This document shows positions 1 through 64,000 of a stretch of DNA of 64,000 nt, piece after piece. A program made the translations under genes and the position numbers. The notes below the pieces were generated by a model. It was not told the DNA's origin and did not search any database. It saw only the letters and a list, made by a program, of their open reading frames with translations. How positions within the stretch are numbered: position 1 is the stretch's first letter; each line of letters starts with the position of its first letter. The DNA lies in contig LMZS01000157.1 of assembly GCA_001567085.1 (NCBI GenBank), positions 1-64,000 on the forward strand, read 5' to 3'. The DNA is from Chloroflexi bacterium OLB15 (lineage in GTDB: Bacteria > Chloroflexota > Anaerolineae > Aggregatilineales > Phototrophicaceae).

Positions 1-46
1 TCATTCCCTCAAGCGCCGCAGAGGCACAGCGTGCCGAATCTTGTAC

Positions 47-2771
47 CTATGCTTCTACCTTCACCGTCACCACCTCTGCCGGCAGCACGTCAAAAGTGAT
101 CCGCGCGCCGTCCTGCACCGTCAGCTCCCCTATCACCTCTTCCGCCATATTCACCAGCGCCGCTGAACGCACCGGCACACCGAATTTGATGCTCGCCTGT
201 TTAACCGGTTCCTGCGTGATGTTATAGGTGCGCACGATCAAGCTGTCGCCGCTGCGGTAAACCGCGCTCAGCACCAATTGTGCCGGCTCAACCGTCACAA
301 ATGAGCAGCTATCCGGCAGATTACCGCCGCGCGGCCAAGGGATCGGCGTCACCTGTGCCGGATCATCGCGGGTGATGTTCATCTCCCGCAGTTCCAGCCC
401 CGGATCGCGTATCCCCGCGCACCGCCAGCAGCGGCGCGTTATAGCAATGTGCCGCCTGATACACTGCCTGCCAGTCGCCGTTATGCGGGAAAATCGCGTA
501 TTCAAAGGTGTAATCGCCTTTGCACTGCGCCCCCGGCGTTGGCACCAGCGGCCCCGCCGCGATCCGCCGTATCCACAGATCATCCCGCGAAAGCCAGCCC
601 ACTGCTCGCAGCAGCGTCAGCGCGATCACTCCATCTTCGCTCACTTCCACCGAAGGCAGCCCACGATTGAACACCGCCAGCCCGTGTTCCCCATCGCTTA
701 AATCGGTGAATGTTCGCTGATGCATCAACGGGGTCGGGTCTTCTACCCAGCCTTCGGAAGGTGGCAGCGCTAGTACACGTTTGGCTACCATGAATGACTC
801 ATCTACATACGCTGCTTCCGCCTTGATCCCTGTCGGGAAATGCGCTGTCAGCTTGTGATCTTCCGCCTGATTATGGATTCGCGTCTTAATACCGACGTAT
901 GGCTGCCCTACCGCCAGCGACACTTCCACGGTAAGCGGCAGCGCTATCGTTTCCTCACTGCGCCCGCTTCTATCTGCTGTCAGCCCCTTTGGAATCGCGA
1001 AATCATACGTAATCGCAAATGTTGCCCGCAGCGGCCCATGCTCAATCAGCTTCACAATCACATTTTTACCGACTGTCGTCACCGGTTTGCTTTCAGGGAA
1101 CGGGCAGTGGCTGTATGCATCGCCAATATCTTCGCTGTCATAAAACTGGTTCAACTGTGAATACTGCTTGCCGCTGGCCTTATCCGTCACCGTCAGGCTG
1201 CCATCATCCGCAATCGCAAACGCCAGCAGCGCGTTTTCTGCCCCACGCTCGCTGATTAACAGGCTGCCTACCTGCCTCACCGCCCCACCAGATCGCGGCT
1301 GCACATACAATGTGGTATAGCCGCATGCCGGCACTTCCACAGGCAGCAGCATCGTGATGCGCCGCTTGCGGTTGGGCTTCAGCACTTCCATCCAGAACAA
1401 TGGCTCATCGCTCACAATTTGGTGTGGAACGATCTCGCCTGCCGCGTTCATCACCTGAAAACCGTCCGCCGTCGGATCATCAAAATCAAAATCTACCACC
1501 GCTTCGGCCACTTCCTGCCGCGCCTGCCCGGATGGGTTGTAAGCCACCACCGGCATCCCCGCCTGCGCCGTCATATCAATCTGCCGCGCAAGCTGGCGCA
1601 CACTGTCGCGGATCAGCGCCTCACCGATCTGCCGCGTCTGGCTGAAGCGATAGGCCATCTCATGATGCACCTCATCAATGCCGCAGCCATACATATCGTC
1701 ATGGGGATGATTCAGCAGCACCCATCGCCATGCCAGGTCAACCAGATCGGGCGTCCCTTCTGGCACATTTGCCCCTGCCAGCCACGCCAGCGCGGTCAGC
1801 GGCTCAACGTAACGTTCCATCCGCGTTTCCGCCGCGTGATTCTGTTGTTTCAGGTGAATCCGCGTTGAATACACACCCTGCAAGATTTCTGAATATCGCC
1901 CCCAGCGGAACTCACCCTCAAATTCTGGCAGCGCCACACCGCTTGCGCGCACATTCGCCAGATGATCCAGCAGCGTCCCCTGCTTGATCGTCACCGCTTC
2001 AAGCTGCCCATTCGCCGCCTTGATCACCTGGGGGATACGCGGCTCCGGCTCAGCATGATCGATCCCGTTCATCAGCAGCAATGCATTGGTATTCGCCATC
2101 GGCCTTAAGCGTTCAATCGCGCGCTCAATTTGCCTTTGTGCCAGCGGCGCGTCAAACGCCATCTGCGTGGTATCGCCCCAGTGGATCGCAAACCCCAAAT
2201 TTGAAATGTTATGATAGCCCCAGGGCATCAAAATCGCCGTCACCGCGTCGCCATTGGCCGCCCGCCAAATGAACTCCGTCCCCATCTGGTCGCCTTCTAC
2301 GCCCATCCCCCGCCAGAAGAAAGCGTTATCAATCCCGAAGCCGCGCAAAATCTGCGGCAGCTGTGCGATATGCCCGAAGCCGTCCGGCACATAGCCGATA
2401 TTCACCACCCCGCCATAAGCTTCCCCCAGCCGCCGCCCCAGCCGCAGGTTGCGAATCAGCGATTCCGGGCTGACCAGAAATTCATCCGCCAGCACAAACC
2501 ACGGTCCCACCTGTATCCGCCCGCTCCGGCAGTAGGCTTGTAGCGCTTCCGCTTTGGCAGGCCGCGCCTCCAGATAATCATCCAGAACGCTCATTTGCCC
2601 ATCGAGCATATAAACTGAATATTCAGGGTCGCTCTGCAAAATATCCAGCAAATGATCTATAAGTCGCACCAGCCGGATGCGGTATTCCTGAAATGTGCAA
2701 TACCAGGCACGATCCCAGTGGGTGTGGCTGACCAGCGTTGCCCGGTACCGCCTCGCTACGTGCTCGCTCAC
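47..2771 (-). CDS. Alpha-mannosidase, GH38 family (one apparent frameshift)
   Basis: Retaining GH38 alpha-mannosidase that removes terminal alpha-mannose from oligosaccharides or glycans. No clear signal peptide is seen, so it is probably cytoplasmic. The N-terminal (alpha/beta)7 domain shows HTHWD (residues about 16-20) for zinc binding, and PDGFGH near residue 130 carries the expected nucleophile Asp. NGIDH and the C-terminal beta-sandwich follow. I place the start at a GTG (2771) because GGAGG lies at 2776-2780; an ATG 63 bases upstream has no comparable site. The reading frame breaks at a CCCC run (413-416). Removing one base joins the upstream part to the last roughly 120 residues, ending at 49-47 and giving about 907 aa, a normal length. 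The break is probably a homopolymer error. It is transcribed divergently from the ferritin-like gene cluster. Confidence 0.88.
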
Positions 2772-2823
2772 GATCCCTCCAAATGTTGACAGTCTTGCAG
2801 GTTGACTATATATTTTCGTCAAA

Positions 2824-2861
2824 TGTATAGACAATTATAGCCACTTGTATGCTTCCAGCAA
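2824..2861 (-). promoter_or_regulatory. Promoter and GntR-type operator of the alpha-mannosidase gene
   Basis: On the minus strand a perfect TATAAT (2839-2834) lies 16 bases after TTGCTG (2861-2856). Immediately downstream is TGTCTATACA (2833-2824). Read on the plus strand its core, GTATAGAC, fits the GntR-family consensus GTMTAKAC. The site covers the expected transcription start, as a repressor site would. The same core recurs at 9280-9291, and a palindromic variant lies at 20828-20839. The regulator is not in the window, so its identity is inferred from the consensus alone. Confidence 0.5.
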
Positions 2862-2953
2862 TCAAGTCCGTAAGGTATTAGCCTAATTCATCGAACTGTG
2901 AATGCGTTACGCTTAAGCAATGCCAGTTTTGGGAATGTATTTGAGGTCGAAAA

Positions 2954-4165
2954 ATGAGCCCCCTAAAACACATCACTATCGAAGAAAATGTCGAATATTT
3001 GAAACGCTATGCTTTTTTTGAACGCGCTGCCATGCGCGCGCTGGCGGGTTGGCTTCCCGGCGTCCCTGAATGGGATGCTAAAAATGAAATCGGTTTGGAT
3101 GTTTGGGAAAGCGCCGACGCTGTAGATGTGATCTATGGTCGCCTGCGCGAACTGCGCTGCTACCAACCCGAACGCAATATCAGCCCGGTGCTGCCACAAA
3201 TCGCCAGCGCTTTTGATGAATCTGCCAATACTGCCGAAGTCATTGCGACAGTTTATCTGGTCGTCAAGAAGCAGTTGTTGGAAGCGCTTCGCACCCACCC
3301 TGAAGCCACATGGAGCGATTTTGACAACCCCACCGTCAAGGTTGCCGAACAATTGATCCCTTCGCTCGAACGTCAGGTTGCCTGGGCTGATGCATATTTT
3401 CCAACTATTGCCGCCAACTACCCCGGCTGGGAAGCATGGCGTGATTATGTCGTCGGGCTGCTTGCAGCGGATGGTGGCATCAGCGGCGCAGGCGAAAAGA
3501 GTGAAGCCCCTGCCCGCCCTGAGGGTCATGCTCTGCTGCTTCCATGGATGGAATGCCAGCGTATGCCCGATTGGCCGATCTTCAAGCCCGAAGAAGACAT
3601 TCAGCCTGATCGTGAAACTGATCCTGAAGGTTACCGCTTATGGCGCTTCAAGCACTACACCAACGAAATGACCGCCGCAGAGACCCTCGGCTCTATCCTT
3701 TGGATGACGCCGGAAATGATCTGGGAATACCAGCACAACGTTGCCCGTCATCTCTGGGATGAACTGCGCCACAGCCAGCTTGGGCAAACCCGCGTCCAGC
3801 AGTTAGGCCTCAAGCTCAACGAGATACCGCAGGTCGTGCAAATCTATAACGTCATGATGACCCTGCCCGCCGTTGAACAATACGCCTTGCTGACCACCGT
3901 GATCGAGCCAAACGGCATGCCCGAAAAGACCACCAACCGCGAGCATTGGGAAGCGCTTGAAGACGAAATTTCCGCCGCCGCCGTCAGCTATGATTGGAGT
4001 GACGAGAATTTCCACGTTCGTTGGGGGCAAAAATGGACGCCAGTCTTGCTTAAGACCTATAACTATCCGGAAACTCCTGACGAAATCCGCGTGCGCATGG
4101 AAGCATGGATGCTTGAAAACACGCCAGTCAAAATGCAGCAGAACCACGCTCACCATGAGTATTAG
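2954..4165 (+). CDS. Ferritin-like diiron protein A, unknown function
   Basis: 403 aa, no signal peptide. The C-terminal half shows the complete carboxylate-bridged diiron pattern of a four-helix bundle: E243 (in AAETLGS), E270-x2-H273 (DELRH), E318 (VIEPNG) and E351-x2-H354 (DENFH). The N-terminal half is also helical and may be a degenerate second bundle. A paralogue follows 51 bases downstream, then a 2Fe-2S ferredoxin and a TIM-barrel protein, so the four are probably co-transcribed. GAGG at 2943-2946 supports the ATG. Known families with this pattern include oxygenases, oxidases, rubrerythrin-like and DUF455-like proteins; I cannot assign it to one. The ferredoxin next door favours an electron-consuming oxygenase or oxidase over iron storage, but that is inference. 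Confidence 0.7.
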   Translation: MSPLKHITIEENVEYLKRYAFFERAAMRALAGWLPGVPEWDAKNEIGLDVWESADAVDVIYGRLRELRCYQPERNISPVLPQIASAFDESANTAEVIATVYLVVKKQLLEALRTHPEATWSDFDNPTVKVAEQLIPSLERQVAWADAYFPTIAANYPGWEAWRDYVVGLLAADGGISGAGEKSEAPARPEGHALLLPWMECQRMPDWPIFKPEEDIQPDRETDPEGYRLWRFKHYTNEMTAAETLGSILWMTPEMIWEYQHNVARHLWDELRHSQLGQTRVQQLGLKLNEIPQVVQIYNVMMTLPAVEQYALLTTVIEPNGMPEKTTNREHWEALEDEISAAAVSYDWSDENFHVRWGQKWTPVLLKTYNYPETPDEIRVRMEAWMLENTPVKMQQNHAHHEY

Positions 4166-4216
4166 TCAATAACGCTCACGCTGTTTTAGGGCGAGGGCTA
4201 AAAAAGGCAAACCATC

Positions 4217-5626
4217 ATGCCAAAAGCGATACCAGCTACCCGCCGCACCGCACAGTTCACCCGCGTGAACGATGCCTCCGCCATCCTCAAGCGTTTCTAT
4301 ATCGTAGAACGCCAGATGATGCGCGCCTTTGCCGGATGGATGATCAACACCAGCAACGTTGAACTAAAATTCTTTCTCGCTGGCGAATTATGGCTCTGCT
4401 CTCAACATGCGGATTCTCTCCGCACCCGCGTGCTTGAACTCCGCTATCCGCGCCGTGATGTAGATAAGAAATGGGATGCCGAAATCGTTGCCTTCACTGA
4501 AGAAGTGATCAAAGCCGCCAATCTCAGCGAGTTCATGGCAGGTGCTTACGATGTCGTCTTTTCCGGGCTGGTCAGCGATCTTCATGAATATCTCGAACGC
4601 GCCGATATGCTGGATGACGCACCTACCGTCTACCGCCTGCGCCATATCTTGCTAGACACCGAAGCCCGTATCGAGCGCGCCCGCGAGCAGCATGATCTTT
4701 ATCTCATCCATCCCTCACCGCCCGCTGAATGGCGTGATTATCTCGGTCGTTCGCTGGCTAGCATCGGCCGCCTCAGTGGGCTTGGAGTGCGCAACCCTGT
4801 TCCCGCCGATCATCCCGCCGCTGGTCGCCCACAGTTCACCATCCCCCAAACCGTCGAGCGTGATCAGCGTTTCAAGCCGTCGCTTTTCCACCTGCCCCAC
4901 GAAAATAAATTCGATAAAGCGGGAGCTGCCGCGTGGAAGCGCATTGAATCACTAGATAAGCGCGTCGCCATGCAGGTCTGGTCAGCTATCAGCCATTTCA
5001 ACGAAATCTGGGCGGCTGAAGTGCCCGCCTCCGTCCTCTTTGATTTGCAAAATCAGCCCTGGGATTTCTACCTCGATCTTGCCCGCTGGTCATACGACGA
5101 ATCTCGCCACAGCATGATGGGCTATCGCGCATTACAAGGATGGGGGTGGGATGTTCCCGCGCTTATCCCTTATGGCAATGCCCTCTATAACGCCCTCAGC
5201 CACCTGCCTGCCGCGCAGCGCCTAGCCCTGCTTTATTACTACGAAGAAGGCTTGCTCCGCAGCGGCACCAAGCAAATCGAGATTCAAATTCTCGAATCTG
5301 CGGGCGATGAAGGCAGCATCCAAGATATGGATTATGACTGGGCAGACGAAGCGATTCACGTTAGCTATGGTTTCAAATGGCTGCGTCATCTGCTGGGCGA
5401 TGACAGCGCCGGTCAAGCCGAACTCAAACGTCTGACCGATGAGGCACGCGAAGTCATGTCCGAATTCGTCCGCGCTCATGGCAGCGATCCCGCCAACAGC
5501 CTCGCACCCTATTTTGACCGTCTCTACGATGTAATTTCAGAGATGAGCTTCGATATTCCCGACGATGGGCTGGAAATTCACTGGGCGCCGGTCGTGGCCG
5601 ACGAAGCTGTACTAGAAGATCTATAG
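4217..5626 (+). CDS. Ferritin-like diiron protein B, paralogue of the preceding gene
   Basis: 469 aa, no signal peptide. It shares its layout with the upstream gene, including similar N-terminal helices (FxERxxMRAxAGW, then ELR) and a C-terminal diiron bundle with E263 (HFNEIW), E295-x2-H298 (DESRH), E343 or E344 (YYYEEG) and E378-x2-H381 (DEAIH). Both paralogues keep all ligands, so neither looks like a purely structural subunit. It ends 3 bases before the ferredoxin start, so translation is probably coupled. A two-subunit or two-step diiron enzyme fed by the ferredoxin is a reasonable hypothesis. Substrate unknown; the surroundings suggest a carbohydrate or a sugar-derived compound. Confidence 0.7.
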   Translation: MPKAIPATRRTAQFTRVNDASAILKRFYIVERQMMRAFAGWMINTSNVELKFFLAGELWLCSQHADSLRTRVLELRYPRRDVDKKWDAEIVAFTEEVIKAANLSEFMAGAYDVVFSGLVSDLHEYLERADMLDDAPTVYRLRHILLDTEARIERAREQHDLYLIHPSPPAEWRDYLGRSLASIGRLSGLGVRNPVPADHPAAGRPQFTIPQTVERDQRFKPSLFHLPHENKFDKAGAAAWKRIESLDKRVAMQVWSAISHFNEIWAAEVPASVLFDLQNQPWDFYLDLARWSYDESRHSMMGYRALQGWGWDVPALIPYGNALYNALSHLPAAQRLALLYYYEEGLLRSGTKQIEIQILESAGDEGSIQDMDYDWADEAIHVSYGFKWLRHLLGDDSAGQAELKRLTDEAREVMSEFVRAHGSDPANSLAPYFDRLYDVISEMSFDIPDDGLEIHWAPVVADEAVLEDL

Positions 5627-5629
5627 CCC

Positions 5630-5902
5630 TTGTACACCATCCGTCTGGTCAAAACTGGGGTTTCCTTTTCAGCCGCTGATGATGAGGTCATCCTAGACGC
5701 CGCCGAGCGTGCAGGCATCATCCTCACCCATAGCTGTCGTGGGGGTACCTGCCGCGCATGTCTCACACAGGTGATCAGCGGATGTATTGAGCATGACCCT
5801 GAATATGTGGATGTATTAAGCATTGATCGCAGCGAAGTGGCCGCTGGCTTTCGCCTGTTATGTAGTTCGCTTGCCTGTTCAGATGCAGAACTGGATCGGT
5901 AA
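5630..5902 (+). CDS. 2Fe-2S ferredoxin, plant/adrenodoxin-fold type
   Basis: 90 aa small electron carrier. The motif SCRGGTCRAC gives Cys-x4-Cys-x2-Cys, and the fourth cysteine is in RLLCSS about 40 residues later, the standard ligand set for a beta-grasp 2Fe-2S ferredoxin. The start is a TTG, 3 bases after the stop of the ferritin-like B gene, so it is probably translationally coupled. No reductase gene is adjacent, so electrons would have to come from a general ferredoxin reductase elsewhere. Its place between two diiron proteins and a sugar isomerase-like protein suggests it serves the diiron enzyme(s). Confidence 0.85.
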   Translation: MYTIRLVKTGVSFSAADDEVILDAAERAGIILTHSCRGGTCRACLTQVISGCIEHDPEYVDVLSIDRSEVAAGFRLLCSSLACSDAELDR

Positions 5903-5910
5903 CAGAGATC

Positions 5911-6702
5911 ATGAAATTAGAAATTTATCGCTCCCTCTGGGGCATGACCGGCACGCTTGACGAGAATCTTACCCGCATAGCTGAAGCGGGTATCTATGTG
6001 GGCATTGAAGGCTTTCTCGATGCCATAACCATCCCTGTTTCTGAGTTCAAGACGCAGGTTCAAGATCGCGGTCTGAAATTGATCATGGCCGGTGCCGCCG
6101 CCACGAAAGAAGAAATCGAGCCGCTGGTTACGCAGCTCGCTGAATTTGCGCCCGTAAAAATCGGACTGCACAGCGGCCGCGACAGCATGACCCGCGAAGA
6201 AGGTTGCGCCTTCTTTGAAGAAGCCCTTCGGGTAGAGCAGCAGATCGGCATCCCCGTTTCTCATGAAACCCATCGCGGGCGCATCCTGTTCAGCCCCTGG
6301 GACGCGTTCTTTTATCTACGCCAGTTTGAAAGCCTGAAGCTCGTCGCCGATTACAGCCATTGGGTGAACGTCTGCGAGCGCCTGCCTGAAGATCAGGCGC
6401 ACGTCTTTGAGCTGGCAAACCAGCGCGCCTTTCACATTCATGCCCGCATCGGCTATGAGCAAGGCCCGCAGGTGCCAGACCCCGCCGCGCCGGAATATGC
6501 AGCACAGCGCGCGTGGCATGAACAACAGTGGTTGCAAATTAAGCACAGCCGCCAGCACGCAGGCGATGACGTGCTCACGCTGGTGCCTGAATACGGCCCG
6601 CCACCCTACCAGCACACCCTACCCTTCACTAACGCCCCTGTTGCCGAAAACTGGCGGGTCTGCCTGTGGGCTGCTGAGCAAGCCCGTCAACTGCTCGGCT
6701 GA
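5911..6702 (+). CDS. Sugar phosphate isomerase/epimerase-like TIM-barrel protein
   Basis: 263 aa, xylose isomerase-like TIM barrel (AP endonuclease family 2 fold). Likely metal ligands lie at strand ends as expected: Glu in SHETHRG, Asp in VADYSHW, His in FHIHARIG and Glu in LVPEYGPPPY. Such proteins isomerise or epimerise sugars or keto-acids, or cleave related compounds; the exact substrate cannot be read from sequence. It starts 8 bases after the ferredoxin stop and closes the four-gene group that begins with two diiron proteins. It may act on the product of that system. Confidence 0.75.
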   Translation: MKLEIYRSLWGMTGTLDENLTRIAEAGIYVGIEGFLDAITIPVSEFKTQVQDRGLKLIMAGAAATKEEIEPLVTQLAEFAPVKIGLHSGRDSMTREEGCAFFEEALRVEQQIGIPVSHETHRGRILFSPWDAFFYLRQFESLKLVADYSHWVNVCERLPEDQAHVFELANQRAFHIHARIGYEQGPQVPDPAAPEYAAQRAWHEQQWLQIKHSRQHAGDDVLTLVPEYGPPPYQHTLPFTNAPVAENWRVCLWAAEQARQLLG

Positions 6703-6826
6703 AAGGACGCCACCTACATCGTAAGGGGCACATTTCACCCCAAAACACGCGTCAATTTACTTGCAGGCACATTTCGCGAACCGCCCTTCATGCAGCGGAT
6801 TCGGGCATCTTTTGGAGAATATTTGT

Positions 6827-9199
6827 ATGGTCTATGCACCTTATAACGCCCCGGAAGGCTTCGATTGGGTACTTCATTTAGCAAACTGGTCGCTTAACGG
6901 CAGCACGCTGGAACTAATCCTACGTACCGCTGGTGAACAACAGGCGGTATTGTCGCTCTCTGCTGTCTCCCCGTTCATCTGGCGTATCACCATGACCATC
7001 CCCGGCGCACAGCCCCAAGCGCCTACACCTATCCTGGTGCCTCAACCACCATCACCCGTAGCGCTTGAAGCCATTGAGGGCGCTGATTTTCTGTCAGTCT
7101 CTGGCGCGAAAACCACCCTCCGCATAGATTTTGATCCCTTTTGCCTGCGCTTTCAGGATGCGAACGGGCGCGATATCTGCCGCCAAAACCCGCAGGATAT
7201 TGATGGATTAGGCAGGCCGTTCATTCTGCCCTTAGGATTCGTGAATGGTGATCGCAATCCGCTGATCACCGAAACGTTCCACCTCCGCCCTGATGAGCAT
7301 CTTTTCGGATTGGGCGAAAAGTTCACCCCTTTAGACAAGCGGGGTCAGCGCATTATCAGTTGGACGCAGGATGCCTTCGGCTCTACCAGCGAGCGCTCTC
7401 ACAAAAACATCCCCTTTCTGATCAGCACCAATGGCTATGGCCTGCTGCTGGATACCGGCGCGAAGGTCATTTGGGAACTGGGCACCATCTCTTGCCAGTC
7501 CTACACCATGAATATCGAAGGAACTACGCTGGATGCTTACTGGATCTACGGCCCAACGCCCGCCGAAATCCTCGCCCGTTATACCGATCTCACCGGCCAC
7601 GCGCCAATGCCGCCCGATTGGTCATTCGGCCTGTGGATGTCAGGCAGCGGTGTACGTCGTGACCGCGCCAGCATCGAAAACATGGTGAATGGCCTCGAAT
7701 CCCGCGATTTCCCCGCCGATGTCATCCATATTGATACGTGGTGGATGAAATGGCGGCAGTATGTCAATTATCGCTTCGATGCTGAAGCCTTTCCCGATGT
7801 TGAGCAGTTCATCGCCAATCTTCACAGCAAAGGCCTGAAGCTCTCGCTTTGGGAACAGCCTTATATCTCAATTGAAAGCCATCTCTATGAACCTGGCGCC
7901 GCCAATGGCTACTTCCTCAAGCGACCAGATGGCGAAGTTTACGTGATTGATTACGGCCTCTCATTAGCCCCCCGCCCTGATGGCGTCATCCGAGTCGCCT
8001 CGCCTGAAACCTCATGGAATGCGCCCGTCGCCATTATTGACATGAGCAACCCTGAAGCCGTGCGCTGGTTTCAGGACTTACATCGCCCCTTACTACAAAT
8101 GGGCGTTGATGTGTTCAAGACCGATTTTGGCGAAGATATCCCCCGCGATGCCGTGTTCAGCAACGGGCAAACTGGCGCTGCCATGCACAACCTATATCCT
8201 TTGCTCTATAACCAGGCTGTCTCCGATGTTACCCGGCAGGAAAAGGGCTACTCGCTGGTCTGGAGTCGCTCTGGCACCGCTGGCAACCAGCGTTATCCGG
8301 TCTGCTGGTCAGCCGATCCCGCCGCCGATTGGGACAGCCTCGCCTGCACAATTCGCGGCGGCCTCTCTATCGGCATGTCCGGCATCCCCTTCTGGAGCAG
8401 CGATATCGGCGGCTATCGCGGCATGCCCTCACCAGAATTATTCGTGCGCTGGGCGCAGTTCACGTTGTTTTGCTCTCACGCCCGTATGCACGGGGACAGC
8501 GCCCGCGAGCCGTGGGAATTTGGCGATCAAGCCTATGCCATCGTGCGCGCCTATGTGGAACTACGTTATCGCCTGTTCCCCTATATCTACAGCACCGCAC
8601 TCGAAGCTGCGCAAACCGGCATGCCCGTGATTCGCGCTATGCCTCTCGCCTTCCCGGATGATCCCAACACCTACGATAAAGATTTGCAATATATGTTCGG
8701 CGATTCCTTGCTGGTCGCGCCCATCTACAACGCTGATGGCGAGCGCAGCATTTACCTGCCCGAAGGCACCTGGATTGATTTCCATACCGGCACAGCCTAT
8801 CAGGGGTCAACCAACCTTCGCGTACACGCCAGCTTAGAAACCATGCCCATTTATGTGCGCGGCGGGTCTATCATCCCCACTGTTGAATCCGGAAAGCGTA
8901 TCGCCCAGCCCACCTCAAACATCCTGATTTGTGATGTTTACCCGCATGGCAGCAGCAGCTATCTACTGCGCCAAATAGGCGGCAGCATTCAATTTTCAGT
9001 TCATAAAGCAGGCGCAACTACCGTGATCAACTGGGCCGCAGCAGCCGAACAGGATTTAGCATTTCGCTTCCCGATGCAATCCGCTGTCAACGTCATCTCA
9101 GCCTCCGTTCACTGCGAATCCAGCACGTTTCAAGGCGCACCAGCCATCATTCCACAGCGATCAAAGCTAGGTTCAATCACCCTTCAGTGGGAAGAATAA
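6827..9199 (+). CDS. GH31 glycoside hydrolase, alpha-xylosidase (YicI)-like
   Basis: 790 aa, cytoplasmic. The catalytic domain holds KTDFGEDIPRD, with the nucleophile at D433, and SADPAADW, whose Asp is the probable acid/base. These are followed by GGLSIGMSGIPFW and SSDIGGY. KTDFGE is typical of the YicI-type alpha-xylosidase branch, though alpha-glucosidase activity cannot be excluded. An N-terminal beta-sandwich precedes the barrel and a C-terminal beta domain follows. The start at 6827 is chosen for GGAGA at 6814-6818; an upstream in-frame ATG lacks a site. It would release alpha-xylose or alpha-glucose from imported oligosaccharides. Confidence 0.88.
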   Translation: MVYAPYNAPEGFDWVLHLANWSLNGSTLELILRTAGEQQAVLSLSAVSPFIWRITMTIPGAQPQAPTPILVPQPPSPVALEAIEGADFLSVSGAKTTLRIDFDPFCLRFQDANGRDICRQNPQDIDGLGRPFILPLGFVNGDRNPLITETFHLRPDEHLFGLGEKFTPLDKRGQRIISWTQDAFGSTSERSHKNIPFLISTNGYGLLLDTGAKVIWELGTISCQSYTMNIEGTTLDAYWIYGPTPAEILARYTDLTGHAPMPPDWSFGLWMSGSGVRRDRASIENMVNGLESRDFPADVIHIDTWWMKWRQYVNYRFDAEAFPDVEQFIANLHSKGLKLSLWEQPYISIESHLYEPGAANGYFLKRPDGEVYVIDYGLSLAPRPDGVIRVASPETSWNAPVAIIDMSNPEAVRWFQDLHRPLLQMGVDVFKTDFGEDIPRDAVFSNGQTGAAMHNLYPLLYNQAVSDVTRQEKGYSLVWSRSGTAGNQRYPVCWSADPAADWDSLACTIRGGLSIGMSGIPFWSSDIGGYRGMPSPELFVRWAQFTLFCSHARMHGDSAREPWEFGDQAYAIVRAYVELRYRLFPYIYSTALEAAQTGMPVIRAMPLAFPDDPNTYDKDLQYMFGDSLLVAPIYNADGERSIYLPEGTWIDFHTGTAYQGSTNLRVHASLETMPIYVRGGSIIPTVESGKRIAQPTSNILICDVYPHGSSSYLLRQIGGSIQFSVHKAGATTVINWAAAAEQDLAFRFPMQSAVNVISASVHCESSTFQGAPAIIPQRSKLGSITLQWEE

Positions 9200-9249
9200 G
9201 CGACAGCGGCGTGAATATTATGCGAAAATTATACAATTCCCCAGAATAT

Positions 9250-9313
9250 TTGACATCGCGGCGTGATGGATGTAGAGTTTTGTATAGACAAATACTCAAG
9301 TTGTCTTATACAA
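9250..9313 (+). promoter_or_regulatory. Promoter with two GntR-type operator sites upstream of a sugar-binding protein gene
   Basis: TTGACA (9250-9255), a 17-base spacer and TAGAGT (9273-9278) make a good sigma-70-type promoter. Directly after it is TTGTATAGACAA (9280-9291), and a second related site in inverted orientation, TTGTCTTATACAA (9301-9313), follows with one extra base. The first has the core GTATAGAC seen at the mannosidase promoter and in the same place relative to the -10 box. The arrangement fits repression by steric block. The intergenic stretch 9200-9388 holds nothing else that I can identify. Confidence 0.6.
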
Positions 9314-9388
9314 CAGGAGGGTATTGGTTGGATAATTACTTTTGACCGAACCAAAGCATCGTCAAAATTACTTGCAAGGAGAACTCTA

Positions 9389-10759
9389 ATGCTTCGCAAA
9401 CTCTTATGTGTGGTCGGCGCCGGTTTACTACTGGTTCCGGCAATGGCAATCTCCGCTCAAGCAGATTGCGCCGAACAGATCACTCTCCGCGTGGATGACT
9501 GGTCTAGCGGTGACCGTGTGGAATATATGAATCAGGTATTGGAGGCCTTCATGGCTGAAAATCCCTGCGTCACCGTTGTCACCGAGCCAAACATCTCTGA
9601 CGATGCCAACACCCGCCGCCTCACCCAGATTTTGACCGGCACCGCCCCAGACTTGATCGCCACCGGCGAATCGTGGATTCCGCTGTATCAGGAAGCCGGC
9701 GCGTTCCTTGATCTCACGCCCTTCATTCAAGGCGAAAACGGCTTCGATCCCGCTGAAATCTTTTACGAAGGCGTCTTCAATCAGGGCTTCTATCGCGGCG
9801 TTCCCTACGCCATCGCCAAAGACTACAGCACCAGCGCCTTCTACATTAACAACGCCCTGTTTGAAGCGGCAGGCATTCCCCTGCCCGAAGATGGTTGGAC
9901 GTGGGATGATGTGCTTGATATCGCGTTGGAACTGACTGTTGATGCCAACGGCAATAACGCCAACAGCCCTGACTTTGACCCCGAAAATATCGTGCAGTAT
10001 GGCATTGACATCATTCCTGACGGCTGGTGGCGCGGTTTCCAGAGCTACCTGTATTCCTGGGGCGCTCATACCATCAGCGATGACGGCACTACTACCGCCG
10101 GTTATCTGGACAGCGAAAACGCAGTCGCCGCATGGGAGTTCTACCGCGACCTTGTGAATGTATATCATGTCGCCCCCAGCGCCACCATTCTCGGTTCGAT
10201 TGAAGGGGGGCGCACGCAAATGTTCCAGGACGGCCAGCTTGCCATTGGCAACACCTTCCATGGCCCCTGGTGGCAGGATGTGTTCAACGAAACCCCGAAT
10301 CTCTCATGGAGCGTTGCGCCGCTTCCGGCTGGCCCCGATGGCATCCGTGAAAGTGCTGTCATGTGGATGGGCTGGGGCATCAATGCTAACACTGAACACC
10401 CTGATGAAGCCTGGGCGCTGCTGCGCTGGCTGACCACCGAACCCGGACAGCGCGTATTCGCCCTCAAGGCGCTCAGCGCCGATCGCGCCGTTAGCGAAGA
10501 AATGCAGCGCGTAGATGATCCCTACTGGGGCGTGTTCATCGCTGAAGCCGATCACCTCGGCCAGTTGGATGAGCAGTTAAATCCCTACTATGGCCCATGC
10601 GTATTCACGCCTGCTGGCGACCTGCTCACCCGCGTAATGAGCGATGGCGGTGAAGAAATTGACATCGCTGCTGAACTGACTGCCCTCTCTGCCGAAGCGG
10701 ATGCCTGCCTTGCTGAAGCCGCTGAAGCCGGTGTAGCCGCGGTTGCCGAAGGGTCGTAA
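9389..10759 (+). CDS. Extracellular solute-binding protein of a carbohydrate ABC importer (family 1)
   Basis: 456 aa secreted binding protein. The N-terminus has a short basic stretch and a hydrophobic core (LLCVVGAGLLLVPAMA) with a probable type I cleavage near AQA; no lipobox cysteine is evident. The body matches MalE-type binding proteins, with TAPDLIATGE and GVPYAIAKDYSTSAFYIN. The start at 9389 is preferred because AAGGAGA lies just upstream and it gives a clean signal peptide; an earlier in-frame ATG at 9263 does not. Two permease genes follow after a strong hairpin. Substrate unknown, probably an oligosaccharide handled by the neighbouring hydrolases. Confidence 0.9.
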   Translation: MLRKLLCVVGAGLLLVPAMAISAQADCAEQITLRVDDWSSGDRVEYMNQVLEAFMAENPCVTVVTEPNISDDANTRRLTQILTGTAPDLIATGESWIPLYQEAGAFLDLTPFIQGENGFDPAEIFYEGVFNQGFYRGVPYAIAKDYSTSAFYINNALFEAAGIPLPEDGWTWDDVLDIALELTVDANGNNANSPDFDPENIVQYGIDIIPDGWWRGFQSYLYSWGAHTISDDGTTTAGYLDSENAVAAWEFYRDLVNVYHVAPSATILGSIEGGRTQMFQDGQLAIGNTFHGPWWQDVFNETPNLSWSVAPLPAGPDGIRESAVMWMGWGINANTEHPDEAWALLRWLTTEPGQRVFALKALSADRAVSEEMQRVDDPYWGVFIAEADHLGQLDEQLNPYYGPCVFTPAGDLLTRVMSDGGEEIDIAAELTALSAEADACLAEAAEAGVAAVAEGS

Positions 10760-10798
10760 CGGAATACCCTGCGGCTCAAGATGTAACAGGTAATGCGT

Positions 10799-10823
10799 AG
10801 GGGCGCAGCGTGTCTGCGCCCCT
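10799..10823 (+). terminator. Intercistronic hairpin between binding protein and permease genes
   Basis: AGGGGCGCAG (10799-10808) pairs perfectly with CTGCGCCCCT (10814-10823) around a five-base loop. No T run follows, so it is more likely an mRNA-stabilising or partly terminating element. Such hairpins commonly make binding protein more abundant than permeases. The rest of the gap 10760-10954 holds no gene. Confidence 0.6.
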
Positions 10824-10954
10824 GCTGTATCCGGGGCGGTTTGTCCGGGAAACCCATGTAGATTAGACTTTCTCGCGGCCCATCCAGCGCAAAAATAACG
10901 CGATTAGCGCTGCGTTCTTCCCCCGAAACGTCCGCCCTGCATTCTGGAGGCACA

Positions 10955-11875
10955 ATGCTCGTCCGCCTGCAAAAACGCTTAAACCTATCATCGCCCATGG
11001 AAAGGCGAGAGGCGCTGACCTTCTACATCCTCATCAGCCCCTGGCTGATCGGGTTCCTGATCTTCTGGGCTTACCCGATGCTGCGTTCGCTGTATCTTTC
11101 CTTCACCACCTACAGCTTACAAGGCCCGCCTATCTGGGTCGGATTCCGCAATTATGAACGCATTTTCAGCGACGCCGATTTCTGGCAGTCGCTCAAAGTT
11201 ACACTCACCTACGCCTTCGGCAGCGTGCTTGGCGGCACCAGCATCGCGCTTTTACTGGCACTGATCCTCTCGCAAAAACTGCGCGGTATCACCATCTGGC
11301 GCACTATCTTCTTCATGCCTTCCATTCTCAGCAGCATCGCTGTCGCCATTTTATGGCTGTATGTGTTCCGCCCTGAAGGGGGACTGTTCAACCTTGCCTT
11401 AGGCGCAATCGGCATTGAAGGCCCCAACTGGCTGAACAGCGAACAATGGGCGCTGCCTGCCATGATCATCATGTCGTGGTGGACGATAGGCGGCCAGATC
11501 GTCATCTATCTGGCTGGCATCAAGGGTATTCCCGATATTCTTTACGAAGCCGCCGATCTGGATGGAGCCAGCCCCTTCCAGCGTTTCCGCTTCATCACCC
11601 TGCCCATGCTCAGCCCGACGATCTTCTTCAACGTCGTGCTGGCGATCATCGGCGCGTTACAGGTGTTCGATGTCGGCTGGGTGCTAACGCGCGGCGGCCC
11701 CAATGATTCCACCCTCTTCTACCTGATCAATCTCTATGAACGCGCCTTCCAGCTTGTGCAGTTCGGCTATGCATCGGCGCTGGCATGGATACTTTTCATC
11801 ATCATCATGGCGATCACCTTGCTGGTCATTCGCTCGTCTACTCTTTGGGTCTTCTATGAAACGGAGCAGCGCTGA
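10955..11875 (+). CDS. Sugar ABC transporter permease, MalF/UgpA type
   Basis: 306 aa integral membrane protein with about six membrane segments. The EAA loop reads YEAADLDGASPFQRF, the cytoplasmic site that contacts the ATPase. A GGAGG site precedes the ATG. Its stop overlaps the start of the next permease gene (TGATG), so the two are translationally coupled. It forms the membrane channel with the MalG-like protein downstream. No ATPase is encoded nearby; a shared MsmX/UgpC-type ATPase elsewhere is expected. Confidence 0.9.
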   Translation: MLVRLQKRLNLSSPMERREALTFYILISPWLIGFLIFWAYPMLRSLYLSFTTYSLQGPPIWVGFRNYERIFSDADFWQSLKVTLTYAFGSVLGGTSIALLLALILSQKLRGITIWRTIFFMPSILSSIAVAILWLYVFRPEGGLFNLALGAIGIEGPNWLNSEQWALPAMIIMSWWTIGGQIVIYLAGIKGIPDILYEAADLDGASPFQRFRFITLPMLSPTIFFNVVLAIIGALQVFDVGWVLTRGGPNDSTLFYLINLYERAFQLVQFGYASALAWILFIIIMAITLLVIRSSTLWVFYETEQR

Positions 11876-13815
11876 TGGCCACCACCGCACAAAAGCGTCC
11901 GCCATCTCGCTGGCAGGAAATACGCAGTTCTACCCGTTACCAGAAAACAGTTCGCAGCATCATCAGCTACACTATCTTGTGCATCGGCGCGGCCTTTGTG
12001 CTTTTTCCAATGCTGTGGATGATTTCATCCAGCATGAAGCCATCGTGGCAAATCTTCACCAGCCCGCCCATCTGGATTCCACAGGAGTGGGAATCGGTCA
12101 CGGCTGGCAATACCAACCGTCAAATTCTGCTCTACCGGGTGCAGCGCGACGGTGAAACTGAGAACGTGATTCAGATCGGCTCGCGCCGCTATACCACCGC
12201 CATTGATGCTGCCCGGCTAACCGATCTCCAATCAGTCCCTTCAGATCAACTGGGAACCGCCACCTCCACCGTCATTGACGGCATCACTTTCAATGTGCGC
12301 TCGTGGACGACAGACGGGCAGACGCAGGACGTAGTGGCGCTGGCACGCGGCGAAGGCGACAATCTTCTGGTCGCGCCGGTGTCTGTGCTGCAAACCGCTG
12401 CCCTGCGTATGCCGCTTGATGAGGTCAACAGCGGTGGCCGTGTCACCCTTGAGATTGACGGCGCCGAGTTTAGAGGCCGCGAAATCGAAACTGAAGATGG
12501 CACGCTCAGCGTCATTCCCATCGGCCCGGAAACCGATCTGGTCGTCGTTGGCCCACCAGAAAGCGTAGCTAACGCCCGTCTGGTTCCAGCAGAACTGGTG
12601 TCCTCTGCCGGTACCGCAGTCATCGGCGAAACCGAACTCCCCCTCTCAATCGTTGAAGGCAGCGACGAAGAATATATCGTGTTGGCAACCGACTCGTGGC
12701 AGCCGATCATCAATGAAGATGAACTGGATGCTTACGCCTTTGTCGCAGATCGGGCAGCTTTAGGCGAGCGCAGCCAACGTGACGTAAATGGCGTCAGCGT
12801 ACAGGTGACGCAGTACACACCTGAAGGCGGCACCCCACAAACTGTTGTTATTCTGGTCAGCGGCACGCAGAACAGCCTGGTCATTCCTGTGGACGATGCT
12901 GCCACTTTGCGGCTGGCGCAGTATGCCGATATGACCACCACTCGCGGCGATACTATGGATCGCATCCCTTACCGCGTGCAGGATGGCTATAGTGAAGGTG
13001 ATGTTACATCTTCAGTGGCGCTGATTGGCGACCCGCGTAATATGGCGCTGATTGTGCCCGCCGATGCCGTGAACGATGCTTTCGATGTTGCGCCAGCCAA
13101 TCTTGAACGGGCGCTGCATACTGAGTTCACCTTTGACTCCTACCGTGAAGCCCTGACCACCAAAGTCGGCGGCACTTACTTCCCGACCTTCTTCCGCAAC
13201 TCGTTTGTTCTGGTCATCCTGAACACCATCGGCCACGTGATCTCCTGTATCGTCGTCGCCTACGCCTTCGCCCGTCTGCGCGCGCCCGGCAAGAATTTTC
13301 TGTTTCTGGTGCTGCTCGGCACGATGATGCTGCCCTTCCCGGTCACGCTGGTGCCGATGTACGAAATCTTCCGCGATTTGAACATGGTGAACACGCTCTG
13401 GCCGTTGTTCATCCGCTCATTCTTTGGCAACGCCTTCCTGATCTTCATGATGCGCCAGTTCTTCTCCTCAATTCCCAAAGAGCTGGAAGAAGCAGCACGC
13501 ATTGACGGCGCCAGCACTTTGCGTATCATCTGGAATGTGTTTGTGCCGCTGAGCAAGCCAGCCATCGCCACCGTGATCATCTTCACCTTCTGGTGGACGT
13601 GGAACAGCTTCCTTGAACCGCTGATTTACCTGAGCAGCCCGGATATGTTCCCGGTGTCGCTCGGTTTGAATTTCTTTCAGGATCAATACGGCACCAGTAT
13701 CTATTTTGACCGCCTGATCGCGGCTTCTGTATTAAGTATGCTGCCGATGCTGATCCTGTTCTTCTTCGCTCAGCGTTACTTTATTGATGGTATTCAGATG
13801 ACAGGGATGAAATAA
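11875..13815 (+). CDS. Sugar ABC transporter permease, MalG type, with a large repeat-bearing insertion
   Basis: 646 aa, more than twice the usual 270-290 aa. Residues about 36-57 form the first membrane segment, followed by the usual FTSPPIWIPQEW. Normal MalG sequence resumes at FTFDSYREAL and the next membrane segment, and includes the EAA loop LEEAARIDGASTLRI. Between them lie about 350 residues rich in beta-strand and Val/Asp/Thr, predicted to be extracytoplasmic. This stretch reads as about six degenerate units of 55-60 residues. Frame and codon use are continuous, so it is not an assembly join of two genes. The insertion may form a substrate-capturing or binding-protein-docking domain, but that is inference. 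Confidence 0.88.
   Translation: MATTAQKRPPSRWQEIRSSTRYQKTVRSIISYTILCIGAAFVLFPMLWMISSSMKPSWQIFTSPPIWIPQEWESVTAGNTNRQILLYRVQRDGETENVIQIGSRRYTTAIDAARLTDLQSVPSDQLGTATSTVIDGITFNVRSWTTDGQTQDVVALARGEGDNLLVAPVSVLQTAALRMPLDEVNSGGRVTLEIDGAEFRGREIETEDGTLSVIPIGPETDLVVVGPPESVANARLVPAELVSSAGTAVIGETELPLSIVEGSDEEYIVLATDSWQPIINEDELDAYAFVADRAALGERSQRDVNGVSVQVTQYTPEGGTPQTVVILVSGTQNSLVIPVDDAATLRLAQYADMTTTRGDTMDRIPYRVQDGYSEGDVTSSVALIGDPRNMALIVPADAVNDAFDVAPANLERALHTEFTFDSYREALTTKVGGTYFPTFFRNSFVLVILNTIGHVISCIVVAYAFARLRAPGKNFLFLVLLGTMMLPFPVTLVPMYEIFRDLNMVNTLWPLFIRSFFGNAFLIFMMRQFFSSIPKELEEAARIDGASTLRIIWNVFVPLSKPAIATVIIFTFWWTWNSFLEPLIYLSSPDMFPVSLGLNFFQDQYGTSIYFDRLIAASVLSMLPMLILFFFAQRYFIDGIQMTGMK
12118..13130 (+). repeat. 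Six degenerate protein-level repeats in the MalG insertion
   Basis: The insertion splits into units beginning about 12118, 12282, 12466, 12633, 12796 and 12964. Each unit has a strand, then an acidic turn often like DG or EG, then a hydrophobic strand, a Gly-containing turn, a second hydrophobic strand, often a P and a segment rich in A. Aligned core examples are VVALARGEGDNLLVAPVS, VIPIGPETDLVVVGPPES, VVILVSGTQNSLVIPVDD and VALIGDPRNMALIVPADA. Identity between units is low, so this is an old duplication. Boundaries were set by eye. Confidence 0.6.
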
Positions 13816-13816
13816 C

Positions 13817-14893
13817 ATGGTGCTTGGCATGAGTACGCTTGCAGGTCTGGCGCTGCTGCGCCCCGGCGTGAAACGTCGCCGTCTTTCCAGCTATGATCGA
13901 GCGGGTGGCAACAGCGATTGGTGGGAATTTGCCCCCGGCGAAACCAGAGCTATTGCTGAAATTGAGGGCGCGGGCAGCATCAAGCATATCTGGTGCACCA
14001 TGTTTAGCGACTCTAAATATGAGTATCGCAAGGTGGTGCTGCGCATGTTTTGGGACGGGGAAACTGAGCCGAGCGTCGAAGTGCCGATTGGCGACTTTTT
14101 CGGCATGGGGCATGGCATCTCCAAAAACTTCGTTTCGCTGCCGCTGCAAATGAGTCCTCAGGATGGCCGCGCCTTCAACTGCTGGTTCCCGATGCCCTTT
14201 GGCGAAAGTGCACGCATCGAAATTACCAACGAGTGCGAGAAGCAGTTGAATTTTTACTTCTACGTTGATTATGAAGCATATCCGGATGGCACCGATATGA
14301 GCGCTTACGGGCGTTTTCATGCCCAGTGGCGGCGGGTGAACCCGACCAATGGCTGGGCTGATCCCGCTGTGCGCTGGGCAGACGGCAACCGTGATCTGAT
14401 GCGCGAAGCCTGGAAAACCCCTAATCTGACTGGTGAAAACAATTACGTGATTCTTGAAGCCGAAGGCGCGGGGCATTACGTCGGCTGCCACGTAGATATT
14501 GACGTGTTCACCCGCCAGGCCAACGACTGGTATGGCGAAGGCGATGATATGATCTTCATTGATGGTGACCCGCTGCCTACGCTTAACGGCACTGGCACCG
14601 AAGATTATTTCAATACCGCCTTCTGCCCAAAAACCGAGTATTCCGCGCCCTATCACGGCGTGATCTTGTATCAGGGCACCGAAGATTGGCCCTGGCGCGG
14701 CAAAAACAGCGTATACCGCTACCATATCGAAGACCCAATCTTCTTTGAAAAATCAATCAAGGTGACGATTGAACACGGGCATGCCAATAAGTTGACGCTG
14801 GATTATGCGTCTACCGCTTACTGGTATCAGACCGAGCCGCACAAGCTGTACCTACCGCTGCCGGCGCTTGAATTTCGCATGCCGAGGTTGTAG
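13817..14893 (+). CDS. GH172 family (DUF2961) glycoside hydrolase
   Basis: 358 aa. The opening RRLSSYDRAGGNSDWW, then GSIKHIW, and later GTGTEDYFNTAF are characteristic of the DUF2961 family, now GH172. Characterised members act on alpha-fructofuranosides or D-arabinofuranosides. No signal peptide is convincing, although the first residues are mildly hydrophobic. The ATG lies one base after the stop of the MalG-like gene, so it is part of the same transcription unit and probably acts on what that importer brings in. Substrate specificity is not readable from sequence. Confidence 0.85.
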   Translation: MVLGMSTLAGLALLRPGVKRRRLSSYDRAGGNSDWWEFAPGETRAIAEIEGAGSIKHIWCTMFSDSKYEYRKVVLRMFWDGETEPSVEVPIGDFFGMGHGISKNFVSLPLQMSPQDGRAFNCWFPMPFGESARIEITNECEKQLNFYFYVDYEAYPDGTDMSAYGRFHAQWRRVNPTNGWADPAVRWADGNRDLMREAWKTPNLTGENNYVILEAEGAGHYVGCHVDIDVFTRQANDWYGEGDDMIFIDGDPLPTLNGTGTEDYFNTAFCPKTEYSAPYHGVILYQGTEDWPWRGKNSVYRYHIEDPIFFEKSIKVTIEHGHANKLTLDYASTAYWYQTEPHKLYLPLPALEFRMPRL

Positions 14894-15097
14894 AGATAGA
14901 TTGTCAGACCGAAATGGCGCGCCGGTGTCCACCCTTCGGGTAGATACATTGGCCTGCCCTACAGAGCAATTTCTGAACATAACACTCTCTCCCGACGAAG
15001 ATGCAGGGGTATGGCATTCCTTGCCCCTGCGAAAGATCGCGAAGTAGTGAGCTAAAACATCATCACCCATCCAACCATTTTCCGGATATCACATAAC
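14894..15097 (+). other. Intergenic stretch with one hairpin
   Basis: No gene is supported here. GCAGGGG (15003-15009) pairs with CCCCTGC (15024-15030) around a 14-base loop and has no T run. It may stabilise the upstream mRNA. No convincing promoter for the GH2 gene was found. Confidence 0.4.
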
Positions 15098-17757
15098 ATG
15101 CTTGAAAACACGCTTGCTGAAACCATCTCGCTGAACGGCATCTGGCAGATTGAACTGGCCGGGCAGCGCGGGAATATTGAAGTGCCCTCGGCATGGGATG
15201 TTCATGCTATGCCGATATTGAAGGCCCTGCCTTTTACCGCCGCGATGTTGATATTCCGGCATCATGGGCGGGCGCAAAAATCGTGCTGCAATTTGGCGCG
15301 GTCAGCTATTACGTAGACGTTTACGTGAACGGCATGCTGGCGGGTTCACACGAAGGGTTGTGGACAGCCTTTGACATAGACATCACACGCTACCTTCTGG
15401 CAGGCCAGTCCAACACCATTGATCTGCACATCACCAAACCCGCGGATGATGGTGACCGCTTCCCGTATCGTAACGTGCTGGTTGGCTTTATTCCCTATGT
15501 ATCTACCACCTTCGGCGGCGTGTGGCAGGATGTGCAGTTGATCGCCCATCGCGCCCCCATCTTCAGCGATGTGCATCTAAGCGCTGATCCAGAAACGGGC
15601 AGCGTGAGCGTCAGCGCGCAAACCACCGCTTATGACGGTCAAACCAATGTATCTGGCCTGTCATGGTCGGCTGAAATCATCGCGCCGGATGGGCAAATCG
15701 CCGCGAGGCTGGATGCGCCGTTCGCGTATGGCAGGCTGGCTGCGTCCCTCACCGTTGAAAATCCGCAGGCATGGTCGCCATCTACGCCTGATCTTTATCA
15801 AATACGACTGGCGATCTTGAAAGAAGGCCTGCCGATCAGCGAAACGGCGCGATCTTTTGGCTTCCGCAAACTTGAAACACGCGGAGAGCGGCTGCTTTTG
15901 AACGGCAAACCGATCTTTCTACGCGGCGTCTTAAGCTGGGGTTGGGAACCGCGCACGCTGGCGCCAAACTTTAGCGAAGACGAAATCCGCGCAGAATTCC
16001 GGCGGGTGCGCGGGTTAGGCTTCAACTTTTTTAAGCTGTGCCTGTACGTGCCTGCCCCACGCCTGTTCGAGATTGCCGACGAAGAGGGGATGCTGCTGTG
16101 GCTGGAGCTGCCGATGTGGCTGCCCCGTTTGAGCGATCATCTGCGCGAACAATCGCAAAAGGAATATGCCGGTATTTTGGCGCAGGTGCATCATCATCCA
16201 TCGGTGGTGATCTACAGCCTTGGCTGCGAATTAAGCGCGGATATGGCCGATGCTGAACTGCTGGAGGCGCTGGACAATATTACTCGCCGCGCTACCAGCG
16301 GGGTGATCGTGTGCGACAACAGCGGCAGCGGCGAGGCCTACGGCGGACTGACCAGCGATACCGCCGATTTCAACGACTATCATTTCTACTGCGACCTGCA
16401 TTATTTCACCCCCTTATGTGAACATTTCCGGCGCGATTGGCGATCCCCGCGCCCCTGGATTTTCGGCGAGTTTTGCGACAGCGACGACTACCGCGATCCG
16501 GCGGAACTGGTCGAAAACGGCGCGCGCATGTGGTGGCGCGATCTGCTAGGCAAAGATGGCGGGATACACCGCTGGGCATACCGCGATCAAGAACTGCTGG
16601 TAGGCGGCCTTAACCTACCCTTTAGCGACGCGCAAATGCAGGCGATCTCGCGCAAACAGTCGTTCATCTACCGCAAGCGGATTCTGGAAACAGTGCGTGC
16701 GCGGCGCGATATTCGCGGCTATGTGCTGACCGGCCTGCGCGATACGCCGATGTTTGTGGGCGGCGTGTTTGACGATTTAGGGCGCAGCAAATATCCGGCA
16801 GATAGTTTCAGGCAGTTCAATAGTGACGCGGTGCTGCTGCTGGAGCAGGGACGCGGGCGCATGTGGCAGCACGGCGGAGACCGCCCCGCGCCTAAAGATA
16901 AGTTCAATCACCCATCCGGCAGCAAAGTCACCTTCCGTCTCGTGCTGGCGACTGGCGAAGCGGCGGTGAATGCAAGCCAGCTAAAATGGACATTCAGCCA
17001 CAAAATAAGCGGCAAAGTGATTGCCGAAGGCATCATGCCGGTCGCCAAAACCCTGAATGCCGAACGGCTGCACGAACTGGTCGCAATTGAAATCGCCATG
17101 CCTCAGGTAGCACGCCCGGAAATTTGCGAGCTAACTGTTGAACTGAACGCGAGCGATGGCATTCGGCGTAATTCGTGGACTCACTGGGTATATCCGGCGG
17201 CCAGCCTTGAAAATGCCATCATCTACGATCCAGCAGGGCAGTTGAGCGATATTCCGGCGGCGCGTATTCACGATATTGCTGAAGCAGATGGCTCAAAAGC
17301 GCTGATCACGCCGCTGCTAACCGGTGAAATCGAAGCCTTCATCCGCAGCGGCGGCAAAGCGATCCTGCTGCATACAGGCGAAGGATCGCTGCCTGCGCTC
17401 CCGCTTCCATTCTGGCGGGAGTCAATCAAACTGCTGCATTCCCATGCTGTGCTGGCCGATTTCCCACATGAAGGCTATGCCGACTTGCAGTTTTACAATC
17501 TGGCGACAGACTATGCGCTGGATACTGCCGCGCTGCGCGAGCGCTTTGGCGCAGAAGCAGTGACGCTGATCATGACGCGGCTGGATGCGCGGCTGTTCCA
17601 GCAGAGCGAATATCTGGTCGAGATCAGCATTGGCGCTGGCAAACTGTACGCATCTACGCTGCGTTTCAGCGGCGGCACAGGCGATCAGGTGCAGAGTTTC
17701 AGCGCGAATATTGCAGGTCAATGGCTGCTGGGGGAAATAGTAAGCTGCGCATTTTAG
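15098..17757 (+). CDS. GH2 family glycoside hydrolase (one apparent frameshift)
   Basis: Retaining beta-glycosidase of the GH2 (beta-galactosidase/glucuronidase/mannosidase) fold. The N-terminal jelly roll starts with SLNGIWQIEL and continues in another frame with DIEGPAFYRRDV. The catalytic barrel holds YSLGCELS, whose Glu is the expected acid/base, and PWIFGEFCDS, whose Glu is the expected nucleophile. In most GH2 enzymes the residue before the acid/base is Asn; here it is Cys. The frame break lies near 15203-15210, and adding one base restores about 886 aa. The start at 15098 lacks a strong ribosome site. Substrate unknown. Confidence 0.82.
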
Positions 17758-17820
17758 CCCGTGCGCGAACCACCTGCCTTGACGACGCGGTTGGGATAGC
17801 ATAACAAGCCTGTATATATC

Positions 17821-17848
17821 GCAGGGAAAAAGCATGCCTTTTCCCTGC
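17821..17848 (+). terminator. Hairpin between GH2 and GH65 genes
   Basis: GCAGGGAAAA (17821-17830) pairs perfectly with TTTTCCCTGC (17839-17848) around an eight-base loop, followed by a moderately T-rich stretch (CAATTTTCTTT). It could terminate the GH2 transcript or be a leader hairpin of the GH65 gene. A possible -35 TTGACG lies at 17779-17784, but no good -10 was found. Confidence 0.5.
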
Positions 17849-17889
17849 CAATTTTCTTTAAGCAGAGCCTCGCAAAATCGCTTAGAGGT

Positions 17890-20102
17890 ATGAACAGAAT
17901 GAGCGATAACTGGTCGCTGATTGAAGCTGAATTCGAGATTAAAAAAGCCAAAGCCAATGAAGGCCTGTTCACGCTGGGCAGCGGCACAATGCACGTGCGC
18001 GGATCGCTGGAAGAACATCTGGCAGACGCGCCGCAAAACCTGAGCTATATGCGCCGCCCAGCCAACGTGACCTCAGAAACTTTTCCATATATGCCTGTGA
18101 AATGGGGGGTGTTTGCCCCTGGTATTTATGGCTTGCACCCGCTGATGGGCAAGGAACTGGCGAATTTACCTTCATTTTTGAGTCTGGTTCCGGCTATCAA
18201 TGGCGAAAAACTGGATATGCAGCGGAGTCGAACTGACAGCTACAGGCGGGTGCTGCATTTCAAAACGGCAACGCTGACCCGTTCGCTAAACTGGCAAACG
18301 AAAGCTGGCGCGCAGGTGCAAACGCGCTACGAGTGCTTCGTGAGCGCGGCGCGGCCTCATTTGTGCGTGCAGCGGCTGACGCTGATGAGCGATCAGGATA
18401 TTGACTGCGCCATCAGCGCGGGCATTGACAGCGACGTACGCACCAGCGGTTACGACCACTTCACACAGGTGAAGTTCAGCCGTGAAGCCGATAGCCAGAT
18501 CGACTGCGTGGCGACGCTGGACACAGGTGCTACCGTCAACCAACGATCATGCCTGCTGATTGAGGGGGCAGTCTACGACTATGAAGCTTCAGAGCGACGC
18601 GCCGATTTGACAACGACAATTCATCTGCCTGCCGGAAAGCCAGTGATCATCGAAAAACGAACAGCGATGACCACCAGCGCGGATCAGGAAGCCCTGTCGC
18701 CCGAAATGCTGCTTTCGCTGGCTGTGGACTACGCGGCGCTGCATCAGGAACATGCCGATGTGTGGCGTGAGCGCTGGGATAAGGCCGATGTGCTGGTGGA
18801 AGGTGACGACGACTCACAGTTGGCGCTAAGGCTGGCGCTGTACCACCTGATGCGCGCGCACCCGAATGACAGCCGCTATGCGATTGACCCGAAAGCATAT
18901 GCCGGAGATGCCTATCGCGGACTATATTTCTGGGATACAGAAATGTATTTGCTGCCGTTCTTCCTGTATACCGATCCGCAGAAAGGGCGGATGTTGACCG
19001 ATTTTCGGATCAATACGCTGAAAGGGGCGGAGATCAATGCCGCTGAATATGGTTATGCAGGCGCGCGCTACCCGTGGGAAGGCGACATTGACGGCATTGA
19101 CCAATGCCCAAACTGGCAGTATCGCGATCATGAAGTGCATGTAACAGCGGACGTAGTGTACGGGATGATGCACTACGCACGAGCGGCCAACGACGCCGGC
19201 TACCTGCAAAACAAGGGGCGCGAAGTGCTGTTAAAGACTGCCGAATACTGGCTGGAGCGAATTGACTGGCGCGAAGGCGTGGATGCGCCCGGCCTGCTAG
19301 GGGTGATGGGACCAGACGAATACACGCCTATCAGCAACAACAACGCCTATACTAACCGTCTGGTTTCGCTGGCGCTGGAAGCGGCTTCCGCGCTGACCGA
19401 TGACCCGATCTTCGGCGGAAAATGCGCGGGTATTGCCCAATCCCTGCCGATCATCAGGCGCGCAGATGGCTGGTGCTGCAATGCGAGGAATTTGAGGCGC
19501 TGGCGGATATGGATATCGGCGGGCTGTGGAAAGACTGGGACAAAACGTTCGCCGCGCAGGTTTCGCAGGAACGCCTGTACCGCAGCAAGTGCTTGAAACA
19601 GGCCGATGTGCTGCTGCTGATGGCGCTGTTCCCGCACGAATTCACAGATACTGAAGTGGCGCTGGCCTGGGACTATTATTTGCCTTACACCACGCACGAT
19701 TCCTCGCTTTCGCCGGGCGTTCATGCCCTGATCGCCTTACGTTTGGGGCTTACTGATGAAGCATGGTCGTTCTGGAAGCGGAGCTATGGCATTGACCTGT
19801 ACGGCGGGGCGGAAGAAGGCCTGCACATCGCCGCCAACGGCATGATCTGGCAGATTGCGGTTTTCGGCTTTGGCGGGATGCAAACCGCCATGAATGCTGA
19901 AACGCTAACACTCTCGCCTTCCCTGCCCGACCATTGGAAACGGTTAGCCTTCCCGGTGATCTGGAAAGGCCAACGGGCGCTGGTCGAAATCACGGCGGCT
20001 GATGTGAAGATCAACAATCGCAGCGGCAAGGCGCTGCCTGTGAATGTGCATAGTCAGGCGGCGATCATCCCGCCGGAAAGCAGCATGACGTTTGGGGTAT
20101 AG
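17890..20102 (+). CDS. GH65 family disaccharide phosphorylase or hydrolase (one apparent frameshift)
   Basis: GH65 members are mainly phosphorylases of alpha-glucosides (maltose, trehalose, kojibiose, nigerose) giving beta-glucose 1-phosphate. The N-terminal beta-sandwich includes NEGLFTLGSGTMHVRGS. The (alpha/alpha)6 barrel has FWDTEMYLLPFF and GPDEYTPISNNNAYTN, whose Glu is the catalytic acid. THDSSLSPG follows in the downstream part. The frame breaks at 19469-19471; one added base (GGC CTG) joins ADG to LVLQCEE and gives about 737 aa, normal for the family. A second ATG at 17899 is an alternative start. Substrate not assignable. Confidence 0.85.
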
Positions 20103-20161
20103 CTTCATCAGGTGAATACTGGCAGCTTTAGCCCATCTATCAGGGTAATTTATTGGAGATT

Positions 20162-20821
20162 ATGTTCCGAAAAAATGCGGATTCCCCTCAATTTGCGCTG
20201 CCGCCACATTTATGGCGAATTCGCCCGATACAATTGATGGTGGTTGACCTTGGGGACTGGCTCATTCCATTCGTCGGGATCAACTTGCTGTGGGTTGCAT
20301 CCTGCCTGACCGTGATCCTGCTTCCGCCAGCAACAGCCGCCCTCTTTGCCGCAGCCCATCTTTCGTTTCAAAACCACCCGCCCACGGCAGGTCAATTTTT
20401 AGCCTCAATGCGGCGGTGGTTTGTGACGAGTTGGCTGATCACTTTCGCGAACGTGTTGATCATAGGCGGGTTATTTCTATTGGGCAGGCTGGTATATGCC
20501 AGCGAAATCCTGTTAGCCGCGATAGCCGTGCTTACAGCAGGCATCATCTGGATTCAGTTCCTGTTCTGGCCTTTTATGCTCTTGCAGGCAAAGCCATCAC
20601 CAATCCAGGCAATACGTAACAGCGCCTTCACCATCATGGGCGATCTTCCCTACTTTGCTGGATATCTCGCGCTAATCATTCTCATCCTGCTGACTTCAGC
20701 GATCCTGATCGCGCCAGTCTTCTTTGTTACCCCGGTTTTATTCGCTTTGATAAACACCTACAGCCTGTGTGTGTGGTTGCAGCACAGGGGCATTCTCAAT
20801 ACAGAAAAACGAGATGTATAG
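20162..20821 (+). CDS. YesL-like membrane protein (DUF624)
   Basis: 219 aa with about five hydrophobic segments. The early motif NLLWVASCLTVILLPPATAALFAA was shortened here to its core, LLPPATAALF. It matches the YesL/DUF624 family, which is found beside sugar ABC importers and plant-polysaccharide hydrolases and whose function is not established. I start at the ATG at 20162, just after GGAG (20155-20158), rather than the in-frame TTG at 20153. It closes the first transporter and hydrolase block and precedes the second importer. Confidence 0.72.
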   Translation: MFRKNADSPQFALPPHLWRIRPIQLMVVDLGDWLIPFVGINLLWVASCLTVILLPPATAALFAAAHLSFQNHPPTAGQFLASMRRWFVTSWLITFANVLIIGGLFLLGRLVYASEILLAAIAVLTAGIIWIQFLFWPFMLLQAKPSPIQAIRNSAFTIMGDLPYFAGYLALIILILLTSAILIAPVFFVTPVLFALINTYSLCVWLQHRGILNTEKRDV

Positions 20822-20827
20822 ATCCCG

Positions 20828-20839
20828 TTGTATATACAA
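20828..20839 (+). promoter_or_regulatory. Palindromic operator, GntR-type
   Basis: TTGTATATACAA is a perfect 12-base palindrome whose core GTATATAC fits GTMTAKAC. It lies about 190 bases upstream of the second binding protein gene. Unlike the sites at 2824 and 9280 it is not placed on an obvious -10 box, so its role here is less certain. Confidence 0.45.
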
Positions 20840-20874
20840 ATGGATCAATGGTTTATACATTATGCCCAAAAAGA

Positions 20875-20904
20875 TTGACATTGGCTGATCCATCAAATTA
20901 TTCT
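20875..20904 (+). promoter_or_regulatory. Possible promoter of the second binding protein gene
   Basis: A perfect TTGACA (20875-20880) is followed after 18 bases by TATTCT (20899-20904). The -10 match is partial. It would give a 5' leader of about 110 bases before the ATG at 21021. Confidence 0.4.
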
Positions 20905-21020
20905 TACCGTAGGCTTCAGGTCAGAGTGGAAGGTTAGCCAATGTACCAATTCCGGGTTACCAGGATTGCTTGAGCCTAAGAATGTTGAGCTAGCTTATTT
21001 TCGTTATGGAGGAAGATTAC

Positions 21021-22379
21021 ATGTTCCGAATAAAGCACTTGATGAAAGCAGCGCTGATTTCTTCGCTTGCGCTCGTGCCGCTCGGTGTCTTTGCCCAGGA
21101 TACCGTATCTTTAACGGTTGTTGGGGTGACGGTTCCCCCGGAAGAAATTGGCACACCACTTGATCTGGCCTATCAGGCATTGGTATCCAGTTTTCAGGAA
21201 GCCAACCCGAATGTCAGTATCAATGTTGTTGAGCAACCGCCCGAATTTGAAACTCAGATCATGGTTGATCTGGCGGCAGGCACCGCGCCAGACGTTTGGC
21301 GCGCGGGGCAGGCATTGCTACCAGAGCTGATCGAAGGCGACTATATCCTTGATGTACGTCAATGCCTGGACATCACCCCTGATTTGACGATGGATCGCTT
21401 CATCCCCAGCATCCTTGCCATCCACCAACCAGAAGGCCCGGACGGCCCGGTTTATGGCGTGCCCAACGGCTTCACGCCTATGGTGATCTACTACAATCCA
21501 GAAGTATTCGCCAGCGCAGGCGTTGAAGTGCCTACCTCAGATTGGACTGTCGAAGATTTCCTGAACACCGCGCAGCTGCTCACCCTCGATTCGCAGGGGC
21601 GCAACGCAACCGATCCCGATTTTGACCCCAACTCCATTGAGCAGTACGGCGTGCGCGTGCGCAAGTTCTTCGTTCTGGAGAATCTGCCCTGGGTGTGGAC
21701 TTTCGGCGGCAACGTCATCTCGGAAGATGGTTCCACCGTTGATGGCTACCTGAACTCCCCTGAAACCATTGAAGCTATCACCTTCCTGCGCGATCTGGTG
21801 CTTGAATACCACGTCGCTCCGCCGCCGAATGCGCTGGATCAAATGATTCAGGAACGCGCGTTTACCTCCGTCTTCCTTGACGGTCAGGTTGCTATGTTCC
21901 CGCGCGGCCAGTGGGAACTTGTTGGCCTGCAAAATCAGGATAACTACGATCCCGGCCGCGTCGCAGTTGTTGGCTACCCGGTCGGCGCGAACGACGCCAC
22001 AATTGCCTTTGAAGACGGTTGGGTCATCAATTCAGCAGTAGCAAGCGACCCGGCAAAATTGGCAGCAGCTTGCAGTTTCATTGACTTTGCTACCAGCCCC
22101 GTTTTCCAGGATTCCAAGGCCGTCACTGGTCTTGAGATTTCCGCAAATCAGGCGGTTGCAGATCAGGCTTCTGAAGTTTCACAGTGGCCGGAAATTCAGG
22201 CTGTTTTTGTGGAAGAAGCAAACGACGCGCTTCCAGACCCGAATACACGCTTCACTTTCTTCGCCATCATTGAACCACGCCTTGACCTGATGATGGAAAA
22301 CATTCTGGCAGGCGCCGATGTTACCGAAGAAGTCAATCTCGCTGTTGAAGAGATTGAGCGCGAGCTTTCACGTCAGTAA
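21021..22379 (+). CDS. Extracellular solute-binding protein of a second carbohydrate ABC importer
   Basis: 452 aa secreted binding protein. The N-terminus MFRIKHLMKAALISSLALV is a clear signal peptide, with probable cleavage after VFA, before QDT; no lipobox is seen. TAPDVWRAGQ and YGVPNGFTPMVIYYNP are typical family 1 features. GGAGGA at 21008-21013 decides the start at 21021 over an ATG 15 bases earlier. Permease genes follow after a hairpin. It shares only the family-level pattern with the binding protein at 9389-10759, so the two importers probably take different sugars. Confidence 0.9.
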   Translation: MFRIKHLMKAALISSLALVPLGVFAQDTVSLTVVGVTVPPEEIGTPLDLAYQALVSSFQEANPNVSINVVEQPPEFETQIMVDLAAGTAPDVWRAGQALLPELIEGDYILDVRQCLDITPDLTMDRFIPSILAIHQPEGPDGPVYGVPNGFTPMVIYYNPEVFASAGVEVPTSDWTVEDFLNTAQLLTLDSQGRNATDPDFDPNSIEQYGVRVRKFFVLENLPWVWTFGGNVISEDGSTVDGYLNSPETIEAITFLRDLVLEYHVAPPPNALDQMIQERAFTSVFLDGQVAMFPRGQWELVGLQNQDNYDPGRVAVVGYPVGANDATIAFEDGWVINSAVASDPAKLAAACSFIDFATSPVFQDSKAVTGLEISANQAVADQASEVSQWPEIQAVFVEEANDALPDPNTRFTFFAIIEPRLDLMMENILAGADVTEEVNLAVEEIERELSRQ

Positions 22380-22396
22380 CAGGTCATATTGATCAT

Positions 22397-22422
22397 GGGG
22401 CCGTTCAGATTTGAGCGGCCCC
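22397..22422 (+). terminator. Intercistronic hairpin after the second binding protein gene
   Basis: GGGGCCGTTCA (22397-22407) pairs with TGAGCGGCCCC (22412-22422) around GATT, an 11-base-pair stem with one G-T pair. CTTTAA follows, without a full T run. Its position matches the hairpin in the first importer operon (10799-10823). Confidence 0.6.
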
Positions 22423-22441
22423 CTTTAAGGATGAAGCCGGA

Positions 22442-23395
22442 ATGAGCTATACCGGAAAAATAGCGGCCACCACAGCCTATCTGCCGAAACAGAAAAATCT
22501 CTGGCAGCGATTCTGGAGCCGATCAAACGAAAAAGTAGGTTACCTTTTTATCCTCCCGGCATTTTTGCATTTGCTGCTCTTTTTACTTATTCCGCTTGTA
22601 TTTAGTTTATATCTCTCGTTTACAAACTGGCGCGGGCCAAACCCACAATCCGCGCTCTTCATCGGTCTGGAAAATTACGAGTTTCTATTCGGTGACCGGC
22701 GATTCTGGGAAGCCATGCGGAATACCGCTTACTACACGCTGCTGTATGTTCCGGGCAGCATGATCGTAAGCCTGCTGATTGCGCTGGTTATGAACCAGAA
22801 GCTGAAGGGCGTTTACTTATTTCGTACCCTTTTCTTTATGCCAGTCATTTCATCATGGGTAGCGGTATCTATCATATGGATCACCCTGCTCGATCCGCAG
22901 GTCGGCATACTGAACTACGTTTTACGGCAGATAGGCATCGCGCCTGTCAATTGGCTTGGCGATCCCTCAACGGCGATGATTGCGATTGTGATCATCGCTA
23001 TCTGGAAAAGCGTTGGCTTCCAAATGGTGATCTGGCTGGCCGGGCTGCAAGCCATCCCCGAAGAACTGCATGAAGCAGCGGCCATTGATGGCGCAAACAG
23101 AACCCAAACGTTCTTCCGAATTACGCTTCCACTGCTAGCCCCAACAACATTTTTCCTGGCTATTACCGGGGTAATCGGCTCATTTCAGGTGTTTTCACCG
23201 ATTTATGTCATTACCGGTGGTGGGCCGCGCGGTTCCACCGATGTTGTTGTCTATCACATCTATACACGCGCATTTGAAGCCTATGATATGGGCTATGCTG
23301 CATCTCAGGCGTGGATTCTGTTCGCAGTGATCTTCGCCGCGACTCTGATTCAGGTATGGTACCGGCGCCGGCAGGGCGAAAGCGGTCTCTTCTAA
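22442..23395 (+). CDS. Sugar ABC transporter permease, MalF/UgpA type
   Basis: 317 aa with about six membrane segments (for example YLFILPAFLHLLLFLLIPLV near residues 32-51). The EAA loop reads LHEAAAIDGANRTQTF. It pairs with the MalG-like protein that starts 13 bases downstream to form the channel of the second importer. No ATPase gene is present in this operon either. Length and layout are normal for the family. Confidence 0.9.
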   Translation: MSYTGKIAATTAYLPKQKNLWQRFWSRSNEKVGYLFILPAFLHLLLFLLIPLVFSLYLSFTNWRGPNPQSALFIGLENYEFLFGDRRFWEAMRNTAYYTLLYVPGSMIVSLLIALVMNQKLKGVYLFRTLFFMPVISSWVAVSIIWITLLDPQVGILNYVLRQIGIAPVNWLGDPSTAMIAIVIIAIWKSVGFQMVIWLAGLQAIPEELHEAAAIDGANRTQTFFRITLPLLAPTTFFLAITGVIGSFQVFSPIYVITGGGPRGSTDVVVYHIYTRAFEAYDMGYAASQAWILFAVIFAATLIQVWYRRRQGESGLF

Positions 23396-23407
23396 AGGTA
23401 AAGCTTC

Positions 23408-24262
23408 ATGACTTCTCATGAGAATACGCCATTCAAAGTTTTCGCCAAGATTGCTGGCTACACCGTATTGATTGGGGTTGCGCTGACGATGATTGTGCCA
23501 TTCATCTGGATGGTCACAACATCGTTAAAAGAGCCAAATTCAGCTTTTGCGTATCCTCCGCAGCTCTTACCAACAGAAATCAATTTCAAAAATTACGAGA
23601 TGCTGTTTACGCTCGTCCCTTTTGGCCGTTATTTCGTCAATACGCTGGTGGTTACACTTTTTACCGTCGTCGGGCAGCTGCTTATTACCTCGCTGGCAGC
23701 CTACGGATTCGCGCGGCTCAATTTCATCGGGCGCGATACGTTATTTGTGATCTTCCTAGCGACAATGATGGTTCCCTACCAAGTGACCCTGATTCCTCTA
23801 TTCCTGATTGTTTTCGGGTTAGGATGGGTGAACACCTATACGGGCTTGATTATTCCTGCCATTTCAAGCGTCTTTGGAATCTTCCTCCTCAGGCAAGCGT
23901 TTCTAGGCGTGCCGCGAGATTATCAGGAAGCAGCGCGTATTGATGGCGCTAGCGAATTTAGGATTTACTGGCGGATATTCCTTCCGCTGAACGGGCCGGC
24001 ACTGGCAACACTGGCAGTCTTTGCCTTCATGGGCACGTGGACAGACCTGTTGTGGCCGCTGCTAATTGCGCGAACGCCAGAGATGCGAACGCTAGAATTA
24101 GGCTTGGCCTACTTCAATTCCTCAACGTCAGCCTTCAGGCAAACCAACTGGCCGCTCATGATGGCGGCTTCGGTGATCGTCATGCTGCCAGTGCTGTTTG
24201 TGTACATATTTGCACAGCGCTATTTTGTTCGCGGCATCTCTTTATCCGGCGTAAAAGGATAA
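23408..24262 (+). CDS. Sugar ABC transporter permease, MalG type
   Basis: 284 aa, standard length. It has about six membrane segments and the EAA loop YQEAARIDGASEFRIYW. It lacks the large insertion seen in the MalG-like protein of the first importer, which makes it a useful in-genome comparison. It ends the second importer operon and faces the remnant gene on the minus strand 18 bases away. Confidence 0.9.
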   Translation: MTSHENTPFKVFAKIAGYTVLIGVALTMIVPFIWMVTTSLKEPNSAFAYPPQLLPTEINFKNYEMLFTLVPFGRYFVNTLVVTLFTVVGQLLITSLAAYGFARLNFIGRDTLFVIFLATMMVPYQVTLIPLFLIVFGLGWVNTYTGLIIPAISSVFGIFLLRQAFLGVPRDYQEAARIDGASEFRIYWRIFLPLNGPALATLAVFAFMGTWTDLLWPLLIARTPEMRTLELGLAYFNSSTSAFRQTNWPLMMAASVIVMLPVLFVYIFAQRYFVRGISLSGVKG

Positions 24263-24279
24263 AACGAGCCGCGCGGCTG

Positions 24280-25128
24280 CTAGCGCACCCATTCGAGATC
24301 GGCTAGAAAGAGCGTGCCGCTTTCGTTCCGGTCAAACACCAGCGCGATTTCGCGAATATCGGTCAGATCAATGCCATCATAGTCGCTCAAGAGCAGGCGA
24401 ATGCTGGTGAGTGGCACACGCCCATTAAACATCGCGCCAAAGAAACCATCTTCCACTTCACCCGGCGGAAATTGCAGCGCGGGTTCATCGGGGCGCGTAG
24501 GAACGGCGGCAATATTGCCTGCGCCATCCGTCAGTTGAATGCTGAACCCCTGTGGGGCATCGGGCATGTTGAGCGCTGATAAGGGATTGAGCGCAGCGCG
24601 CAGGCTGATAGCGCTGTAGGCACTCAAATCCGCGCCGCCGGGCAGTTCAAACCGCAACACCGCGTCCGGCGCTTCCCACGACGCGACCATCATCACCGGA
24701 TTGCCGGGAATCACCAGGTTCGTGTGTTGGCAGGCGGCCATTTCAGGATACTGCTGTGCGGTGAAGAAGCCTTGCTTGCAGAAAGTAGTGGTCACGCCTT
24801 CGCGGTTGATGCTGCCGCCGAGAAGGTTGGTAGCTAACCCGGCCTCGCCAATAGGAACCAGCAGCGGTTGGCGATCTGCCAGTTCAGCCATTGCGGAGAC
24901 GCGCGCAGGCAAACCATAGATTTGATTGACTGAAGGCTGTGCGAAATCCATGCCGATACGCGCTGCGGCATCAGAAACAGCCTGTATATCCTCTGAAAAG
25001 AGGGTGGTTAGAAAATCGGGCGGCATGGCGACAGCAGCGCTCGATCAGATCAGCCACACCGCTGCGTCTAAAGAGCGCAAAACTGCCCAGATTTCGACAC
25101 CACGCGCGCCCGGCGTAACGTTATCGGA
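24280..25128 (-). pseudogene. Probable gene remnant with beta-sandwich-like C-terminus
   Basis: An intact 248-residue reading frame (25026-24280) begins at an ATG with no ribosome site. Coding-like sequence (TPGARGVEIWAVLRSLDAA) continues upstream in the same frame across a TGA at 25047-25045, up to a TAA at 25131-25129. The C-terminal part resembles a beta-sandwich such as a carbohydrate-binding or surface domain (FSIQLTDGAGN, ALVFDRNESGTLFLADLEW). I do not recognise the family. It is most simply the 3' end of a larger gene that lost its 5' part, though a short functional gene is possible. Confidence 0.45.
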
Positions 25129-25246
25129 TTACGAAACGCCATTGCCTATGAATATTTTCGCCTGAATTTAGTCCACATCTAGAACATTGTTGAAATTCCG
25201 GAGTTAAAGCAACAAGGACATCATCACTCAGGATAAGCGTATACCT

Positions 25247-25897
25247 CTACTGTCCGTAGACGTTCTGGTAGCGGTGGTAGAGTTTGACGATGTTGGCTTC
25301 GTCAATCGGAATGGGGGTACCCATTTGCAGGGCTGTCCAGACGATGGCGGCGTTGTCTTCGGTCATAATGGCGGCTTTGACGGCATCTTCGGCAGTCTTG
25401 CCAGTGGCGAACACGCCGTGATTTTGCAGGATACAGGACTGACTGTTCACGCCATTCAACGTTTTGATCACTTCCTGACCGATCTCTTCCCCACCAATCA
25501 ACTGAAAACCGCCACAGGGTATCGGGCCGCCAAATTCATCGCCCATGGCGGTGGTGACGCAGGGAATTTCGCGGCCTAAGACGGCGAAGGCGGTGGCATA
25601 GCGCGAGTGGGTATGCACCACGCCGTTCACTTTAGGCATCTGGCGGTAGATGTAGCAGTGTGAGGCGGTGTCTGAAGACGGCTTGTGGGCTGCTTCCACA
25701 ATTTTCCCGTCGACGGAGACGACAACCATATTTTCGGGCGTTAAATCCTGAAATTTAATGCCGCTGGGCTTAATGACCACCAAGCCGGTTTCAGGGTCGC
25801 GGGCGCTGACGTTGCCGCTCGTCCAGGCAACGAGATTATTTTTGGGAAGTTCAGCATGCAGGTCGCAGACGATGCGACGGAGTTCCGGAAGTAGCAT
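25247..25897 (-). CDS. araD: L-ribulose-5-phosphate 4-epimerase
   Basis: 216 aa, class II aldolase/AraD family, zinc dependent. It interconverts L-ribulose 5-phosphate and D-xylulose 5-phosphate, the last step of L-arabinose entry into the pentose phosphate pathway. TSGNVSARD and IKPSGIKFQDLTPEN bind the phosphate, and VHTHSRYATAFA supplies metal-binding histidines. It lies 100 bases downstream of araB on the same strand. L-fuculose-phosphate aldolase is a related possibility, but the araB neighbour and overall match favour the epimerase. Confidence 0.88.
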   Translation of the reverse strand: MLLPELRRIVCDLHAELPKNNLVAWTSGNVSARDPETGLVVIKPSGIKFQDLTPENMVVVSVDGKIVEAAHKPSSDTASHCYIYRQMPKVNGVVHTHSRYATAFAVLGREIPCVTTAMGDEFGGPIPCGGFQLIGGEEIGQEVIKTLNGVNSQSCILQNHGVFATGKTAEDAVKAAIMTEDNAAIVWTALQMGTPIPIDEANIVKLYHRYQNVYGQ

Positions 25898-25915
25898 TTT
25901 TAGCCCTCACCTCTA

Positions 25916-25938
25916 CCCCTCTCCATGAGAGAGAGGGG
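25916..25938. repeat. REP-like palindrome between araB and araD
   Basis: CCCCTCTC (25916-25923) and GAGAGGGG (25931-25938) form an eight-base-pair stem, preceded by CCCTCACCTCTA. This C/G-rich pattern resembles widespread repetitive extragenic palindromes. Only one copy was noticed in this window. Confidence 0.45.
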
Positions 25939-25997
25939 GTATCGAGTAGATAAATATTGAGGTTTGCGGAAATAACAAAAAGAGTGAATTGGGAACA

Positions 25998-27650
25998 CTA
26001 CGCCTCTAACGCGGCGTTACGGATTTTCTTGAGCCGCTTCATAACATCGTTTGAGCCGCGCCCAAAATAATCATAGAGCGCCTTATATTCGGCATAGAGC
26101 GCGTTGTAGACCTGCTGATTTTCGGGAATCGGCGAGACGGTTTCCGGCTTCAGCTTACCCATCTTTTCGGCGGCGGCGGCGACATTAGGATACAACCCGG
26201 CGGCAACAGCCGCATGAATAGCTGAGCCAAGCGCGGGGGCCTGCGCTGAACCGCCAAGCTTGAGATCGCGTCCGGTGACATCGGCGTAAATCTGGCGCAG
26301 CAGAGCGTTCTTTTCGGGCAAACCACCCGCTGCGACCAGCGTTTCTACACGCACGCCACGCGCTTCAAAAGCTTCGATGATCTCACGGGTGCCAAAAGCG
26401 GTAGATTCGATCAAAGCGCGGTAAATATCGGGGGCGCGGGTTGCCAGCGTTGCGCCGATGAGCAAACCGCTAAGTTCGGTATCAACCAGTGTAGAGCGAT
26501 TACCGTTCCACCAATCAAGCGCCAGCAAGCCGTGTTCGCCCACGCGCTGTTTAGCCGCTTCCTGCTCCAGATAAGCGTGAATGTTCATGCCAGCAGCTTT
26601 AGCCGCGTCATAGTATTCCTGCGGGACGGCGTTTTCCACAAACCACGCGAAAATATCGCCTACGCCAGATTGGCCGGCTTCGTAGCCATACAAGCCATCA
26701 ACGATGCCGCCATCAACCACGCCGCACATGCCATCAACATCCTGCAAATCGGCAGCAGACATGATATGACAGGTGGATGTGCCCATGATCATGACCATCA
26801 CGCCGGGTGCGGTGGCTTTCACGGCTGGCGCGGTCACATGGGCATCTACGTTGGCAACGGCGACGGCGGTGCCGGGTTTCAGGCCGAGTTTGGCGGCCAT
26901 TTCTGGCGTTAAGCCGCCTGCTTTGCCGCCTAACGGAGCAAAACTGCCCGCCACTTTTTCGGCAATCACGTTCTTAAAGCGGGGATCGAGCGCGCCAAAG
27001 TATTCGGGCGATGGGTAGCGGCCATCCTGCACCAGCATCTTGTAGCCAGCGGTGCAGGCGTTACGGGTCATCACGCCGGTCAACTGCCAGATCACCCAGT
27101 CAGCCGCCTCGATATACACATCAATCGCATCGTAAACATCGGGCGCTTCTTCCAGCACTTGCATCAGCTTACTGAAGAACCATTCCGACGAATATTTACC
27201 TCCGTAGCGCTTCAGCCACCATTCACCACGCTCACGGGCGACCGCGTTGATCTTATCGGCCTGCGGCTGGCTAGCATGATGCTTCCACAGCTTCACGTAA
27301 GCGTGCGGGTTGTTCTTCAGCTCAGGCAAAAAGGACAGCGGCGTACCGTCACTTTTAACGGGCATAGGCGAGCTGGCCGTAAAATCTACGCCGATACCAA
27401 CGACTTCATCCGGGTTCACGCCGCTTTGCTTAAGGACGGCGGGAATAGTATTGAAAAACACATCGAGATAATCTTGCGGGTCTTGCAGCGCCCATTCTGG
27501 CGGCAGGGTGGCGCCGCTGGCGGGCAGCTTCTCATCAATGACCCCGTGAGGATAATCAAAAACGCTGGCAGCAATCTCTGCGCCATTGCTGGCATCTACC
27601 AAAACTGCACGTCCGGAAAGCGTGCCAAAATCTACACCAATGGTATACAT
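25998..27650 (-). CDS. araB: Ribulokinase
   Basis: 550 aa FGGY-family kinase that phosphorylates L-ribulose with ATP. VDFGTLSGRAVLVD at the N-terminus binds phosphate, and VDFTASSPMP, IEAADWVIWQLTG and VAAGGLPEKNALLRQIYADV are typical of AraB rather than xylulokinase. It is the first gene of a two-gene minus-strand unit with araD. The L-arabinose isomerase gene (araA) that usually accompanies them is not in this window. Confidence 0.92.
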   Translation of the reverse strand: MYTIGVDFGTLSGRAVLVDASNGAEIAASVFDYPHGVIDEKLPASGATLPPEWALQDPQDYLDVFFNTIPAVLKQSGVNPDEVVGIGVDFTASSPMPVKSDGTPLSFLPELKNNPHAYVKLWKHHASQPQADKINAVARERGEWWLKRYGGKYSSEWFFSKLMQVLEEAPDVYDAIDVYIEAADWVIWQLTGVMTRNACTAGYKMLVQDGRYPSPEYFGALDPRFKNVIAEKVAGSFAPLGGKAGGLTPEMAAKLGLKPGTAVAVANVDAHVTAPAVKATAPGVMVMIMGTSTCHIMSAADLQDVDGMCGVVDGGIVDGLYGYEAGQSGVGDIFAWFVENAVPQEYYDAAKAAGMNIHAYLEQEAAKQRVGEHGLLALDWWNGNRSTLVDTELSGLLIGATLATRAPDIYRALIESTAFGTREIIEAFEARGVRVETLVAAGGLPEKNALLRQIYADVTGRDLKLGGSAQAPALGSAIHAAVAAGLYPNVAAAAEKMGKLKPETVSPIPENQQVYNALYAEYKALYDYFGRGSNDVMKRLKKIRNAALEA

Positions 27651-27903
27651 AAAATCAGTTCCTGAATCAGCGATTTAAAGTTCAAAACCAGCTCCATGAT
27701 AGCTTGCAGCGCTCCAGGCTCCAAGTGATGTGTTCAAATTTATGAACGGAAAAATCGTATCCCCCTCCAAGCACATCAAGTTGTGCAAAAATGACCGCTG
27801 CGCCGCCAGCCCTATTTCAGGTTTAACCAGGGTTCATTGCGGAAGAAACGCTGATGTGACACCTTCTATACCGTAACCCTGATGGCAATTTTTGAGAGAA
27901 TCA
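27651..27903. other. Divergent intergenic region, araB and DUF255 gene
   Basis: About 250 bases between divergent genes. No clear operator, promoter or small gene was identified. It must hold the araB promoter on the minus strand. Confidence 0.4.
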
Positions 27904-29945
<2,042 letters not shown>

Positions 29946-29954
29946 CGTCTAAAG

Positions 29955-30428
29955 ATGCTCGCGCAAACGCCGCAGGACTCGTTCAAGCTGGTGCTGATCA
30001 CGGTAGTCGGGCAAGCCTTCACCGCCGCCGGATACGTACTTGAGGAAAGCCCTTCGCATCAAGCGGCAGGGCTGTTTCGCTTTGCAAAGCCTTTTGATGG
30101 CGGATTGTACGGCTATATCGAATTTCAACTGCTGGCGTATCAGGAAACGGAGTGGAGTTCGGGTATGCCTTCGCGTTTTCGGGTCACGCTGACGCGCACC
30201 GACCATCCCAACCCCGCCGCGCGCAGCCAGCACCCACAGTTTGTAAGGCGCGATCTTTCAGTGCTGGTGGTCAAGGATTTCGGAGTGGCAATTGTTCCCA
30301 ACGCGCCGTACTGGTGGCCATTTGACAACGTAGACCGCCTTGGCAAAGCGCTGGCGGAAGCCGGGCATCTGGTCATCGGTTTTGGTATGCCGTGGTTAAG
30401 CGGGGACTTAGTGCCGCCCGCGCCATAA
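29955..30428 (+). CDS. Hypothetical protein
   Basis: 157 aa, family not recognised, no signal peptide or membrane segment. It looks like a soluble alpha/beta protein, with a Trp-rich stretch (PYWWPFDNVD) and a hydrophobic C-terminus (AGHLVIGFGMPWL). The ATG lies 9 bases after the DUF255 stop, so it is probably co-transcribed with it. Codon use matches the neighbours, which supports it being a real gene. Confidence 0.65.
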   Translation: MLAQTPQDSFKLVLITVVGQAFTAAGYVLEESPSHQAAGLFRFAKPFDGGLYGYIEFQLLAYQETEWSSGMPSRFRVTLTRTDHPNPAARSQHPQFVRRDLSVLVVKDFGVAIVPNAPYWWPFDNVDRLGKALAEAGHLVIGFGMPWLSGDLVPPAP

Positions 30429-30502
30429 GGCAATCATCTATAGCAACCCTAGTCTATAGGCGACGATTATTTTCATATTGGATTCGCTGCAAAATTCAGT
30501 CC

Positions 30503-30542
30503 TTGACAAAATGCAGAACTGTAACTAAGATAGTTTCAGTTA
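30503..30542 (+). promoter_or_regulatory. Promoter and operator of the Rrf2-family regulator gene
   Basis: TTGACA (30503-30508), 17 bases, TAAGAT (30526-30531) is a strong promoter. An imperfect inverted repeat, AACTGTAACT then AGTTTCAGTT (30517-30541), covers the -10 region. A closely similar sequence precedes the SnoaL-like gene at 31011-31037. This is the pattern expected for an autoregulating repressor. The transcript would start only a few bases before the ATG at 30542, so translation may be nearly leaderless. Confidence 0.65.
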
Positions 30543-30994
30543 TGGATAAAACCTGTAATCTTATGAGTTCAAATTCACGCTTTGCGGTAGCAACACATAT
30601 CTTAGCTCTCCTGGCGAACAGCGAGCCCAATGAGTATGTGACTTCAGATTTCATTGCGGCCAGCGTAAACACAAGCCCTGTTGTTATTCGTCGTTTGCTT
30701 CAAACGCTAACTGAAGGGGGTTTCGTTTTTAGCAAAGAAGGCGCTCAGGGCGGGTCAGTTCTGGCAGTTCCTGCTGAACAAATCACTCTGTTAGCTGTTT
30801 ACCGAACAGTGGGAGAAAATGAACTGTTCACGCTGCATCATAACCCGCCTAACCCCAACTGTATAGTTGGCCGAAGCATAAAGGGTATTTTGCAGGATGT
30901 AGGAAATACCGCCCAAAACGCGATGGAGCAAGAGCTGGCGAAGGTGACAATAGCGCAGCTACTGGAGCGGGTTCTTAGTCGCTCCAGCGCTTAG
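30542..30994 (+). CDS. Rrf2-family transcriptional regulator
   Basis: 150 aa winged-helix regulator. SSNSRFAVATHILALLA opens the DNA-binding domain and SPVVIRRLLQTLTEGGFV is the recognition helix region typical of Rrf2 proteins. It lacks the three-cysteine cluster of IscR and NsrR, so it is probably a YwnA-like member that senses something other than an iron-sulfur cluster. An ATG at 30563 (MSSNSRF) is an alternative start. It is followed by a SnoaL-like gene with a matching operator, and these two probably form a regulatory pair. Confidence 0.85.
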   Translation: MDKTCNLMSSNSRFAVATHILALLANSEPNEYVTSDFIAASVNTSPVVIRRLLQTLTEGGFVFSKEGAQGGSVLAVPAEQITLLAVYRTVGENELFTLHHNPPNPNCIVGRSIKGILQDVGNTAQNAMEQELAKVTIAQLLERVLSRSSA

Positions 30995-31010
30995 TGTAGT
31001 TTTTTGTCCA

Positions 31011-31037
31011 TAACTGTAACCGCGTTAGTTCTAGTTA
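31011..31037 (+). promoter_or_regulatory. Second copy of the Rrf2 operator, upstream of the SnoaL-like gene
   Basis: TAACTGTAACCGCGTTAGTT and the following CTAGTTA share the pattern AACTGTAACN-N-TAGTT-AGTTA with the site at 30517-30542. The same half-site spacing is kept. It sits 14 bases before the ATG, so binding would affect transcription of the SnoaL-like gene directly. Confidence 0.6.
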
Positions 31038-31050
31038 AAAGGAGAGGAAC

Positions 31051-31821
31051 ATGTCGTATAGCACTCCCGAGAAGCAGCAGGTTTTTGACTTGCTCCAGAG
31101 CATCGAAACAGGAGATACCGCTCCGATCAGCTTTATCAACCCTAACAAGTACATTCAGCACAACTTGACGGCAAAAGACGGCTTGCAGGGGTTTGGGGAG
31201 CTGTTACAACAACTTCCGCCGAATTCGGCATCGGTTAACACCATTCGATTGTTCCAAGACGGAGAGTACGTATTTGCTCATACGGACTACAACTTCTTTG
31301 GGCCTAAAATCGGCTTTGACATCTTCCGCTTTGAAAACGGAAAAATTGTCGAACATTGGGATAACCTCCAGGAAAAAACGGCGCCCAATCCGAGTGGGCA
31401 TACCATGATTGATGGGCCAACGATGACCGAACACGCAGAGCAAACAGAGCAAAACAAACAGCTAGTACGGCAGTTTGTTGAAGATATTCTGGTCAACGGC
31501 AACCTGGATGTGTTGCAAAACTACTTTGAGGGCGACAACTACATCCAGCACAACCCGCAAATCGCAGATGGGTTATCAGGATTAGGACAAGCATTAGAGA
31601 CAATGGCGGCTCAACAAATCACTATGAAATACGACGAAATTCACAAAGTGCTTGGGGAAGGCACTTTTGTGCTCGTCGTTAGTGAAGGCACTTTTGCCAA
31701 CAAGCCAACTTCATTCTATGACTTGTTCCGGGTAGAAAACGGAAAAATTGCCGAACATTGGGACACGATAGAAACTATCCCACCCCGAGAAATGTGGCAA
31801 AACCAAAACGGCAAGTTCTAA
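31051..31821 (+). CDS. SnoaL-like protein with two NTF2-fold domains
   Basis: 256 aa made of two tandem NTF2/SnoaL-like domains. Each has a YIQHN motif (near residues 32 and 164) and ends with a strand-turn like FRFENGKIVEHWD or FRVENGKIAEHWD. Single-domain relatives are often called predicted SnoaL-like aldol condensation enzymes, but function in these stand-alone proteins is not established. AGGAGAGG precedes the ATG. It is controlled, by inference, by the adjacent Rrf2 regulator through the site at 31011-31037. Confidence 0.82.
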   Translation: MSYSTPEKQQVFDLLQSIETGDTAPISFINPNKYIQHNLTAKDGLQGFGELLQQLPPNSASVNTIRLFQDGEYVFAHTDYNFFGPKIGFDIFRFENGKIVEHWDNLQEKTAPNPSGHTMIDGPTMTEHAEQTEQNKQLVRQFVEDILVNGNLDVLQNYFEGDNYIQHNPQIADGLSGLGQALETMAAQQITMKYDEIHKVLGEGTFVLVVSEGTFANKPTSFYDLFRVENGKIAEHWDTIETIPPREMWQNQNGKF

Positions 31822-32183
31822 TTCGCTCGTATGGTGACTCGCCGATCCTATTTGAAGGCAGCGTTAATGTGGGCACTAATCGCTGCGCACTAGGCAAAGA
31901 TGCTTAGTTTGTTCGCTATCCGGGGATTCAACATCCAGCGACGCCAGAATCGGTGTGAGCTGGGTCAACGATCGGGGTACTGGCCGCCCAACAAGCCTGA
32001 GCTGGGGAAAGTAACGTTCGCAAATCTGATTCACCAAACTTCAAATCACAGTTCAACGGGTATGGTTTTCCATGCCCGTTATGCCTCTCTGCAACAGAGC
32101 GAGCATGCGTTTATTACGACGATTGACCAACGCAACAAGCCTCTGTCTTGATAACACCTTCTCAAGCCAGCATAATTCCGCCC
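31822..32183. other. Intergenic stretch with one hairpin, no gene supported
   Basis: AACGGGTATGG (32055-32065) and CCATGCCCGTT (32070-32080) form an 11-base-pair stem with one G-T pair and a TTTT loop, with no T run after it. A short reading frame at 31900-32151 has no ribosome site or recognisable product and is not called. Confidence 0.4.
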
Positions 32184-34526
32184 ATGAGACTCATATACCG
32201 CCCACTCTCTCTCGCTGTTTTCGCGCTGGTTCTACTGGCATTCCCGATCATCCCGGCATACGGGCAAGACGATAGCACGCCGCCATCGCCAGAAATGCTG
32301 CTGCTTTCAGCGGAACGCTACCTGCTGAACGGCTTTTACGAAAGCGCAGTGCAAACCTTCCGCATGGTAGTAGATGCTGGCGATAGTGTTCCCGCCGAGC
32401 AGCGCGCCGCCGCACTGTTTGGCTTGGGGCAGGCCGCGCTGCGTGAAGGCTTCTTCGCTGATTCGGTTAACGCACTCACGATATTCCTCGATCAATATCC
32501 GAATGATGCCCGCGCCGGGCAAGCCCGTTTCTTACGCGGCGATGCTTATATGGGCATGTCTATGTGGGAACAGGCGATTGCTGATTTTCGCGGTTATATG
32601 GACGTTCGCCCCGGTATGCTGGATAGCTACGCACTGGAGCGAATTGCCGATGCGCTGATCGCGCTGAACCGTCAGGATGAAGCGATGACCATGTACCAGC
32701 GGGCGGCAGATACCGGGCGCAGCAACGTTCCCCTGCTGGCGCTGCGTGAACGGGTGGCGCAGGTATATATTGCCAACCAGCGCTATGACGATGCGCTGTC
32801 ACAGTATGAAGCGATTTTGAGCGTCGCCCAGAACGCGCCCTACCGCGCTTATATTGATTTCACAGCGGCGCAAACGCTGCTGATGGCTGAAGATTATGAA
32901 AAAGGCTACGCCCGGCTAACGCAGATTGCCGGCACCTATCCTGATCGCCCCGAAGCGTATCAGGCGATGCAGATTCTGGATGCTAATAATGTGCCGCTGG
33001 ATAACCTGTTACGCGGGCGCATCGCCTTCAACTATGGCGATTTTGAACTCGCCTTAGAAGCACTGAACGCATATTCCACCGAGCGCCCGGTCACCAGCGT
33101 TCCGGCAGAAGTGCATCTGCTAATGGGTCAGGCTTATCGCGAGATTGGCAATACCGCCGCCGCGCTAACGGCTTTCCAGACGATTATTGACCAATACCCC
33201 ACTGACTCGCTCTTTGGGCAGGCGCTGCTGGAACAGGGACGCACACGCTTCATTGCTAACGATATTTCTGGGGCGATTGAGCATTATCTGGCGATGGCGA
33301 CCAACTTTGATTATCTGGGCGAAGCGCCAGAAGCTTTGTGGCGGGCAGGCTATTTGTATGCCACCAACGGCCAATCGGCAGAGGCGCGCGCGATTTTTGA
33401 GCGGCTGGCAGACACCTATCCTGACAGCACACAGGCGATTGATGGCCTGTTCCTAGCGGCCACTGAAGCCGTAAACAATGGGGATACCGCTGCCGCCGAA
33501 CGCTATTACGCCGAACTCGGTGTAAAAACGACAGGCGAACAGCAGGCGCAGGCGCTTTTGCAGCTTGGGCGGCTGGCGCAAGCGCGCGGCGATGGGCAGA
33601 TGGCAGCGACGGCGCTGCAACAGGCCACTTCTGCCGCGCCCGATAGCTATTTCGCTGCCCGCGCCCGCGACATTATGGAGGGCACAGCGCCGTTTGCGCG
33701 GCCGTCCAATGTCCAGTTTTTCTTTGATGACGCGGCGCTCATTGCCGATGCTGAAAACTGGCTGCGCACAACCTTCAACATCACCCAGGAAGGCGCTTTA
33801 TGGCCGCTTTCGCCAACCATCGAGCAAGACCCGCGATTGGTGCGCGGGCGCGAATTATGGATGGTGGCCGCCTATGATGAAGCACGCGCCGAATTTGATG
33901 ACCTGCTCACTCAATTCCAGAATGACCCGCTGGCTTCATTCCAGCTTGCGATTTATCTACGCGGTATCGCCGCGTATCAGGATTCGATTGTAGCGGCGGC
34001 AAACGTGATCAATGCCTCTGGCGTGGGTACAGTGAACGCCCCGCCATACATCGCCCGTATGCGCTACCCGGTGTATTACCTGGACGTAGTGCAAGACATC
34101 ACCACGCGCTATGGGGTTGATCCGCTGCTGATGTACTCGCTAATCCGCCATGAAAGCCTGTTTGATGCTTATGCTACGGCGGCGGCAGGCGAGCGCGGTC
34201 TAACGCAGGTGATCCCCAGCACAGCCGAATATATTGCCAGCGAGCTAGGTATCCCTAACTTCCAACATTCGAGCCTTTCACGCCCGTACATGAGCGTTGA
34301 GTTTGGCACTTTCTATCTGGATGAACAGCTAGACCTGTTTGGCGGCAACGTCACTGCCGCGCTTGCTGCCTATAACGCCGGGCCGGGGCGAGCGCTGCAA
34401 TGGCAGTCAATCGCAGGCGACGATCACGATCTGTTTCTGACTACGATCAGCATCAACAGCACGCGGCTGTATGTGCAGCGAATTTACACGTTCTACAATA
34501 TATATAGGACGCTGTACGGGGTATGA
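32184..34526 (+). CDS. Lytic transglycosylase with N-terminal TPR-like repeats
   Basis: 780 aa, secreted. The N-terminus has a signal peptide with hydrophobic core FALVLLAFPIIP and cleavage near AYG. Residues about 40-560 are alpha-helical TPR/superhelical repeats, as in the Slt70 doughnut. The C-terminal SLT domain has LIRHESLFDAYATA, whose Glu is catalytic, then GLTQVIPSTAEYIA and AAYNAGPGRALQW. It would cleave peptidoglycan glycan strands outside the membrane. ATG 32184 is preferred because it gives a clean signal peptide, although no strong ribosome site precedes it. Confidence 0.88.
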   Translation: MRLIYRPLSLAVFALVLLAFPIIPAYGQDDSTPPSPEMLLLSAERYLLNGFYESAVQTFRMVVDAGDSVPAEQRAAALFGLGQAALREGFFADSVNALTIFLDQYPNDARAGQARFLRGDAYMGMSMWEQAIADFRGYMDVRPGMLDSYALERIADALIALNRQDEAMTMYQRAADTGRSNVPLLALRERVAQVYIANQRYDDALSQYEAILSVAQNAPYRAYIDFTAAQTLLMAEDYEKGYARLTQIAGTYPDRPEAYQAMQILDANNVPLDNLLRGRIAFNYGDFELALEALNAYSTERPVTSVPAEVHLLMGQAYREIGNTAAALTAFQTIIDQYPTDSLFGQALLEQGRTRFIANDISGAIEHYLAMATNFDYLGEAPEALWRAGYLYATNGQSAEARAIFERLADTYPDSTQAIDGLFLAATEAVNNGDTAAAERYYAELGVKTTGEQQAQALLQLGRLAQARGDGQMAATALQQATSAAPDSYFAARARDIMEGTAPFARPSNVQFFFDDAALIADAENWLRTTFNITQEGALWPLSPTIEQDPRLVRGRELWMVAAYDEARAEFDDLLTQFQNDPLASFQLAIYLRGIAAYQDSIVAAANVINASGVGTVNAPPYIARMRYPVYYLDVVQDITTRYGVDPLLMYSLIRHESLFDAYATAAAGERGLTQVIPSTAEYIASELGIPNFQHSSLSRPYMSVEFGTFYLDEQLDLFGGNVTAALAAYNAGPGRALQWQSIAGDDHDLFLTTISINSTRLYVQRIYTFYNIYRTLYGV

Positions 34527-34662
34527 GGTTAATAAACCGCTTATGATTAACCTCTATCCCCCGCCACAATGAAACTCGCCTCACCGGCAGATTCATTTCA
34601 CATATTCCCCCTTAATCCTCATCTTCTAAATACATTCACCATAAAAATTTGAGGATTCGCAT

Positions 34663-35172
34663 ATGCCAGAGAACACCTCACAAATATCCCCAACCGCCAG
34701 CCGCCCGACCATGCAAGACTACGGCATCAGCAGCGATAGAAAAGGCTTGATGGACTGGTCATGGGCAGAGGAACAGTTAGGTAAAGCACGTAATTACTGG
34801 ATCTGCACTGCATCGGCTGATGGAACGCCGGATGCAGCGCCAGTATGGGCAGTATGGCTGGAAGGGGCGCTTTATTTTGGGATCGGGGCGCGATCTCGTA
34901 AGGCACGGAATTTTCGACACAACCCGAACAACGTGATCGTCCACCTTGAAAGCGGCGATGATGTTGTCATTATGCGGGGAGCCGTTACAGAGATGCATGA
35001 TGCGGCGCTGTTTGTACGGATCGCCAAATTGTATGCCGAAAAGTATGCTTTCAACCCCGGCGAAGGCGATCAAACCCCCGAAGCGGCTGGCTTCTGGGCG
35101 TTCAAGCCAGCATCTGGCCTAACATGGCTGGAGAAAGATTTTCCGAATACGGCAACGCGCTGGGCGTTTTGA
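34663..35172 (+). CDS. Pyridoxamine 5'-phosphate oxidase-family flavin or F420-binding protein
   Basis: 169 aa split-barrel protein. YWICTASADGTPDAAPVWAV and RSRKARNFRHNPNN match the PPOX superfamily, whose members bind FMN, F420 or heme. The reaction is unknown. GAGGA lies upstream of the ATG. It is followed 25 bases later by a DinB-family gene, so they may be co-transcribed. Confidence 0.8.
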   Translation: MPENTSQISPTASRPTMQDYGISSDRKGLMDWSWAEEQLGKARNYWICTASADGTPDAAPVWAVWLEGALYFGIGARSRKARNFRHNPNNVIVHLESGDDVVIMRGAVTEMHDAALFVRIAKLYAEKYAFNPGEGDQTPEAAGFWAFKPASGLTWLEKDFPNTATRWAF

Positions 35173-35197
35173 CGATCTGTTAAAGGGAGCATACCCG

Positions 35198-35734
35198 ATG
35201 GACTCGCTGATCAAAACCGCGATCTGGCAGCAGTTTGGCGCTTCAATTAACTATTTGGAAGAGACGATCAAAGCCTGCCCGGACAGCCTGTGGCAGGCAC
35301 AGCTGTGGCAAACGCCAGCCGATAAGCCCGTCGAACTTTCACAGTTCTGGTATGTCTCGTATCACAGCCTGTTCTGGCTGCACTGCTACCTGACCGGAAC
35401 AGAAGAAGGTTTCCTGCCGCGCGCCCCCTTTGAACTGATCGAGCAGGATGAATACGGCCTGATTCCTCAAAGGGTGTATATCAAACAAGAACTGCTGGCG
35501 TATTTGATCGAGGGACGCGAGAAGTGTAAAACCACGATTGACGCGCTGACCGACGAACAGGCGCGGCGGCAGTGTACATTTGGGTGGGGTGGGTGCAGCT
35601 TTTTTGAACTGCTGATCTATAACCAGCGCCATGTTCACGGGCATGCTTCACAATTGAATATGCTGCTGGGGCAAAATGGGGTTGAATCGCCGGACTATCC
35701 CACCCGCGTAAATCGAGGCATGCGAGACACGTAA
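35198..35734 (+). CDS. DinB-family protein
   Basis: 178 aa four-helix protein. Probable metal ligands are histidines in WYVSYHSLFW, near residue 51, and in NQRHVHGHASQLN near the C-terminus, fitting the three-His site of DinB/YfiT proteins. Related enzymes use metal-dependent thiol-S-transferase or isomerase chemistry, but most are uncharacterised. AGGGAG precedes the ATG. Confidence 0.78.
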   Translation: MDSLIKTAIWQQFGASINYLEETIKACPDSLWQAQLWQTPADKPVELSQFWYVSYHSLFWLHCYLTGTEEGFLPRAPFELIEQDEYGLIPQRVYIKQELLAYLIEGREKCKTTIDALTDEQARRQCTFGWGGCSFFELLIYNQRHVHGHASQLNMLLGQNGVESPDYPTRVNRGMRDT

Positions 35735-35778
35735 TTTCACGCGGGCAGGCAACCCTACCTTTGGAGAGCGCATTATCG

Positions 35779-35813
35779 GCTGAAAATAAAACCGGGGTGC
35801 TGGCTGCACCCCG
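35779..35813 (-). terminator. Rho-independent terminator of the response regulator gene
   Basis: On the minus strand CGGGGTGC (35813-35806) pairs with GCACCCCG (35800-35793) around AGCCA, followed by GTTTTATTTT. It lies 30 bases after the stop codon of the response regulator gene. Confidence 0.7.
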
Positions 35814-35842
35814 ATGATGAAAACGTAAATCACTAAATCCTA

Positions 35843-36226
35843 TTATCCGGCTTCAACGCCCTGCCCCAGTATGGAGCGAACGCGGGAAACCAGATCATGA
35901 TGGAGAATTGGCTTTGGCAGGTAGTCATTGGCGCCGGCTTCCATACCTTTAATAATGCTTTCGGCATCGCCCCGAGCTGAAAGGATCAGGATTGGAGTCT
36001 TGTTAGTGGAATCACGTTCGCGAATCACACGACACAACTCAATTCCATCCATCCCCGGCATCATCACATCAAGGATAATCAAATCAGGCGTGCTCTGGTC
36101 AAGCTGGCTTAATGCTTCGCCGGCATTTTTTGCCTTCAACACATTAAAACCGCCGTGTTCCAGCATAATGCCAATGAGCGTAAGCGCGCCTGTTTCGTCA
36201 TCCACCACCAATATATGACGTTTCAT
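35843..36226 (-). CDS. Single-domain response regulator
   Basis: 127 aa CheY-like receiver domain with no output domain. VVDDE forms the acidic pocket, ILDVMMPGMDG holds the phosphoacceptor Asp, and DYLPKP has the conserved Lys. I start at ATG 36226 (MKRHILVVDD) because the extra residues from 36253 do not belong to the fold. No histidine kinase is adjacent. It probably acts by protein contact with a partner encoded elsewhere. Confidence 0.88.
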   Translation of the reverse strand: MKRHILVVDDETGALTLIGIMLEHGGFNVLKAKNAGEALSQLDQSTPDLIILDVMMPGMDGIELCRVIRERDSTNKTPILILSARGDAESIIKGMEAGANDYLPKPILHHDLVSRVRSILGQGVEAG

Positions 36227-36427
36227 ACTTATTTTGTCCCCAAAAGCGCTCACCGATAAAGAAAGAATAAAGGATAGAGCGCGATAAAAATGATAAGGAC
36301 GGTTGATTTCCTTCTTCGCAGTTTACCATTACATTCGATCTCGTGGCAACGGGGGTGATCTTCATTCTTCCTATACAATCACGGGAGATGGGCAAAGATT
36401 AAGTGTATAGTTTTGTTAGGGTACCCT

Positions 36428-36592
36428 ATGAACCCGCGATTAGATCATCTCATTGAAGATAAAGCGGCACGCAGCAGTCGATTCGCTTATCCCCCAATCA
36501 ATTGGGCTGGCAGGCGGCGGCCGTTGCAAGGGAATATCACTAGAGTGATTCCGCATAAAGATATGGGCGAACGAGGCAAGGAGCAGTTCTGA
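36428..36592 (+). CDS. Small hypothetical protein upstream of an ABC transporter operon
   Basis: 54 codons, starting MNPRLDHLIEDKAARSSRF and rich in basic and acidic residues, with no membrane segment. AGGG lies seven bases before the ATG. Its TGA is immediately followed by the ATPase start at 36593, with that gene's AAGGAG site inside this frame. This suggests translational coupling or a leader peptide. No family recognised. It could also be a chance frame. Confidence 0.4.
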   Translation: MNPRLDHLIEDKAARSSRFAYPPINWAGRRRPLQGNITRVIPHKDMGERGKEQF

Positions 36593-37528
36593 ATGACATC
36601 ATCAGCGGTTTCGGTTGCCGGAATCAGCAAGTCTTACGGCAGCTTCAAAGCAGTTGACAACGTTTCATTTGACGTGCAAGGGGGAGAAATCTTTGCCCTG
36701 CTTGGCCCGAATGGCGCGGGAAAAAGCACGATCATCCGCATGATTCTGGATATTTTGAAGCCAGATTCTGGTCGGATCGCGGTGCTAGACGGCACATTGG
36801 ACGATGCGCGTAAAAGCCGCATCGGCTACCTACCGGAAGAACGCGGTCTATATCGCAACGTTCCGGTGCTGGAAATCATGGTGTATCTGGCATCGTTGAA
36901 AGGTATGCCCGCTGGCGATGCCCGCAAACGCGGCCTGGAATTACTGGAACAGTTGGAACTTGGCGATGTTTCCAAAAAGAAAGTTAGCGAGCTGAGCAAA
37001 GGCATGCAGCAAAAGGTGCAGTTTGCGGTCACGATTTTGCATCGGCCTGAGCTGGTGATCATTGACGAACCGTTTTCCGGCCTTGATCCAATCAATACGC
37101 TCACTATCAAGGAACTGATCATCGGCCTGCGTAATCAGGGAACGGCGATCATGATGAGCACGCATCAGATGTATCAGGTTGAGGAAATGGCGAATCGCCT
37201 GTTCATGATCAACCGGGGCAAACCAGCGCTGTATGGGCCGGTGCAGCAGGTACGGCAAGATTACGCGCTGCCTGCCGTGATCGTTGAAGGGGTTGGCGAT
37301 TGGGCGGCGCTGCCAGCAGTGGAGCGCGTTGAGCAAATTTCAGACGGTGAAGGCACGATGGCGCAGGCGGGAACACTGCTCTATTTGCGAGATGGCGCTT
37401 CGTCCGACGATGTGCTGCAACAAATTGTAAGCCAGCCAGGGCATCAACTGCGGCGCTTCGAGCAGGCGATTCCCAGCCTGAACGACATTTTCATCCGCGT
37501 AGTCGAGGAAGGCGTCGTTCATGAGTAA
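36593..37528 (+). CDS. ABC transporter ATP-binding protein, NatA type
   Basis: 311 aa. Walker A is LGPNGAGKST, the signature is LSKGMQQKVQFA, and Walker B is LVIIDEPFSGLD. The C-terminal extension matches NatA-type ATPases of Na+ efflux or drug export systems. AAGGAG precedes the ATG. It overlaps the first permease gene by eight bases. With the two permeases downstream it forms an exporter; the substrate is not known. Confidence 0.9.
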   Translation: MTSSAVSVAGISKSYGSFKAVDNVSFDVQGGEIFALLGPNGAGKSTIIRMILDILKPDSGRIAVLDGTLDDARKSRIGYLPEERGLYRNVPVLEIMVYLASLKGMPAGDARKRGLELLEQLELGDVSKKKVSELSKGMQQKVQFAVTILHRPELVIIDEPFSGLDPINTLTIKELIIGLRNQGTAIMMSTHQMYQVEEMANRLFMINRGKPALYGPVQQVRQDYALPAVIVEGVGDWAALPAVERVEQISDGEGTMAQAGTLLYLRDGASSDDVLQQIVSQPGHQLRRFEQAIPSLNDIFIRVVEEGVVHE

Positions 37529-38750
37529 AATTTGGAGAGTCGCCAGCCGCGAATATCTCTCCAATTTGCGGCGCAAATCTTTCATATTCACCACCTTCGG
37601 CATCCCAATCTTGATGATCGCTCTCATTTTGGTGATCACCACGCTTTCGATACAGGCGGAAGCAGGCGACGTGAACGATCAGATCGGCTATGTAGATCAT
37701 TCAGGGGTGCTGAGCAGGCAAATTGCGATTCCCGATAACTACACCATGTTTGATAGCGAAGAAGCGGCGGAAGCGGCGCTGGCAGCAGATGAGATCGGGG
37801 CATATTTTGTGGTCGAGCCTGATTACATGGCAACCGGCAGCGTTACGCTGTATATCGCCAGCGGCGGCGGCGACGCGCTAATAGAAACATTCAACCAATA
37901 TTTGATCGCTAACATTGATACCGGCCTCAACCCAGAAATCGCGGCGCGGGTGCTTGATCCTGTAGTGATGAGCCTGCTCACGCTGAACAATGGGCGGCAG
38001 ATTGAAGAAAACAGCATCGGGGTGATCTTCATGATCCCGATGATTTTTGTGTTTGTATTCTTCATGGCCATACAGACCACCAGCGGCACCTTGATGTCCA
38101 GCGTGGTTGAGGAAAAATCCAGCCGCGTGATCGAAATTCTGGTGACAAGCGTAACCCCCTTTCAACTGCTGGCAGGCAAAATCATCGGACTCGGCGCACT
38201 TGGGATCACGCAAATTAGCATCTGGGTAGGCGCCACGCTGCTGGTAGTGTTGCTTAGCAATGCGATTCCGCAGCTGCACGGGCTTAGCGTGCCGCTGGAT
38301 ATTATATTCGTCGGCATCACCTATTTTCTGCTAGGGTATGCCCTCACCGCCAGTTTCATGGCGGGCATCGGCGCAGTCGCCGGATCAGAACAGGAAAGCC
38401 GCCAGATTGCGGGGTTAGCGGTATTTCCGCTGGTGATCCCGTTCTTCTTCATCTATATATTCATCACTGATCCAAACGCGCCAATTGCCGTGTTCTTAAC
38501 GCTGTTCCCGCTCACCGCGCCCGTCACGGCGATTCTGCGCGTTGGTTACAGCGGCATTCCAACCTGGCAGCTTGTGGCTAGCATTCTGATCATGACCATC
38601 ACCACGCTATTCGCGGTTTGGGCTTCAGCCCGCGTATTCCGTTGGTCAATCTTGATGTATGGCAAGCGCCCATCCTTAAAGCGCATTATTGGCGCCATTT
38701 TCGGTCGTTCAGAAATGCAAACGACAGCCACAGGGGAGCGCGCAGGATGA
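37521..38750 (+). CDS. ABC-2 type permease, NatB-like (first of two paralogues)
   Basis: 409 aa. One N-terminal membrane segment (about residues 25-45) is followed by an extracytoplasmic domain of about 150 residues, then about five membrane segments. VVEEKSSRVIEILVTSVTP is the usual cytoplasmic coupling region of this family. It overlaps both the ATPase upstream and the second permease downstream, so the three are translationally coupled. The two permeases probably make a heterodimeric channel. Confidence 0.87.
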   Translation: MSKIWRVASREYLSNLRRKSFIFTTFGIPILMIALILVITTLSIQAEAGDVNDQIGYVDHSGVLSRQIAIPDNYTMFDSEEAAEAALAADEIGAYFVVEPDYMATGSVTLYIASGGGDALIETFNQYLIANIDTGLNPEIAARVLDPVVMSLLTLNNGRQIEENSIGVIFMIPMIFVFVFFMAIQTTSGTLMSSVVEEKSSRVIEILVTSVTPFQLLAGKIIGLGALGITQISIWVGATLLVVLLSNAIPQLHGLSVPLDIIFVGITYFLLGYALTASFMAGIGAVAGSEQESRQIAGLAVFPLVIPFFFIYIFITDPNAPIAVFLTLFPLTAPVTAILRVGYSGIPTWQLVASILIMTITTLFAVWASARVFRWSILMYGKRPSLKRIIGAIFGRSEMQTTATGERAG

Positions 38751-40000
38751 ACCACGTACTCAAAGTTTTCGTTTATGAGTTCAAGCGCAATATCCGCCGC
38801 AAAGGCTATTTATTCGGCACTTTCGGCGTGCCGATCATCGGCTTTGTGCTGATGTGGGCGGTCACCAACCTGAGCGGCGGTAGTATGAGCACCACCGACA
38901 CGCTGGCGACGGCTATCAATGAGATCAACACGGCAAGCAGCGCACATAGCGGCATCGTTGATTTCAGCAGCAGGATAGAAATTCCTGAGGCGCTGGCAGA
39001 TCGAATGACTCGCTATCCAGATACAGCTTCAGCGGAAGCGGCGCTGGCAGCAGGCGAGATTGAAACAGTGTATATCTTCGCTGAAGATTACATGGAGACG
39101 GGCAGCGTGACCCAGGTGCTGCCCAATCTTCAAATGGCGAGCATCAGCGTTGAGCCGCCGCGAACGCTGGCGCTGGCTAACCTTGCCAGCGAAGTTGAAC
39201 CCGAAATTTTCACCCGGCTGTTAGACCCGTCTAACGTGACCACCGTGAATCTGGCGCTGAATAACCCGCAAGATGCCAGTTTTGATGCCACATTTTTGAT
39301 CGTCTATATCTTCGCCTTCGCGCTGCTGATGAGCCTGTTTATCACCAACGGCTATTTGATGCAAAGCGTGATTGAAGAAAAAGAAAGCCGTTTGATCGAA
39401 ATTTTGCTGGCCTCTGTCCGCCCGATGGAACTGCTGGCAGGCAAAATTCTGGCGTTAGGGCTGCTGGGAATTTTGCAACTGATCGTATGGATTGGCGCGA
39501 TGCTGCTGCTTCCGCGAGTCTTCGGGGGCGGCGAGGCGCTAAATTTAGTTGGGATACTGGCAGCCCTGTTGAATATTCAGATACCCGTCAACGTCCTGCC
39601 GCTGATCATCGCTTACTTCATCTTTGCCTATGTGATGTTCGGGGCGCTGTTCGCTGCCATCGGCGCGCTGTCTAACAGCATGCGCGAAGGGCCACAGTAC
39701 GCAGTAATGTTCACCCTGCCCGCCGTTTCCCCGCTGTGGTTTTTGCCCGTTTTCGCCACACAGCCGGATGGCACACTGCCTGTCATTTTAAGCATCTTCC
39801 CGCTGACCAGCCCAATAGCGATGACTGTGCGCCTGTTAATTTCGCCGGTGCCACCGGTGCAAATCGCGATCAGCATCATTTTGCTGGCGCTGGCGGCATT
39901 GGGCGCGATCTGGTTATCAGGGCGGCTGTTCCGGGTGCAATCGCTGCTGGCAGGCAAAACGCCGCGCCTGCGCGACATTCCGACGTTAATTAAAGGGTAG
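38747..40000 (+). CDS. ABC-2 type permease, NatB-like (second of two paralogues)
   Basis: 417 aa, same layout as the preceding gene: RRKGYLFGTFGVPI near the N-terminus, an extracytoplasmic domain, then VIEEKESRLIEILLASVRP and several membrane segments. The start at 38747 overlaps the previous stop (ATGA) and has GGGGAG upstream. A much earlier in-frame start would run inside the upstream gene and is unlikely. The pair arose by duplication. Confidence 0.87.
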   Translation: MNHVLKVFVYEFKRNIRRKGYLFGTFGVPIIGFVLMWAVTNLSGGSMSTTDTLATAINEINTASSAHSGIVDFSSRIEIPEALADRMTRYPDTASAEAALAAGEIETVYIFAEDYMETGSVTQVLPNLQMASISVEPPRTLALANLASEVEPEIFTRLLDPSNVTTVNLALNNPQDASFDATFLIVYIFAFALLMSLFITNGYLMQSVIEEKESRLIEILLASVRPMELLAGKILALGLLGILQLIVWIGAMLLLPRVFGGGEALNLVGILAALLNIQIPVNVLPLIIAYFIFAYVMFGALFAAIGALSNSMREGPQYAVMFTLPAVSPLWFLPVFATQPDGTLPVILSIFPLTSPIAMTVRLLISPVPPVQIAISIILLALAALGAIWLSGRLFRVQSLLAGKTPRLRDIPTLIKG

Positions 40001-40015
40001 GCAATTCAGAAGCAA

Positions 40016-40039
40016 GCAGGCGCGCTGCGGCGCGCCTGC
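40016..40039 (+). terminator. Hairpin after the ABC exporter operon
   Basis: GCAGGCGCGC (40016-40025) pairs perfectly with GCGCGCCTGC (40030-40039) around TGCG. No T run follows, so termination is uncertain. Confidence 0.5.
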
Positions 40040-40062
40040 CAATGAATCATTAAGGCGAACCC

Positions 40063-40995
40063 ATGAACCAAACACTGACCACAATTGACGGTATTCGCGT
40101 CGGGCAGGCGCAGGATTTTGAGGCGATGACCGGCTGCACAGTAATTTTATGCCCGCCAAATACGGTGGGGGGCATAGATCAACGCGGCGGCGCGCCCGGC
40201 ACTCGCGAAACTGATCTGCTGCGCCCGATGCACATGGTTCAGCATATTCACGCGCTGGTGCTGGCCGGAGGCAGCGCCTTCGGACTGGCGGCGGCTGATG
40301 GCGTAATGCGCTACCTTGAGGAGCAGGGTACTGGCTACGCGGCAGGCGATCATATCGTGCCGATTGTGCCAGCGGCCATCCTGTTCGATCTGGATGTTGG
40401 GAATGGCAAGCGGCGGCCTGATGCGGCGATGGGCTATGAAGCCTGTCAGAACGCAGCGGCTGATCCCGTGAAATCTGGCAGCGTAGGCGCTGGCACAGGC
40501 GCGACGATTGGCAAATTTATGGGCATCAGCCAGAGCAGCAAAGGGGGCATTGGCAGCGCAGCGCAGGATTTAGGCGGCGGGCTGAAAGTTGCGGCCTTAT
40601 TTGCCGTAAACGCGCTGGGCAACGTGATCGCTGAAGATGGCAGCATCCTTGCAGGCGTTCGCAGCCCAATGGATAACAATACGTATATGAATCCGCTGGA
40701 TTTATTGAAAATGGGGCGCGGCGCGCCGCCCGATGACGCAGCCAAAAATACGGTGATCGGCGTCGTGGCAACCAATGCCAAACTCACAAAAGAAGAAGCG
40801 AATCAGGTAGCGCAGGCGGCGCATGATGGACTTGCCCGTGCAGTCCTTCCAGCGCATACGCCATTTGATGGCGACACCATCTTCGCGCTGGCGACGGGCA
40901 GCGTTGAAGCAGATGTTTTCACCGTGAGCGCGTTTGCGGCTGAGGTCGCGGCTGCCGCGATTCGGGATGCGGCGAGAATGGCAGGGCGAAAATAA
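40063..40995 (+). CDS. P1-family peptidase (DmpA, S58), aminopeptidase-like
   Basis: 310 aa. MEROPS family S58 proteins are made as precursors and cleave themselves before a Ser in a Gly-Ser motif; KSGSVGAGTGAT here is the probable site. ALVLAGGSAFGLAAADGV and PIVPAAILFDL are conserved. Mature enzymes remove N-terminal residues, including D-amino acids, from peptides. No signal peptide. It stands alone between the ABC exporter and a hypothetical gene. Confidence 0.87.
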   Translation: MNQTLTTIDGIRVGQAQDFEAMTGCTVILCPPNTVGGIDQRGGAPGTRETDLLRPMHMVQHIHALVLAGGSAFGLAAADGVMRYLEEQGTGYAAGDHIVPIVPAAILFDLDVGNGKRRPDAAMGYEACQNAAADPVKSGSVGAGTGATIGKFMGISQSSKGGIGSAAQDLGGGLKVAALFAVNALGNVIAEDGSILAGVRSPMDNNTYMNPLDLLKMGRGAPPDDAAKNTVIGVVATNAKLTKEEANQVAQAAHDGLARAVLPAHTPFDGDTIFALATGSVEADVFTVSAFAAEVAAAAIRDAARMAGRK

Positions 40996-41009
40996 GTGCG
41001 AAAATCACC

Positions 41010-41603
41010 CTATCGCCACATTTTTTCGAGCCAGTCAAGCAGCTTGCCCGTGATTTCAGTCGTCACGCGGGCGGCGGCTTCATGGCCGTGATTGGAAAAA
41101 GCGTAAAAGCTGTAGAAATGGCGTCCCGGCGTGGCGATCACGTAATCCTGTTCCCAGCGCGCTTGCCCCCATAAAAAGGAAGCTGCTTCCTGCGCGCGCA
41201 TCGCATCCAGCCATTGCCCGCGATCCAGATCGCTTAAGCGCAGCGGAGAGAAGCCCAAGCCTAGCATGGAGCCGATGGCAAACACAAATGATACAGCGCG
41301 GGTTTCGCCATTCACCTCAACTCGCAGCGAAGCCGCGCCATCCTGTGTGGCAAGCAGCGCCACCCCGCGCCGGGGATTCAGCCCGGTAGTGCGGAAACTG
41401 GAGAGAGACATCAAAGGCATAGCCGGATAGCGGCTGGCAAGCTCACGATCAAGGTTGACTTCACCGTTGAAATACTGCTGCAATACCAGCGGCGGCGCTT
41501 TTTGCAGCAGATCGCGCTGAGGGGCATTTTGTGCCTCGCCGCTGCGCCCCAGCCCGCGCCGTGAAGGAATGGTTGGATTATTGAATGCTGCATCGTCAGC
41601 CAT
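41010..41603 (-). CDS. Hypothetical protein
   Basis: 197 aa, family not recognised. It has a disordered, charged N-terminus up to about residue 40, then an alpha/beta region with SFVFAIGSMLGLGFSPLRL and a C-terminal segment with YVIATPGRHFYSFYAFSNHG. No membrane segment or signal peptide. It is divergent from xylB and convergent with the DmpA-family gene. ATG 41603 is preferred over an upstream ATG at 41612. Confidence 0.6.
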   Translation of the reverse strand: MADDAAFNNPTIPSRRGLGRSGEAQNAPQRDLLQKAPPLVLQQYFNGEVNLDRELASRYPAMPLMSLSSFRTTGLNPRRGVALLATQDGAASLRVEVNGETRAVSFVFAIGSMLGLGFSPLRLSDLDRGQWLDAMRAQEAASFLWGQARWEQDYVIATPGRHFYSFYAFSNHGHEAAARVTTEITGKLLDWLEKMWR

Positions 41604-41694
41604 AGCGGTCAAATTTCTCTTATGAAGTACCCTGATTATAGCCTGTCCGTTACAATCAAAGCGTTATCCTTTGTCAGAAGGCGAAATTAAGCTT

Positions 41695-43176
41695 ATGGCC
41701 TACTTGCTCGGTTTGGATATTAGTACAACAGGCGCAAAGGCGCTGATCGTTGATCACACAGGTCAAGTGATCGCCTCGCACACAACGCCACAGCCGATCA
41801 GTACACCAAAGCCGCTGTGGAGTGAACAAAACCCGGCAGACTGGTGGGGGGGAATCGCCGCCTCGATCCGCGCGGCTTTAGCTGAAAGCGGTTTGAGAGG
41901 GGATGATATCGCCGCTGTTGGGCTTACCGGGCAAATGCACGGGCTGGTGCTGCAAGATGCGGCGGGGAATGTACTTAGGCCAGCCATTTTGTGGAATGAC
42001 CAGCGCACCGCGTCTCAATGCGAGCAGATCACCGAAAAAGTTGGCTTTCATCGTTTAATTGAACTTACAGGCAACCGCGCGCTGACCGGCTTCACCGCCC
42101 CTAAGATACTATGGGTGCAGGAAAATGAGCCGGAAGTTTACGCGAAAACAGCGCACTTTTTGCTGCCCAAAGATTATTTGCGCTTCAAGCTCACTGGCGA
42201 TTACGCGCTCGATCTTTCAGATGCCGCCGGAACTCTGCTGTTAGATGTCGCTAATCGCCGCTGGTCAACCGAAGTAATTGACGCATTGGGCATCCCCTAT
42301 GAATGGCTGCCCGCGCTGTTTGAAGGCACGGAGATCACCAGCATGGTCACGGCAACGGCGGCAACGGAAACTGGCTTGCGCGTGGGCACCCCAGTGGTTG
42401 GTGGCGGCGGCGATCAGGCGGCAGGCGCGGCGGGGGTTGGCGCGGTGCGCGAAGGTATCATTGGGCTGGCGGTAGGTACCTCTGGCGTAGTATTCGCGCC
42501 GCTGGAACGCTATGCCTACGAACCAGATGGGCTATTACATGCGTTCTGCCACGCGGCACCCGGCCTGTGGCATTTCATGGGGCGTGATGCTGAGCGCGGC
42601 AGGCAGTTTGCAGTGGTGGCGAGATTCACTTGCGCCGGGCGTTCGTTCGATGAGCTGGTAGGCGAAACTGCCGATATTCCCGCCGGCAGCGAAGGGCTGT
42701 TGTTCCTTCCCTACCTGACCGGCGAACGCACCCCACACCCTGACCCGCTGGCGCGCGGCGCTTTCGTCGGGCTAACAGTGCGCCATAGCAAAGCCCACAT
42801 GACCCGCGCCGTACTGGAAGGCGTCAGCTTCGGACTAAAAGACAGTTTTGAGCTGATGCGCGCGGCAGGAATGCCGGTCAGGCAGATACGCGTGCAGGGC
42901 GGCGGGGCAAAAAGCGCGATCTGGCGGCAAATTCTGGCTGATGTGCTGAACGCACCGCTGGCGCGCACCAGCACTACCGACGGCGCGGCTTTCGGCGCGG
43001 CTGTGCTCGCGGCAGTGGGCGCGAAGGTTTACCCGAATGTTCAAACAGCGTGCGAAGCGATGGTGCAAATCACCGATGAAACGCTGCCTTCCAGCCATGC
43101 GCCAGACTATATAAACCCGTATGCCTTATATCGCACACTCTATCCCGCCTTAAAGGAAACATTTACGCGAATCTAA
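41695..43176 (+). CDS. xylB: Xylulokinase (contains a compensated double frameshift)
   Basis: 493 aa FGGY kinase phosphorylating D-xylulose. GLDISTTGAKALIVDHTG, GLTGQMHGLV and LPKDYLRFKLTG are typical of XylB. Around residues 295-315 the sequence MGRDAERGRQFAVVARFTCAG does not fit the family, while the +1 frame reads MGVMLSAAGSLQWWRDSLAPG, the expected motif. An extra G at GGGG (42579-42582) and a missing G at GGG (42637-42639) explain it. Good matches resume with RSFDELVGE and FLPYLTGERTPHPDP. There is no isomerase gene beside it. ATG 41695 is preferred to a TTG at 41671. Confidence 0.88.
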   Translation: MAYLLGLDISTTGAKALIVDHTGQVIASHTTPQPISTPKPLWSEQNPADWWGGIAASIRAALAESGLRGDDIAAVGLTGQMHGLVLQDAAGNVLRPAILWNDQRTASQCEQITEKVGFHRLIELTGNRALTGFTAPKILWVQENEPEVYAKTAHFLLPKDYLRFKLTGDYALDLSDAAGTLLLDVANRRWSTEVIDALGIPYEWLPALFEGTEITSMVTATAATETGLRVGTPVVGGGGDQAAGAAGVGAVREGIIGLAVGTSGVVFAPLERYAYEPDGLLHAFCHAAPGLWHFMGRDAERGRQFAVVARFTCAGRSFDELVGETADIPAGSEGLLFLPYLTGERTPHPDPLARGAFVGLTVRHSKAHMTRAVLEGVSFGLKDSFELMRAAGMPVRQIRVQGGGAKSAIWRQILADVLNAPLARTSTTDGAAFGAAVLAAVGAKVYPNVQTACEAMVQITDETLPSSHAPDYINPYALYRTLYPALKETFTRI

Positions 43177-43227
43177 TGCGCTGCCGGTAAGATAGACGGA
43201 TGTTTCGTTCTGAATAAAGGGGAGTCA

Positions 43228-45225
<1,998 letters not shown>

Positions 45226-45244
45226 CATCCATCTGTGTATGACG

Positions 45245-45275
45245 ACAGGCGTACCCTAAAAGTACGCCTGTTTTT
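45245..45275 (+). terminator. Rho-independent terminator of ftsH
   Basis: CAGGCGTAC (45246-45254) pairs with GTACGCCTG (45262-45270) around a seven-base loop, followed by TTTTT. It lies 20 bases after the ftsH stop. Confidence 0.88.
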
Positions 45276-45660
45276 ATCCGCAGCGGTAGAACAGTGGTTG
45301 GCAGTATCGTTTTATTATTGCGAATTTCGCGAATGTTGGGTAATTTTTTTCGCGTTGGCAGCCTCTGATACCGTAGCGCCAGAAAATATAGAGTCCGAAG
45401 CTCATCGCGAGCAAAACACACGAACAGCGCGAGCAGCGTGCCGCCAGATACATCACCGGCTTCATAAAGCCTACACTGGCAAAGCAGAGATACAAATAGA
45501 AGCACATCTCGACGCTGCACCTGAACTGCTTATACAACCTGCGGATGCAGACGGTTAAGCTTTCGCCATCCAGCGAAAGTTTCCCACAGAATATAGGGTC
45601 TCGTGCCCGCTATTCATACAACACTAAACGTACACACGCTATCAAAGGGAGGCCGATTTT
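45276..45660. other. Intergenic region, possible small minus-strand gene
   Basis: A minus-strand frame (45537-45274, 87 codons from TTG) encodes a Cys-rich peptide with two hydrophobic stretches (YLYLCFASVGFM, LLAMSFGLYIFW). It has no recognised family and no clear ribosome site, and its end reaches into the ftsH terminator. I do not call it a gene with confidence. Otherwise nothing is seen here. Confidence 0.25.
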
Positions 45661-47661
45661 ATGCACCATGACCTCATCCTATTCGCGACGATCGCGATGG
45701 CAATCCTAACGGCCTTCGCAGGTGGTTTCATCGCCCGAAAACTGGGGCTGCCAACGCTGGTTGGTTATCTGATTGCCGGCATCGTGATCGGCCCGTTCAC
45801 GCCGGGTTTTGTCGGCGATACAGCCTCAATCAGCCAACTTGCCGAAATCGGCGTCATTTTTATGATGTTCGGCGTCGGGCTACACTTTTCGCTCAAAGAT
45901 TTATGGGCTGTGCGTAAAATCGCAATTCCCGGCGCAACCCTGCAAACGCTGGGCGCAACCTTGCTGGGCTTTGGGCTTACCCAACTCTGGGGATGGCCCG
46001 TCAGCGCGGGGTTGGTCGTCGGTTTAGCGATCTCCATCGCCAGCACGATTGTGCTGCTGCGGGGACTAACCGATAACGGCATGTTGAACACCGTTCACGG
46101 GCGGGTTGCTATCGGGTGGCTGGTTTTAGAAGACATCGCCACCGTAATCATCCTCGTTCTGATGCCCGCGTTGGTTGGCAGTACAGGCAACCTGCTTGAA
46201 AACCTGGTGATGGCGCTGCTTAAAACTGCCGTATTCATTGCGATTATGCTGTTTATCGGCGTGCGCTTCCTGCCCTGGTTGATCACCCATATTGCCTTCA
46301 CTCGTTCAAGAGAATTATTTCTGCTGGTCGTGATCGCCATTGCGCTGGGCACGTCGTTTATCGCCGCAGAATTGTTTGGCGTTTCGCTGGCGCTGGCGGC
46401 ATTCCTGGCGGGGGTAGTGCTTGGCGAGTCCAAAGCGCATCATCAGGTAGCGGCTGAAATCGGCCCGTTCCGCGATGTATTCGCCGTCCTGTTTTTTGTC
46501 TCGGTGGGGATGCTGGTCAACCCTGTATCAGTCATTAACAACCTTGGGCAGGTGCTGGCGCTCACTCTGTTGATCATCGTTGGCAAAAGCCTGTATACGC
46601 TGCTCTTAGGGCTGGTGCTGCCGGGATCGGGCATGACGATGCTGGTAGTCGCCGCCGGTTTAAGCCAGATCGGTGAATTTTCCTTCATTGTTGGGCAAAC
46701 CGGCGTGGAACTGGGGATTCTGGCGCAGGATCAGTACGGCTTGATTCTAGCGGCGGCGGTATTGTCAATCATCGTCAACCCGATGATGTTCAAATTGATA
46801 GAACCAACTGGCGAATTTCTGCGCGCCCACTTTCCCGCTTTCTGGAAGCGGCTGGATCACGGCAGGCCAATGCCTGAACCGCTGCGCAAAGGGATGAGCG
46901 ATCATGTGGTGATCGTCGGTTATGGGCGCGTGGGTATGCATGTCGGGCGCGTATTGGAAGAACTGGAGTTGCCTTATTTAGTGATTGAGCGTGACAGCGA
47001 GAATGCGTTGGTGCTGCAAAAAGCCGGAACAAGCACTTTATTAGGCGACGCGGCCAACTCCGAAATTCTGACTCATGCAGGACTGGGGCATGCCCGCGCA
47101 TTGGTTGTGACCGTACCAGACGAGACCACCGCTGAACTCGTTGTCGCGGCAGCACATGAGATCGCCCCGAATTTGCCCATTATCGCCCGCGCGGGTACTG
47201 AAGATGGGGTGCTAACGCTGGCTGAATATGGAGCGCTGCACATCATTCATCCTGAGCTTGAAGGCGGGCTGGAAATCGTTCGCCATACCCTGCTCACGCT
47301 GGGCTATCCTGTCGGGCAAATTCAGAGCTATGTAGATGCTGTGCGCGCAGACACCTATCGCGCTACTTACCCGGACGAAAAAGGCCATCGCGTGTTTGAC
47401 CAACTGGTGGCAACAGTACGTGGATTGGAGATCGGCTGGTTCCCAGTCTCAGAGAATAGTTCGGTAGTGGGTCAAACGCTGGCTGAAGCTAATCTGCGAG
47501 CAAGGATCGGAGCATCTATTATCGCCACTGTGCGCGATCAGCATGTGCTGCCCAACCCGAAATCAGACACCGTTTTTCTGGTTGGCGATATGGTCGGCTT
47601 AATCGGCAGCACGTCAGAGCTGGCAGAAGCAGAACGCATCCTCAACCCGGCGGCCGTGTAA
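45661..47661 (+). CDS. CPA2-family cation/proton antiporter with TrkA domains (KefB/YbaL type)
   Basis: 666 aa. Residues 1 to about 385 form a Na+/H+ exchanger domain with about 12 membrane segments; GRVAIGWLVLEDIATVIIL contains the conserved acidic pair region. Residues about 415-530 are a TrkA-N nucleotide-binding domain with HVVIVGYGRVGMHVG. The C-terminus is a TrkA-C domain. It probably exports K+ or Na+ in exchange for protons under nucleotide control. GGGAGG precedes the ATG. Confidence 0.9.
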   Translation: MHHDLILFATIAMAILTAFAGGFIARKLGLPTLVGYLIAGIVIGPFTPGFVGDTASISQLAEIGVIFMMFGVGLHFSLKDLWAVRKIAIPGATLQTLGATLLGFGLTQLWGWPVSAGLVVGLAISIASTIVLLRGLTDNGMLNTVHGRVAIGWLVLEDIATVIILVLMPALVGSTGNLLENLVMALLKTAVFIAIMLFIGVRFLPWLITHIAFTRSRELFLLVVIAIALGTSFIAAELFGVSLALAAFLAGVVLGESKAHHQVAAEIGPFRDVFAVLFFVSVGMLVNPVSVINNLGQVLALTLLIIVGKSLYTLLLGLVLPGSGMTMLVVAAGLSQIGEFSFIVGQTGVELGILAQDQYGLILAAAVLSIIVNPMMFKLIEPTGEFLRAHFPAFWKRLDHGRPMPEPLRKGMSDHVVIVGYGRVGMHVGRVLEELELPYLVIERDSENALVLQKAGTSTLLGDAANSEILTHAGLGHARALVVTVPDETTAELVVAAAHEIAPNLPIIARAGTEDGVLTLAEYGALHIIHPELEGGLEIVRHTLLTLGYPVGQIQSYVDAVRADTYRATYPDEKGHRVFDQLVATVRGLEIGWFPVSENSSVVGQTLAEANLRARIGASIIATVRDQHVLPNPKSDTVFLVGDMVGLIGSTSELAEAERILNPAAV

Positions 47662-47682
47662 TGCTGATTCGCTCCAGCACGG

Positions 47683-48222
47683 CTAAATCTTCCGCCGCTG
47701 GTCTAGTTCGCGCAGTTCTTCGGCAACTGCATGCGCGCGGGCTTTGACAGCGGGTGATGGGCTTTGCAAAGCCACCATCAACCAGCCGCGAAACTCATGC
47801 ATCAGCGCGGGATGCGCCTGCGCCAGCGCGTAGCCAGACGAAACACAAAACGCCTGCGTGATCCTGCTGCCTGACGTTCGGAAGTAACGGCGCAAACTTT
47901 CAAACGCCTTCTTCGCCTGCGCTTCGTCTAATTTCAGGCGCGGCAGCATCTGGGCAACATGCCATTCCACTTCCTGCTGCTGGATCAAAACAGCATCGCT
48001 CAATAAGCGTTCAGCGTAGGGCTGAAGCAGCTCCGGGTTGATCGCGCTGGCCTTCTCAATCGCATCCGCAGCACGCATCCGAATCAATTCATCTGGCGAA
48101 AAGATGCCTTCAAAGACAGATGCGAAACGCGCAGGATTATCCACAATATCTTGCGCAACCTGATCCGCTTCCCCCTTTGATCGCAGATCGCCACCCTCAA
48201 GGCGCTGCAAATCATTTTGCAT
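47683..48222 (-). CDS. HEAT-like helical repeat protein, unknown function
   Basis: 179 aa, fully alpha-helical, with repeating helix pairs like SPDELIRMRAADAIEKAS and EVEWHVAQMLPRLKLDE that resemble HEAT/armadillo repeats. No catalytic motif, signal or membrane segment. It starts at ATG 48222, since upstream in-frame residues are unlikely. It converges with the antiporter gene and lies downstream of fusA2 on the same strand. Confidence 0.6.
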   Translation of the reverse strand: MQNDLQRLEGGDLRSKGEADQVAQDIVDNPARFASVFEGIFSPDELIRMRAADAIEKASAINPELLQPYAERLLSDAVLIQQQEVEWHVAQMLPRLKLDEAQAKKAFESLRRYFRTSGSRITQAFCVSSGYALAQAHPALMHEFRGWLMVALQSPSPAVKARAHAVAEELRELDQRRKI

Positions 48223-48319
48223 GGATCGTCGTTCCCAGTTTACGTTATGGCACAAATTGATACAGTGGGGGCGGTGAATGCTGCGATGTGAATAGCGTAT
48301 TACATATCTAGATTGGGCA

Positions 48320-48351
48320 GCAGGGTGGCCCAGTATATGCGGCCACCCTGC
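48320..48351 (-). terminator. Hairpin downstream of the EF-G-like gene
   Basis: GCAGGGTGGCC (48320-48330) and GGCCACCCTGC (48341-48351) form a perfect 11-base-pair stem with a ten-base loop, nine bases after the stop of the EF-G-like gene. No T run follows on the minus strand. Confidence 0.6.
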
Positions 48352-48359
48352 ATTTAACT

Positions 48360-50432
48360 TTACTCGCTGCTGTGCGGCTTGTACGAGTCGATCAGCGGCT
48401 TGGCGATATGTCCTGGAACATTATCGTAATGGCTAAATTTCATGGTGTAGAAGCCGCGCCCGCCAGTCATTGAACGCAGATCGTTCCCATAGCGCATCAT
48501 TTCTGAAAGCGGCACCTGCGCCGAAACCACGCTGCGCGGGCCTTCAGTATCCATGCCCTGCACCTTCGCGCGGCGGGTGTTCAAGTCGCCTAAAATATCG
48601 CCCATCATAGATTCCGGCACAGTGACCTGCACATCCATGATCGGCTCACGGAGCACCGGGCCAGCCGCCAGGAATGCTTCTTTGAAGGCTTCACGCCCGG
48701 CGATCTGGAAGGCAATATCTTTCGAGTCTACCGGATGTTCCTTGCCGTCATAAACGGTGGCTTTGACATTAACTACCGGGTAACCTGCAATCACGCCCGT
48801 GCCCAGCACCGATTGAATGCCCTTATCTATGGAAGGCTCGTATGATTTTGAAACCGCGCCGCCGAACACGTCCCACGCAAAAGCGTAATCAGAATCGGCA
48901 TTCGGCTCTACGTGCATCGAAACTTCGCCAAACTGCCCTGCGCCGCCGGTTTGTTTCTTGTGGCGATACGTGGCAGATGCCTTTTTGGTCACGGTTTCGC
49001 GATAGGGCACTTTGGGCATCCCGGTCACCAACCCTACGCCCAGCTTACCCGCGCGGCTAATGGCGACGGCGACATGCGTTTCGCCCATGCCTTCAAGGAT
49101 GGTTTGCTTAATATCCGCGTCCTGCCGCCAGCGCAGCGTGGGATCGGCTTCTGAAAGGCTGGTGAGCATCGCGCCCATCTTGGCGCTGTCTTGCTGGGTT
49201 TTTGGCTCAACCGATACCATATACAGCGGATCGGGATAGGTTGGACGGGTGATTTGCAGCGGGTTATCTTTGGCGCTGAACGTATCGCCCGTTTTGGTGT
49301 GGTTCAGCTTGGCAACCACGCCAATATCGCCAGCATGCAGTTTTTCGATGACAACCTGTTCCTTACCGCGCAAGGTCATCAAGCTGGCGAAGCGCTCATC
49401 TTGCTGCCGTACCGAATTATAGTAAGTGCCGTTGGCCGCAATGGAGCCGCTGAAAATGCGGAAATAGTTGAGCGTGCCAACAAATTTATCGTTACTGGTT
49501 TTGAATACATACGCGGCCAGTGGGCCACTGTCGCTTTGTGGGGCATACAGGAACGTGGTTTCGCCCTGCGCGTTCACCACCTGTACGCGGCGTTCACTGG
49601 GCGGCGCAACGTACACATTCATCGCTTCAAGCAGCGGCACAGTGCCGATATTTTTCGCGCCAGAGGTGACGAAAATCGGCACCGTTTTCAGATAGGCATC
49701 GCGGGCTGCTTTGCGCATACCATCGCGGATTTCTTCGTTAGTCAGTTCGCCTTCAGCGAAATATTTTTCAATCAGTTGATCGTCAGCTTCGGCGGCAGCT
49801 TCTACCAACACAGTTCGCGCGGCTTTAGCGGTCTCTTCCAGCTCGGCAGGCAGGTCGCTGCGATCTTTCCCCGGCCCCAAATAGGCCTTCATCGTTAGTA
49901 AATTGATCACCCCGCTAAAACTTTGTTCCTGCCCAATTGGCAGCATCACTGGGATGAACTTGTATTCGGGAAAATGTGCCTTCAGGCTTTCGACGGTCTT
50001 TTCAAAATTCGCGTTTTCACGATCCATTTTATTGATCGTGACGATGATCGGCTGCTGGTAGGCTTCGGCATATTCCCATGCCACTTCGGTGCCTACTTCC
50101 ACGCCCGAAACAGCATCTACCACCACGATCACCGAGTCCGCTACGCGGACGGCATTTTTCACTTCGCCAAGAAAGTCAGTATACCCGGGGGTATCCAGAA
50201 TATTAATTTTGGTGTCTTCAAATTCAACGGGAACAAGCGAGGTAGACAGGGAAAGGCCGCGCTCTCTTTCTTCGTCATCCCAGTCAGAAACCGTATTTTT
50301 ATCTTCAATACGCCCCTGCCGGGTGATCGCGCCAGTGTTTAATAAGAGCGCCTCAACCAGCGTTGTTTTGCCGGAACCTTGATGGCCGACGAAGGCAACA
50401 TTGCGCAGGTGCTCGGTCGTATACTCTCTCAT
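48360..50432 (-). CDS. Elongation factor G-like protein, FusA2 type
   Basis: 690 aa translational GTPase. GHQGSGKTTL is G1, DTPGYTDFLG is G3, and NKMD is G4. In canonical EF-G the G3 reads DTPGHVDF; the DTPGY form marks the EF-G-2 paralogue group, whose exact role is unsettled. The full five-domain EF-G layout is present. The gene stands alone here, not in a str operon with S12 and S7, which supports the paralogue assignment. Confidence 0.88.
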   Translation of the reverse strand: MREYTTEHLRNVAFVGHQGSGKTTLVEALLLNTGAITRQGRIEDKNTVSDWDDEERERGLSLSTSLVPVEFEDTKINILDTPGYTDFLGEVKNAVRVADSVIVVVDAVSGVEVGTEVAWEYAEAYQQPIIVTINKMDRENANFEKTVESLKAHFPEYKFIPVMLPIGQEQSFSGVINLLTMKAYLGPGKDRSDLPAELEETAKAARTVLVEAAAEADDQLIEKYFAEGELTNEEIRDGMRKAARDAYLKTVPIFVTSGAKNIGTVPLLEAMNVYVAPPSERRVQVVNAQGETTFLYAPQSDSGPLAAYVFKTSNDKFVGTLNYFRIFSGSIAANGTYYNSVRQQDERFASLMTLRGKEQVVIEKLHAGDIGVVAKLNHTKTGDTFSAKDNPLQITRPTYPDPLYMVSVEPKTQQDSAKMGAMLTSLSEADPTLRWRQDADIKQTILEGMGETHVAVAISRAGKLGVGLVTGMPKVPYRETVTKKASATYRHKKQTGGAGQFGEVSMHVEPNADSDYAFAWDVFGGAVSKSYEPSIDKGIQSVLGTGVIAGYPVVNVKATVYDGKEHPVDSKDIAFQIAGREAFKEAFLAAGPVLREPIMDVQVTVPESMMGDILGDLNTRRAKVQGMDTEGPRSVVSAQVPLSEMMRYGNDLRSMTGGRGFYTMKFSHYDNVPGHIAKPLIDSYKPHSSE

Positions 50433-50761
50433 AATTAAGAACCCTTTGTTTTTGCCTCTGCGATACGTTACGCAAAGCAGAAATTCAGCCGGCTAACAGC
50501 CCGTTTACCACCTCCATGAAGGCCAATGATGTTGTGATGTGTGTTTTGTAAACAGCGTTTTAAGAGGCTAGCTCTGCTTCGTTCTCTCGAAAATTCTAAG
50601 ACGCGGTTAAACCAATGTCAAAAACGTTCTTAAACAGCAAAACAAAGAATAAATAAAGCATTAAGAAATGAATAATTCATGAATAGTACTTAAGTCTATT
50701 GACTTTACGTTTCGATACATGATAACCTCCCCAATAAGCTTTTATTTAGGAGGGAAGTGTC
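50433..50761. other. AT-rich divergent intergenic region
   Basis: This region is visibly richer in A and T than its neighbours and holds the promoters for the EF-G-like gene and the Flp pilin. TTGACT (50699-50704) is a candidate -35 for the pilin, with a weak -10. AGGAGGG (50748-50754) is the pilin ribosome site. No other gene is seen. Confidence 0.4.
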
Positions 50762-50908
50762 ATGATTTATCAACCGCGTGAAGAGGGTCAAGGCCTTGTT
50801 GAATATGCCCTTATCCTCGTTTTGGTTGCCGTCGTCGTGATCGTCATTCTGGCGCTGCTCGGCCCGGCCATCGGTAACATTTTCTCGAACATCGTCAACG
50901 CGCTCTAA
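50762..50908 (+). CDS. Flp-family type IVb pilin
   Basis: 48 aa. EEGQGLVEYALILVL gives the prepilin cleavage motif G-xxxEY, with cleavage expected after the Gly, followed by one long hydrophobic segment. This is the layout of Flp/Fap pilins assembled by Tad secretion systems and anchored in the membrane until use. A strong AGGAGGG site lies eight bases upstream, and a terminator follows. No Tad machinery or prepilin peptidase is encoded in this window. Confidence 0.85.
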   Translation: MIYQPREEGQGLVEYALILVLVAVVVIVILALLGPAIGNIFSNIVNAL

Positions 50909-50936
50909 TTTCAATTCGCACTTAACGTTCGGCAGG

Positions 50937-50967
50937 CAGGGCGTCTTTTGACGCTCTGTTTGTTTTT
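50937..50967 (+). terminator. Rho-independent terminator of the Flp pilin gene
   Basis: CAGGGCGTC (50937-50945) pairs with GACGCTCTG (50950-50958), one G-T pair, around TTTT, followed by TTTGTTTTT. Confidence 0.85.
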
Positions 50968-51092
50968 ACCGCCCCGTTCTGCAAAAACCAGATTTTTTTA
51001 AGGTGCGCCGTCTCATTTGTACCAGAAGATGCAACAAAAAAAGGTATTTAGTGCCAAATAACGTCTTTTTCATGTCAAATGTCATAAAACGG

Positions 51093-51120
51093 TTGACTTT
51101 CCTGTTAGCTCCTCTATAAT
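51093..51120 (+). promoter_or_regulatory. Sigma-70-type promoter of the candidate structured RNA
   Basis: TTGACT (51093-51098), 16 bases, TATAAT (51115-51120). The -10 is perfect. Transcription would begin about 51127. Confidence 0.7.
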
Positions 51121-51126
51121 TCGGCA

Positions 51127-51275
51127 CGATTTTAAGAAAAGGGGGAGCAGCAGGCGAACTCTTAAAAGAGTGCCTGGCTGCAAAAGTATCGTTGGTTCTT
51201 GTTCGATTGTGATAGCCAATAAAAACTCGGCATCCCACGTCTTTACGTAGGGAAAGTCGAGTTTTTCGTTTTTTT
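51127..51275 (+). ncRNA. Candidate structured small RNA or rpsA leader attenuator
   Basis: About 145 bases bounded by a promoter and an intrinsic terminator. The 5' part has a purine run (AAAAGGGGGAG) and a bipartite hairpin with GCAGCAGGC and GCCTGGCTGC arms (51146-51181), with an inner ACTCTT/AAGAGT stem. A weaker TTGG/CCAA stem follows. The terminator pairs AAAAACTCG (51221-51229) with CGAGTTTTT (51258-51266) around an inner ACGT stem, then a T-rich tail. No long reading frame with a ribosome site is seen. It does not match an RNA class I know. It could be independent, or a leader controlling ribosomal protein S1, whose gene starts 72 bases later. Confidence 0.55.
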
Positions 51276-51346
51276 GCCCTGTCCTTCAGAACACCAACAC
51301 CATTTTCCACCAATATCGCCCATCTGAGTTGTTTAGGGAGTCATGT

Positions 51347-52629
51347 ATGCAGGGTGTTCTTGAGTATGATGGCATGAATTTTGCCGATCTGCTCGAAGCC
51401 TCATTCGCTCAAGCAGAAACGATTGAGCGCGGAGATATTGTTAGTGGCAGCGTTGTTGCCGCCGACGAACAAGGCTTGATTGTCAGCATCGAGGGCATGA
51501 AGCGCGATGGCGTGGTCATGCGTAAAGACCTTGAGCGTATGAACATTGAGCCAAGCAATTACACAATGGGCGACATCATTGACGTGATGATCGTGCGCAT
51601 GGAAGACGAAGACGGCAACCTGCTGCTTTCAGTTTCACAGGCTCAGCAAACGGAAGACTGGAAGAAAGCCGAAGAACTGCTGGAAATTGAAGGTGTTTGG
51701 GAAGGGATCGTCGCCGATGCCAACCGGGGCGGCATCATTGTGCCCTTCGGTAACCTGCGCGGCTTCGTGCCCGCCAGCCACGTGCTGGATCTGCCGCGCG
51801 GCCTGAGCGAAGACGAGCGCAAGATGCGTATGCAGCGCATGGTTGGGCAGCCGATCCCCCTGAAGGTGATCGAAGTCAACCGCAAGCGCCGCCGTTTGGT
51901 GTTCAGCCAGCGTGATGCCAGCAAGGGCAGCCGCGACCAGAACAAGGAACGCCTGTTGGATCAGCTTCAGGAAGGCGAAATTCGCCGGGGCGTGGTCAGC
52001 GGCCTGCGTGACTTTGGCGCGTTCGTTGATCTGGGCGGTGCTGACGGCCTGATCCACATTAGCGAACTGGCATGGCACCGCGTGAACCACCCCAAGGAAG
52101 TGCTGAAGGTGGGCGATGAGATTGACGTGTTCATTCTGCGTTTGGACAGCGAAGGCAAGCGTATTGGCCTGAGCCTGAAGCGCATGCAGGAAAATCCATG
52201 GGCGACTGTGGAAGAGCATTACCACGTTGGTCAGTTGGTTGAAGGCGTGATCAGCCGCGTAGCACAGTTCGGCGCGTTCGTCAGCTTGATCCGGGTATTG
52301 AAGCCCTGCTGCATACCAGCCAGATTGCCGAGCCACCGCCGGAAGACCCGACGCTGGTAGTGCATGAAGGCCAGCGTTTGGTCATGCGCGTGATCAGCAT
52401 CGAAGCAGACAAGCAGCGCCTCGGCCTGAGCTTGAAGGATGTGGCCGCTGAAGAAAAGACGCAGTTCCGCGCGGCAAAAGCCGAAGTTGAAGGTGAACTC
52501 GCGGAAACTGCGAACGAAAATGCAGTTGAGAGCGGCGATGTTATCGAAGCTGCCAGCGACGAAGCTGTTGAAATTCTGGACACTGCCGAAGCTGCCGTTA
52601 ATGCGGAAGTGGAAGCCGAAACCGTCTAA
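51347..52629 (+). CDS. rpsA: 30S ribosomal protein S1 (four S1 domains, one apparent frameshift)
   Basis: About 427 aa when repaired. Four S1 RNA-binding domains follow in order: [55 protein letters not shown] and [16 protein letters not shown]. Only the fourth domain is broken: at TTGAT (52286-52290) one missing G moves the frame, and restoring it gives [14 protein letters not shown]. The C-terminus is acidic. AGGGAG (51335-51340) supports ATG 51347. The protein helps mRNA bind the 30S subunit. An actual loss of its last domain is unlikely, so the break is probably a sequence error. Confidence 0.87.
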
Positions 52630-52657
52630 GTTTTGGCAGTTCAACACTGAATAACGA

Positions 52658-52683
52658 AACGGGGGCGCTATGCTCCCGTTTTT
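52658..52683 (+). terminator. Rho-independent terminator of rpsA
   Basis: AACGGGGGC (52658-52666) pairs with GCTCCCGTT (52672-52680) with one G-T pair, around a five-base loop, followed by TTT and T-rich sequence. Confidence 0.8.
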
Positions 52684-52867
52684 GATTCTTAGTGTCCCCT
52701 GCTCTCTCTAGAAAACATGCAGCTTTGTCTATTTGTAAGGCTGCGCCAAAGCTTGTCTGCGCCAGCGTTCAATCTTGCCTGTAGATTTTTTTGTAAGCCT
52801 CCTTTACAATGCCAAATGCTGTGTAACACAGCCAAATTTTTGATCGAAAGGGGGTGAATGCAGAAAC

Positions 52868-53068
52868 ATGGCGCATGTATCACTTAAGCCAAACGAATCG
52901 CAGGAATCGCTGCTTCGTCGCTTCCGCAAACGTGTGACCAACAGCGGCGTGCTGAGCACTGTCCGTCGTAAGCGTTGGTATATTTCGAAGAGCGAACTCC
53001 GCCGAATTGAGAAGAAGAAGGCGATCCGCCGTGCTCGTCGCCGTCAACGTAACGCTACTATGCGTTAG
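52868..53068 (+). CDS. rpsU: 30S ribosomal protein bS21
   Basis: 66 aa, strongly basic. ESQESLLRRFRKRV and RRKRWYISKSELRRIEKKK are typical of bS21, which binds near the 3' end of 16S rRNA and aids initiation. AAAGGGGGTG lies about ten bases before the ATG. A small hairpin (52818-52832, GCTGTG/CACAGC) sits upstream and could be an autoregulatory leader element, but this is a guess. A terminator follows. Confidence 0.92.
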   Translation: MAHVSLKPNESQESLLRRFRKRVTNSGVLSTVRRKRWYISKSELRRIEKKKAIRRARRRQRNATMR

Positions 53069-53129
53069 TTTGACCCCGTGCTCGAACGATCTCCGCTTCC
53101 GCGCCAATTGGTTTTTGCCCACCCATCAA

Positions 53130-53165
53130 CCGCTGTCCATTTCGGGCAGCGGATGTTTTGTTTGT
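53130..53165 (+). terminator. Rho-independent terminator of rpsU
   Basis: CCGCTGTCC (53130-53138) pairs with GGGCAGCGG (53144-53152), with one G-T pair, around ATTTC, followed by ATGTTTTGTTTG. Confidence 0.7.
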
Positions 53166-53188
53166 TCTAAGGAGTTGGAAGGCACGCT

Positions 53189-53446
53189 ATGGCAAATAAA
53201 GAAGATAAGATTGAAGTAGATGGTATCGTCGTAGAGGCGCTGCCCAACACGCAGTTTCTGGTAGAACTGGAAAATGGTCACCGCCTACTGGCGTACCTTT
53301 CCGGCAAGATGCGTAAGTTCTATATCCGTATTCTGCTGGGAGATCGTGTACGGGTTGAAATGACCCCGTATGATTTGAATCGTGGGCGCATCACTTATCG
53401 CTACCGTGACAACCGCCGCGACGGCGACGACGCCCCCGCAGAATAG
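53189..53446 (+). CDS. infA: Translation initiation factor IF-1
   Basis: 85 aa OB-fold protein that binds the ribosomal A site during initiation. [36 protein letters not shown] and [18 protein letters not shown] are the conserved IF-1 core. The C-terminal tail [13 protein letters not shown] is longer and more charged than usual. GGAAGG lies six bases upstream. The downstream glycosyltransferase frame overlaps its end. Confidence 0.95.
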
Positions 53447-54959
53447 CGCGCGCAGCATCGCCGGAATCAGGGCAGTTCTATCGTCTCCGCTCAGGTGGTG
53501 GCTGCCCCTCCTTTTGATTCTTATCTTTTTTGCTTCTCGAATCCCATTTTTAACTGAACTGCCGCTGCATAACGACGAAGGCTTACACCTAACGCGCGCC
53601 GTTGAGGTGTGGAATCTACATCCCTTCTGGGAAATTGGCGACGGCAAAATCGTCAACCACCTGGCAATCGCCCTGTTTTACCCGCAAAACGCGCCAGTAT
53701 TTGCCGGGCGCATCGCCACTATTTTCATCTCAGTTTTAGGGCTGGCTGCCGCCTTCGCCATTGGCCGCCGCTTATCTGGAAATACTGGCGGGGCGCTGGT
53801 TGCAATATTGTGGATTTGCTCGCCCTATATCTTCTTTTATGAGCGCCTGGCATTCAGCGATGCCGAAGCTGGGGCGCTGGTGGTAGTGGCGATTGCCGCT
53901 AATCTAAAATTAGCGCGCAGTGGGGCGCTGCGTGATGCCGTCCTCACCGGTTTCTGGCTGGCGCTGGCCGTTTTATTCAAATTCACGGCTGCGCCTTACG
54001 CCCTCTCAATGCTGCTGATCACAATGCTGCTGCCCGAATACGCGATGCGCCGCCGCCTTATAATGCTAATGGTGATTGCGCTAACCGGTATCGTGATGTT
54101 CGTCGTCCCTCTGGCCTATCTGATCCTGCGGCGCGAGCCATTATTCGAGATCGCGCTTGGCTGGATCGGCGTAGGCTCATCACAAGTGCAAGGGGCGGGT
54201 TTAAGCGGCAACATCACGCGCTTCATCACCCTGATCGCAACCTTCGGCGTGCCTTTATGGGCAGTTTTGACGGCAGTCGGGCTGGCGCTTTTAGGCATCT
54301 TCCGGCGCAAAACCGGCATCATACTGCTGGCTGCGGCGCTGATCCCCTTTCTGCTCACGATAACGCTGGGGCGCGAAGTGCTGCCACGCCATTTTGCCGC
54401 TGCGCTGCCGATTCTGGTAACGCTTAGCGGTGCGGGGCTTAGCGCAGTCATTATCAAACTACCCACCCTGCCCCGCCGTTCGCTGGCATCTGGGATCGCC
54501 ATCCTGCTGGCTGTGCCCTTCGCGCTTTTTGCCATCACCGCTTATGACGCCCCGCAAGATTTGCCGCTGCCGCTGGAAATACGCGCCGAACACATCACCG
54601 ACCACAGTTCAGGTTTCGGCCTGCGCGCCGCCGTGTTCAACTTTCCGCGTTTGGTCACAGAACCGGATGCGGTAATTATCGCCAGTATGTTTCCGGATAG
54701 CTGCCGCCGCGCCAATTTTGAGGCCGCGCCGGGCTACGAAATGATATGCACCGCTGCGCCGGGCATAGAAGCGATCACGCAGGCGCTGGAGATGCATCCG
54801 GCGGTATATGTGTTAGCAGATACCGCACCACTGATCGGCGCAGATATTCCGGCGCTGGCTTCAGAATTGGGGATAATGGCTGAGCAAATTGGCGTGTACC
54901 CACGACCGGGAGAGCTGCCGGAAAATGCCAGCGTAGTTCTCTGGAAATTGAGCCGCTAA
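53382..54959 (+). CDS. Membrane glycosyltransferase, ArnT/PMT-like (GT-C fold)
   Basis: About 525 aa with about ten membrane segments. After the first segment, [14 protein letters not shown] carries the acidic pair expected in the first extracytoplasmic loop of GT-C enzymes, and [13 protein letters not shown] is typical of the PMT/ArnT group. These enzymes use a lipid-linked sugar donor; donor and acceptor are unknown. The frame overlaps infA by 65 bases if it starts at GTG 53382; GTG 53406 is an alternative, and no good start exists after the infA stop. Coupled expression with infA is likely. Confidence 0.75.
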
Positions 54960-56290
54960 TCCGCCATGTGGGCGCAAGCCCGATGATAAGCATCCGCCAG
55001 CGCTTTCTGAGCATATTCGCTGGTATGAATATGCTTGGCCTCGCCCCATACTACCCCTGCATAGCGCTGCAATATGCGCTGCTCATCAATGCTGTGCATC
55101 ACCTCGCCCATCTGCCGGATGGTATTCAGCAGATGCAGCATCACCATCAAATCACCTTTGCCGTAAAGCAGCACCTGATTAAAAGAGAGATGCAGCAGCC
55201 CGTCAAAAGTAATCACATTACTGATCAGGCGCAAATTGCCTTCATCATCAAAACGGTATGGGGTTGGCAGACTACGCAGCGACGCCTTTGCCAGCGCCTC
55301 GCCAAGATGATCAATACAGGTCATAGCAGTGAACGGGTCATTGATGGCAGGGGATAAAGCCCGCGAAGCAATAACTACAAGCTGTGAAAAGAACAACTCG
55401 ATATCTTGTACTGGCGAGCGGTGTGGCGACAGCGCAATAGCATCATGGAAACTCTGAAGCCCGCTGGTATCAAAGCGATCAGCCGGATACGCCCTCCCGA
55501 TAATGCTGCCCTTTACGACAAACTGACCGGGACGCGTGGAAACTTCAATCGCCCCATCACAAGCGCGCGCCAGATCAAAAATGCGCTGCTTATCGCAAGC
55601 GATCACGTAGCCCGTGCCCTGTGCCAGTATCGGCAAGCCTTCCGCCCTCAGGGTATCCAGCGATTGTACGGCCATCTCGCTCAATGGCGCTGGCGGCTCA
55701 TTCGGGTCATCTTCCAGACGCAGCATTTGGATATTGTGCAGCAGGGATCGCGTAATGTTGCCGATGATCGAGTTCGGGCGGATTGAAACGGCAATATGAT
55801 GAATGAAATAGATCAGCGCCAGCACACAACACACCGCCAGAAAAATTGCGCCAACAGCCGATAAGCGGGGAACGAATGGCACTTCAGTTCGAACAGCGAA
55901 AGCGACCAGCACCAGCACACAGAAAATGAATGTGCCTGTATAAATTCCAAAAACCGTATGCGCGCCGCGATCCCGAATGAAATTGCCGACGATCAGCGGC
56001 CCGTACTGCTGGCTCGCCAGTGTTAGCACGACCAGAATGAGCGAAAAGACCACCCCCACAATAGTGGCAATCGCGCCAGCGATCACCGAAAGCAGCGTAG
56101 CCCATGCTGAGCCATCAAGCGCCGAAGGATCGCCAACACCCGCCGCAATGCGCGCATTCAAACCAATATCAATTTGCGTGGTGATGATGGCGGCAATCGC
56201 AAAAATCAAGGTGATCAGGCCGGGAATGAACCAGTAGCTATCGCGTAAATCTTCACGCGATAAGAACAGGCGCGTTTGCAGCGAACTCAC
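54956..56290 (-). CDS. DUF2254 family membrane protein
   Basis: 444 aa. Four N-terminal membrane segments, with SLILVVLTLASQQYGPLIVG and HHIAVSIRPNSIIGNI between or after them, are typical of DUF2254. The rest is a soluble domain with SPAINDPFTAMTCIDHLGEAL. Function unknown. I place the start at GTG 56290, with AGGAG (56302-56298) seven bases upstream; an ATG at 56314 has no comparable site. It converges with the glycosyltransferase and overlaps it by four bases. Confidence 0.8.
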   Translation of the reverse strand: MSSLQTRLFLSREDLRDSYWFIPGLITLIFAIAAIITTQIDIGLNARIAAGVGDPSALDGSAWATLLSVIAGAIATIVGVVFSLILVVLTLASQQYGPLIVGNFIRDRGAHTVFGIYTGTFIFCVLVLVAFAVRTEVPFVPRLSAVGAIFLAVCCVLALIYFIHHIAVSIRPNSIIGNITRSLLHNIQMLRLEDDPNEPPAPLSEMAVQSLDTLRAEGLPILAQGTGYVIACDKQRIFDLARACDGAIEVSTRPGQFVVKGSIIGRAYPADRFDTSGLQSFHDAIALSPHRSPVQDIELFFSQLVVIASRALSPAINDPFTAMTCIDHLGEALAKASLRSLPTPYRFDDEGNLRLISNVITFDGLLHLSFNQVLLYGKGDLMVMLHLLNTIRQMGEVMHSIDEQRILQRYAGVVWGEAKHIHTSEYAQKALADAYHRACAHMAD

Positions 56291-56392
56291 AGATACACTC
56301 CTGAAAGCGATCATGCTGGCAATTATTTGACGCGAGTTTTAAACAAACGTCGTTTTAGGCGCAGAGTCTAAAACTGACGTTAGCTCTAGAAC

Positions 56393-57094
56393 TTACTTTT
56401 CTGCCCAGTGTACTGCCATTGTACCGAACATGAAGGTTTTATAGCTCACGTTACGGAAACCGGCATCGCGCATCAGTTGCGCAAGTTCATCAGGGGTTTT
56501 GAACTTTTGCGTTGATTCAGGTAAGTATTGGTAAGCATCGGCATTACCGCTAATGATGCGCCCAAGCGTAGGAATGCCGTACTTGAGATAGCCAACGATG
56601 AACGGCTTGAGCAAGTTTTGAGGCGGTGGCGCAGTGTCCAGCAGCACCAACCTGCCGCCTGGCTTTAATACACGTAATTGCTCGCTGAAAGCGCGGGGAA
56701 TATCAATCACGTTGCGCATCAGGTAGCCTGCGGTTAAGGCATCAAAAGACGCCTCCGGGAAGGGCAGGTTCAGCGCGTCCGCGCCGCTCCACAACACCTG
56801 ATCGCCCATCGGCATGGTTTTACCTACCTGCATCATGCCCAGCGAAAAATCGCCGCCAACAGCCTGTATATCCGGCGTCCGGCGCAGCGCTTCAAAGGCA
56901 ATATCGCCCGTACCTGTCGCCAGATCAAGCAAAGAATCGCCCGCCTTCAGTTTCGCCTTATCCAGCATGAAACGCCGCCATTTCATATCCTGTCCGGCGG
57001 TCATCAGTCGGTTCATCAGGTTATAGCGCCCCGCGATCCGGTCAAACATATTCTGGACGTAAGCGGCGCGTTCTTTACCCTGGAGTGTAGTCAT
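56393..57094 (-). CDS. menG: Demethylmenaquinone methyltransferase (UbiE/MenG family)
   Basis: 233 aa S-adenosylmethionine-dependent C-methyltransferase. MFDRIAGRYNLMNRLMTAGQ and DLATGTGDIAFEALRR are the family signatures, and the C-terminus contains DAGFRNVSYKTFMFGTMAVHW. It catalyses the last ring methylation in menaquinone (or ubiquinone) synthesis; menaquinone is more likely in this kind of organism. No other quinone genes are adjacent. Confidence 0.9.
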   Translation of the reverse strand: MTTLQGKERAAYVQNMFDRIAGRYNLMNRLMTAGQDMKWRRFMLDKAKLKAGDSLLDLATGTGDIAFEALRRTPDIQAVGGDFSLGMMQVGKTMPMGDQVLWSGADALNLPFPEASFDALTAGYLMRNVIDIPRAFSEQLRVLKPGGRLVLLDTAPPPQNLLKPFIVGYLKYGIPTLGRIISGNADAYQYLPESTQKFKTPDELAQLMRDAGFRNVSYKTFMFGTMAVHWAEK

Positions 57095-57274
57095 AAGATT
57101 AGCTTCGATATTTGCAAGAGGTTATAGCGCACATCCGGCAACGACTATTTATGTGCAGCGCTTAAATGATAGTCAAGTGCTATCACAGGTCAATGACGGA
57201 TTGCGCGTTAAATAAAATGAGGGATACGGCCAGCATCACCAGCCATATCCCCCGAAAGCATCTCAACTATCGCC

Positions 57275-60241
57275 TTACAGGCTGGCGACCTCTGCCCGCT
57301 GCGGCGGTTGGTTAGGCTGCCTGCGTTCAATTACGCCGCGCACGTAGCGGAACACTTCACCGAGGATGAGCACCGGAGAGGTGATCGTGATGATCAGCAG
57401 CCAGTCGGTCAGGCTCAGCGGAACGGTGCGGAAAATATCGCCGCCAACTTGAATGATCAGGATGGTGCCGATAAAAATGGCAATGGCAATAATCCCAAAA
57501 AGACGGTTGCGGTTCAATCCCGCCAGCGCTGACGCATTCCGTCCAAACGCCCGCGCATTGAACAGGTTCCAGAACTGAAGCATCACGAAGGTGGCATAGA
57601 ATATGGTCAGCTCGTAATCAGTGACCGCGCCATCCTGTTGGATAAAAACCAGAAATGTGCCCAGCGTGACGATGAAGGCCACGCCCAGCCCCATGATCCG
57701 GCGCGCCATTGGCACGCTGATGATAAAGTCGCCCGGTTTACGCGGCTCCCTGTGCAGTACATCCGGCGTGGCAGGCTCAGTTGCCAGCGCCAGCGAAGCG
57801 AACGTATCCATAATCAGGTTGACCCATAACATCTGGATAACCGTCAACGGGAATTCGACGCCGAGGAACGGGCCAAGCAGCGCCAGCCCTAACGCCGCGA
57901 CGTTAATCGTCAACTGGAAAAGGATGAAACGCTGAATGTTCTGATACAGCGAGCGCCCCCACATGACCGCGTTAACGATGCTGCCGAAAGAGTCGTCCAG
58001 CAGCACAATATCGCTGGCTTCCTTGGCGATATCAGTACCGCTGCCCATCGCCAGGCCAACATTAGCATAATTTAGCGCCGGGGCGTCATTGGTGCCGTCG
58101 CCAGTTACAGCGACGACTTCACCAGCCGATTGCAGCAGCGTGACCAGCCGCATTTTGTCGTGCGGACGGGCACGGGAAAGAATCTTGAGTTCTTTGGCCG
58201 CAGCCCGCGCAGCCTCATCATCCATCGCCGCGAATTCCGCGCCGCTTAACAACGCGCCGGGACGGCCATCGTCCGTCGTTTCCCACAGGTTGATCTGCCG
58301 GGCAATTTCTTTTGCGGTTTCAGCGGTATCGCCCGTCACAATCTTGACCTTGATGCCCGCATCGCGGCAGGCACGAACGGCAGCAGGCACTTCAGGCCGC
58401 ACCGGGTCAGAAATGGCGACATACCCCAACCAGATCAGGTGATGAACCTGCGCATCAAAATCGAAATCCAACGCCGCGCCCACAAGCCGATAAGCGAAAC
58501 CAAGGGTGCGCATACCGCGTTTCTGGTAGGCCAAAAGCTGCTCTTCGATGCCGATGCGATACTCGTCAATCGGGGCGATCACGCCTTCGTCCAGCAAAAT
58601 GCTGTCGCACTGCGCCATCACAATTTCAGGCGCGCCCTTTACATATAACACCGGGGCATCAAAGGCGGCAGACATGCCCACCGTCGCCATATATTTCAGA
58701 TCAGCATCGAAGGGCTTTTGCGCCAGCATGGTCGTTGAAGAACGAACGCCGCTGTACTCAAGGCCGCGCTCATCTAGCCATAACAGCAGCGCCCCTTCCG
58801 TACCATCGCCCAAAGGCTTCACCGGCTGCCCCGGCACACGGCTGAGGTTAGCAGTGGTATTTGCAGCAAACGATTCCACAATCAATCGCGCTGCCTGTAT
58901 ATCCAGCGCATTCGTCAGCGGTTCTTCATCCAGCGAAGGGAAGCTGGTTTCTGCCACGCGCATCTGATTCAAGGTGAGCGTGCCAGTCTTATCTGAGCAA
59001 ATGACGGTTGCCGCGCCAACGGTTTCAGTCGCAGGCATACGCCGAACGAGATTATTGGTTGCCGTCATGCGCCGCATACTGTAGGCAAGGCTGAGGGTGA
59101 CGCTCATCGGCAAGCCTTCAGGCACAGCCACCACGATGATCGTTACCGCCACCATGAAATAGCGCAAAAGCTGGATGCCTGCTTCAGCGGCCAGCCAATC
59201 CGCAGGCTGAGAAGGTAGCCCACCCAGCAAAATAGCGGCCAGCATACCTACTATAAACAGTGCGATACCTGCGCCAACCGGCTTCAGCCAGCCTATCAGG
59301 CCGCCCTGTTCCATCCACGCCATTTGTTCGCGCGGGCGACCGACTAACTCAAACGCATCATACACAATCGGCAGCCAAATACGGCTTAAAGCCACCAGCG
59401 CGCTAATCGAAAGGATGCCGATAAACACCCAGTCGTCGCCCCGCGCCGCCAGATCGCCTACTGCCGCGCCGCGCACAACCAGCGCAATATAGGTAATCAA
59501 AGCCACCGTGAAACCTACTACGCCAATTAACTTACTCAGGCGCTCTAGCTGTACATTCAACGGGGTTTGTTCGTCTGTTTCTTCGGTGGCAGAACGGGCA
59601 ATTTCACCGATCTTGGTAGAATCACCCACCGCTTCAATTTCCACCACACCACGCCCAACAGCCACCAACGTGCTTCTAAACACGCGCTCATCGTCGTGAT
59701 CGGGCACGCCTTTCGTCACCGTTTTAACGACAGGTATCGATTCGCCGGTAAGCAGCGCTTCGTTGATCTGCATTTGAACGGCTTCGCGAACCACACCGTC
59801 CGCCGGAACTTCCTGCCCTTCTTCCAGCAGCACGATATCGCCAACGACCAGATCGCGGCGTGGCACCGTCAAATAAGCGCCTTCGCGAATGACGTTAATC
59901 AGCAGGTCATCGCTAGCCTGATTTAATACGTCAAACTCGCGCCGCGCGCGGTATTCGTTGAAGAATGCCAGCGAAGTAGACAGCAAAATCGCGATGACAA
60001 TGCCAATGCCTTCGGCATAATGTCCATCTACTATCCCAACCGCGATGGTAATCACCGCCGCGATGATCAGGATGCGAATAACCGGATCTTCAAATTTTTC
60101 GAGATAGAGTTTCCACCAAGGCTCACGCTTCGGTGGGGTTAAAATGTTCGAGCCATGCGCCTGCCTGCTCGCTTCGACCTGTGCCAGCGTTAACCCGTGA
60201 AAAGGCGTCGTCTGGCTTACTTTTTCTTCAGGGGATGCCAA
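57275..60241 (-). CDS. P-type calcium-transporting ATPase (P2 type) with an enlarged M3-M4 region
   Basis: 988 aa. LTGESIPV is the dephosphorylation loop, VAVPEGLPMSV the M4 ion site, CSDKTGTLTLNQM the phosphorylated Asp, and VTGDGTNDAPAL the hinge. The family exports Ca2+ (or Mn2+). Between M3 (about residue 255) and the PEGLP helix (about 385) are about 90-100 residues more than in typical P2 pumps. These include two extra hydrophobic stretches, FIGILSISALVALSRIW and PVGAGIALFIVGMLAAI. The kinase gene lies upstream on the same strand, about 350 bases away. Confidence 0.9.
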   Translation of the reverse strand: MASPEEKVSQTTPFHGLTLAQVEASRQAHGSNILTPPKREPWWKLYLEKFEDPVIRILIIAAVITIAVGIVDGHYAEGIGIVIAILLSTSLAFFNEYRARREFDVLNQASDDLLINVIREGAYLTVPRRDLVVGDIVLLEEGQEVPADGVVREAVQMQINEALLTGESIPVVKTVTKGVPDHDDERVFRSTLVAVGRGVVEIEAVGDSTKIGEIARSATEETDEQTPLNVQLERLSKLIGVVGFTVALITYIALVVRGAAVGDLAARGDDWVFIGILSISALVALSRIWLPIVYDAFELVGRPREQMAWMEQGGLIGWLKPVGAGIALFIVGMLAAILLGGLPSQPADWLAAEAGIQLLRYFMVAVTIIVVAVPEGLPMSVTLSLAYSMRRMTATNNLVRRMPATETVGAATVICSDKTGTLTLNQMRVAETSFPSLDEEPLTNALDIQAARLIVESFAANTTANLSRVPGQPVKPLGDGTEGALLLWLDERGLEYSGVRSSTTMLAQKPFDADLKYMATVGMSAAFDAPVLYVKGAPEIVMAQCDSILLDEGVIAPIDEYRIGIEEQLLAYQKRGMRTLGFAYRLVGAALDFDFDAQVHHLIWLGYVAISDPVRPEVPAAVRACRDAGIKVKIVTGDTAETAKEIARQINLWETTDDGRPGALLSGAEFAAMDDEAARAAAKELKILSRARPHDKMRLVTLLQSAGEVVAVTGDGTNDAPALNYANVGLAMGSGTDIAKEASDIVLLDDSFGSIVNAVMWGRSLYQNIQRFILFQLTINVAALGLALLGPFLGVEFPLTVIQMLWVNLIMDTFASLALATEPATPDVLHREPRKPGDFIISVPMARRIMGLGVAFIVTLGTFLVFIQQDGAVTDYELTIFYATFVMLQFWNLFNARAFGRNASALAGLNRNRLFGIIAIAIFIGTILIIQVGGDIFRTVPLSLTDWLLIITITSPVLILGEVFRYVRGVIERRQPNQPPQRAEVASL

Positions 60242-60593
60242 GTTCCTTACCCTCTTGAACGATCATACAAATTGAAAAAAGCGGAAATAAAAACTTGCGG
60301 GGTACGGGAATATTCCAATCATCATAATGGATAATTTTAGAACCATTCCCCTAGATATTGGGGGGAGTTGATTTATGGAAACGGCACACTTCTCGCGTAT
60401 TATCAGAACTTATGTTCCTGACAGAATCCAAAATGGTTAAGAAGCTGTTTGAGGTGTTATTGAACGCAAAATATGGATCAATACCGTGTATTGTGGCTGC
60501 GCGTCGCGCTAGAATCCCCGCGCTGCCGGAGAAGGCATAGCTGCCGGATCGGAGTGAGGGTCTAGCATATTGTTAGCGCCGCTAATATGCAAA
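60242..60593. other. Intergenic region between the kinase and ATPase genes
   Basis: About 350 bases with no supported gene. A 60-codon plus-strand frame at 60358-60540 lacks a ribosome site and a recognisable product. No clear terminator was found. Confidence 0.4.
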
Positions 60594-63500
60594 CTAAAAC
60601 CCATGATCCGGTTCCTGGGGAAGCGAGGCGCAAAGCCGCGCTTGAACTTCGCCAAGCGCCTGCTCCAGTGTGAGAGAGGCTCCCCGTACAGAAGCTACCG
60701 TCATAGCTTGCTCCCCCAGTATTTGCGCCAAATCAGCCTGTAAGGGCGCAAGGCGTTCATTAACCACATCCTTTATCATGGTGGGATGGGCAGCCGCCAT
60801 AGCTGCAAAACGCGCCGCTTCTTCAGCTTCCCCGCTGATCAGCAGCCAGCGCCCCGCGCAGACCACAATCTCTACTTCACGCGGGGTCGCGCCAATTTCA
60901 TGCGCCAGTTGCAAGCCTTCGCAAATACGCTTCGCCGCCTGTGGCATCTGGTTCAGCGCCATATGCACATAAGCGAGGCTCATAGACATATTCACGATGC
61001 GCGGGCGATCATTGACCGCTTTGCTCAACACAAGGCTGTATTCAATATATTCCAGCGCGGCGATGTAATAACCCCGCTTTTCAGAAATTGCGCCAAGCTC
61101 GCCGATGATGTTGGCAACGCTGATCCGATCATCAATGCGCTGCGCCAGTTCCAGCGCATGTTTGTAATTGGCTTCGGCAGCGTCGTATTCGCCCAGCCGC
61201 ATTTGCACCAGGCCGATATTGCCGTAAGTGATGCTGGTGCTGCGGGTATTGCCCACCCGTAATTTATAGATCAGGCTTTCTTCCAGCAATTTTAGCGCGG
61301 CGGCATAATCACCGCGTTCCTGCGCCACCAGCGCCAGGTTATTTAGCGACAGGCCGATGCCCGCAGAATGTTCTGCCCGCCTGGAATATTCCAGAGACAG
61401 CCGGTAATAACCTTCCGCCTCATCAAATTCACCTGTGTACCAAAGCAGATTTGCCAGCGCGTTATAAATGCGCGCATACAACTGGAAATCAAGTTCCGCT
61501 GCGGCGTTTCCCATAAGCTGCTGAGCTTCACGCGCATAGCTCAGGCCTGTCGAATAATCGCCCTGCTCCCATTCCACTGTAGAAAGCCCGGCCAATGCCA
61601 GCATCGCCGCCTTTGCGCTTGGCGCAGCCCGCGCAATTTGCAGCAGATCTAGAAAATTAGCGCGCGCCATTTCATACTGCGCTGCCCGCATTTGCGCCAT
61701 CGCCAGCACATGCAGCAAATCCATTCGCATTTTCGTGATGTCGCCAGCAAGCACCAAACCCTGCTGCGCGATCTGGATGGCTTCCGTGTAATTGCTGCGC
61801 TCCAACGCGGCTTGCGCTGCGATTTCAGCATATTCCAGCGCTTTTTCGCTCACTTCGCCGCGCAGCCAGTGATCAAACAGAATGGCCGCCCGCTCTTTGT
61901 GATCTTCATAAACGATCTCTATGCCAGCGGCAACCTGACGATGCGCGGTTTTACGCACATCCGCCCGCATATCGCGCAGTACATATTCGCGTAATTTGTC
62001 ATGCGCGAAACGATAACGGTTTTGGCGCATTTCGATCACCGCTGCGTCGCTCGCCTCTGTCAGCCAGCGATCCAAATCGGCTTCCGGCGCGATTTCAGTC
62101 AGCAGCGACAGGTCAATTTCGCGTCCGTTCACTGCTGAAAGCGCTAACAGTTGATATGCGCCAGAAGGGATGCGATCTAAACGCCGCTTGAGTACCGTCT
62201 CAACGCCGCCAGCGAATACATGCTCTGGCAGGGTGGCAGTGCCGATCTGCCCCATGCCGCCCAATTCTTCGGCCAGCGTGCGCAGCACTTCTACCACAAA
62301 CAGAGCGTTACCCTCTGTCTCGTGACGCAGCAGATCGATCACATCACGCCGCGCCCCAATATTGCCGAGAATCGATTGGCTTAAATCGCTGATGGCCTCG
62401 TTGGTCAGGCGTTCTAACGCCAGTAATTGCAATTCCGGCAGCTTTTCCGGCAGGTGGCGCGCTTCATCATCCCGATAGGTGGCGACAATCAGCAAATTCA
62501 GCCGATCTACCGCGTGGGATAGCTCCCGCAAAACGGTGATGCTTTCTGATGCCCACTGTATATCGTCCAGCATCAACACTATGGGCTGCGGCTGGCGGCG
62601 GAAAAGCTCAATTACTGCGCTGATCAAGCGCTGCTGACCGGGCTTGCCTTCAAGCATCGGGGCAGGCAGTACCTCATAACCCAGCAGCTCGCCAATATCA
62701 GGCACGATCTCACGCAGCACCGAAGCCTCAAATTCAGAAACATCGGTAGCCAGCAGCAAGCGGCGTATCGGCTCCCGCCATAACTGGTAAGGAAGCCCAC
62801 CGCCATCAATGCCCTGCCCGCGCAAGACCAGCGCGCCACGCACAAGCGCCCGCGTGCTAAGTTCATCTAACAGGCGGCTTTTGCCGACGCCGCTTTCCCC
62901 GCCAATGAGCCACGCGCTGCCTTCGCCCTCAGCCGCATTCAACAATGCGCGATTCAGCTTTTGTATTTCTTCGCGGCGGCCAACAAACCGCGCCGCTTGC
63001 AAAAAGCTTTCGCGGGTGGAATGTGTTTCACGGGGTAACATCCAACCCTTTGCTGAAGCAAAGGCCTCAATCACTTCATCTGCATCGGCGTAGCGTTCCT
63101 GCGGGTGTTTCGCCAGCAAGCGCTCCAACACTGGCACGATTTCAGGATCAAGCTCAGGAACAGAAAGATCAGGGGCTTCATTCAAAATCGAGCCAACCAG
63201 ACCGCCCGGATGGTCAAAATGGTAGGGGTACCTGCCGGTAAAAATCTGAAAAGCCAGCACCCCCATTGAGTACAAATCCGATTGCGGCACTGGCTTTTCG
63301 CCGCGCAGCACTTCTGGCGGCATGTAGGTGGGCGTGCCGGCCATTGTAGTCACGCTAAACTCAACCGGCACCGCAAGGCCAAAATCCAGCACTCGCACGC
63401 GATCATCCGCCACCAACAGGTTATCCGGTTTCAGGTCACGGTGCAGAATGCCGCGCCGATGCAGATAAGACAGCGCCAGCAGCGCCTGTGAAAGCAACTC

Positions 63501-63842
63501 GGCCTTTTCTTGCGGCGAGCGATCACGGGCAGCGTTGATAATATTTTCGGCGTTTTCAAGAAGTTCAAGCGCTAAAAACGGCTGGCGTTCATGGTCAAAG
63601 CCGTAATCCAGCACGCTGATGATGTTGGGATGCCGCAGCGAAGCCAGCGCTTCAAATTCCTGCGCCAGTGTCACTAAGCCGCCGGTGGTATCTGCGCCAT
63701 CATCCCAGATCACGACGCGCTTGAGCGCCACATAATCGCGCGTCAGCCTGTCCAGCGCCCGAAAGATGCTGCCCATGCCGCCCGACCCGATCTGTTCAAA
63801 GATTTCGTAGCGCCCGGCTATAAGGTTCGTTTTGTTTAACAT
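60594..63842 (-). CDS. Serine/threonine kinase with AAA-type ATPase and TPR domains (PknK-like)
   Basis: 1082 aa. Residues about 10-270 are a Hanks-type kinase: GSGGMGSIF (glycine loop), LKRV (Lys), HRDLKPDN and DFG. Residues about 280-560 are a predicted ATPase with GGESGVGKSRLLDEL and PIVLMLDDIQWA. Residues about 650-1050 are helical repeats with at least six TPR-like units, including YGNIGLVQMRLGEYDAA. This architecture is known from PknK-like and AfsK-related regulators that sense signals and modify transcription. No DNA-binding domain is evident at the C-terminus. The activator or sensor input is unknown. Confidence 0.9.
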   Translation of the reverse strand: MLNKTNLIAGRYEIFEQIGSGGMGSIFRALDRLTRDYVALKRVVIWDDGADTTGGLVTLAQEFEALASLRHPNIISVLDYGFDHERQPFLALELLENAENIINAARDRSPQEKAELLSQALLALSYLHRRGILHRDLKPDNLLVADDRVRVLDFGLAVPVEFSVTTMAGTPTYMPPEVLRGEKPVPQSDLYSMGVLAFQIFTGRYPYHFDHPGGLVGSILNEAPDLSVPELDPEIVPVLERLLAKHPQERYADADEVIEAFASAKGWMLPRETHSTRESFLQAARFVGRREEIQKLNRALLNAAEGEGSAWLIGGESGVGKSRLLDELSTRALVRGALVLRGQGIDGGGLPYQLWREPIRRLLLATDVSEFEASVLREIVPDIGELLGYEVLPAPMLEGKPGQQRLISAVIELFRRQPQPIVLMLDDIQWASESITVLRELSHAVDRLNLLIVATYRDDEARHLPEKLPELQLLALERLTNEAISDLSQSILGNIGARRDVIDLLRHETEGNALFVVEVLRTLAEELGGMGQIGTATLPEHVFAGGVETVLKRRLDRIPSGAYQLLALSAVNGREIDLSLLTEIAPEADLDRWLTEASDAAVIEMRQNRYRFAHDKLREYVLRDMRADVRKTAHRQVAAGIEIVYEDHKERAAILFDHWLRGEVSEKALEYAEIAAQAALERSNYTEAIQIAQQGLVLAGDITKMRMDLLHVLAMAQMRAAQYEMARANFLDLLQIARAAPSAKAAMLALAGLSTVEWEQGDYSTGLSYAREAQQLMGNAAAELDFQLYARIYNALANLLWYTGEFDEAEGYYRLSLEYSRRAEHSAGIGLSLNNLALVAQERGDYAAALKLLEESLIYKLRVGNTRSTSITYGNIGLVQMRLGEYDAAEANYKHALELAQRIDDRISVANIIGELGAISEKRGYYIAALEYIEYSLVLSKAVNDRPRIVNMSMSLAYVHMALNQMPQAAKRICEGLQLAHEIGATPREVEIVVCAGRWLLISGEAEEAARFAAMAAAHPTMIKDVVNERLAPLQADLAQILGEQAMTVASVRGASLTLEQALGEVQARLCASLPQEPDHGF

Positions 63843-63927
63843 AATCCCGTATCGCCGAAGGCTGAATCCATTCGGCTAAAGACACGCCCATTGATAATGG
63901 CTATAGAACGAAACTCACGCGAACAAT

Positions 63928-64000
63928 CTAAGCGTCCCGCCGCGCTTCGATGACCACCCAATCCCCCTGCTGGCGGCGGTGATATGGTGTGAGGCCGGTT
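63928..64000 (-). CDS. Partial hypothetical protein, C-terminal end only
   Basis: A minus-strand frame enters from beyond the window and ends at a TAG (63930-63928) with the residues YHRRQQGDWVVIEARRDA. The sequence reads like a protein C-terminus, but only 23 residues are visible and no family can be named. It would lie upstream of the kinase gene on the same strand. Confidence 0.35.
   Translation of the reverse strand, partial: TGLTPYHRRQQGDWVVIEARRDA

Follow-up and report, generated by a model that had tools for sequence, protein, structure and literature searches.

A DUF455-type predicted diiron protein paired with a [2Fe-2S] ferredoxin as a candidate oxygenase in a bacterial sugar-use locus

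A gene for a DUF455-type protein stands directly before its own ferredoxin gene in sugar-use loci of two unrelated phyla, an arrangement suggesting that some sugars or glycosides are broken down through an oxygen-using step not yet described. The pair (B and the ferredoxin in Table 1) lies in a window of 64,000 nucleotides from Chloroflexi bacterium OLB15 (contig LMZS01000157.1), together with a second DUF455-type protein, A, and a TIM-barrel protein. The diiron residues, the ferredoxin pairing and the genomic associations are established here. We give about an even chance to the reading that B and the ferredoxin constitute a two-component O2-activating diiron oxygenase for an imported sugar or glycoside, with demethylation as the likeliest reaction and with A as a separate protein tied to a GH38 glycosidase. 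If right, this would give its first testable function to a Pfam family that so far has none assigned, and add a diiron route to sugar modification.

The cassette and its sugar-use locus

The four genes are separated by gaps of 51 (A/B), 3 (B/ferredoxin) and 8 bases (ferredoxin/TIM gene), and their open reading frames, strands and spacing agree with the sequence-only reading, which had described them as one unit. Orthologues of the cassette proteins (57-86% identity) occur in up to 23 genomes and six putative metal ligands are invariant in 86 homologues, so these are not chance reading frames. The same reading had placed the cassette in a sugar-use locus, as is confirmed by the flanking GH38 and GH31 genes and the sugar ABC transporter genes that follow. 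The GH31 gene is kept downstream of the cassette in loci L026, L027, L030 and L052.

Table 1 Genes of the cassette and its surroundings in the window
Feature	Position	Strand	Length	Assignment
A	2954-4165	+	403 aa	DUF455-type two-bundle diiron protein (predicted); diiron set in C-terminal bundle
B	4217-5626	+	469 aa	DUF455-type diiron protein (predicted); proposed catalytic oxygenase paired with ferredoxin
Ferredoxin	5630-5902	+	90 aa, TTG start	Plant-type [2Fe-2S]; proposed electron donor of B
TIM gene	5911-6702	+	263 aa	AP2Ec-like (xylose-isomerase-like) TIM barrel; E119, D147, H175, E227 conserved
GH38 glycosidase	363-2834	-		Mannosylglycerate-hydrolase/alpha-mannosidase type; found with A in 23/23 genomes
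GH31 glycosidase	6761-9199	+		Alpha-xylosidase-like; 587 bits vs cut-off 606
ABC transporter solute-binding gene	9263-10759	+		Assigned by position and likeness to relatives
ABC transporter permease	10955-11875	+		Sugar ABC transporter set
ABC transporter permease	11875-13815	+		Sugar ABC transporter set; BPD_transp_1 match
DUF2961-family protein	13817-14893	+
GH2-type glycosidase	15193-17757	+

Diiron residues and fold of A and B

Pfam analysis gave B a score of 38.9 bits against DUF455 (PF04305; gathering cut-off 34.3) and A one of 33.3 bits, one bit under the cut-off, the match spanning the diiron half of both proteins. A and B also align lengthwise with the ligands in common and, judged by sequence, are deeply diverged DUF455 members. 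The complete E/ExxH/E/ExxH set that had been noted in both was borne out (E238/E270xxH273/E318/E351xxH354 in A and E263/E295xxH298/E343/E378xxH381 in B), all six ligands being invariant in 86/86 aligned homologues, and these residues are predicted to bind metal. The aligned DUF455 homologues carry in addition a DExRH motif, which has been reported for the diiron monooxygenase ChlA/AcsF (PMC4500134). No other diiron-type family was matched by A or B in Pfam at E values up to 1. DUF455 being a family of unknown function, A and B do not fall in a storage or non-redox family, a placement that would have spoken against the sequence-only reading. None of the seven papers found to name DUF455 is a functional study by its title, and no paper was found for PF04305, in keeping with the earlier suggestion of an undescribed system. 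Both window proteins have a conserved N-terminal half that goes beyond DUF455, and B has a dedicated ferredoxin as well.

AlphaFold modelling of A gave two helical bundles with the diiron residues in the C-terminal one, the six ligands lying within or bordering helices 239-251, 257-283, 306-334 and 338-368; the single-sequence model of B (pLDDT 43) was unusable, and a model was obtained for A alone. No PDB sequence matched A, B or profile A1, and Foldseek with the A model returned nothing at E <= 0.001. The VIA-align comparison of this model covered mainly residues 4-187. Many ferritin-like chains can be aligned with the N-terminal bundle, among them toluene 4-monooxygenase chain B (Z 15.1), SSO1313 (Z 14.6) and bacterioferritins. 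The N-terminal bundle was considered as a second diiron site and rejected for both A and B, in which the ligand-like positions are not kept. ExxH-like remnants are present in this bundle in some relatives.

Ferredoxin pairing, the A/B relationship and the TIM-barrel protein

The ferredoxin scores 49.5 bits against Fer2 (cut-off 21), and C36, C41, C44 and C78 are invariant in 12 sequences. In 16/16 testable Chloroflexota genomes and 9/9 Paenibacillaceae loci its gene follows B immediately, at a distance of -8 to +8 bases from the end of B in all 25 measured cases, across two phyla (Chloroflexota and Bacillota) whose B proteins share only 33-39% identity. The ferredoxin had been called dedicated, with co-occurrence elsewhere named as a check, and on both counts that proposal stands. 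In a 91-member family tree two changes suffice to explain the ferredoxin label, against a mean of 21.3 changes after shuffling (0/500 shuffles as low). The ferredoxin thus belongs to B and marks one DUF455 clade, not an A/B complex, correcting the intuitive subunit reading. No adjoining ferredoxin gene was found for most DUF455 relatives, A included, so a need for ferredoxin is not a property of the family.

The sequence-only reading had drawn a parallel to duplicated subunits of one multicomponent oxygenase. A single heteromer served by the ferredoxin, with A and B as its alpha- and beta-type subunits, would fit their adjacency in 8 loci and their presence together in 15 genomes, where 2.6 were expected (p 3e-13). 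However, 8 genomes have A but not B and 2 have B but not A, and no A was seen next door to the B-type loci of Paenibacillaceae; since each also occurs alone, they are not obligate subunits. The full diiron set kept in both, the two helical bundles within the single A chain, and the deep, supported split in the family tree that separates A from B also count against such a complex, which we consider quite improbable. The same split led us to reject A and B as recent duplicates. A has a constant partner of its own, the GH38 glycosidase, which accompanies it in 23/23 genomes.

The TIM gene lies behind the ferredoxin in 11 of the 16 B genomes, and the order B-ferredoxin-TIM recurs in two Paenibacillaceae (L195 and L196); the gene is also present in 8 genomes without B. 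Pfam gave no match for the window protein, but its 46% identical homologue from L195 scores 49.8 bits against PF01261 (cut-off 31.1), the AP2Ec sugar isomerase/epimerase family, which includes 3-keto-glycoside beta-eliminases. The TIM gene also has a conserved E-D-H-E set. From its sequence it looks AP2Ec-type, upholding its first description as isomerase/epimerase-like. Its best PDB sequence match, 8BVK (E 0.077 over only 49 residues, not significant), is the O-glycoside beta-eliminase AtOGE (PMC10628242). Whereas AtOGE uses the metal-binding His132 on beta5 and His134, the window protein has HETHR at this place together with the invariant E119, and appears closer to ordinary isomerases than to AtOGE.

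Candidate reaction and alternatives

Loci of the family lie throughout in sugar contexts (GH38, GH31, GH2, GH35, GH42 and sugar ABC genes), with AraC or GntR/LacI regulators and PfkB kinases, and Gfo/Idh oxidoreductases adjoin some relatives; oxidation of a sugar by the cassette is plausible. Neighbours of A include four clusters of URO-D-fold proteins that give scores with MtaA/CmuA models and retain an HxC motif. A corrinoid protein is encoded in six A loci, one of which also has a confirmed RACo-type activator. Among A-only loci 6/11 have the corrinoid gene, and among A-B loci 0/7 (p 0.025, though the genomes are related). Based on these MtaA/CmuA-like methyltransferases, the corrinoid protein and the activator in relatives' loci, the foremost candidate reaction is the oxidative O-demethylation of methylated sugars. 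The methyl-sugar link rests on relatives, since no methyltransferase or corrinoid gene is present in the window locus and no corrinoid match was found in its genome (assembly 91% complete), and a corrinoid link was rejected as a feature of the window. The genome encodes a haem-copper oxidase, so O2 respiration is probable.

The oxygen chemistry, electron flow, substrate, reaction and metal binding that we infer for the cassette enzymes would combine as follows. A sugar or glycoside would enter through the neighbouring ABC transporter and be trimmed with the GH31, GH38 and GH2 enzymes; a reductase encoded elsewhere would reduce the ferredoxin, which in turn would reduce the C-terminal diiron site of B, allowing it to activate O2 and oxidise a C-H bond of the substrate, most likely removing an O-methyl group. 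The AP2Ec-like protein may then isomerise or cleave the product. A would be a further DUF455 enzyme that evolves separately and goes with GH38, acting on the same kind of substrate in a related reaction but drawing its electrons from a different source.

The proposed system has E/ExxH/E/ExxH, DExRH and a [2Fe-2S] donor in common with ferredoxin-dependent diiron oxygenases (multicomponent monooxygenases, PaaA-type enzymes and AcsF/ChlA), but A and B lack a Pfam sequence match to those families. Unlike multicomponent and PaaA-type oxygenases, with their separate catalytic and structural subunits, a single chain is found here, A and B occur independently, and the sugar-associated cassette has no reductase gene, either within it or among its immediate neighbours. 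Oxidative demethylation of methyl sugars is, to our knowledge, known mainly from P450 enzymes. A cytochrome P450 6-O-methyl-D-galactose demethylase acts in porphyran degraders (PMC10033563); the step proposed for B is of the same kind, oxidative sugar O-demethylation in a glycan-use pathway, although the P450 is a haem enzyme whereas B is a predicted diiron protein for which methylated sugars are candidate substrates. As for corrinoid/MtaA-type demethylation, its corrinoid protein, RACo-type activator and HxC URO-D-fold proteins adjoin A in relatives but are absent from the window locus, and DUF455 is no part of the known systems.

Alternatively, B and the ferredoxin may hydroxylate a ring carbon of a glycoside (e.g. 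C3), giving a 3-keto glycoside for beta-elimination by the TIM-barrel protein as in 3-keto-glycoside pathways. Its AP2Ec-like character, the 8BVK match and the Gfo/Idh genes beside some relatives are consistent with this route; that match, however, is short and not significant, the H-E-T-H motif with E119 is nearer to ordinary isomerases, and C3 oxidation of sugars is usually the work of NAD or FAD enzymes, making it an unlikely course. We are equally doubtful that DUF455 proteins use their diiron site for another task, either non-oxidative chemistry or removal of O2 or peroxide to shield corrinoid, radical or other metal enzymes. Corrinoid/RACo-type and radical SAM systems are O2-sensitive kinds of enzyme, and in some loci a RACo-type activator does accompany corrinoid proteins, while L103 has a radical SAM gene, yet most loci associate with sugar genes instead, and none of the A-B loci has the corrinoid gene. 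Far less probable still is that A and B are iron-storage or ferritin-type proteins placed in sugar loci by chance: bacterioferritins are among the matches of the N-terminal bundle, but the size of the chains (400-470 aa), their two bundles, the dedicated ferredoxin and the lack of iron-homeostasis genes seen nearby all argue against it.

More broadly, and tentatively, since we hold it rather less probable than the oxygenase reading of B itself, DUF455 may be a large, as yet undescribed family of diiron sugar or glycoside oxygenases, in which the ferredoxin clade would provide an aerobic route (e.g. O-demethylation) alongside the corrinoid-dependent methyl transfer of sister loci. If the oxygenase reading of B is right, cultured Paenibacillus could serve as hosts for gene-deletion and growth tests. 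At E 1e-75, none of the 399 remaining genomes sampled from the wider phylum gave a match to B. A search of plasmids returned one distant match, on Geobacillus plasmid pGS18, beside transposases.

The cassette and its predicted diiron site

The sequence-only reading had proposed a cassette of two ferritin-like diiron paralogues (A and B), a ferredoxin and a TIM-barrel isomerase in a sugar-use locus, and its four open reading frames and their spacing were confirmed on the window sequence. In family searches B matched DUF455 (PF04305) with 38.9 bits and A with 33.3 bits, against a cut-off of 34.3, and the ferredoxin matched Fer2. The TIM protein gave no convincing family match in these searches, and NCBIfam assigned no name to A, B or TIM.

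Features of the cassette and its surroundings in the window
Feature	Position (strand)	Length	Remark
GH38			upstream of cassette, divergent
A	2954-4165 (+)	403 aa	diiron protein
B	4217-5626 (+)	469 aa	diiron protein
Ferredoxin	5630-5902 (+)	90 aa	plant-type [2Fe-2S]; TTG start
TIM-barrel protein	5911-6702 (+)	263 aa	AP2Ec-like
GH31, sugar ABC transporter genes, DUF2961 protein, GH2			downstream of cassette
ABC permease	11875-13815	646 aa
GH65	17890-20102		downstream of cassette; split between ORFs 17890-19596 and 19422-20102, which overlap and differ in frame

Alignment of 46 family members from relatives, and then of 86 members from Chloroflexota, Bacillota, Deinococcota, Verrucomicrobiota, Acidobacteriota and Ignavibacteriota, left E238, D269, E270, R272, H273, G277, E318, D347, D350, E351 and H354 (A numbering) as the sole fully invariant residues, corresponding to the six expected diiron ligands and their neighbours, with one DExRH motif among them. 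The model of A (mean pLDDT 95.7) consists of two helical bundles. The ligand residues lie in the second, and the residue pattern suggests that they converge at one site. Structural alignment matches the first bundle to both ferritin-like oxygenases and bacterioferritins, as is common for helical bundles, and ligand-like positions are not kept there in A or B. Alignment with A suggests a similar architecture for B.

Co-occurrence and family tree

Among 151 related genomes, mostly metagenome assemblies and probably Anaerolineae/Aggregatilineales, A is present in 23 and B in 17; both occur together in 15, compared to 2.6 expected, although p values here are not independent-event probabilities because the genomes are related. 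In all 16 testable genomes the ferredoxin gene comes immediately after B (the seventeenth is cut by a contig end), TIM is present in 14 of the 17, and GH38 accompanies A in 23/23, once as a contig-edge fragment.

Paenibacillaceae B-type proteins, 33-39% identical to B, are followed by a ferredoxin gene in 9/9 loci, two of which also carry TIM (46% identical) behind it; more distant ones are without ferredoxin, and two of these adjoin TIM. Two B-ferredoxin pairs (L114:9845-12338 and L197:8832-9614) adjoin a PhyH-type dioxygenase gene instead of TIM, assigned by Pfam in L114 and by similarity to L114 in L197.

In a tree of 91 members, all ferredoxin-linked proteins fall within one supported clade of 34, the ferredoxin label requires two changes, and A lies across a deep split from this clade, the details of deep branching order being unsure given the tool's warning of long branches. 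The window's genome also encodes a third DUF455-type protein (L061:1265-2608), which belongs to a ferredoxin-free sister clade and adjoins a BPD_transp_2 sugar permease. In Ignavibacteria (L103:8619-11026 and L137) a radical SAM gene precedes the DUF455-type gene, and on the conjugative Geobacillus plasmid pGS18 transposase genes flank a DUF455-family gene (record 16829-17962).

Sugar context and candidate reaction

Family-wide neighbours are mostly sugar genes, including GH38, GH31, GH2, GH35, GH42 and GH106 glycosidases, sugar ABC systems, PfkB kinases and Gfo/Idh and zinc-type dehydrogenases, with a sulfatase, a PhyH-type dioxygenase and AraC, GntR and GntR/LacI regulators. In many relatives the neighbours of A include URO-D-fold proteins with matches to MtaA/CmuA methyltransferase models; the HxC motif of this methyltransferase group, where it binds zinc, is retained in them. 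Six A loci encode a corrinoid protein; no corrinoid gene was found in the seven A-B loci, and no corrinoid match in the window genome or its closest relative. These corrinoid genes (L034:12366-15039, where a RACo-type activator is next, with matches in L023, L028, L029, L033 and L036) adjoin GH38/GntR-LacI sugar loci in which URO-D-fold proteins with the HxC motif are also encoded, and are candidates for a corrinoid-based system of sugar demethylation in Chloroflexota.

All functional readings rest on comparative evidence. Electrons would pass from a reductase through the ferredoxin to the oxygenase, with the diiron ligands and closely coupled ferredoxin as core. The window's organism has a haem-copper oxidase in its genome and so can probably live with O2, and the neighbourhood points to a sugar or glycoside substrate; that B-ferredoxin oxidises one with O2 is, in our view, evenly poised. 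With methyl-transfer genes present in sister loci, O-methyl sugars are the most plausible guess for the substrate, and O-demethylation is a tentative proposal, paralleled by the P450-based oxidative demethylation of 6-O-methyl-D-galactose (PMC10033563). Ring oxidation followed by TIM-type elimination appears less probable still. No described system matching the cassette was found in the literature covered, and of the seven papers there that mention DUF455 none is by title a functional study. Ferredoxin-fed diiron enzymes are a known class of chemistry; the family, its architecture and its sugar context are not known to have been described before.

Other genes of the window

In the sugar ABC permease, BPD_transp_1 matches residues 460-636 only and the unusual size is shared by relatives (650-696 aa), suggesting a large extra segment. 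A relative's GH65 (L021:1040-3250) is a single 736-aa ORF, 80% identical to the window's, whose split reflects either an assembly error or a pseudogene.
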